Source of the DNA: Hydractinia symbiolongicarpus
Lineage: Eukaryota > Cnidaria > Hydrozoa > Anthoathecata > Hydractiniidae
NCBI RefSeq assembly: GCF_029227915.1
Contig: NC_079878.1
Location: forward strand, 22,593,501 to 22,657,500
Direction: 5' to 3'
DNA: 64,000 nucleotides
The position numbers and the translations under genes are program-made. The notes under the pieces are model-generated. The model saw only the letters and a program-made list of their open reading frames with translations, had not been told where the DNA came from and searched no databases. This document shows positions 1-64,000 of the stretch, piece by piece. How positions within the stretch are numbered: position 1 is the first letter of the stretch; every line of letters begins with the position of its first letter.

Positions 1-329
1 TGCGTTGCTTAACGTTGCTTTTTATAAAATGAATTTTTAAAAGTTTCACATGTAAAAAAATATGTTTCGACGATAAAGAAATATTACTAAAAGTTTTAAA
101 AGTAGCATTAGTTTTTTTTTAAATATTTGATCATTGGATTTGTTGTTTTTTGTTGTTAAAAGAGCTTGTTTTTAAACAATGTTTCTTGCTATGCTTTTGT
201 TTTTAACACGAAGCAATTATTTTCGCGCAATTTGAAAGGAACTTGCTATTCTATTGTTTTTTGAATGAAAGCAATTATTTTTGCAAGTTGAGCGTACGTG
301 TACGCTTACATCTGGACTGTACTGTAGTT

Positions 330-545
330 CAACATCGTTTCAAAATCCTTTCAATAACTTCAAAGACATTTACGTCATATCACAAATAATATTTCTAATC
401 GTTTCAAAGTTTCAAAATCGTATCACAATTTCATTTTTACGTAGTTTATACAAAATCGTATCGCAAATAAAATATGAAACATTTAATTTGTTTCATGATA
501 CGATTATGAAACGATGTAAAAAAAATATTGAAATGATTTATTAAA
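330..545. repeat. Cluster of ATCGTTTC / GATACGAT motifs
   Basis: This stretch repeatedly shows ATCGTTTC, ATCGTATC and their complements (GAAACGAT, GATACGAT), with both orientations present so parts can pair with each other. The same motif density recurs in GMPPA intron 6 (8585-8790). The pattern suggests two copies of one degenerate, inverted-repeat-rich dispersed element. I cannot name the family. Confidence 0.4.
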
Positions 546-1375
546 ACTGAAACAATCTTGGAGATGATCCCTTAGTCACACAGGTCGCATAGGTTTCTTT
601 TGTAGGAATTCCATTGTTATAATACATAGCACACATATAGGTTACTTTTATAGGAATTCTTACATATTGCAGGGGTATTCTAAAGTCGCTTCCTTAGTGC
701 TAACTTCAGACTTCAGTTTTAGTTAGCTAACACTTTTCATGTGACACAATGCTCTAATTACGATGCATTAAGAACAATATGGAAGTGCACACTCGCTCAT
801 GTTAGTACAAAATTTAGCTTAACAACAGACCACACAAGTCAAAATAATCCATTATCCAAATATTCTGTTAAATTAGTATATAAATTTTTTGAAAAAACTT
901 TCAATAATGTCACAAAGTTGTGACCCTTTTTTAAAGGGATTCCAAGGTACTTTTACAAGTTGTACTCATCTGAAAGATTTGCATGAGAAATGCTGAATAA
1001 TATATTCACTTTTTGTTAAAACTTCATGTAACTCCAGATATAGCTTTTTCAATATTTATTTTTCTTGTCGCTCGACCGCCATTTTGGTTATCTTCGACCT
1101 TCTTCTTCGTTAAAAATTTTCATTCTTGCTCCAGTCTTTTTAGTGGCACGTGACCCTGTTACGTATTATTTTGGTAGCGCTTTAATTATTACTGACTGCA
1201 TAGCCAGAACATATACCTTTGTGCGGCAAAGTGAAACGAAAGCTCTCTACGAACAATTATTTTTTTAAAAAAAAAATTAAAATAATTCTGCATAAAGTTC
1301 TTTACGAAAAAAATAGAAATAATTCTGCATATGTTCTCACATAGCTGAGCAATCAAACAAAAAATAAAATATGCA

Positions 1376-1575
1376 TAGTTTTTATTTCACAGGACTTTTT
1401 ATTTGAGATGCAAGTTGTGCATGATTTTTATTTCAAAGGACTTTTTATTTGAGACGCAAGTTGTGCATGATTTTTATTTCAAAGGACTTTTATTTGAGAC
1501 ACAGGTTGTGAAAGTTACTGATTATTCAACATGTCACACATTTGTGTATGGTTTTTATTTCAAAAGGATATATTT
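1376..1575. repeat. 46-bp tandem repeat, about 3-4 copies
   Basis: The block GGACTTTTTATTTGAGA followed by (T/C)GCAAGTTGTGCATGA starts at 1392, 1438 and 1484, an exact 46-bp period. The third copy has lost one T. A more degenerate copy follows to about 1575. It lies in non-coding DNA. Confidence 0.75.
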
Positions 1576-2684
1576 TGGAAGGCAAATAAAATATCAAGGT
1601 GTGACTATAAGCCCATAAAAAGTTATGGAAAAAGTTGAAGAGGGAAGGGAGAGGGGGCTGCATCACCCCTCCCCCTCCAACATGAATAGGATTAATGGCG
1701 GTAACAATTTTTGTAATTTGATACGGCACTCAGCATTTGCAGAGGTAACTACCGACATATTTTCAAACCAAGTACCTTTGCGTTGGCAATTATTTGACGT
1801 GGTAAAATCGCACTTAAAAAGTCCCTAGGCATGGTGCGATTAGACGTGTAAAAAATAGCGGAAGATATAACAGCGGAAAAAAGTATTTGTTTTTGCGCTT
1901 CAACTACATCATTAAAAACAGTTTGTCACCAATGTAGTTTGATTAAATTTAGAAGCTGCCATGAGTATTCTAATAAAGTGTGAATATAGCTATATATTTC
2001 GACGCTAAAAATGGCGAATTATGGGGGTTTGTGGAGGTGCAGAGCAGCGTTGACGAAGACAGGATACCTGTCTCTCTTTTCTGATCTCGCGCTTCAATCT
2101 CTGTCCTGCTTTTCTAACCCTGCTTATTTCAGCGTGCTTTCGCAAAAGGGAAAAATGATGAGTTTAGTTTACTATACTACGTTGATGTTTGCACTACATA
2201 TTGAAAAAAAAATATCATAAAAACAAACTTTAATTAGACAGTAAATTCTGGCCTTTTTCTTATCGTAGGATGAATTAAAGTAGTATTCTTTGCTATTGAT
2301 TTTTTAATATTTTTTATTAAATCCATCTACTGAGTAACTTAGGCAACCTCGTCCCCAAGGATTGTTGAGAACAAGGTTGGCAATATACTCACTTGAGCAT
2401 CATACCCCGCCTAGGTCAACAGGTTATAGATCAGTAATTTTTACAACCTGTTTGTTGAAATAAATTCTTTGAATTTCCGCGCCCGAAGGCGTAGGAAATT
2501 CTTTAAAACCGTCGTTTTTTTCTTTCGGAGCATTTTTTGATAAAAAATCGACCCTGGGATTTCACGTTCCTCTGAGAGAAGGATAGTATTGGGATACCTG
2601 ACTAACTAACTAACCCTGTCCCAAATGGTCAATTGCAACGTCATAGATTTAAACTTCGTACTTTTCCCAAGCTCCCTAACTACT

Positions 2685-3035
2685 AGTAAATGACGTTTCA
2701 GGCCAAAATTGGTATTTGTTTTCGACAAAATTTGGCACAGTAAACAAATAAAGTATGCTGAACATGATGGTGAGACCAAAATTTTGATTTTTTGCCACCT
2801 AAATGCCATTTTTGGCCAAATTTGGTACAGTTAACAAATAAAGTATGCTGAAAATGATGATGATACAAAAGTTTGATTTTTTGTCAATTAAATTTCATTT
2901 CAGGCCAAAATTTGTCCAAAAATCAAAACTACTTTATTTTTGACAAAAATTGGCACAGTTAATAAAAAAACTATGCTGAAAATGACGGTCACATCAAAAT
3001 TTTGTTTTTTTGTTAACTAATTGTCGTTTAAGACC
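2685..3035. repeat. Degenerate tandem repeat, three copies
   Basis: The block TTGG(C/T)ACAGTTAACAAATAAA followed by (G/C)TATGCTGAAAATGATG occurs at 2732, 2822 and 2950. Each copy is preceded by a GGCCAAAATTTG-like segment and followed by an AAAATTTTGATTTTTTG-like segment. Spacing is about 90 and 128 bp, so copies differ by indels. Confidence 0.6.
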
Positions 3036-4542
3036 ATAAACGTTTCAATCGCAAGACTTTCAACCATGAATGATAGGCTCTTTTTTTTTGTTAGCAATTT
3101 CTTTAAAAATGTGAGTTTATTAAGACACGTTTCGTTTTGTTTGCGTTTGTTGTAAGATATAATGTCACTTGTGTGCTTTATCTTCAGAGCTTCATGCACC
3201 AAACCTCTTCGAATGTTTGGCACAATAACACAACAAATTAGCAGGTTGTCATCAAATATTTTGGTAGCGAGCGGAAATTCTTAGAGCCCCCAGGGCTTCT
3301 TGTTTAAATTTGAAATAAAAGAAATCATGCAAACACCTGCTGCTAATATATTATTTCTTTGTTTTATTGCTTAGACGGCTAGTATATTATGTTCAATTAT
3401 TTTTTAAAAAAACACAATCATTAGTACAGAGATCGATGTGGAAAGTTTGTTGAATTTTTTTAACTTGGTTGCGACAGTTATTAATTGTTTTTGGCTATGA
3501 AAGTCATTAATAAAAGCGAGTAAAAGTCATTAATTTTAAATCAAAAATATTTTTGTTGCCGTAAGCTTTTTTCTTGTTCAGACTCTAACTTATTTAGTTG
3601 CTCTACGGACCCGCCTGGCCCTAACTTTCACGATAAAAAAAAATATTAAAATATCAACAAACAAACATTTTCTTATCCAATCTCGTGAAAAAACGATTAT
3701 GAATGTTGTAACGCTGCTTGCTAATATCTTAAATTTCTTAGTCGATATCATTTAGGAAATATATTCAATATCAATAAATCTTTTTCAATGATATTAGAAA
3801 TATAAGTAAAACAACGTAAAATAAGCATGTCATAACACCTTCCTCCGTTATGAAATAAATGAATAATTTTAATGTCGCGAAAGACTTTAAATATTGTCAA
3901 CTACATAAACTATAGTCCGTTAAAATTTTTGCACCTAATTGTTAATTTTCTTTCATTAAATCGTACATTCGCTAATTTAACATTTGCTAATACAAGCAAA
4001 ACATACATAAAAAAATATGCATGTTGTAACACCCTCCTCCATTGTTGTTTTTTAAATTTTTTTGTTGACCATTTATATATTCTCGATAAAATTATTTTTA
4101 TTTCCCCGACCGACAGACTGTAAACTATTATCTACTTTGCGCATAGAACAAGTAATTAAGTTGAAGTCACTTTATTTCTAAAATCCAATTTTCTAATAAA
4201 AATACAAGATGCAAAAGAATTTTTAAATGTAAAAAAAACAAAAACAAAGACACAAGATTAGCTATACAAACCTATTGATTAATATTTTAATGTTATTCAC
4301 AATCCATCGCGACAATCACAATTAATAGTGACGAACGCGATAGCATCGTTATTTTTTTATACATTGCGACTATCATGAAGCTCTTTGTTAACATTTTTTC
4401 TATCGCGATGGTCAGTAGGATCGTGGATCGTTCGTGTCGCGCATGATACACGCTTACGATGTTAGGTGTCCCGATTCCAGTACTGTACCTTTGACAAACC
4501 GTTACGTTAATATTGTATATTTAAAGGATTTTTTAATGATGG

Positions 4543-4612
4543 CATCAACCCGTTCATTTCGAATCGGATTCAGGGACCCAGGTTTATGCAACTTACCCAA
4601 ATTGGTCTCAGG
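4543..4612 (+). repeat. Dispersed repeat, plus-strand copy
   Basis: The segment containing CATCAACCCGTTCATTTCG and GACCCAGGTTT, followed by ACTTACCCAAA, reappears in reverse complement at 9845-9912 inside GMPPA. The two share about three quarters of their bases by eye. The family is not recognised. Confidence 0.5.
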
Positions 4613-5453
4613 TGATCCCTAGTTACCCACGCGGTGAAAAATGACTGATGTCATCAACCCCGTTTCCAAGTTATTTTGCCTCAAAGTTTTACGTGCTCTG
4701 TAATGACTTCACTAATCTTGATATATATACTTTTCTTTGTCGTCAATATTATTTTATCAATATTTTGGTAAATTACAGAAGAAATTTATAGGTAATGTTT
4801 TATAGACTTTATCAAAGAAAATTATGAAAACTAAAATTCACTTTGCAAAAGTCACATAAAGACACACGGAAGCTCTGTATTATTTTAAAAAAAATTCCCC
4901 CACCATGCCAATTAAGGGGAGAGTAATAGCTCCTGCTCATGCACAAACTCACCCAATTCTGAGAAATGAGAAACTAGCTGAACCATTAATTGCTTCCCCA
5001 ATTCCACAAAAAGTTTTCCTGTCTGAGGAATATTAATTCATCCCACAAGGATACATAAAAAATATGATAAAATAGATGAAAATTATTTTATAATTAAATA
5101 CGGATTTATAAAAAGTTATTTATATATTCAGTGAAGTATTCACCCAGTCCAAATTATTGTAACTTCGGGAGAGCAATTTATTGCTTGGGTGTTATTTTCT
5201 TATTGGTAGACTTACCTCACAATAATAACATTTATACTCAACTTGAGCTATTTTCTTTGTTGCCCTTGTGAAAGTCATTGAAAAAACACTTTTTTAACTG
5301 CTAAGATAAGAACCTTGCGAGTTGTGTGTCCTGGACATTGTTTTATTTTTCTCTTACTGCATCTACCCCTTAAAATTATCTATTAGCCTTCGTGTAGAAC
5401 TTCCCACTTTTTTGTATCAATTTTTTTGTTATATAATATATAGAGTAAAAAAC

Positions 5454-12266
<6,813 letters not shown>

Positions 12267-12267
<1 letters not shown>

Positions 12268-12272
12268 ATAAA
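12267..12272 (+). promoter_or_regulatory. Candidate poly(A) signal of GMPPA
   Basis: AATAAA overlaps the last base of the GMPPA stop codon, implying a very short 3' UTR if used. Another AATAAA lies near 12947. I cannot tell which is used. Confidence 0.35.
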
Positions 12273-12500
12273 ATATGTCCTTGCTGATAAGCGTTTCAGC
12301 TACTTGTTAATTGGTGGAAGAATGTTTTAGTTATGGATAAATATATTAATTCAGATCGTTCAATTTTGGTGTTGCGGTGGTGATGGAATAATGGTTATTT
12401 TCCTTGAATTTGTCACTAAATTGAGTCTTCTATGTACATTTTAATCTTTTTTTTTTCTTTCTCACCAACCACTACAATAGAAAAAACAAGTTAGGACGTA

Positions 12501-12723
12501 CAGTCGGCGCTTGATATCTCGAACTCTCACGGAACCGACGCAAATGTTCGAGATTTCGAAAGTTTGAGATAAAAGGATAGTCGAGACTTCACGCGTGAAA
12601 GGCCTTAAAAGTTCGAGATGGCGAAGTACATGTACTTGTTTACGAAAGTTTATCTTCTAGATTAGTTTGTTTAGCCGAAAACAAGTTCGAGATTACAAGA
12701 TAATGGATATCTAGCGTCGACTA
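12501..12723. mobile_element. Tc1/mariner- or pogo-like MITE (about 223 bp)
   Basis: The left end reads CAGTCGGCGCTTGATATC. The reverse complement of the right end reads TAGTCGACGCTAGATATC, an imperfect inverted repeat of about 18 bp. Each end is flanked by TA, the target duplication typical of Tc1/mariner and pogo elements. TTCGAGAT recurs inside. There is no coding capacity. Confidence 0.6.
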
Positions 12724-13280
12724 TAGTTACATTTCCTAATTGAGGAAAACGTCCGAAAGAATTACGCCTTCCTTGTAAAAATGTACTGTACATGCTGTTC
12801 ATACGATGTTAGTTATTCTGATTGGTCGGACTGGTTCGCTCTCGGAAAACCGTACATTTTGCCATGAATAAGCAGTACTTTTATATTGGTGTACGTATTG
12901 TCGTTTAAATGATTATATTGTAATATTTATTTATATATTTTGGTAAAATAAAAAAATTATAAAAATATCCTCATAGTAAATCATATCTCGCCAATATTCG
13001 ATCTATCATTTTTTGGGTCGTTTTGTAACATCACCGGAGTTATTTTCTTGTGTTATTTCCCTATGTGTATGTGCGCATGCATTTTTCTTTATAAGCATAA
13101 CGCTTCTAAGCAAACCAGACTCAGATAGGGAAATTTTTTTAAGCTTATGCTACGCCATGGTAAATCCTTCTAATGTGTTTTTCTTGTGTTATAGGTATTG
13201 CAATTAAACTCAGACTTTTCTGATTCCTTATACACAATAAGATTTTAATTAACACCACTACTGTCTCAACTAGGTCTAAG

Positions 13281-13314
13281 CCTGATTGCGTTTTTCGTAT
13301 AAACATATCCCAGC
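13281..13314 (+). repeat. 34-bp motif shared with position 22319
   Basis: CCTGATTGCGTTTTTCG followed by TATAAACATATCCCAGC recurs at 22319-22352 with three differences. This is probably a conserved end of a dispersed repeat. Confidence 0.5.
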
Positions 13315-13730
13315 AAAAAAACTTTCTCGATGCAAAATCAAACAATTTCGTCACGCCGGAACTATATGGAGACCAACCTAGTGGACTGTTTGAAATAAAG
13401 GCTGCGGTGCGAGACAACCGCAGCGCCGATGAGAGACAAAAAAAACCCTGGGGATGAGGTTAAAAGTGTACCTTAACTATATTTATAATAACTTAAGTTT
13501 TGGAAAGGAGAGTGACCGTTCTCAGCCTTTCTTTTCCTATCATAAATGGAACACGGAAACAAGGCAGGATAAGATGTACGAGATTATCTGTCTTCACGAG
13601 GAAAGGTACGGAAGTTCACTCTGAGAAAGTACGACGGTAAGGAGAAAAAAAAAAGAAAGTAGAGTCGAGGAAATAAAAAATTGAAAGTAAGGGCTAAAAA
13701 ATTAATTTTCAAAGAAAGAGATCCGGTAAG

Positions 13731-14003
13731 GGGGATTTTCACGAAGCGAATTGAACGGCGAATTCGCTTTTTAATTTTCACGACAAAATAAATTAGACGC
13801 TAAATTCATTGTTTACATTGGTTAACCGCGTTCTGATTGGTCTAAAACTAGCAGCGAAACCTTTAGCAGCGAAAAAGTAGGAACTGTTTCTACTTTTCAG
13901 CGAAGCGAACATTTCGATGCAAAATCATAACAAACAAAACTGTGCATGCCCAGATACAATTCGTCGTCGAATTCGCCGCTCAATTCGCTTCGTGAAAATC
14001 TCC
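13731..14003. mobile_element. MITE with about 33-bp terminal inverted repeats
   Basis: The left end reads GATTTTCACGAAGCGAATTG then (A)ACGGCGAATTCG. The reverse complement of the right end is the same with a single difference, so the element (about 270 bp) has near-perfect long inverted termini. Inner GCAGCGAAA and AGCGAAGCGAA motifs are also repeated. There is no coding frame. The superfamily is not determined. Confidence 0.8.
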
Positions 14004-15352
14004 ATTTACTCAATAACGGTGTAAACGCCTCTACAGAACTTTGTCTGTCTTAGATTTTTTATGAATTTAGATTAACGCTTCTGTAGTATCACTTTTAAGC
14101 ACTTTAACTTGTATATAAACTCATTTGTTTTTTCAGACTATATATTTTACTTGTCTTGCTTAATGATTTCGAAATAAATCTATAGCAACCTTGCACCAAG
14201 GGTCTTGTGGCCCCTGAGCCGTTATACGGACGGCAAGAGCAAAGAATCTGCCGCTGCTCCGAGTACCGTTTTGCGTTACAGACAGAGAACGGGAAGGCAA
14301 AATGCTTTAAAATCAATGTGTTATTCTTCTTTGCTTACTTCTTCTTTGCACGTAGTCCCGATAACTGTCGTCTTGTAGCTTTTGAAGAAAAAACACCAAA
14401 TAAATTTAAAACTGGAGAAATAGATCTCAACAATGGAATATAATAAAACATCTCATGATCTCAAAGAACTCTGTGGAGGAGAATGGATAAAAACAAAAAG
14501 TACTGATCGAAATAGGATTTATGACCACACTCTTTTCACTTTTGCCGGTGCCTATATTTCGTGCATCGCCCATAATCAACATTAAGGCTACCATTTTGGA
14601 ATGATTAGTAATTCTTTCCGGTAAACGGTGACGAGAGAATATTTGCTTGACCTAATTAAAATCTTTTGGAGAATTTTATTGTTGTTGTTACCTTTTAAAA
14701 CTTTTGTTTTGGCGATTAAAGTTGTGATCAGCTGATATGGTTACTTCAGCTGCATAACCAATTAATATTCTCCTTTTGGTTTGAGTTTAGTATTCGTTAT
14801 GAAATAAAATATCGCTGTTGATTAAGTTTGGTTTGCTTTGATGGATTTTCAGCACCTGATTTTTAAATTGATTGGTAACCTTTTGATAATTATATTTTAC
14901 CTTATTTATTTGTTTATCTGTTTGTTTGTTTGTTTGTTTTCTGTTTGTTTGCTTGTTTTTCTTCGGCTTATGAAAATATGCGAGAATCAACCACATCTGA
15001 TTTCCAATGCCGAAGTCTAATTGGTATTATACTTCAGTCTACACGATAACGCATTGCAGAGGAATGTAACAAAATTTAACTCAGAGAAAGAAGTAACAGT
15101 CTGTATTCATAAACATAAAGAGAATTGGTTTTGCGCATTTTGTTCTACATCCACGCGGAATGCTTGCTTCCTCGCAAGCATAGAGTTCATCGCTGGTTCT
15201 TACTTCGTGGTAGAGCGTTTGGAAAGCCCGTGGAAATGTGTACCAATAAGTTAAGTTACCTAGGGTGTGACATGGTAACCTAGCAACAGGATTACACGAA
15301 AAACAAAAATGATCACTATCTGTAATGATTACATTCCATTTATAATAACATT

Positions 15353-15442
15353 CAACCTCATACCCAGGGCTCTTTTTTTTACTTTTTGATAACGGGATGT
15401 CTCAGGAATAAAAAATGAGTAAGAGCCATGGAGACGAGGTTG
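15353..15442. mobile_element. Short MITE (about 90 bp)
   Basis: The left end CAACCTCATACCCAGGGCTC pairs with the reverse complement of the right end CAACCTCGTCTCCATGGCTC (17 of 20 match). The CAACCTCGTYCCCAGGG-like terminus is of a type I associate with abundant invertebrate MITEs. Related ends occur near 2343, 13445 and 16053. Confidence 0.55.
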
Positions 15443-16052
15443 AGCAACGCTCTTTTATTTTATGCAGATAAATTTTCCTAAAAAACCTAATGCACATACT
15501 TTACCAAGTCAACAACAAATTGAGGTTCAGTGATTTTTTTTACCCATCAACCAGTTTAGTGATTTTTTTGCTATTTATTTTCTTATTTCTTTTAATAACT
15601 GAACTTTAATAACTGAGTGTATGTTGAAAATAAAATACTAACGTTACGTATTTTCAGTTTTACTTTTTTTAGTTTGAATTATTAAATAAAAAGTGAATTT
15701 GTAATAATCCTTTTTTATATATTTTTATAAAATTTTGCATTTTACATTGTACATTTTTTAACTCACTAAGTATTTACAAAAATTAGCCAACAAAGACGGT
15801 GTCATCTTTACAATAAAATTAAGTCGACAAAAAGTGACTAAATTTTTTGTGCAAGTGACTTGTTACATGTCAATCTTTCTTATCCTGTGAGGTTGGCTAA
15901 CGTTTTTGAGTACTAGAAGCATTAGAATATATAGAGCATCAATTTTGATGGGTTTAAACCAAACAGTTGACTCCTGAAAACAAAAATCGTTTCATTTGAA
16001 TTCTTATTAATCTCTTATACATATTTCGAACACAATTTATTTCTCCCTTTCT

Positions 16053-16155
16053 TACAACCCCTTCCCCAAGGTCTTATCGCCCTGAGCTGTTAATATATTT
16101 TGCCTCTTTCAGCTTATTCAACAAGGCAAAATAAATGCTCTGAAAACGAGGTTGA
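16053..16155. mobile_element. Probable second copy of the CAACCTCGT-type MITE
   Basis: The left end resembles CAACC-CTTCCCCAAGG. The right end reads GCTCTGAAAACGAGGTTG, the reverse complement of the same terminal motif. It is more diverged than the 15353 copy. Confidence 0.35.
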
Positions 16156-17399
16156 CTTTCTAATATACTTTTAGCATTCTCCTTTAAAACAATCTTCTTT
16201 ACCCAAGCTAAAAATCACTGTATTAGGAACCTCTATTGACAAACCATATCCGGATGTTTTTCTCAGCATCACGTCGAAATCAAAAACACAACAAAGATTG
16301 TAATAAAGAAAAAACAACAATATTAAGCAAAAAACCCAGGGTTCCAAACACGTTTTTAAGTGCTCTTTAATTTATAGCTAGTTCTTTATACTTATTTTTA
16401 AGGAACACACGTATTGTTAATAAACAACCAATGTATAGTATACAAAATAAGTCAAAAACTTTAATGTAAGTCACTTTATTATTTGTGATTTTATAGCGGT
16501 GGATAGTGGATTTTTTGCGAAGAAAAAAAGGTTTTTACAAATAGAAGTCAACGAACTTTTTGTGAAAGAAGCGCTTTATAAAAATAATTATTAGCTAATT
16601 TTATGGGAAAACATAGCACAAGTTTTATTACACGGTATGAAACGTCCTTGTACTTATTTTAACCTCCTCCGTCGTAGTGCTTCTTCTAATTTTTTTTAAA
16701 GCTACAAAAAGTCTTGCTAAATAGATTTTTTGCGTCTTCTCTACATTTTTATTGCAGTAAAAATCTCCTCTTTATGTGTATCGTAACATCCTGTTCTGTT
16801 GTGCTTATTTTAATTAAAAAAGTCGTAATCCATCAGAGATTTTTTTCCTTAGCTGGTTTGTCCGAATTTTCATGACATGTTGACGACTAAACTCAGTATG
16901 TATGGCCATCTTCTGTTAGCCACATTGAAGGAGCTTTTGAATCCAGTTTGAGGCAAATTTTTTTAAGTAGCTCAAGTGCTAGATGGAAAGGTTTCATTGC
17001 ACAAATAACATTACAAAAAAAAGCAAAAGTGAAAGATAATACACGACGTTGAAAATGTTTACTGAAACAACATGGTTAAATTAACACTAATTTAAACTGT
17101 CTTGTAAAACTGTTTATACGAAAATATCCAAGATTTTTGACTCACTTTAACATTTTATCATTTTTATACTTGCGTGATGGTTCATTGGGTTCGGCTTCCA
17201 GTTCGAAAGCATTTATTGAAATGCAAAGTGAGACTTGACTTAGGATCGTATGAAAGGTTTCAGGCAAAGAAAACTCACTAAAGGGTTTTATGTAAACACT
17301 ATGGTTTTTATAAAAAAACTTGAGATGAAAGTTTAAGTCATGGTTATACTATGTATTCAGCTTGCTACTGTGGTTTTTTAAAACATAAACATTTTTATT

Positions 17400-17650
17400 A
17401 TAACTAAAATAACATAAAATACAGCCCTCTCAGTGCTGTTGTCATGATGGTAGACAGTTGATGACAAGATGAACTCCGGAGCAGAAGACTTACAGCTCAA
17501 TACCGTTTGTGTCACTAGGGTGATTAAGTAACCTCGAATTAAATTTGGTGACGGAAAAAACATCTGTAATTTTTGTACTGTAAAATGAAGAAACAAACAA
17601 AATGTCAAAGAAATATGCTACCAGGATGCGTCTTGAAATATAGTGGACTG
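17400..17650 (+). repeat. Diverged direct repeat, first copy
   Basis: Blocks such as GAAGACTTACAG, GTGTCACTAGG, GAATTAAATTT, GGAAAAAAC and ACCAGGATGCGTCTTGAAATA recur in the same order at 18550-18790. The two copies flank the gag-like relic at 18120-18470, so they could be degenerate LTR remnants. That reading is speculative. Confidence 0.45.
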
Positions 17651-18119
17651 GGTACGAAGTTTACTTAACCACGTGACGTCGCATATTAAATTTTTAAAAA
17701 CATGTAAATAATTTGAAGTTGTAAAATAACTCAAACAAATACAGTCCTCCTGATTCTGGACCAGACTTCTAGTCCATCGATCCGGCTTTAATTTTATATC
17801 GGATAGAAAAATAAAATAATGGATGCGTTAAGAAGGAATAAAATTATAATAATGTTAGAAATTATTGTGGAAAGTTTAACATTTCTTGAACAGGATAGTT
17901 TAGTAGGCGACGCTTTGAGAGATCCTTTCTTATTATCAGGCAAATTAAAATAATGTTGAGCATCTATTTGTATAATTGCAGAGGATCGAAATCGTATAAA
18001 TTAACCAATCAGAAACAAGCTGTTAATACAGTTGAATACGGTAATTAACATTTTTTCGGATCTAGATGGAAGACAAACCAAAAAATATCTGAAAAAAATA
18101 GAGATGTTTTGAAAAACGT

Positions 18120-18470
18120 TATAAGCAGATAAGTAGATCACAGTGAGCAGAAGTGTTACTGCCAAAAAAGGAAAGAGCAACGGAAGAAAAGGAATGTTTG
18201 GATTTTTGCAGAGAAATTATAAAAAAAATTTGCTGCTTTAAAAGCGTTTAAAAGAAGAAATTATTGACATCGAAGATGTCGAAGAAAATATTGCACATAT
18301 TTTAGAAGAAGGAACAAATTTTTGAAGCAAGCTGTAAAGCGAAGGTTAACTTGATTACTAATAAATGTAGCGAAGGAATTTATGAGAATAAAGTTAAAGA
18401 CAGAAAGGAAACGAAAACCAGTTTTGTGAAACTTCCAAAGTTGGAAATAGCGAAATCGTTTTCAGAAAGT
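18120..18470 (+). pseudogene. Possible BEL/Pao gag relic
   Basis: One frame reads LKEEIIDIEDVEENIAHILEE, an acidic helix like those preceding the DUF1759 region of BEL/Pao gag proteins. After a stop and frame change comes FVKLPKLEIAK, resembling the LPKLELPKF motif at the start of DUF1759. Stops and shifts make it non-functional. The assignment is by motif memory only and needs a profile search. Confidence 0.35.
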
Positions 18471-18549
18471 TGCAGCCCGTTATTGTCATGTTTGTTTTGT
18501 TTGTTTGTTTGTTTCAAATAATTTAAATTGCATTTCCGCAGAAGGACAT

Positions 18550-18790
18550 AAATTTCTGAACAGAAGATTTACAGAACAGCTCAAGATCGCTTTTTATCAT
18601 GTTTCTGCCACTGTTGTGTCACTAGGTGATCAGCTGACCGAGAATTAAATTTAGATGCGGAAAAAACAAATCCGATATTGATATTTGTATTTCTTGCGTC
18701 CAATCAAACTACTGCAGGTTAAAAAAAACCGCCTGACAAATTAATATGGTACCAGGATGTGTCTTGAAATACAAAGTGACTCGTGTTATA
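18550..18790 (+). repeat. Diverged direct repeat, second copy
   Basis: The same ordered blocks as 17400-17650 are seen (AGAAGATTTACAG, GTGTCACTAGGTGAT, GAGAATTAAATTT, ACCAGGATGTGTCTTGAAATA), with indels between them. Confidence 0.45.
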
Positions 18791-19193
18791 CTTTAAAAAA
18801 TTACAATTAAGTTGATTTGTTTGTTTCTTAAATATATTTCCACCAACCTACATTGTGGGTAGGTAGGTGAGTGCTTTTTTATTGATCGACTTATAATTCT
18901 AGTTATCACGCGAAAAACCAGTAGTAAAACTTAAAATTATAAAGTAGCTAAATTTTTAACAAAGGCCCAAAGCATTACAATACCTCTGATAGAAGAATTA
19001 TGAAACACCGACAATACAAAATAAGGGATTTTCTGATCATGATGTTATATATCTTATTTGTTTTTATGTTTTACATGTTGACAGCAAGCGTGACCAGGAT
19101 GTTCATTTGTTTTTTTATTTCACACTGTGTTTTAATCTATATGCTCTCCTCCTTATTATTTTACTTTTAATTTTAAATTCTTATGTAGATAAA

Positions 19194-22100
19194 ATGAATA
19201 TTAAATCTATCTTACCATGGATTCTATTGGCTATTGTTTTCTTTTGTATTGGCATTGGAATTGGATTTGCAGTTGGGAAGAATAAATACGACAAGGACGA
19301 AGAAAAAACAACGACACCGACAATAAAACTGACGTCGAAACAACTGGAAAAAGAAAGATTTAAAAAGCATAAAACCATTTTTGATCAAATGAAAGCAGAG
19401 AATATTAAGGAAAATTTGAGGTTTGTAGAATTCCAAAATAACAAGATTTGATGTTGTATGGGTTTAATTAAAAACACATAATCTCCGGTATTTTTTTAAT
19501 ACCAGGATTTTGAAAATGCATTCAATATGATTTAATTCTTACTAAAATCCAATTAGCTCTTGTACACGTTTAGAAATACGTCCTAATTAAGTAATTTAAG
19601 TACGGCATTAAAAAATGTTAAAAAAGGCTGATTTTTATCTAATATGATGATCAAGGTCATATTTCTTTTTTTTTTGTTTGTCTTAGGTACCTAACCAAAT
19701 TACCTCATTCTCCTGGAAGCGAAAGGAACAAGGAGTTAGGAGAAAATCTTTTAAAAAAATGGAAAGAGCAGGGTTTTGACAAAGCTGAGTCTTTCAAATA
19801 CAACATATATCTTTCTAATCCAAAAGCGCCAGGTGAGATATCGATATGGAATGGTTCAGCACTGGAAAGGAAGTTGGTAATCAACACAGAACCACCTTAT
19901 GATAAGTCTGAAAGGGATGGAACCGTTTTATATCCGTTTAACGCATTTTCTGGAGCTGGAAGCGCTACGGTAAGTATTTTTCTGCTTGTCCTGCAGAATA
20001 AATGACGGTTAAAGAAAAATTTGGAAGATGTTTAGAAGAAAGTTGGACAAATTTTTTTTTGTATTATTTTCAATATAGGGTGAACTGGTCTATGGGAATT
20101 ATGGCAGAGATTCAGATTTCAAAGATTTAGAAGATGCAGGAATTGACGTTGCTGGAAAAATAATGATTTTTCGATATGGAAAGACATCACGCTCACTAAA
20201 GGTTGTGTTTTCATTAGAATATATTTAAGTTACACGAAGATAGGAGAGAACACATTATTGATGCAATAAAAAACCAACTATATTTGAAAAAGCAAGATAC
20301 ATGAGATTTTATCAGAAATATTCCTTGTAGGTAAAAAGATCAGAATTGCGAGGTGTACTTGGTGTTATTATATATTCGGATCCCTACGATCATACATACC
20401 CAGGAGAAGAGTACCCACATGGTTGGATGTTAAACAGATATGCTGTTCAAAGAGGAACCATAAACAGACTACCTGGCGACGCCTTGTCTTTGGGATATCC
20501 ATCGAAAGGTTTGTAACAATGATTGCTTATATTGGATGGCTTCCAGACTTGTGTAATTATTTGAGTAAGACGTGATGTGTAACTAGATTGCCTTCTATCA
20601 CGTTTAAAATGTGAGAATATATATTTCCTGGTGGGTTAACCCTCTCAAGAGAAAGTAGCTAAGACAAAATCAGTGTGTAGCTAGTACACTAGACTGCTGC
20701 AGTATAAATGTATCTTTTGTTCGCTTTAGATGGTTATTTTCGGAAGAGTGAATCCAAATACAGTGGAAATCCAAAGATTCCATCACAACCTATTTCGTAC
20801 GCACATGCGTATGAGATTTTAAGGTGATGTCACAATATTTTTAGTCTTACTATTCCTGGTCTGAATCCTGCTTTCTTATTTTTCCTAGAGTTTTAAGCCC
20901 TACCCACCCTGCTCCTGTATAAATGACTGAGCAGAACAGGTGTAATGAAACAAAATCAAATGTATTATGGGTAAACCCAGTTCAAAAATCAATAAAATAA
21001 TATCATACCATAAGTTTTGATTGAAGAATTCTAAGCTTAAATTTTTTAGATCTGTTTTAAGTTTCGGCCAACTTAATTATTCCTTTCTGATATATTTACT
21101 AATTTCTTATCAATGCTCACTTAAAACTGTTCAAATTTTTTTAGGTCAATGAAGAATACAAGTATACCTCTACCATCAGGTTTTCAAGGTGGATTAAATT
21201 TTACATATGCTTTGACATCAGGCGAAGGAAGGTATATAAATAATAATTGTTATTTTTGTTGGTAGCCTTATCCTTAATTCCTTTTGAAGCGCTAGAAACA
21301 ACGTATATGTATTTTTGTATGAAAAACAAAATCGATAATTGAAAACAATTATCAAACATTTTATCCACATAGGAATGTAACAGTGAAAGTATCAACAGAA
21401 CTAGAAACTAAAGAATCATACACCATTTGTGCTACTCTTTATGGAAGTGAGGAACCAGGTAGGGGAGATATTTTAATTCTGTTGAAACTCGTTTATGCAA
21501 GCGCAGTGGCAATGTGTATTGATTACGTATTTCATTCACGAATTGTATTTTCTGCGTTTGAAATAAACCCTATCAAAGAAAATGGCAATACACAAAAGAC
21601 TTTGTAGTCCAATTGGATTTTAAATATAAAGCCAAATCTATACCAATTTTTGTGAACAGATTTTTTCACTTATTTTTATTAGATAGATACGTGCTCATTG
21701 GCAATCATCGCGATGCTTGGACATATGGTGCATCAGATCCATCAAGCGGTACAGCTACCATGATGGAGATAGTAAGAATCTTAGGAAATTACAAGAAAAC
21801 TACAGGTTATAAAATTTTTAGACTTGTCTTATAATTTCTGAATTTAATTGCAAAATTTAGCATGTATCCTACCTTATTCTTAAGCTCTTCTTCTTGTTAG
21901 AATAAATGTAGTCACATTGCTAATTACGTTGTGAAAATATGCATGCTTATTTGTTGAATATCATGCCAAAGTAAGAAGTATGTTAATTCTTAGAGTCCAA
22001 TTGCCTCATTTACCACGTTTATAAGGTCAAAGTCCAAAATCAGTTCAATTTCTTCCTACGGTGGTCAATCGTTTCACTGTCAAAAGCAATGCAAGACTAG

Positions 22101-25100
22101 AGTAAAGACTGGGGGCAAAGCAAATTAAAGACTGGGGTAAAGCGAATTGTACAAGGTGCCCATAAATGTGATATTTGACGAGAAACGGGCACACTGTTTT
22201 AAATTATTTTGGTTATAATCATAATCGGGATCATTTCTTCCTATCCATGTAGCTCATAAGACAACGTTTCAGTTTTTAATTTGTTTCTGCAATAAACATA
22301 ACGCATACATACTCTGAGCCTGATTGCGTTTTTCGCATGAGCATATCCCAGCCTAATTTCGAATTTTCACTTGTTTTTAAAAAAACATGTATATTTACCA
22401 TTTAATAATCTTTGATGCCTTTCGAATTGAATCTCTATGTTTTCGGAAATAAAAATGTATTTGTAGATGCTTATAGTGGCTACTTAATTTATAAACAGAA
22501 GAAATTAATGCTTGAATGATTTGAATATTTGAAATCAGCATGATATGGATTACTTCTGCGGAATAACAGGGGTTTTAAAATTCTTTAAAAAAACTCTGTA
22601 GATATAATCAAATAAAAGAAGAAAACACACAAAAAATAATAGACCTTTCTCGAATTTCTTAATTATGCTAAACTCAATTAAAGGGGTTGATACTAAAAAT
22701 TATTCATATCCCTAAATTCCTTAGCAAAAGGTAGAACAAATAACCTAATTTCGTAAATATTTCTGCTCGTTAAGTGCCTCAATTGCGAGCTGAAATCTAC
22801 GATCAATCTCTTCATATAGCCTAGCTTCCTAAGAATAGCCTCGCTTTCAAAATAATTTTATTCTTTATTTAGAAATAAAACCAAACAGAAAATTATAGTG
22901 CTATAAAAAATTCAGTTTTTTTCATAATAATTTGATGTTCTATCTAAGTATCCTTATTTGAGAGCATAGAATCATTATAAAATGCTGATGACGTCATAAT
23001 TGTTATAATTTATGAACTTCGGGAAAGGTGTATTTACTGGGTAACATTCCCGAATTAGGACATTTACTAAAACGCGAATTGCCATGTTGAAAACATTCGC
23101 TAGAAAAACTTTCACAAAGAAAAGCCGTTTTCCGCGAAACTTTTTTTATCTGAAAAGTTACTTCCTTTAAATGCACCAGAGGCATGGTTTCTGTGGAAAC
23201 CAGTACGCGATTAAGAATATTTTCTCTTTCCGTAAAAGAGAAAACTAGATCCTATCTTTAATATGTAAAACGTTTGTTAAAAGCAAAATATAAAACTTGT
23301 TGCAGGTTGGAGACCTAAACGAAGCATTATGGCATGCAGCTGGGGCACAGAAGAACCAGGCATTCTTGGATCAACAGAGTGGGCAGATGTATGTTTTCAA
23401 CGTCTATTTAAATCACTTCATTATTTTAGCTATCTCAACGTTAAAAAAGTTGCATCTTTTTAGGAGAATCACAAGTTTCTGACACACAAGGTTGCGCTTT
23501 ATATAAATGTTGACATGGCTGTTGAGGGTAAGTGAATATAATGTTTTAGGTGTTGGTGTGGTGGAGGCCGCGGGTAGTTGTAGATGCTACGGAAGTGCTA
23601 CCTGTTAACATGCAAAGTTTAATTAAGCAGCTTTTAAATTGCGGTAGCTGTATTTGTTAACATGGCTGGAATAATTAATCCTCGTCGGAGCCCAAAAAGT
23701 TCCCAAAATTGAAATCTCACCATGTTGACAGTAGCGACAATTAATATATTTTTAGCGTCTTCGCTGTAAACATTAACAAGCATAGAACAGCATAGAATAT
23801 CTAGCATACAAATAGCCTATATACGTTCTTGTAAGGACGAACTTCTACATGTTCCACTTTGTCTCGAAATATTATTGGGGGTTGTGATATAGTACAGTGA
23901 TCAGTGCATTTAATTTATAATTACTAAGTGACAGACCTTTGACTCTGCAGTAATTTAAGTAAAGGACAACTAGCTTGTGTGCTGATAAGACCTACCACCT
24001 TAGTTAAACTTTTTGTTACATCATAATTTACAACATTGTTGTTTCAGGAAATTTTACACTTCGTATAAAAGCCTTAAAGATGGTCAGTGACAGCATATAC
24101 AGCGTCACAAAAGAAGTAATATGAATTATTTAAGGTCTTTTCTGCATCAATGAGCATTGATCATAACAAAAATTGAGACTTCGTTAATATGACATGTTTA
24201 GATAGAAGCACCAGATGATGCATCTAAAACGTTGTATGAAGATTGGCTAATAAAATCAGCACGGTTGAAGAATACCACTGTTGAAAAGTTGAAAAAACCG
24301 TCGTGAGTACCTTTCCATAATCTTGCGACGCTTGTCTCATTCATTCAAACCATCGCTTCGACTGTATAAGTACCTTAATAGTCCAAACCTTGTCGACCCG
24401 AAGTGACATACTTTAAGGTGACGAAAATTAGCGACGAAAGAAGATTAAGGTCGACTATAATATGGACAGGCTGCTAGTGAAAGTTTGAAAACGAAAATTA
24501 TGGCCGAAATCTAGGCATGACAAAAGCGTAGTCCAACAAAGTCTTGGCTATTAGGGGACCCACTCCGTCATAAAGGAGGCGATTTCTCGACATAAAAATA
24601 TGATATTAATACTCGATTTACACCCGCCTTGTGTATTTTATTGACGTTGTTTTACATGAGCCTTGTGTATTCAATGCAATGTCCCAATTGTTTTTTTTTT
24701 TTAACTTCAGATTGTCTGTCCCCGCTAGTGGAAGCGACTATAAAGCACTTTGGCATACCTATGGTACAACTATGACAGACTTGAGGTATCTCTTCAGTAA
24801 GGTAAGAGGGGTAACAAATGTTGCTTTCTTTGGCTAGTATGTCAGGGCTAGCAATGTTAAAGTAAGTCGTGTGGCAATTATTGTTTAATGACACTACTTC
24901 GAACATAATGTTTTACCTAAAAAAGATCATGTATTTACAGAAAACAAACAAACAGGCATTTGCCTTATCTAAACAGAGCATGCAGTCTGTACCAATATTC
25001 TTCCTATTAAGTAAAAACTTTTTTCTTTGTGAGTAAGAACTCGATACCGTGCGTGCATTTAGATTGATTATCCAAGATTACCACAGAATCCTCATTACCA

Positions 25101-27871
25101 TACAATGTACGAAAGTTTTGGATGGATGTCAAAATTCGTCGACCCTGAATACAAATACCATTTGACGATTGGAAAACTTTGGATGGGACAAGCATTGCGT
25201 TTTGCTGACGCCGATATAATCCCGTTTGATTTACAAGCCTATATGGAGCAAGTAAAGGAATATTTTGATAGGTTTGAAAAAAAGTACAGAACTATGTTGA
25301 AGCCTAGAAGTATCTCTTTAGGTAACATGTAACTGTCTTTTTTCTTTTGTTATTGAAACTTCTAGTTATTAGCCCGTGGAAAAACACACGGGAATTCACC
25401 CATTGCTACTGGCAGCTACGAGACTTACATACTGCCTCATAAGCAGACAAACAGACGCACAACGAGCATTATAACATAGATTTCCAGAAAAGAATTTTTT
25501 TTCATTTAAACCGTGTTATACGATAACACTTTTTTCTAACATTTTTTTCACATTTCTCTTGTTTATAAAACGTTATACAGTGTCACACGATAACATTTGG
25601 TTTAATAGAATTTGTTTTTTAAAAAAAGATTTTATACATTTGAGACAGTTTGTGAGTGTTGTATAGGTTGTTAGGTCAAATCAGAGATCAGAGAAATGGA
25701 AGCACAATACACTCAAATTATCGAAGGAGATACCACATATGCCTCTCTGGTTATTTGTTCTTTCTCTGTTTTTTCTTCTCCGTTTTAATTTTCAGGGTCG
25801 GTGTACATAAGGGGCGGAATGAGATAGTTCTCGGGACAGGACGTTTGCCGGAATTCTATTTTGATCAATAATTATGTTAAAAATCACTTTTGTCCTGGAA
25901 CAATTTTGTCCTGTCGCAGTTTAGCGGAATTCCGCTTGGACAGAGGGGGCTTAGGTAGGTTTTAATTTCTGTAATTTCTGTAATTTTAATCAAAAGAACA
26001 AAAAATATGCTCCATGTAAAGGCAGGCCAAAATCGTCCCAGCAAACGTCCCGTCCCGGCAATCGTCCTCTCCCAACTCTCACATAAACAGCCACTTAGCC
26101 GCTTTTTATTTCCATAATCTACGGTACAAATGTTTTTAAATCAAATGATTTTTTTGAACAGCTAACATTCAGGTTCTTTTTTCCTTCCCAGCGCGTGAGT
26201 ATGTATGTGCTTGAGAGAAATGTTAGCAAAAATGTAAACTAAATGATGTTATCGTATGACAGGTCCAGCAAATTTTCAATTTTTATGCAATCCCACTATA
26301 CATTTTGAGTTTATTATATTTTACATCTTACAGAATAAGTTAAGCCTGCAATCCATTTTCATATTATATCTGGCGATATTCATCATGGGCGTGAGAGAGG
26401 TAAATATATAGAAATAATGTATGTCTGCTTGTAAACTTATATCTTTTCGTTTTTATTCCAGCGATCGCAAATCAAAGTCTCAACGCTTTGATAGCAAAAA
26501 CCAAACAATTTCATGAGATGTTGAGTGGGATGAAGAACAGTGACTACAAGTAAGGAACTTAAGTTCAACGTCCCATAAGTGAGACATCGTCATGCGTTTA
26601 GAAAATTCTATTATAAATACGCAACAATCTTAGTAAACACTTTAACCAAAAGATGGAAAGCAATAGACAATGACAGGCACAACATAATTTCATTCTCATT
26701 TCTTAATTTGTTTTATTAAAGTCAAACTTAATTATCGCGTACTAGTCGTTAGTCCGTGGAAAGGGTTCGGCGGTCCTTAGATTTTTGCCTATTGTTTATA
26801 TTTCCCACATTCTTTTTAAGAAAATAGATTCAAGTAAAGAAGTAGATCGAAATAAAGCTGCGCGCAACAATTTGAACAGAAAACGCCTGAACAGAAAACG
26901 GCTATTATTATAGATAAAAACATTAGAGGGATGTTTTTGAGATACGCTGGCCCGGTTGCCCATAATGGCTTGGCTATTGTATTACATCTGTACTCGGTTG
27001 AATTTGCTTGGTTCTGACAAAGCGCGGTGAATTTTCCCAAATATATCATTTTTGCCGAGTTAGTCAACCTAGGCGAGGTGGTTTAGATGCTTACGTGTTT
27101 AATTTTTGTTGTTCGCATTGGGCATTATTTCATGTTTTTAATTCTTATGTTTACTTACAAACACAAGTTAAAACTAGTCCTGCAAGTGATCCAGCTCGGT
27201 TTGACGAGCCAGCTCTCCTAAACAGAAAATACATAGCAAAGTTTTCTACACAATACCAAATGTTGTAGGCGTATTTCAAATGTTCTATTTAGGCCTTACA
27301 AGCTTCGAGCCATCAATGATAAAATTATGAATTTTGAAAAGAATTTCATCCTGAGTACATTATCATCAGAAACGCTATCGGCAAGGTAATATTGTTCACG
27401 TACCACAGAACCTGCATACCCAATACATCCCCCTTGTGTAAATATGCTGCGCAGAGGGGCAAAATATTTACCCGAAAAGCTTTTTCAACTGGCATTGTAA
27501 CCTACTTAACAAGGCTGGTTAGTATCTCTGTCGAGACAAAAAAACATATGACACGTATTGGAATGAAGTCTACCATTCTGTTTCAAATCTACAAGTCTTG
27601 GATTTAAATGACTAATACAAAATTTGAAAAGTAGTAACAATCTTCTGTATTATTTTATTTTGTTATTTTTTGTAGACATGTTGTTTTTGCAACAACCGGC
27701 AACAAACTCTACTCAGAAAAATTTCCTGGCATTAGCGAAGCAATTTTTTTCGCATCAAAAGATCCGGCAAACGATTGGGACGAAGTTCGAAAACAAATTA
27801 CGTTAGTCGCATGGTGTTTCGACACAGCTAACCGATCTCTAAATTTAGACGAATCGACCATGTCAGCGTAG
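19194..27871 (+). CDS. GCPII/NAALADase-like M28B metallopeptidase, copy A (17 coding exons, intact)
   Basis: Exons: 19194-19420, 19687-19969, 20079-20201, 20331-20508, 20730-20823, 21145-21231, 21373-21458, 21683-21805, 23306-23388, 23464-23527, 24048-24115, 24202-24302, 24711-24801, 25063-25321, 26462-26549, 27293-27385, 27676-27871. All introns are GT-AG. The product is 747 aa (human FOLH1 is 750). Residues about 5-27 form one membrane anchor, so a type II ectoenzyme is expected. A protease-associated domain follows, then the M28 core with zinc ligands H368, D378, E417, D445, H549 and catalytic E416, and a helical dimerisation domain at the end. The family cleaves C-terminal glutamate or other residues from peptides such as N-acetylaspartylglutamate and folylpolyglutamate. 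R202, Y548 and K693 of the S1' pocket are kept, but the position of human N257 is M244 and the arginine patch is absent. Substrate preference is therefore uncertain. An upstream in-frame start at 19107 was not chosen. Confidence 0.93.
22319..22352 (+). repeat. 34-bp motif shared with position 13281
   Basis: CCTGATTGCGTTTTTCG followed by CATGAGCATATCCCAGC has three differences from 13281-13314. It lies in intron 8 of copy A. Confidence 0.5.
25362..25477 (+). repeat. CTAGTNNTTAGCCCGTGG-family dispersed repeat, intron 14 of copy A
   Basis: It starts CTAGTTATTAGCCCGTGG and AAAAACACACGGG, contains AGCAGACAAACAGACG, and ends with GCATTATAACATAG. Copies at 26741, 35540 and 41788 share the start. 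The 26741 and 35540 copies share the end motif CGGCTAT(T/G)ATTATAGA. It is a short non-autonomous element of unknown class. Confidence 0.55.
25830..26065. repeat. Possible MITE with GGGACRGGACGTTTGC ends
   Basis: GGGACAGGACGTTTGCCGG at about 25834 has an inverted counterpart at about 26036-26060 (reverse complement GGGACGGGACGTTTGCTGG). GTCCTG and GGAATTCCGC motifs lie inside. The boundaries are uncertain. Confidence 0.4.
26741..26920 (+). repeat. ACTAGTCGTTAG-family dispersed repeat, intron 15 of copy A
   Basis: It begins ACTAGTCGTTAGTCCGTGG and ends CGGCTATTATTATAGA, matching the termini of the 35540 copy. The middle differs. Confidence 0.5.
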
Positions 27872-28599
27872 GCGATTGGGCGTTACTTCATTGAAAAGGG
27901 CGTTTTTTTAAGGAATGGGGTGGCATACTCTTAATCACATTACATATATAAACTTATTTTTTACGGACACAAGATGGTGCACCATATACTGTAAATATTG
28001 CACATACGAGTTAAGAAAGAAATGGATACTGATGCTAATGTATGATATGGGAAAGACATTGTGTCAAGTCTCACCACAATTGAGTCACAAAACATATATT
28101 TCCATCATGCGTGACGACCGTGTTTGCATGCTTAAAGGATAATAATATTGCTATAACAATGTAATAATTGTTTGACATGTTTAACATAACATGTAAAAAT
28201 ATTTTTGTTAGCATACCTTGTAGGTAAAGAAGTGACTACATTAGCTCAGTTTTTTCGCCAGTTTTACTTTTCCTATTCATAATGCATTGAGAGGTAAAAT
28301 GCCTGAAAAAATCCAGCCTAAAGTTGAAATTGTTATATAAGCAGGAGAAGTTTCTAATTTTATCATTCAATTTTGTCTTAAAACAGTTCATTCTTTGAAA
28401 AAAGAATGATTCGCCATTAATTTTTCCAAAAAATCAGTTGGAAAAAGGTGATTATATCCGTTGCAGTTGATTAACATTTTTGTTGACAAAACATTTTTTT
28501 TAACTCTTTTACAACGCCCTTTTTCATTGATAAGGTGGCAAAGAAAACTTTTCAAAAAACAGTTTGGCCTAAAGAAATAAAGTTATCCTAACCTGAGAC

Positions 28600-28795
28600 G
28601 TAGTAGGGTTTCATAGAGGTAAATTTTGGGAGAAATAACCGTGGGGACCGGAAAGAAGTGTCCGCTATAGACTGTCCGCTTTGGAGAGCTTTTATTTGAA
28701 GAGTTTTTTTAAGAAACCGTCCGGAACAAATTTTTATCCGGCTTAAGACGGTTTCCGCTTTAGATGATGTCCGCTTTGAGGAGGTTTCACTAGTG
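28600..28795. mobile_element. Fragment of a pogo/Tigger-like DNA element
   Basis: GTCCGCTATAGACTGTCCGCTTTGG and GGTTTCCGCTTTAGATG-like words recur, and the right edge reads (reverse complement) AGTGAAACCTCCTCAAAGCG. This resembles Tigger-type termini. No matching left end is visible, so it is probably truncated. Confidence 0.4.
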
Positions 28796-29970
28796 AAAAA
28801 TGCTATATGTTGACACGAAATGCTGTATGCTAGGTATTTAACAACTTAAAAGAAAAGATTAGGGATATTATCAAATACTCTGTGACAAATTGCTCGATTT
28901 CACTCTCCTTGTTTTTATTTAATGTTAAGTTCTTACTTAGCTTACACAGCAATTAACTATTTGATTTCAGCAGGAAGATAAGAAAACGTGTTCCACCACG
29001 AATGAATATAAACGATCATCAATGAAGAAATGGAACCTTTGAGCTTCATGCGTCCTCAAAACCCGTTTTTTCAACTAAAATTGTGAAAGTATACTCGGCA
29101 AAAAAATACTGAACCTTTCAATATAAGGCTCACTTTTACCAGATTGTTGCGAGTTCCTCGTTGAATTTCCGTGTTTCAGTTGAATTTGAATTCAAAACAA
29201 CAACAATAGACGAACTACATCTGTTCATACAATCCACTAAATATTTTTCAGTATTTTTATGTCTGAAATTTTTAAGATCGTATGTTGGAGGAACTTAAAC
29301 TCAGTTAACTAACTCTCTGGTACAACACTGACGCAAGCTATTATGTTAAATCATGCTAAAGACAAGTTGAAGTACAAATTCGGCATGAATACATAAGATG
29401 AACTCGTTCTTGCCTCACTTTCGGTACAATTTAATCGCACTTTGTTGTTAGCCGGCCAATACGAGGCTGTTATCAAAAGAACCAAATGACTTGTGTCAAA
29501 TGATGTGATACTTGCAAATAAAATATGTTTTGCTATGCTCTATTAATAATCATTTCTGAATACCTCACATGAGTTGATTTGTTTGCTTAGACGTATGAAT
29601 GGAAAACAGCTAACCGAAATGAATTCTTGTGACAGCGATAAAGTATGTACAAAGTTTTGCTTAGTTTGTAGTAAAGGATCGAACCTTTAAGAACGTTTGC
29701 GGTTGTATAAGAAGTATCGCAACTTCTTTTTTAGTTACTTTTAAGAATTTTTCTTCCAAATAAAATTGTGTTTTATTTGCGTAAGAAACATACGTAACAA
29801 CGGACAGTTTGTCTGAATTCCGCACCGAAAATTATGCAAGGTGTATATTAGCTTAATCTATGTCCTGCATATTAATATGCGGACGTAGCGTATAAAGGTG
29901 GTCCCTTACGCCTTATTAAAAAAGCTAGTTGTACGCCCATTGAAAAAAAACAATCTTAGGCATCAAAGTA

Positions 29971-30317
29971 TTAAAGGGGCTACGAAATGGCTGTTAGTTT
30001 TTGACTTTAGTAATATACACGAAAGTCGAGCTGATGGCGGCAAAAAACAAACTGGCTATTTTTCCGGTATTTATGTAATTTACAGACTCGAACATATAGA
30101 TATATCTAGAATTTCTATCTTCTTGAGCCATGGTAATGTTTTTATCCAAAATGAGTCTCGCTGAAATATTTCTTTGTAATATACTTTTCAAAAAAATATT
30201 AAACCAAAAAGCAAAGTGCGCTGGTCTGTTCATTGCACAAAATGCGTTTGCAGGATTTTTATTATGTGCGCAAGATATACAGAATGTAAGCATTTTAACG
30301 GTTCGTAGCCCCTTTAA
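29971..30317. mobile_element. TTAA-flanked MITE (piggyBac-like ends)
   Basis: AGGGGCTACGAA at 29975 and TTCGTAGCCCCT ending at 30313 are perfect inverted termini. Both are flanked directly by TTAA, the target duplication of piggyBac transposases. The interior of about 315 bp has no convincing coding frame. It is probably a non-autonomous piggyBac derivative. Confidence 0.7.
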
Positions 30318-30854
30318 AAACTAAACCTTCCCTTTATTCGAACATACTTTGTAAAAAGCTTCAGGCTGACATTTGACGCTTTGCTAAATTGAAAAAGAAA
30401 ACTGGACGAATATCAGGCTGGTGAACAGGGCATGCATCATCAAAAAATACAATGCTATCGTCAGGTATGGTTTAACTAAAAAGGATTAAAGGGACTAGTA
30501 GCGTCATTCACATCATATGCATCACATGTATATGTTACATGTATATGTATTTAATTTGTATAATAATTTGCAAAATAGCTAGCCCTGACCCTGTATAATA
30601 CCTGACCAAATTGCTTTAAATTGAATTTTTAATTGAGCATATTCCCTGTAACATATATACATAATGTGTAATTTATAGTTTTTCTTCACTTATGAGCAGC
30701 AACTGTCTCTCAACTAACTCAAGCTGCTGACAACATGCATTCAAAAATCATAAATCAAGCTAAGGAGAATCTGGCAACGTCAAGTTAGCATTTTTTCTCT
30801 ATTTGAATGCTGTTGATACACTGTACAAAAAGCAGGCCAATTTCACTTCTTAAG

Positions 30855-31180
30855 TTGCTGTATATACCGACTGGTGATAGAGCGTTCGCTTCCAGTGCAG
30901 GAGGTTTTGAGTTCAAACCCCGGCGGAGTCATGCCAGAGACTATAAAAGTGCGAATCTATCCTTTCTGATTAGCGCTTAGCATGAAGGTAGGATTGATAT
31001 CTTAGGCAGTTGTCTAGTTGAGCGATTGCTGTGCTTGTACGACTTTCGTATCTCAAATGAGAGCTTCAAATGCACTAGGACCCCCTTCGCAGGACCCTCG
31101 TTGATAGCAATGCCAAAAAGGAACTGAAGAGGCTGTCCTGGGTAAATAATTTCTATTAATTGAAAAAATAAAATATAAAA
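30855..31180 (+). mobile_element. tRNA-derived SINE with central domain and A-rich tail
   Basis: The head contains an A-box-like TGGTGATAGAGCG and a B-box-like GAGTTCAAACCCCGG with tRNA spacing. Then follow CCAGAGACTATAAAAGTG and GCGCTTAGCATGAAGG, a body with CAAATGCACTAGGACC, and a 3' end GAACTGAAGAGGCTGTCC then TGGGTAAATAATTT and an A-rich tail. The layout matches metazoan tRNA-SINEs with a conserved internal domain. Two 5'-truncated relatives lie in the palindrome arms (47625-47762 and 56340-56475). Confidence 0.75.
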
Positions 31181-32030
31181 TACGCAAGACAGCAGCAGAT
31201 GAGCCTTTGTAAACAAAAATAACAGTTATGTATAAGGAAGTTGATTATTTTCAAACTAAATCTGCACCAAATACTTTTTGCAATAACTTAAATATTTGAG
31301 AAAACTCCACAAATCTAGGTAACAGCTTGACAGCTGTCGTAGCGGAGCATAATATTTTTTTAACTATTTTGTGAATTCCACCACATTAATTTCTTTTAAA
31401 AGACGCAAATAATTAAATTTTTTTTAAAGAAGAAAGGAAACGGATTTTTAGTTTTCGGCTTGTCCGCGTTTGTCCGCGCACGTATTTACAACAAAAGAAA
31501 TGCATTGAGATAACAATAAAAGTTATTGACCCGTAACATTCGGAAAATCTTTAAAAGATTTTTGTAACACCACGCAAAAAAAGAATAATAAATAAAAGTG
31601 TCCAATCTTTAAAAACAAACAAAAGTTAATGGACACACAGATACAATTCTATCAGTTTTCATAATTTCATTATGAAAATAAACAGAACTGGTTTCAAATC
31701 AATTAAAACATCCATTTAGTTATATGTTGAAAACACTCGGAGTAATTACTTCTATATCTATGTATCTAGAAATACCAACGACGTCTTTGAGTTAACTAAA
31801 CTAAAATTACAAAATCTCACTCTTTTCCACTTCACTTTTCTTGAAGAATCTAGAATAGCATTATTCTCGCATTCAGTCATGTGGAAAGACTTCAGTTTAT
31901 GGCGTTACTAGGAAACCACGTGATCAAAATTAAATTAAATTAAATAACGAAAGGAGCACCACTTCTGTTAAACTACCGTAAATAGTAATTTTAATATCGC
32001 ATAATATACGCTACATTGTAATAATTTAGA

Positions 32031-40738
<8,708 letters not shown>

Positions 40739-41872
40739 CAGATTACTTAGGGAATCATATCTATGAAATAATTCGTGATATAATGCAATTAAAGTTATGT
40801 CAGAACATAACCCTTGATCTTTTAAGAAAAAAGTAGAAACAAAATTATTAATTAAACTTATAGACATATTTTTACAATATTTTAAGATGCACACTCTTAT
40901 ATAGACCTTTTCGTAATCATCAATATTTTTTACTATATTTAATATATATATATTTAATATTATTTCAACTCTCTTTCTTTTTGCCTTAAAAACGAAGCTT
41001 GGTTACTATACACTTTCACCAGCAACAAGTAATAAAATAGATGTGATTTTTTTTCTGAGACCTCTTAGATGAGGGATAGAAGTGTTGTAAGCACACACCT
41101 TCTGAGATTATTAATGAAATTAAAAGAGTTAACAATAACTGATAGCGAAGTTATAAAATTAATATTAGTTATGATGTTTAAAAATACAGCTGTTTTTCGT
41201 TCTGCATTCACAGAAACAGGTTTTTTCTAAATAAGATTTTTGTCTGTCTCCAATCACTGATTGCGTACTTTAAAATCAAGAAGAATTTTTAACATTGCAA
41301 AGAATGTTGGAAAATAATGCATAACTCCACCCCACCCCTTGCGCTCCTTAGAATCCCCTGGATAATTGATTTGTTATACAATCATACAGTGTCCAAAAGT
41401 TGTCATGGTGTTTTCCTTTATATGTGTCCATCAGTTTTTTTGATAATTTGTATAAAGTTGTTTAACTCACATTTTATTGTAAGTCCTTTACCTTCTGGTA
41501 ATTGGGCAATTTGAAAGACTTTTTAATATTTTAAAGACATTAACCATTGTTGGAACTTATTCCAAGTTATTTATTCAATAATTTAATCTCAGGGCACTCC
41601 AAAAAAAGTAATATCCGCAACTCGCATGAAATAAATGTATAACATGATCAGCTGAAATATTACTTTGTTTTTTAGTAAGTTAGTTAGAGAACCTTTTTTA
41701 AACAATCCACCTTTAAATCTTAACAATCTTGCTTTGAAATAATCTTACATACATTTTTTATAACAATACCCTAGAAAAATACTAAAGACTAGTCGGTGGC
41801 TCGTGGAAAAATCCCCGGGTTCGCCCATCAATGGTCTATACAAATAATATATGTTATAATGAAAAGACCTTT
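40739..41872. other. Intergenic region downstream of copy B
   Basis: I find no gene. AT-rich 3' flank; possible poly(A) signals are ATTAAA near 40783 and AATAAA near 41030. Near the right edge lies a truncated ACTAGTCG-family repeat (41788-41840). Confidence 0.45.
41788..41840 (+). repeat. Truncated ACTAGTCG-family dispersed repeat
   Basis: It begins ACTAGTCGGTGGCTCGTGG, then AAAAATCCCCGGGTTCGCCC. The shared 3' end motif is not visible. Confidence 0.5.
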
Positions 41873-41944
41873 GGGCTTAACCGGGATTTGAACCCGGGGC
41901 CTCTCGCACCCAAAGCGAGAATCATACCACTAGACCATTGAGCC
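41873..41944 (-). tRNA. tRNA-Pro (anticodon TGG), one acceptor-stem mismatch
   Basis: This is a 72-nt cloverleaf with anticodon stem CTCGC/GCGAG, loop TTTGGGT (anticodon TGG), A box TGGTCTAGTGG and B box GGTTCAAATCC. The 3' acceptor strand reads TTAAGCC instead of TTGAGCC, giving a C-A mismatch in the stem. A TTTT run follows about 13 nt downstream on the minus strand. Its flanks are only partly like those of the other copies. Confidence 0.9.
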
Positions 41945-42299
41945 ACACTGTCTAGATGTTACTAATGGTACTTCAACAAAAATATTTACTCATAATCGGT
42001 ATTAACATTTTCATAAATCATACAGAAATTTTCGAATATAGTCAACTGCCTCAGGATTTTCATTTACGATGAATTTGTGTATATATATTTTCACTAGGAT
42101 TTGTTCGATCAGGTAAACTGATAAAGCCAAACATGTGGGTCAAATCTGGTGATCGAGAGGGACTTAAATATACCACTTTACTTACCATATAATTGCTCAA
42201 ATCTCACTCCTAAGAGTTGAAGTCTAAAGAAAAAATTTATTTGCTTTAAACCAATCAAATTAATTTACTCAGTTTGGTGTTAGTAGTTTCAGACAGGAC

Positions 42300-43225
42300 G
42301 TTCAATCTTTATAAGTTTATCAGCAAATGAAATTGAATTTACGACTCTAAATGTATTATTGGTGTAAATAAAAACAATAGTGATCTTAAAATTGACCCTT
42401 TGAGGTACTTCACATGTTAATAATCTGTATTAAATATTCCTTTATCATAAGAAATAAATACTTTTCTTCCAAAGGTAATTCTTAAACCATTAAAAGTTAT
42501 CGTTACTTACTCAGCTACCTTCAGGTATTTCTTATGTCATAATATTTTTTCTGATAGAATCACATGGTTGACTGTATTAAATGCCTTGCTGAGATCAATA
42601 AAGACCCCACTTGTAAAGTTATTGTCATCAAAGGCTTGAAGTATCTCTTGACTCGACTGAATGATTGCGTGATCAGTTAAAATGACCTGCTTGTAAACCA
42701 AATTGCTTAGTTATCATACAAATAATTTTTGCTCATAAAATAATATGCTCTGTTGTACACAATTCTATCTAAAATCTTCGAGAAGTAGGGGAGTATTGAA
42801 ATTGGTATGTAATTAGATACTTTATAAACATATCCCGCTTTAAAGACTGGAACAACTCTAGCATTTTTCACTTTTTAGGAACAATACCTGTAATTAGAGA
42901 TGAATTTAATATATGCAGTGGTGGAGATTTTAGATAAGTGAAACAGCCTTTTAAGACAGTACTGCTGATTAAATCAAAACCAGGACTTTTGTTGATTTGC
43001 AGAAAAGGAAATTCTGCCTCTAATTCCTCCTCACTTAGCTGTTTTTTTCTCCATTTCATTATCGAGATATGACAAATACGATTTGAAAGATATTGCACCA
43101 TGACCTACTTTAGTGAAAAAATTGTTAAATTGTTTAGCTATTAAAAATGGATTCACAACCTCATTTTTGTCGTTTACAGGTTTTGAAGAGTTATTACTTC
43201 TAAGTTTTATTTTACCAATCACTTC
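42300..43225 (-). pseudogene. Degraded non-LTR retrotransposon (L2/CR1/Jockey-like) reverse transcriptase
   Basis: Reading the minus strand downwards: a linker segment with IAKQFNNFFTKVG (about 43140), then INKSPGFDLISSTVLK and PPLHILNSSLITGIVPKK, then ARVVPVFKAG, NYIPISILPYFSKILDRIVY, TDHAIIQSSQEILQAF, GVFIDLSKAFNTVNH (about 42570) and remnants of VPQGS-ILGPLLF and FADD (about 42330-42400, now SFADK). These are RT motifs in family order. Stops and frameshifts break the frame several times. The endonuclease domain and 3' end are not seen. Confidence 0.85.
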
Positions 43226-44473
43226 TTTGATTATATTCCATGTCTAATGCAGCATTCATTATGGATTTGTTCACTAAAATAAAAAATTTTTCAAGGGTAT
43301 TAATCGCCAGCAATAGAAGCTAGTAATCAACTGACGATCTCTTCTTTTAGTTAGCCCAACGAGTTATTAAATTAAGCAACATGTGATAACTTTACCAAGT
43401 GTTAGCCATCGTGCTTTAATATATCAAAGTTTGGTAACAAGTTCAATGTTGAAGTTACAAGTATCGACAAAAACGCAAATATTTGTAAACGTACGATCGT
43501 ATAATCAATAAAACGTCACATGTAAAGGATTATCACAACCCTAGCACTTTGCTAATTACATTCCTTCTAATACAGAGCATTGTGCATGATTTCCACGTGT
43601 GCATATGATCAATCTAATTTGTGTTCAATTAGATTTAATACTTTCTCTTAGGTATCGCCCCAACTGTCTGACTTGCCTTCTTCCCACCCATATATACGTA
43701 AATTGTTTCGTTTTTGTCTATCTTATTTTTTTCTCAATCAAATTGTTTTTTACGATTCAGCTTTCATTTTTTTTTTGAAATTTTCTTCTTCATATTTTGT
43801 GTCACTGTCACGCTTTCCACTATATCTTTGTTCGTTAAAATAACCTGTTTTTGATTTTAAAACATCATGCTGAAATTATCACGTACCATTTTCAAAAAAT
43901 TATATTGACTTTGTTATATTCCATTATGCTTTTTTGTTTCCATTTGCCTGAATTTTTAATTCATGATAAATTTCTAACCTTATTATATTTTTAATTATAC
44001 ATATAATTGTAATAAATAGTAATTAGAAAGGTAAATATAACATGGGTAAAATATTCCCAAATGAATAATTACAATTTATCATAGAAATAACAATTATTAT
44101 AGATATCAGAATTCTCATTATAGAACGACAAGCTCTACTTATTTTCTGAAAAAAAAATTTATGACCTGACGTGACAACACTTAGATCATTGATGTGTTAG
44201 GTTTTTTGACAAACTTAACATTTCTAGATGTTCAAGACGCCCTTAACTGTCAAAAGTCAGTAAATTTTTCCAAATTAAGTAGCATTTTCTTTATTATACT
44301 TAAATTGGCAAACTAAGTTTGAAAACAAATCTTGGAAACACCTTAGACTTAAAAAAAGATGACAAGCTAATTTGTGAAATAAGTTGATCAGTCTGCGTTC
44401 CGCGTAATTGTAAATGCAAAAAAATTACATTTTTTTTTACTGTACAAGATTCAGATTTTTCAAAATGAACTTC

Positions 44474-44665
44474 TTAAACACATCTACTGATAAATATATC
44501 AGAATATTTATTCTTAGGTAAAAAGTTAATTATATTAAAATTGGTAGCAATACAATATATCCGATTAAAGAGCCCCACGGGGGCAATATAGTCCAATTTA
44601 TATTCAACAGCAATAAAGCTATCAAAATTAGTGGAAGCACAACTAAAATTTTCTTTTCCCGGAAA
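44474..44665 (-). pseudogene. Possible terminal exon of an unknown gene, left-arm copy
   Basis: On the minus strand an acceptor-like CTGTTTCAG precedes a 63-codon open frame beginning FPGKENFSCAS and ending KNKYSDIFISRCV before a stop. The right arm holds an equally long indel-free counterpart (60105-60296) with acceptor TTGCTTTAG and eight amino-acid differences. No upstream exon or family match is found. It may be a relic carried by the duplication. Confidence 0.3.
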
Positions 44666-44830
44666 CTGAAACAGAAAATATTTTAGAACTAATAAAGCCA
44701 TATGTTGAAAGTCAAGCATTTGGGTGGGTGATCATTTCTGAATGTGTTTCTGCATGATATTTGAAACAGCAAATGCCTATTGTGAGTAAATGTTTTTGTT
44801 TAAGTAATATCAGCAACTTCTATATAGTGT

Positions 44831-44902
44831 GGCTCAATGGTCTAGTGGTATGATTCTCGCTTTGGGTGCGAGAGGCCCCGGGTTCAAATCCCGGTTGAGC
44901 CC
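44831..44902 (+). tRNA. tRNA-Pro (anticodon TGG)
   Basis: The 72-nt cloverleaf is complete: acceptor GGCTCAA/TTGAGCC with C73, anticodon loop TTTGGGT, T arm CCGGG-TTCAAAT-CCCGG. It has consensus internal A and B boxes. The upstream flank carries the conserved CAGCAAATGCCTATTGTGAG block and CTATATAG about 10 nt before the gene. TTTT follows within about 10 nt as a Pol III terminator. Confidence 0.97.
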
Positions 44903-45439
44903 GAATATATTTTCATATGATTAAATCTAATTTGTAAAATGACACATAAAATAAGTGGCGTATCATTATCAGAAAAATATCCCCAACATAAGAGAAGAGA
45001 CGTGAATACAATATATCACAATAATATCATAAAATCAAGCTTGCAGCAGTCTGGGTAGTGAAAGAACAATAAAAAAAGTAAATAATTTCGAATGTTATCA
45101 AAACAAAACTTTTGATAAGAAAGCTCTTGTATTTGTAAACAAACGTTTTTTTTCTCTCCAATTTTTTATATTTGTTTATGACATGCGAATCTAATCTTAC
45201 TGTCTGCAATTTTGTGACGACGACCACGATGTGTAAAGTGTTCTGCATTTTGTAAGCTTGAATATTTGAAAGAAATAACCTACCACAAACTGTTTTAATT
45301 TATTATGTAATAGTCGTGCTAAATTAACTTTTATCACATAGTTGAGTTCTTCCCGTATTTTGATTGGCTAATCTATACGAAATATATGCTATATTTTTGT
45401 TTTCTACCGATAAAAGATATTTATTTCTATAATCCAAAG

Positions 45440-45545
45440 ACCTTATACTTTTCCTCTCAGTGGCTATAGAATGCAAAAAGCTATTATTTCTCTGATTCGC
45501 TATAGCATGCAAAAAGCTATTTTTTCTCTGATTAGTTACTAGTTT
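45440..45545. repeat. Short tandem repeat (about 41 bp, 2-3 copies)
   Basis: GCTATAGCATGCAAAAAGCTATT followed by TTTCTCTGATT-type sequence recurs. The inverted counterpart is at 58905-59010 in the right arm. It is probably older than the arm duplication. Confidence 0.55.
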
Positions 45546-47220
45546 GTTCATTGTTGTCCCTGAAAAACAAGAAATTTTTAGATAATTTATTCCATCATTG
45601 TCTCATATAAAAAGAGTAATTTTATGATATCAACAACATTTAATCATAAATATTTACTATTTTTCTTTTCTTTTTTATATTGTCATTAGAAGTTTTTCTG
45701 TGAATTTAGATGAGCAAGCTTAAACTTATAGCACATTAAAGGAGTTTTTTTTGAATTTAATTATCTGTTTTGTTATGTTCGGAAGATAATTTAAAAGCCT
45801 CTTTGTGTTTGTGTTCTTCTTAAGATATTTTAACCATTAGCGAATTTGTAAACGTATTTTGCAAATGATTATTTAAACGCATGATCCAGCTCTTTATGTT
45901 CTTTCAAAGGTTTAAGACAGACAAACAATTACTTCGGTACGTCGTAAAGTTGCTAAATACATTTTAAATTGTTTCTTAAAGCCCTGTTACTTTTTAATTT
46001 ATCCAAAAGAAATACTAAACTTCCAATTAGCCAAAAAGACACATACATTTGCGAGTTCAGAAGACTCTTTGGAAAAAATTTGCAGTTTCTGTCTCCCAAC
46101 ACCATGCACTCTCTCAAACATTCTCAAAATTATCCTTCACAGACAAGAAAACATTCTTAATTTCGTTGACCTGCAAAGAGAAAGAAAAGTACTGTTTAGG
46201 CTATCAACTTGAATTGGTTGGTTATTGTTTCTCCGCAGCTTAGTATTTCTTAGCCTGGATTAAAACTATTGCATTTAATTTCGATCCACATTTTAATATC
46301 CCCCCCCCCCCCTCGGCTTCCCTAAAATGTCAAAAAAATTTAAACCATTGCTGAAAAAATTGACAGAAACGAATATCGTTCTTAGATTTTTCTAACTTTA
46401 GGAGAAAAGTCTATTTGAAGTGGGCGTCTTAAAAGGGAGCGTTTATTAAAGTTTCCTAATATGTCTTTATTTCAATAAATATCGTATTACAAGAAAAATA
46501 ATTTACGTTACACCAAGCCCGTCATTGTCGTTGTCGTCCATTATGTCAAATTCAAAACTGAAAGACTTTTGAAATATGCCTTAACTTTCGAGATAATCGC
46601 AGAAGAATCTCCTATCTAGGGAATTGACACCAACAATACACGCCAATTACGTTACGGAGCTCACAGTTATACTGCCCCTATCATTTTTATGTTGACATAG
46701 ATTTTAATATAAAATGTGGCTCCAAAATATTGATGAAATACAACAAAAAAATACATTTTTAAATTTAGTTATGAGAATGAGATATTTCAAGGCTATATTT
46801 GAATTGTTTTATAAGGAAAACCCTATAAACTCTTCTGAAAACCACCAAGACGCTTTATTACATGTGTGTTAATTATCACCATCCTCAGAAGAAATTCTCG
46901 AAACTGCCCGACGAATTCATAAAATTGTTTTTGAAGTTGGTCAGTGAAGTACTTAAACGTTTTGCCAAATTTTAAAATGCTTTGCAATCCTGTATTTACC
47001 AGCCGTTGTAAGAACACCTGAAGATGACATCCCAAAGTAGGACTTTTCCTAACACTTCTTTATACAAAATAGCGTAGTATATGCTGAAGAAAATTTGAAA
47101 TTTAAGCAGCTGGGTGGGTGATCATTTTTGAATGTATTTCTGTATGATATTTAAAACAGCAAATGCCCATTGTGGGTAAATGTTTTTGTTCAAGTAACAT
47201 CAGTAAACCCTATAGAGCGT

Positions 47221-47292
47221 GGCTCAATGGTCTAGTGGTATGATTCTCGCTTTGGGTGCGAGAGGCCCCGGGTTCAAATCCCGGTTGAGCCC
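47221..47292 (+). tRNA. tRNA-Pro (anticodon TGG)
   Basis: Identical in sequence to the 44831 gene, with a full cloverleaf and anticodon TGG. The upstream flank has the CAGCAAATGCCCATTGTGGG block and CTATAGAG near -10. TTTT lies 7 nt downstream. Confidence 0.97.
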
Positions 47293-47624
47293 AAATACAT
47301 TTTCATTGAAGATTATTTTTCTGATAATAATAAGCCATTCTTATCAGAAAAAATATGTCCAATGTGGCTAAGACAAGAGACGCAAATACAATATCTCATA
47401 TTTTTCAGGAGTCTGGATAGTGAGAGAAAAAGCAAAGAATGTTTAACAGAAGATATCCAATTTTTGAAAACAATTTCGAATGTTAAACACTTTTGAAAAC
47501 AAAACTCTTGCACATGGAAACAACGATTTTTCCCCAAATTTCATCTTTTTTACTCTGACATGGAAATGTATTCTTATTGTACATAATTGTTTGACGATCA
47601 CAATGCGTAAACTGTGGCGATATC

Positions 47625-47762
47625 TGTGCTTGCATGACCTTCGTAGCTCAGATGGGAGCTTTAAATGCACTAGGACCGCCTTTTGCAAGACCCTCTTGGA
47701 AGGCAACACCAATAGGAACTGAAGATGCTATCCTGGGTAAAAATTTTCAATAAAAATAATAA
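47625..47762 (+). mobile_element. 5'-truncated SINE tail, left arm
   Basis: It contains GCTTTAAATGCACTAGGACC, AGACCCTCTTGGA and GAACTGAAGATGCTATCC, then GGGTAAAAATTTT and an AATAAT-rich tail. This matches the 3' half of the SINE at 30855. Its mirror is at 56340-56475. Confidence 0.7.
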
Positions 47763-49443
47763 TAATAAAAGTAAAATGTTCTGTATTTGATAAACTGGAT
47801 TTTAAACCACCTATTCGAACTAAATTTATTATGCAATAGTCACGGTAAATTAACTTTTATCAGACAGTTTTGTTTGCATTTTGATTAGCTAAAATTTATC
47901 TATGTTCACCTTCTTACTTCTATATTGGGAAAAGAACTTAAATTTTCTGTGGAGCGTTTAAACTAAAATACGTCTGACTTACACCTTTACTTTTAGCTCT
48001 AAAAAACATATTACACAAGACCTGATGACGCAAATAGACGTAGTAAAGTCGAGACAATCGCAAAAGGTAATCCTATATAAGTGATGCGTACCAACGATAC
48101 GCGCCTGCTACGTTACAGAACTCACTGTTATACTACCCTTTCCACTTTTTTGTTAACATATTATAATATATTATAATGGATGAATTAATATTGATAAAAT
48201 ATTACAAAAATATATTTTTGAATTTTTGATATAAGTATGGGATTTTTCAGGCGAATAATTAAAATGTTTTATAAGGAACCTCTATAAAACCACCAAGACA
48301 GTTTATCACGTGTGTTGATTATCAGCATGCTTAGAGATAATTCTCAAATCTGCCCGACGAATTCTCTAAAATTGGTTTTGAAGTTGGTTGGTGGAATACT
48401 TGAATACAAGTATTTCCAAAATATATCTAGCGTCTGTTAGACATTCATGCATTTTTATAAATTTTGATCAAAATTTATCGTTTTCTAGGCTTATTATTTT
48501 TTTTAATTATATGTATAATTGCAATATATAGTAATTAAACATGGGCATGTCACATGTGTTAAACTTCCTAGGCAAATAATTGCAATTAATCGAAGAAATA
48601 ACAGATATGACGCGATGTTGTTGTAAGGTTCAGAAAAATTTCCAGATGTTCAGAAGCCGGTAACTCTCGAACGTCAGTTAATTTTTCCAAAATAAGTAGC
48701 ATTGTTGTTATTGTTCTTGGCAAACTTCGTTTGAAAATAAGTCTTGGGAACACCTTAAAATTTAAAAAATGATGATAAACGAGTCTGTGAAACGAATTTA
48801 CCAGTCTGCAGTTATAATTAAATACAAAAAAAGTTACACGATTTATTTTTTACTACTCCAGATTCTGATTTCTCTAAATGAACATTTTTAATAAAATGCT
48901 CATTGTAAATAAATATTTTTGTTTAGGTAACATCAAGAACACCTATAGAGTGGCTAAGAGAAGAGACATAAATACAATTTCCGTTCTATTTTAAAAGTAG
49001 CGGTATTATAAAACTACAAATATCGGAGATAATTGTTATACATCGGTTTTTAGAGCACATCTAAAAACATCAGTACAGTACAGTTAGTCTCAATATATCT
49101 AACTCGTACGATGCTCCTAATTTACAAAAGCATATATAATATCTGGGCTAAGAATCCAACTGTTTTCAGCTTGGCAACCATTTTTTCAGTTAAAAACACT
49201 TTATGAATAAAACGACGCCTACCAACGATTCTTGCGGTATATCTAATGAGTACCTGACTTCCAGATTATATTTCTGAAAATAAATCTTTACCTTTAAGAA
49301 TAATGAAAAGTTAGGTAGCTAGAGCTACTTTGTAACTTGGTGATCATTTCTAAAAATCATAGTTGTATGATATTTAAAACAGCAAATGCCTATTGTGAGT
49401 AAATATTTTTGTTCAAGTAACATCAGTTACTTCTATATAGCGT

Positions 49444-49502
49444 GGCTCATTGGTCTAGTGGTATGATTCTCGCTTTGGGTGCGAGATGCCCCGGTTGAGC
49501 CC
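49444..49502 (+). pseudogene. tRNA-Pro pseudogene lacking the T arm
   Basis: The 5' part, including the anticodon stem-loop, matches the other copies, but 13 nt spanning the T loop and B box are missing. The remaining sequence reads CCCCGGTTGAGCCC, as expected from a deletion between the two CCCGG words that flank the T loop. The acceptor also has an A7-to-T change. It cannot fold as a tRNA or bind TFIIIC normally. Confidence 0.9.
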
Positions 49503-50400
49503 CTTCATATTTTCCAAAGATCAGGTCACATTAGTATAATAGGTAACACACATATATAAAATTGTCTGGCTAAACAATGATGTAAATGTGGTGACGAATA
49601 CTTTAAGAGCAAAAACAATCGTGGGCTAAAATGTTCGCGTTTTTTGTGTTTTTGTTTTTGAAATTTCCGACAAAAGTAAATCCAACGAATATTTTAAAAT
49701 AAGTAAAACGCGCAAGTTTTTAACGCGAAAATAAGGCTTTATATCCAAACACGAAAGTCTTTTCACCTAAAAGGAAATGAAAATGAAGATAAAAAAGACT
49801 GACTTAAAGGCTAAAGAAGTCAGATCTATCTATTATCTCAAAAATTTATCGTAAATGTCAGAAATGTATTGTAAATGTCCCGCTAAAATGACTAAACTTT
49901 AGCGGGGACACTTGAGCTAAATGTTGGTGATGATAATGTTGTGGATGATGTTAGAGTTGGGTGACAATACTATTGGAAGTAACACTATTGGATGAACTAT
50001 AACAGATGATCACCTTTTGGAAGTCTGCGATGTCACATTAAAGGAGTTCCAATTGTTGTGTGAAGGCAGAACATCGAGAATGGGAATGCAATGACGGTGA
50101 CTGACAATGAGACAGATTCTGAGTGAAAGGAAGTGGGAGGTGAACCAATTTTTAATTTTAATTTCCTCTTTTGTTTTAATATGTTTTGAAAAAATATCTT
50201 ACGATCGTTTACAAAAGTTTTTTCCTGATGAATTAGTTTTTTAGGTGTTCGCGAAAATCAACACGCAAAGTATGCGACACATGTACGGTGTATAAGTAGC
50301 TAAAATTAACCAACGAAATTCAGAATGCGATGCAGTAAGCGACCTTAAGAAGAAGCAATTACATTTTTTTTGTTGACGCCGGTAACAAGAAAGTAAATAT
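49503..50400 (+). repeat. Direct repeat in the palindrome spacer, first copy
   Basis: Sequence after the tRNA pseudogene (CATATTTTCCAAA-ATCAGGTCA, GTAACACACATATATAAAATTG, AATACTTTAAGAGCAAAAACA) recurs in order after the 52234 tRNA. The parts at 49980-50400 resume at about 54175-54720, so the second copy is interrupted. Confidence 0.75.
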
Positions 50401-51411
50401 TTCAAAAACACCTATGACTTGTACATCTTTGGCTTCTAATTTGGTCTTTTTGCATTGAACCTTCCTCCCTTTATTTTACGTTCTACATTTTTTTGGTAAA
50501 TAGTAGTACAGACTATTTGGGGGAATATAATTTGTGAGTCAAGTGCTCACTGTATATGCTGCAGGAATTGTTGGTAGACGTTGTTTTATTATTTTTAATC
50601 AATAGAAAAAAAGCACTTATACAAAACTAACAAAAAATCTTAATTGTATTCAAGATAAGAAAAACTAGCTATTACTATGAAAATTGGTACAGTAACTGGG
50701 AAGACAGAAAATTTATTGTTGCCGTCAAGTATAAGTTACAGTTTTGAATTGGACATGACTGTGTCCATAGTTGTAAGCGCTTCAAACCGGTTTGCGGCAT
50801 AATTCTGAAACTTTCACAAGGACAAAATAAAAAAGTTTTGTGTGACTAATTTTGCTGTGGCAGGGTAAGAACAGTCTTTATTTTAGCAGATGTTTTATTT
50901 AACTTATTTTACAAAAAATATATATAACCCGAAATGCTGCAGCGCTGGAAGTACTTTAATAAATTTACGTCACATCGTGTATTGGCACTACAGCAATCCA
51001 CTCATAGCTTACCAGCACTTAGGCGCTCAACCTGTCGTTCAACTAATTCTAGTTTTAAGTTTATAAGTTTTAATTATTCCTAAATGTATTGACAGAGGCA
51101 AAGTTATTTTTTGTTAATAAACTCTAATTTCTGATAGTAGTAACAACTCGGAGGGATCAGAAATAAGTGTTCTATAGTTACGTCCGCTCCACTGAATTAA
51201 GCGAGGAATTGGGATGATTAATGAAACTGACAAAGCCATACGTTGTCATCACAAGTTGACCAAGCCTGGTGGATCCAAACAATATTCAAAATCCAACTCA
51301 AAAATCATAAAAAGCTAGCTGGTTCAACAATTTACTTAATCATGATCTCACACAGACTTTGTTGTTTTTATACGTCTTAATTAACGCCAAGATAAACGCC
51401 ATAACACATTT
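50401..51411. other. Spacer stretch without recognisable features
   Basis: No gene-like frame, family motif or clear repeat structure is visible here. It separates the first spacer repeat from the inverted tRNA pseudogene. Confidence 0.4.
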
Positions 51412-51482
51412 GGACTCAACTGGTATTTGAACCCGAATCCTCTTGCACCCAAAGCGAGAATCATACCACTAGGCCATACTCT
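51412..51482 (-). pseudogene. Degenerate tRNA-Pro pseudogene
   Basis: The D arm and anticodon loop (TTTGGGT) and most of the T arm remain recognisable on the minus strand. The 5' acceptor strand is lost (AGTATGGCC in place of CTCAATGGTC), the anticodon stem has a mismatch (GCAAG), and the T stem is altered (ATACCAG). The following 51484-51600 keeps the shared tRNA upstream flank, so it came from the same unit. Confidence 0.85.
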
Positions 51483-52233
51483 CCTGCCGTTGCTGAAATT
51501 ACTAGAACAAAAATATTTACTAACAATAGGCATTTGCCTTTTCAAATATCATAGAGAAATGATTTTTAGAAATGATCACGTACCCAGCCGCTTGAATTAA
51601 AGATATTATTAAAGACTTGTTTCTGCATAATTATATCTCCTTAGGTTTAATAAAAGTGTGAAAGATGTAAAAAATATATAAAAAGCAGGTCTCAAAGGCT
51701 TTTATAATTAGATTTTAACAACAGAAAATGTAAATTATATAATAATATTGCACAAAATATAATTAGCGGGTTACAGTCAATGACAGCAATTAAAAAAGAA
51801 AAATTATTATTGAGGCACACAAAAGATTTGTACATTTACTGGGTGTATAATAAACCGTATTCTTATATTACAGAGTTTTAAGGCATTTTGATTTGCTTCA
51901 TTATTCAAAATTTTCTCCGACTTGTCTCATATCACGAAGACGGGATAGCCTAATAAAAAGATAACCTAGAAAATATTTTTCTGTTTAATATTTATGGTTG
52001 TTAAGATTAAAAAGTATAAAATGTGATTAATTCATGAATTTGTCGAGTCTAATTGAAATTAATGTTTAATTTTTTTGTCAAGTTGTTATAACAAGGGTTT
52101 CCTGACACTTCTTTTAATCAACTGGGTGGGTCATTTTTTCTAAAAATTATAGTTGGATGATTTTTGAAACAGCAAATGCCTATTGTGAGTAAATTTTTTT
52201 GTTCAAGTAACATCAGTAACTTTTATATAGCGT

Positions 52234-52305
52234 GGCTCAATGGTCTAGTGGTATGATTCTCGCTTTGGGTGCGAGAGGCCCCGGGTTCAAATTCCGGTTG
52301 AGCCC
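52234..52305 (+). tRNA. tRNA-Pro (anticodon TGG)
   Basis: The 72-nt cloverleaf has one substitution in the T stem (TTCCGG, a G-T pair). Anticodon TGG, A and B boxes are intact. The upstream flank has CAGCAAATGCCTATTGTGAG and TATATAG, with TTTT downstream. It is the only apparently functional copy inside the palindrome spacer. Confidence 0.95.
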
Positions 52306-54720
52306 GCTCATATTTTCCAAATATCAGGTCATATTGGTATAATAGGTAACACACATATATAAAATTGTGTGGCTGAACAATCATGTAAAGGTGGTGGTGA
52401 ATACTTTAAGAGCAAAAACAAGCGTGACTAAAACGTTCGCGTTTTTTGCGTTTTTGTTTTTAAATTTTACGCGAAAGGTAAATCCAATGATTATTTCAAA
52501 ATAAGGTTTTTAAGCGAAAATAAGGCTTTTTTTCCAAACGCAAAAGTCTTTTCACCTAAAAAGAAATAAAAATAAAGATAAAAAAGACTGACTTAAGGGC
52601 AAAAGAAGTCAAAACAATCTTTCTCTTTTTTAATTCATCTATTACAATGATATTCTCCTTCTTTCCTTCTGCCATCGGTTTTCTGATAGCTCAATGTCCT
52701 GTGACGTTACATGATGTTGCAGCATTTTTCTTGCTTTTACCGGTGAAAATGTTATTAAACAATCGGTCAAAAGAATGCTTTTACTTACGTATCGTAAATG
52801 TCCCTGTTAACCTGGATAAATTTTTTGAACAACTTGATCTAATTGTTGATGACAGTGTCACTGGAATTTTTAACTCCCTTAAATAATGACTTTCCAGTCA
52901 TAATAAACTAGTTTATAATGACTCCCCTCCCAGTTAAGATAAACTAGTTAATAATAACTCCCCAGTCATAATAAACTAGTGAATTGTTACCCCCTAGATT
53001 CAACATTTTCTAGGAAATAATAACTCCATAAGTTTATTTCGACTCCCTTATATTTCTTTTTTGATAGATCGGTAGAAAGTCGGTTTGGTTACTAAATATA
53101 TATGACCAAAATTTTACCCGACTTTATCACACGACCAAGATCTCTCCCCGAAATTTTTGCTTTAACTAAAACATTAGTTAACAAATATTTTTTGCATCTT
53201 TTGACGTAAATTTGCACTTTGAACTGAAAATAATAAAGAGAGGGTAAAATGATTTGAAATATCTAGTTGAATTTAATAATTATCAAAGTTAATCGGCGAG
53301 AAGTGAGAAAACTTATTGTAAAAAGCACATGACTACAGAATATGAAGTACAGTACATAAGAATTTTTTCTCGAAATCCTAGCAAAGTTACAAATTAATAC
53401 AAATAGAAAAGAATAAAGACACTGTAGTCGTAAGGTAAAGTTAAGATGTTTTTTTTATAAATGCTAAAAACGTCAAAAAATGATAGAAATAGTAGAAAAC
53501 ATAACAAAGGTTTTTTAGAATGAGGCTAAGATCAAAATGAAATAAAAATCTGTTGGAAATTTGTGATGCCTTTCATGAAAGAGTTGTTAAGTGTGTATTT
53601 TTAGTATAAAAGTAATATGAGAAAAATCCTTCAGTTTGCTTACTTTTAATGACATGAAAAAAGTTCTTTTTCTGATAAATAAAAGAGGTCAAGAAATATT
53701 GTAGAATACAAAAGCATGAAAACTAAAATAACGTCAAAGTGGATTAACCCTAAGAAAAAGTACATTCCATCTGGATAGTTTTTTTGTTTCAAGTATACTT
53801 TAATTTCACTAAGTGGCTTTGCCTTTGAACTTTTCCTTAAAAAATAAGGGAAGTGTTTATTAACTGGGGGAGTCATTATTCACTAGCTTATTTCTACTCT
53901 AGGGGAATTATCACTCTCTAGCTTATTTTAACCCCGGGAGTCATCTTCTACAGGAAGTTAAGATAATCTGCTACAACGGTACTGGGGTGGACCACATTCA
54001 AGTCGGATTATATGGGACGTGGCTTAAGCCTATTAAAGTTAGTTGGCTAGTAAAATCACTTGACCGTTTCAAAAGGAAAATCGATCATTGGCAGTGCATA
54101 GAAAACTTTTATTTTGATGTTAGTATGCTTGTGTGAGTGTAAATTTCACTGATTAATCCGTTACACAGAATAGACGTAATACTATTCGATGAACTATAAC
54201 GGATGATCACATGTTGGAAGTCTGCGATGTCACGTTAAAAGAATTCGAATTGTTATTTGGAGGCAGCATATTTAGAGAATAGGAAAGCAATGACGATGAC
54301 TGACAGTGAGACAGACTTTGGATGAAAGGAATCAACCAATATTTTATTTTTAAGTTCCCTTTCTTGTTTTAAGATGTTTTGAAAAAGACCTATGATCTTG
54401 TTGAGCGCCAAAGCTTTTTCCCCATAGTTTAGCTTTAGGTGGTCGGGAAAAATCTTTCAGCAGAATTTTTGCCTTAAATAAAAATTCTGTTTCAACACAC
54501 GTGTATAAATAGGCACTAAAATTAACTAACGACATTCAGAAGAAGTACGGTAACCGAGGTTAAGAGGAAGCAATTTCATTTTTTTGTGTTTTTGCATGTT
54601 CATTTAAACTAAGAAAAGATGATTTTGACACTGCTAACAAAAAAATAAATATTACAAAAAAACTTATACTTGTACATATTTTAATATGCTCTTTTTGCAT
54701 TGTACCTTCCTCTCTTTATT
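52306..54720 (+). repeat. Direct repeat in the palindrome spacer, second copy with insertion
   Basis: The first 310 bp and the last about 550 bp match 49503-50400. Between about 52616 and 54165 lies extra sequence. Most of it is the fold-back-like element at 52880-53970. Confidence 0.7.
52880..53970. mobile_element. Fold-back-like element with subterminal repeat arrays
   Basis: The left end holds at least three copies of a motif like TAATAAACTAGT followed by ATAATGACTCCCC (52885-53050). The right end (53855-53975) holds the same motif in reverse complement, for example GGGGGAGTCATTATTCACTAG. The interior has no recognised protein. Such arrays of inverted subterminal repeats are typical of fold-back or large MITE elements. 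Exact ends and target duplication are unclear. Confidence 0.5.
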
Positions 54721-56339
54721 TTACGTTTTCGAAGTTTCTTATTAAATGCCTTATTGCTGCTATATTTTGTACCTTGTAGCTCTAGCTACCTAACTTTTTA
54801 TTATTCTTAAAGGTAAAGATTTATTTTCAGAAATATAATCTGGAAGTCAGGTGCTCATTATACATACCGCAAGAATCGTTGGTAGGCGTCGTTTTATTCA
54901 TAAAGTTTTTTAACTGAAAAAATGGCTGCCAAGCTGAAAACAGTTGGTTTCTTAGCCCAGATATTATATATGCTGTTGTAAATTAGGAGCATCGTACGAG
55001 TTAAATATATTGAGACTAACTGTACTGTACTGATGTTTTTAAATGTGCTCTAAAAACCGATGTGTAACAATTATCTCCGATATTTGTAGTTTTGTGTTAC
55101 TGCTACTTTTAAAATAGAAAGGAAATTGTATTTATGTCTCTTCTCTCAGCCACTCTATAGGTGTTATTGATGTCTATTAAACAAAAATATTTATTTAAAA
55201 TGAGCATTTTATTAAAAATGTTCATTTAGAGAAATCAGAATCTGGAGTACTAAAAAATAAATCGTGTAATTTTTTTTGTATTTAATTATAACTGCAGACT
55301 GGTCAATTCGTTTCACAGACTCGTTTATCATCATTTTTTAAATTTTAAGGTGTTCCCAAGACTTATTCTCACACAAAGTTTGCCAAGAACAATAACAACA
55401 ATGCTACTTATTTTGGAAAAATTAACTGACGTTCGAGAGTTACCGGCCACTGAACATCTGGAAATTTTTCTGATCCTTACAATAACATCTCGTCATATCT
55501 GTTATTTCTTCGATTGATTGCAATTATTTGCCTAGGAATTTTTACACATGTGACATGCCCATGTTTAATTACTATATATTGTAATTATACATATAATTAA
55601 AAAAATAATAAGCTTAGAAGGCAATAAATTTTGATCAAAATTTATAAAAATGCATGAATGTCTAACAGACGCTAGATATATTTTGGAAATACTTGTATTC
55701 AAGTATTCCATCGACCAACTTCAAAACCAATTTTAGAGAATTCGTCGGGCAGCTTTGAGAATTATCTCTAAGCATGCTGATAATCAACACACGTGATAAA
55801 CTGTCTTGGTGGTTTTTTAGAGGTTCCTTATAAAACATTTCAATTATTCGCCTGAAAAATCCCATACTTATATCAAAAATTCAAAAATATATTTTTGCAA
55901 TATTTCATCAATATTAATTCATCCATTATAATATATTATAATATGTTAACAAAAAAGTGGAAAGGGTAGTATAACAGTGAGTTCTGTAACGTTGCAGGCG
56001 CGTATGGTTGGTATGCATCACTTATATAGGATTACCTTTTGCGATTGTCTCGACTTTATTACATCTATTTGCGTCATCAGGTCTTGTGTAATATGTTTTT
56101 TGGAGCTAAAAGTAAAGGTGTAAGTCAGACGTATTTTAGTTTAAACGCTCCACAAAAAATTTAAGTTCTTTTCCCAATGTAGAAGTAAGAAGGCGAACAT
56201 AGATAAATTTTAGCTAATCAAAATGCAAACAAAACTGTCTGATGAAAGTTAATTTACCGTGACTATTACATAATAAATTTAGTTCGAATAGGTTGTTTAA
56301 AATCCAGTTTATTAAATACAGAACATTTTACTTTTATTA

Positions 56340-56475
56340 CTATTATTGCTATTGAAATTATTTACCCAGGATAGCCTCTTCAGTTCCTATTGGTATTGCT
56401 TTCCAAGAGGGTCTTGCGAAGGTGGTCCTAGTGTATTTAAAGCTCCCATCTGAGCTACGAAGGTTATGCAAGCAC
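56340..56475 (-). mobile_element. 5'-truncated SINE tail, right arm
   Basis: This is the mirror copy of 47625-47762. In reverse complement it shows AAATACACTAGGACCACC, CAAGACCCTCTTGGA and GAACTGAAGAGGCTATCC, then GGGTAAATAATTT. Confidence 0.7.
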
Positions 56476-56744
56476 AGATATCGCCACAGTTTACGCATTG
56501 TTATCGTCAAACAATTATGTACGATAAGAATTATATTTCCATGTCAGAGTAAAAAAGATGAAAATTGGGGAAAAATCGTTGTTTCCATGTGCAAGAGTTT
56601 TGTTTTCAAAAGTGTTTAACATTCGAAATTGTTTTCAAAAATTGGATATCTTCTGTTAAACATTCATTGCTTTTTCTCTCACTATCCAGACGATAAGAGT
56701 GGCTTATTATTATCAGAAAAATTATCTCCAATGAAAATGTATTT

Positions 56745-56816
56745 GGGCTCAACCGGGATTTGAACCCGGGGCCTCTCGCACCCAAAGCGAGAATCATACC
56801 ACTAGACCATTGAGCC
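56745..56816 (-). tRNA. tRNA-Pro (anticodon TGG)
   Basis: Full 72-nt cloverleaf identical to the 47221 gene, its mirror partner. The upstream flank (higher coordinates) reads CTATAGAGTGT next to the gene, and TTTT lies downstream. Confidence 0.97.
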
Positions 56817-58124
56817 ACACTCTATAGGGTTTACTGATGTTACTTGAACAACAACATTTACCCACAATGGGCATTTGCTGTTTTAAATATCATACAGAAA
56901 TACATTCAAAAATGATCACCGTCCCAGCTGCTTAAATTTCAAATTTTCTTCAGCATATACTACGCTATTTTTTAAAAAGAAGTGTTAGGAAAAGTCCTAC
57001 TTCGGCATGTCATCTTCAGATGTTCGTACAACGGCTGGTAAATACAGAATTGTAAAGAATTTTAAAATTAGGCAAAGCGTTTAAGTACTGCACTGACCAA
57101 CTTCAAAAACAATTTTATGAATACGTCGGGCAATTTCGAGAATTACTTCTGAGGATAGTGATAATTAACACACATGTAATAAAACGTCTTGGTGGTTTCC
57201 AGAAGAGTTTATAGGGTTTTCCTTATAAAACAATTCAGATACAGCCTTGAAATATCTCATGCTCATAACTAAATTTAAAAATGTTTTATTTTTGTTGTAT
57301 TTCATCAGTACTTTGGAACCACATTTTATATTAAAATTTATGTCAACATAAAAATGATAAGCGCAGTATAACTGTGAGCTCCGTAACGTAATTGGCGTGT
57401 ATTGTTGGTGTCAATTCCCTAGATAGGAGATTCTTCTGCGATTATCTCGAAAGTTTCATATTTCAAAAGTCTTTCAGTTTTGAATTTGACATAATGGACG
57501 ACAACGACAATGACGGGTTTGGTGTAATGTAAATTATTTTTCTTGTAATACGACATTTATTGAAATAAAGACATATTAGGCAACTTTAATAAACGCTCCA
57601 TTTTAAGACGCCCACTTCAAATAGACTTTTCTCCTAAAGTTAGAAAAATCTAAGAACGATATTCGTTTCTGTCAATTTTTTCAGTAATTGTTTAAAATTT
57701 TTGACATATTAGGGAAGCGAAGGGGGGGGGGAGAGATTAAAATATGGATTGTTTACAAAAATTATTTTTAGCGTATCGAAATTAAATGCAATAGTTTTAA
57801 TCCAGGCTAAGATATACTAAGCTGTGGAGAAACAACAACCAACAAATCCAAGTTGATAGCCTAAACAGTACTTTTCTTTCTCTTGGCAAGTTAACGAAAT
57901 TAAGAATGTTTTGTTGTCTGTGACGGATAATTTTGAGAATGTTTGAGAGAAAATGTCTTCTGAACTTGCAAATGTATATGAATTTTTGGCTAATTGGCAC
58001 TTTAGTATTTCTTTAGGTACATTAAAAGGTAAGAGGACTTTAAGAAACAATTTAAAATGTATTAAGCAACTTTACGACGTTCCGAAGCATATGGTCTTAA
58101 ATCTTTGAGAGAACATAAAAAGCT

Positions 58125-58545
58125 ACAATGCTGGACATAATATTATTAAAAAAGGCTGATATTTGGCTATTTCTCGAACTGGCTAAATGGTATCGCTTGT
58201 CAAAACTATGCAGCCGGCAGGCTGCAAAATCTGCGCATTGGGAGATGTGTAGGCCAGGTAAATAGCGTTGAAAATGCGCTACTGGCATTTTTTGCCATGT
58301 TTGCGATTCGGAACAATCAACACTACGAACCTCTAAGGTGCTAAAATCCGGGGTAATGAGATGTGCTGACGTCAGCAAAAATTAGTATGGGTTAAGAATT
58401 TGAAACTAACCAAATAACCTAAGTCCGTTGCGATCATTAACAAGTGAACCTTGACAAGTTCGTAATGCCTTTGTCTTTTGTAGAAACAGTGTTTATAACT
58501 GCTTGTGGGACGATAAATTAAGTCTGGGGTTGTAGATCTAGTGCT
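58125..58545. other. Extra segment present only in the right arm
   Basis: The left arm (45890) and the third copy (63650) are continuous here, passing from AGCT(C/G) directly to GATCATTTGCAAAATACG-like sequence. In the right arm about 420 bp intervene. The segment is less AT-rich and holds CAGCCGGCAGGCTGC and GTGCTGACGTCAGC. I recognise neither coding sequence nor a transposon family. Confidence 0.6.
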
Positions 58546-58904
58546 AGTTTATATGATCATTTGCAAAATACGTTTTCAAATTCGCTAATGGTTAAAATAT
58601 CTTGAGAAGAACACAAAGTACGTACAAGAGGCTTTTAAATTATCTTCCGAACATAACAAAACAGATAATCAAATTCAAAAAAAAAAAAATTCCTTCGATG
58701 TTCTTCAAGATTAAGTTTGCTCATCTAAATTCACAGAAAAAACTTCTAATGACACTATAAAAAAAAAGAAAAGGAAAAATAGTGACTATTTATGATTAAT
58801 TGTTGTTGATATCATAAAATTACTCTTTTCATATGAAAAAATGATGGAATAAATTGTCTAAAAATTTCTTGTTTTTCAAGGACAACACTTAACAAACTAG
58901 TAAC

Positions 58905-59010
58905 TAATCAGAGAAAAAATAGCTTTTTGCATTCTAGCTATAGCCAATAAGAGAAAGTATAGCTTTTTGCATTCTATAGCCAATGAGAGGAAAAATATAA
59001 GCTCTTTGTT
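58905..59010. repeat. Short tandem repeat, mirror of 45440-45545
   Basis: AATAGCTTTTTGCATTCTA and AGCCAAT(A/G)AGAG recur two to three times. Confidence 0.5.
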
Positions 59011-59532
59011 TTATAGAAGTAAAAATCTTTTATCGGTAGAAAACAAAAGTATAGCATATATTTCGTATAAATTAGCCAATCAAAATACGAGAAGAACTCA
59101 ACTATGGGATAAAAGTTAATTTAGCACGACTATTACATAATAAATCAAGACAGTTTGTGGTAGGTTGTTTCTTTTAAAAATTCAAGTTTATAAAATGTAG
59201 AACACTTTACACATCGTGGTCGTCATCACAAAATTGCGGACAGTAAGATTACATTCGCATGTCACAAACAAATATACGAAATTGGAGAGAAAAAAAACGT
59301 TTGATTACAAATAAAAGAGCTTTCTTATCAAAAGTTTTGTTTTGATAACATTCGAAATTATTTACTTTTTCTATTGTTCTTCACTACCCAGACTTCTGCA
59401 ACCTTGATTTTATGATATTAATATGAGATATACGTCTCTTCCCTTATGTTGGGGATATTTTTCTGATATGATAAGCCACTTTATTTTATGCGTCATTTTA
59501 CAATTTAGATTTAATCATATGAAAATATATTC

Positions 59533-59604
59533 GGGCTCAACCAGGATTTGAACCCGGGGCCTCTCGCACCCAAAGCGAGAATCATACCACTAGACCATTG
59601 AGCC
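59533..59604 (-). tRNA. tRNA-Pro (anticodon TGG)
   Basis: 72-nt cloverleaf; the T stem has one change giving a G-T pair (ATCCTGG). It is the mirror partner of the 44831 gene. The conserved upstream flank and a downstream TTTT are present. Confidence 0.95.
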
Positions 59605-60104
59605 ACACTACATAGAAGTTGCTGATATTACTTAAACAGAAACATTTACTCACAATAGGCATTTGCTGTTTCAAATATCATACAGAAATACATTCAGAAA
59701 TGATCACCCACCCAAATGCTTTAATTTCAAATCTTCTTCAGCATATGTTACGCTAATTTGTAGAAGAAAGTGTGAGAAGACCATTAAGGTCATGTTTCGA
59801 CATGCTCATATCATCGTCAAGTGTTTTAATCCTAATAATATATACACAAAAGTGTTAAAATATTTTAATTACAACAGCAAGTAGATGCAAAAACTTTTCT
59901 AAGGTAATTTATAAAATAAAAAAAAGAGTAACCATCTAAAATATATGTAACAACACTCCCTCAAATAATGTAATTATCCGGTGGTTAAAATGATAATGTA
60001 ACAAATGCTTTCTCGTATAATCCTTTTATTTGTTAAGATCAAGCAGTTCTTAATATAATTATTCAAGCATGGCTTTATTAGTTCCAAAATATTTTTTGCT
60101 TTAG

Positions 60105-60296
60105 TTTCCGGGAAAAGAAAATTTTAGTTGTGCTTCCTCTAATTTTGATAGCTTTATTGCTGTTGAATATAAACTGGACTATAATGCCCCCGTGAGGCTC
60201 TTTAATCGGATATATTGTATTGTTACCAACTTAAATATATTTAACGTTCTACCTAAGAATAAGTATTCTGATATATTTATCAGTAGAAGTGTTTAA
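60105..60296 (+). pseudogene. Possible terminal exon of an unknown gene, right-arm copy
   Basis: It follows acceptor-like TTGCTTTAG and encodes 63 residues from FPGKENFSCAS to KNKYSDIFISRSV before TAA. It is the counterpart of 44474-44665 with about 12 nucleotide differences and no indel. About eight of these change the amino acid, so selection on the protein is not evident. Confidence 0.3.
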
Positions 60297-61662
60297 GAAG
60301 TTCATTTTGAAAAATCTGAATCTTGTACAGTAAAAAAAAATCGTGTAATTTTTTTGCATTTACAATTACGCAGAACGCAGACTACGCAGACTTGTCAACT
60401 CATTTCACAAATTCGCTTTTCATCATATTTTAAGTCTAAGGTGTTCCCAAGACTTGTTTTCAAACTTAGTTTGCCAATTTAAGTATAATAAAGAAAATGC
60501 TACTTAATTTGAAAAAAATTACATACATTTGACAGTTAAGGGCGTCTTAAACATCTGGAAATTTTTCCTGTGATTGATAAGTTTGTCAAAAAACCTAGCA
60601 CATCAATAATCTAAGTGTTGTCGCGTCGGGTCCTAAAAATTTTTTTCAGAAAATAAGTAGAGCTTGACGTTCTATAATGAGAATTCTGATATCTATAATA
60701 AAATTTCGTCATGTTTGTTATTTCTATGATAAATTGTAATTGTTCTTTTGGGAATATTTTACACATGTTATATTTCCCCTTCTAATTAATATATATTATA
60801 ATTATATATATAATTAAAGAAATATTAAGGCTAGAAATTTATAATTTTTTATGAAAAATTTATAAGAAATGCATGAAGGTCTAACACACGCTAGATATGA
60901 TTTGAGAGTACTTGTATTCAAGCACTTCGGCGACCAAGTTTAAAAGCAATTTTAGGTGCGTATCTTTGGTACGGCTTAATCTATTTAGGAGATTCTTCTG
61001 CGACTATCTCGAGTTTGCCACGTCTAGTCGCGTAATCGAGTTTTGTGTAATATGATTTTTGGAACTAAAGGTAAAGTTTTATGTCAAAAGTCTTTCAGTT
61101 TCAATAAACCACAAAAAATTTAAGTCCTTTTCCAATTGTTGTCCTGGCCGTAAAAGAAAGAAGGCGTACATAGAGTAATATTAGCTAATCAAAATGCAAA
61201 AAAAACCATATGATAAAAGGTAATTTGCCATGACTATTACATAATAAATTTAGTTTGTGTAGGTTGTTTCTTTTCAAAATTCAAATTATATAATACAGAA
61301 CACATTACACATTGCGGTCGCTGTCAAAAAATTGTGGACAATAAGATTACATTTCCATGTCACAAACAAACAGTCGAAATTGGAAAAAAAATATTTGTTT
61401 ACATGTGAGTGTGTTTTGCTTGCAAAAGTGTTTAACGTTCGAAGTTGTTTTTAGACACCTTCTGTCAAACATTCGTTACTTTTTCTTTCATTACCCAGAC
61501 TCCTGAAAGTTTTGCGAGTTATATTTTACATGAAAAATATGAGATGTCGTATTTGCCTCTTTTCTTTTAGCCACATTGGACATATTTTGTCTCATAATAA
61601 TAAGCTACTTTATTTTTTTGTGTTATTTTACAAATTAAATTTAATCATATGAAAATATATTC

Positions 61663-61734
61663 GGGCTCAACCGGGATTTGAACCCGGGGCCTCTCGCACC
61701 CAAAGCGAGAATCATACCACTAGACCATTGAGCC
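61663..61734 (-). tRNA. tRNA-Pro (anticodon TGG)
   Basis: Full 72-nt cloverleaf identical to the 44831 gene, with B box GGTTCAAATCC and anticodon TGG. The upstream flank has CAGCAAATGCCTATTGTGAG, and TTTT lies downstream. Confidence 0.97.
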
Positions 61735-64000
61735 ACACTATTTAGAAGATACTGATATTACTTAAACAAAAACATTTACTCACAATAGGCATTTGCTGTT
61801 TCAAGTATCATACAGAAATGATTTTTACAAGTGATCACCCACCCAGCTGCTTAAATTTCAAATTTTCTTCAGCATATACTACGCTATTTTGTAAAAAGAA
61901 GTGTTAGGAAAAATCCTGCTTTGTCATGTCATCTTCAGGTGTTTTTACAACAGCTGGTAAATACAAGACTGAACGAATTTTGAAATTTGAAGTAGATTCA
62001 CACCTTCAACATGCAACAATATCGCGAAAAGTATAATTAGCCAGTTGTAGTTAATGAAAGAAATTATAGAGAAATAAAATATTATTGTGCTCCGCAAAGC
62101 AAGCGAAGGATAAGTCGGTATATAGTGCATTTTCATACTTTATAGTTTTTTTTTAGATTCTTTTTTTTGCTTCATTATTTAATATAGATCCGTATGTGTC
62201 TTTCTACTATTATTGGATATTTGTTACGATTAAGCAATAATAATTATTTAATAGGTGTTTGATTATTGCGCAACTCAGTTATTTTTTGCCAATAGCTAAT
62301 GCCCACTGAAACATTATTGATAGTTCGAGTATCAAAATTAAATATGGTAACCTTAAATGTAAAGAAGAACAAAGCTAAAGAGGAAAACATCAAAAATGAA
62401 AAAAAAAGATGTGTAAAGAGAAAAGAACATGACATTCATCTTTGGGATTGTTTACCCAGATAAGTAAAAACAAGGTTGCAAAGCTTGCGAGAAATCTAAA
62501 ATTTATAATAACATCTCCTGGAGATAAAAAAAAAGCATGAAAGTCTTAGAAAGTAGATATGTTTTGGAGGCATTTGTTGCTTTGGTAAAGTGCTTAAGTA
62601 CTTCACTGACCAACTTCATAAACATTTTTATGAATTCGTCGGGCAGTTTCGAGAATTACTTCTGAGGATGGTGATAATTAACACACATGTAATAAAACGT
62701 CTTGGTGGTTTTCAGAAGAGTTTATAGGGTTTTCTTTATAGAACAATTCAAATATAGTCTTGTAATATCTCATTTTCATAACTAAATTTAAAAATGTATT
62801 TTTTTGTTGTATTTCATCAATATTTTGGAGCCACATTTTATATTAAAATTCATGTCAACATAAGAATGATAAGCGCAGTATAACCGTGAGCTGCGCAACG
62901 TAATTGACGTGTATTGTTGGTGTCAATTCCCCAGATGGGAGATTCTTCTGCGATTATCTCGAAAGTTAAGGCATATGTCAAAAGTCTTACAGTTTTGAAT
63001 TTGACATAATCGACGACAACGACAATGACGGGCTTGGTGTAACGTAAATTATTCTTCTTGTAATACGACATTTATTGAAATAAAGACATATTAGGAAACT
63101 TTAATAAACGGTCCCTTTTAAGACGCCCACTTCAAATAGACTTTTCTCCTAAAGTTAGAAAAATCTAAGAACGATATTCGTTCCTGACAATTTTTTCAGC
63201 AATTTTTGACATTTTAGGGAAGCGGAGAGGGGGGGGGGGTAGATTAAAGTATGGATCGAAATTAAATGCAATAATTTTAATCCAGGCTAAGAAATACTAA
63301 GCTGCGGAGAAACAATAACCAAAAAATCCAAGTTGATAGCCTAAACAGTACTTTTCTTTCTCTTTGCAGGTCAACGAAATTAAGAATGTTTTCTTGTCTG
63401 TGAAGGATAGTTTTGAGAATCTTTGAGAGAGTGCATGGTGTTTGCAGACAGAAAATGCAAATTTTGTCCAAAGAGTCTTCTGAACTCGCAAATGTATGTG
63501 ACTTTTTGGCTAATTGGCACTTTAGTATTTCTTTCAGGTAAATTAAAAGGTAAGAGGCCTTTAAGAAACAATTTAAAATGTATTAAGCAATTTTACGACG
63601 TACTGAAGCATATTGTTAGTCTGTCTTAAACCTTTGAGAGAACATAAAGAGCTGGATCATGCGTTTAAATGATCATTTGCAAAATACGTTTACAACTTCG
63701 CTAATGGTTAGAATATCTTAAAAAGAACACAAAGTACGTACAAGAGGCTTTTAAATTATCTTCCGAACATAACAAAACAGATAATCAAATTAAAAAAAAC
63801 TCCTTCAATGTGCTATAAGTTTAAGCTTGCTCATCTAAATTCACAGAAAAAAACTTGACAATATAAAAAAGAGAAGAAAAATAGTGAATATTTACGATTA
63901 AATGTTGTTGATATCATAAAATTACTATATTTATATGACACAATAATGGAATAAATTATTTAAAAATTTCTTGTTTTTCAAGGACAACAATCAACAAACT
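61735..64000 (-). repeat. Third copy of the tRNA-Pro unit, running off the window
   Basis: 62585-64000 matches the minus orientation of 45540-47000 (for example 63297-63571 with 45969-46249, and the G-run at 63229 with the C-run at 46302). 61735-61985 matches 46975-47220. About 590 bp at 61990-62580 are extra. Part of that resembles 51740-51990 next to the degenerate tRNA pseudogene. Confidence 0.8.

What the first reader, a model, noticed from the sequence alone, without database searches (positions are those of the whole stretch)
43957..60855. 17-kb imperfect palindrome built around tRNA-Pro genes
Two arms of about 5.4 and 6.1 kb are inverted copies. Each carries two tRNA-Pro(TGG) genes, a truncated SINE, a short tandem repeat and the same possible exon. 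The left arm itself consists of two tandem tRNA-led units, so head-to-tail duplication preceded or accompanied inversion. Long palindromes containing Pol III genes are unusual and could be hotspots for fork stalling, hairpins and copy-number change.
Basis: seen in the sequence. Interest (0 to 1): 0.75.

Follow-up and report, generated by a model that had tools for sequence, protein, structure and literature searches.

The report
Inverted duplication inside a tRNA-Pro cluster
In an unnamed animal-like genome, a stretch holding two proline-tRNA gene units was copied and flipped beside the original inside a larger cluster of such genes; this is real but ordinary gene-cluster growth.

Summary
Window 43963-49328 and 60845-54776 are inverted copies, 94.1% identical over 5237 aligned bases, around a 5.4-kb spacer. 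Each arm has two tRNA-Pro(TGG) genes, the same SINE-like fragment and the same two-copy repeat. But the window cuts a larger object: 14 tRNA-Pro(TGG) genes in 48.6 kb, running 26 kb past the window's right edge. The arms are two of its units. Trees pair b with d and group a with e and g: tandem duplication made the unit types, then a two-unit block was copied in inverted orientation, probably from right to left. Arms differ at 309 of 5237 aligned bases and by 27 indels, so a fold-back assembly error is unlikely, and nothing here shows a present-day hotspot; no reads were seen. No protein-family match was found in the frames tested. The one surprising detail is a 57-base stretch before the tRNA genes, alike between distant cluster members where other flanks are not. 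Its core matches only this cluster, and it is unlike the U1/U2 upstream DNA tested. Its function is untested.

The parts
41873..41944 (-). tRNA-Pro(TGG) z, leftmost cluster member; one acceptor-stem change
   Evidence: ARAGORN and Rfam; sequence
43963..49328 (+). left arm: units a and b, inverted copy of 60845-54776
44774..44830 (+). 57-base upstream element of unit a; comparable stretches lie before the other cluster tRNA genes except g, which keeps only the last 41 bases or so
44831..44902 (+). tRNA-Pro(TGG) of unit a
45463..45533 (.). 36-base repeat, 2 copies; counterpart 58980-58906
47221..47292 (+). tRNA-Pro(TGG) of unit b
47617..47774 (.). fragment of a dispersed SINE-like repeat, shared with unit d, absent from f and h
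49329..54775 (.). spacer between the arms; holds units p and c
49339..49494 (+). unit p: upstream element plus truncated tRNA-Pro
51408..51598 (-). degenerate tRNA-Pro relic with its upstream flank
52234..52305 (+). tRNA-Pro(TGG) of unit c, one T-stem change
52855..53981 (.). insertion of a dispersed repeat (listed copies 73-91% identical, on many chromosomes; 40 of 205 candidates were scored)
54776..60845 (-). right arm: units d and e, probable source of the left arm
56328..56484 (.). right-arm copy of the SINE-like fragment
56745..56816 (-). tRNA-Pro(TGG) of unit d
59533..59604 (-). tRNA-Pro(TGG) of unit e, one T-stem change
61663..61734 (-). tRNA-Pro(TGG) of unit f, outside the arms, same strand as the right arm
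62581..64000 (-). the part of unit g inside the window; it continues to 65071 beyond the window, tRNA at 64633-64706

Best explanation
This is a locally grown tRNA-Pro(UGG) gene cluster in an animal-like genome. Shown: 14 tRNA-Pro(TGG) genes in 48.6 kb, the order and strands of the units, their sequence relations, and an inverted two-unit copy. Inferred: head-to-tail duplication of a unit of 2-3 kb (tRNA with its upstream flank first) made diverged unit types. Later a block of two neighbouring units (e and d) was copied in inverted orientation next to the spacer units p and c, giving a and b. The copying step was probably break-induced or template-switch replication, or recombination between opposed tRNA units; the data do not tell these apart. 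The tRNA genes probably act as ordinary redundant Pol III genes; the inverted layout itself probably has no function.
For: Cluster extent and strands: 14 genes, 41873-90489 in window coordinates, one on -, three on +, then ten on -. Unit a DNA outside the tRNA, and unit b/d DNA outside the SINE-like fragment, matched only this locus among the candidates scored (18 of 335, 40 of 1268). Trees: in the unit heads b+d 100/100 and a+e+g 95/95, with f+h 90/97; in the unit tails the single split b+d against a+e+g has 100/100. SINE-like fragment in b and d but not in f or h. The right arm is followed by f, g, h in the same orientation, with f/h 91% and e/g 85-89%. The junction from c into the right arm has an older relative at p: 49976-50482/54173-54727 at 70% and 50524-50590/54832-54898 at 81%. 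At the gathering threshold Rfam finds only tRNA in the window (7 of 7); 0 of 5 cluster frames match Pfam.
Against: The two halves of the arm pair differ in divergence: a/e 214 of 2943 sites, b/d 95 of 2294 (Fisher p 1.5e-6; change point near 46351, 0 of 500 block permutations as strong). One copying event does not predict this without later conversion or unequal rates. Unit a is as close to g as to e, and the order within a, e, g is unresolved, so the source of unit a is not fixed. No relative's genome and no reads were available.
Confidence: 0.85

Rival explanations
1. The inverted arms are kept alike by ongoing gene conversion, so the inversion is older than the divergence suggests, and the palindrome is an active recombination structure.
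For: The b/d half is more alike (4.1% differing) than the a/e half (7.3%), with a clear step; a, e and g share states in a mosaic way.
Against: Different mutation rates, or conversion of a or e by g, explain the step too. The longest exact run between arms is 101 bases, and 27 indels persist.
Confidence: 0.25
2. Assembly artefact: a fold-back or mis-joined contig.
For: No reads were examined; the assembly's provenance is not known.
Against: A fold-back join gives near-identical arms (inference); here 309 of 5237 aligned bases and 27 indels differ, in a contig of 36 Mb. Allelic misplacement does not explain reverse orientation with further related units beside the right arm.
Confidence: 0.03
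3. The tRNA unit is, or was carried by, a mobile element that inserted in both orientations.
For: tRNA genes and SINEs are related in many genomes (recalled); both strands are used here.
Against: With unit a the 6 matches outside C4 all cover the tRNA; with unit b/d the matches outside C4 all lie at query positions 205-371, the SINE-like fragment. Only the best candidates were scored: 18 of 335 and 40 of 1268.
Confidence: 0.03
4. A working palindrome: the inverted layout is selected, for instance to keep tRNA copies alike or for chromatin organisation.
For: tRNA bodies of a, b and d are identical over 72 bases.
Against: Of 41 listed places 15 match the 72 bases exactly, 6 of them single or paired genes on C3, C8, C10 and C14, so exact copies need no palindrome; e in the right arm and c in the spacer carry T-stem changes.
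Confidence: 0.05

Closest known systems
Locally duplicated nuclear tRNA gene clusters of eukaryotes
   Same: Many copies of one isoacceptor on both strands, with degenerate copies between (description of the kind recalled).
   Different: Units are long and diverged, and one two-unit block was copied in inverse. The plant survey PMC12652284 (search listing and start of abstract only) concerns tandem tRNA duplication; not read further.
Inverted segmental duplications / inverted copy-number variants, such as ODIRA products
   Same: A block exists in both orientations close together; the inner arm end coincides with the short inverted repeat GTAGCT-AG-AGCTAC.
   Different: ODIRA as described in PMC10766186 (passages) gives an inverted triplication with junctions at 5-6-base inverted repeats interrupted by 40-80 bases. 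Here b/d exists twice with a 5.4-kb spacer, and the short repeat is interrupted by 2 bases.
Tandem tRNA-Pro/tRNA-Trp arrays on C1 of the same genome
   Same: tRNA-Pro(TGG) multigene arrays, both strands used.
   Different: About 760-base units with tRNA-Trp(CCA) and other substitutions in the tRNA body; the one C1 gene compared has an upstream flank unlike the cluster's.

Membership tests
tRNA gene cluster | several tRNA genes that fold and carry an anticodon, close together | tested here: met
   14 ARAGORN genes, all Pro(TGG), in 48.6 kb; 7 of 7 in the window above the Rfam tRNA threshold
tRNA gene cluster | transcribed by Pol III | not testable with these tools
   no expression data; short T-runs lie 3' of most of the genes
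Inverted segmental duplication | at least 1 kb, at least 90% identical, opposite orientation (definition recalled) | tested here: met
   94.1% over 5237 aligned bases, gaps not counted; local blocks with gaps counted 88.2-95.7%
ODIRA product | inverted copy between two direct copies (triplication) | tested here: not met
   b/d block: 2 full-length matches; a-type exists three times, but in the order + - -
ODIRA product | junction at short inverted repeat interrupted by 40-80 bases | tested here: not met
   6-2-6 repeat at the inner end; arms 5447 bases apart
Type-3 (snRNA-type) Pol III promoter upstream of the tRNA genes | upstream element matches the proximal element of the genome's own snRNA genes | tested here: inconclusive
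   z -1.0 to 0.8 against 100 bases upstream of U1 and U2 in one locus, L047, which speaks against; no intact U6 was found to compare
Mobile element | unit dispersed in the genome | tested here: not met

The most novel reading that the evidence does not exclude
The 57-base stretch before these tRNA genes is a cluster-specific Pol III control element, kept by selection, that marks the C4 tRNA-Pro(UGG) genes as a separately regulated set; the inverted duplication merely multiplied it.
Probability: 0.2. Interest if true: 0.45.

Novelty: new member of a known kind. Interest (0 to 1): 0.22.

Why it matters
As a palindrome it matters little: it shows how a tRNA cluster grows by tandem and then inverted copying. 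The cluster does give an ordered series (SINE-like fragment, unit trees) that could be used to study exchange between inverted copies. If the upstream element is functional, one isoacceptor family would have a private promoter-like module, which would be testable by tRNA sequencing.

Tried and rejected
Coding content: 10 translated frames against Pfam at E 0.01. Five are in the cluster: three in the left arm, one in unit g, one in the spacer; 0 of 5 matched. Two further cluster frames of 90 aa or more (45027-45299 and 58097-58381) were not run. Of five frames from neighbouring genes 4 matched, 3 of them over Pfam's cut-off. Six shared open frames of 50 codons or more between the arms: differences 19, 19, 20 by codon position in sum, but one of the six has 7 of 10 at third positions.

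Other RNAs: Rfam over the window gave 7 matches at the gathering threshold, all tRNA.

Mobile-element idea: made unlikely.

snRNA-type promoter idea: the element sits at -57, with a TATA-like stretch near -30 in some far members, which looked like PSE plus TATA (recalled layout). U1 and U2 upstream stretches share CCACAAGCA with each other (no shuffle control for that pair) and nothing above shuffles with the element. U6 as a control failed: the Rfam search gave 4 matches, 1 over threshold; read on its minus strand that one (L025) is a diverged U6-like copy; a 40-base core with up to 3 mismatches gave 0.

Organism: not identified; a protein search was not tried, because by its description it names proteins and sources, not organisms. 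GC is 31-37% in 10 other stretches and 26-36% in 2-kb pieces of the window.

Literature: 8 answered full-text searches. None of the papers listed was, by title or start of abstract, about an inverted nuclear tRNA-Pro cluster; three lists were cut (12 of 31, 10 of 19, 8 of 12), and most subscription papers are not held.

Mended on re-check: the element's absence elsewhere was first overstated; one search also misses known distant members. For that, and because upstream flanks outlast downstream ones even among close units, the novel reading went from 0.25 to 0.2.
Full report
WHAT IS THERE. They run 43963-49328 and 60845-54776 with a 5447-base spacer. Over 5237 aligned bases 4928 are identical (94.1%), and 27 indels separate them. 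The best inverted self-match in 20 Markov-1 shuffles was 51.8 bits, against 3077 bits for the strongest block here. The four tRNA-Pro(TGG) genes, the SINE-like fragment and the two-copy 36-base repeat are in both arms.

THE LARGER OBJECT. The window lies at C4:22593501-22657500 of a 481-Mb assembly in 76 contigs. Reading six adjoining 10-kb stretches (one on the left, five on the right) shows that the array is cut by the window's edge. In window coordinates 14 tRNA-Pro(TGG) genes lie between 41873 and 90489: one on -, three on +, then ten on -. Two relics lie in the spacer: a truncated + copy at 49339 and a degenerate - copy at 51408. I name the units z (41873), a (44831), b (47221), p (49339, relic), c (52234), d (56745), e (59533), f (61663), g (64633), h (65954), i (72822), and a far group of four (82352, 83920, 86768, 90417).

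HISTORY. In a tree of 10 unit heads b pairs with d (100/100), f with h (90/97), p with c (99/99), and a, e and g form a group (95/95) whose inner order is open. In a tree of 5 unit tails the one split b+d against a+e+g has 100/100. Unit types a/e/g, b/d and f/h are 71-84% alike, the inverted pairs 93-97%, so the tandem types are older. The SINE-like fragment lies in b and d but not in f or h, so it entered the b/d ancestor before the inverted copying. The right arm continues into f, g and h on the same strand, with f/h at 91% and e/g at 85-89%. The passage from unit c into the right arm has an older relative at p (70% and 81%). Both points favour the right arm as the source; this is an inference.

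UNEVEN DIVERGENCE. The a/e half differs at 214 of 2943 sites, the b/d half at 95 of 2294 (Fisher p 1.5e-6). A change-point scan puts the step near 46351, and none of 500 block permutations gave as strong a step. Unit a is 93.2% like e and 92.7% like g, while e and g are 90.4% alike. Later conversion, either between b and d or from g-like units into the outer half, would explain this; unequal rates would too. I cannot decide.

BREAKPOINTS. At the inner end the arms agree up to the short inverted repeat GTAGCT-AG-AGCTAC and then part at once; at the outer end likeness fades near 43963/60845. A six-base repeat near one end is weak evidence. I compared it with ODIRA as described in passages of PMC10766186: the features named there, an inverted triplication and an interruption of 40-80 bases, are not met.

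ARTEFACT AND INSTABILITY. A fold-back error would leave nearly identical arms; 5.9% of aligned bases differ here. No reads were available. The longest exact run between arms is 101 bases, and the arms are 5.4 kb apart, so the claim of a present hotspot has no support in these data, although it is not excluded.

CONTENTS. Unit a finds this locus plus 6 places outside C4, all over the tRNA (18 of 335 candidates scored). Unit b finds this locus plus places that cover only the SINE-like fragment (40 of 1268 scored). The spacer contains a dispersed repeat at about 52855-53981. No coding signal was established: 0 of 5 cluster frames matched Pfam, with 2 of the 7 listed frames of 90 aa or more not run. 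By codon position the arms' shared frames are even in sum, but one 52-codon frame (46981-46825, -) has 7 of 10 differences at third positions, which I did not follow.

THE UPSTREAM ELEMENT. Between near units (a, b, c, d, e, f, h) and the far four, the 70 bases before the tRNA align above shuffles (28 pairs, median z 5.6, range 1.5 to 7.5). The 70 bases after the gene (median 0.1, range -1.8 to 3.1) and bases -140 to -71 (median 0.8, range -0.5 to 4.0) mostly do not. Unit g was left out: its upstream flank is replaced beyond about -41. Against six tRNA-Pro genes elsewhere the upstream median is -0.07 and the maximum 3.5 (66 pairs); L019 was left out there as a near-copy of L018. The core RCCYATTRTGAGTAAA, exact, matches 9 places in the genome, all in this cluster: before a, c, e, f, h, three of the far four, and relic p. 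Units b, d, z, i and one far unit carry variants of it. About 2 exact matches would be expected by chance with even base use (my arithmetic); the reversed pattern gave 0. The 70-base stretch finds 10 places, all in the near part of this cluster; it misses the far units, z and i, so it cannot exclude distant relatives elsewhere.

HOW TO READ IT. Shared descent alone would be expected to keep -70 to -1 and -140 to -71 alike to the same degree, so selection on the near stretch is one reading. Two facts weaken it. Among near units the downstream flank is already much less alike (median z 2.2) than both upstream stretches (21.4 and 17.9), so downstream DNA may simply change faster. And gene conversion around the tRNA with uneven ends is possible. 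The element is not the U1/U2 upstream sequence of the locus tested (z -1.0 to 0.8); U6 could not be tested.

GENOME CONTEXT. The same genome has other multigene arrays on both strands: tRNA-Pro/tRNA-Trp arrays on C1, and a very large array on C9 with U2, U1, 5S rRNA, tRNA-Arg and histone-like sequence. A 5S-U1-U2 linkage is reported in the coral Acropora (PMC8167085, passages), and that paper says the linkage was first reported in molluscs; this hints at, but does not show, an invertebrate host.

VERDICT. A true but ordinary inverted duplication within a tRNA-Pro cluster. Interest 0.22.

Noticed in passing
G000:C9, about 7.1-11.4 Mb; L039, L047, L058; displaced copy L038 (C4:15.38 Mb): A repeat of about 5.85-5.88 kb. 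In 4 of 4 loci read: tRNA-Arg(ACG), U2 and U1; in 3 of 4 also 5S rRNA on the other strand and a histone 3' stem-loop. H2A- and H1-like frames in L047 by eye only. A U2 core (up to 3 mismatches) matches 853 places genome-wide, 464 on + and 389 on -; of the 100 rows shown 99 are on C9. The 42 U1 places scored, 41 of them on C9, lie on both strands, partly in blocks. It may deserve its own study.
   Followed up: partly
G000:C1:27.68-27.78 Mb (+) and 31.46-31.55 Mb (-); L016, L017, L022-L024: Tandem arrays of tRNA-Pro(TGG) and tRNA-Trp(CCA), unit about 760 bases. A 35-base tRNA-Pro core matches 197 places genome-wide; the 100 rows shown all lie on C1.
   Followed up: partly
L018 and L019 (C3:33.80 and 30.97 Mb): Two tRNA-Pro(TGG) genes with nearly identical flanks (140 bases before, 60 after compared) 2.8 Mb apart.
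   Followed up: no
window 18993-27870 and about 32059-40735: Two neighbouring multi-exon genes on +, by eye glutamate-carboxypeptidase-II-like; one exon of the first matches Peptidase_M28, the last exon of the second TFR_dimer. The second ends 1.1 kb before tRNA z.
   Followed up: partly
window 36334-36659: Perfect TAAA repeat, 81.5 copies.
   Followed up: no
window 11343-11687: Exon with hexapeptide repeats (Pfam Hexapep over cut-off); the GMPPB_C match, a mannose-1-phosphate guanylyltransferase domain, is below its cut-off.
   Followed up: no
window 46825-46981 (-): A 52-codon frame open in both arms, with 7 of its 10 arm-to-arm differences at third codon positions.
   Followed up: no
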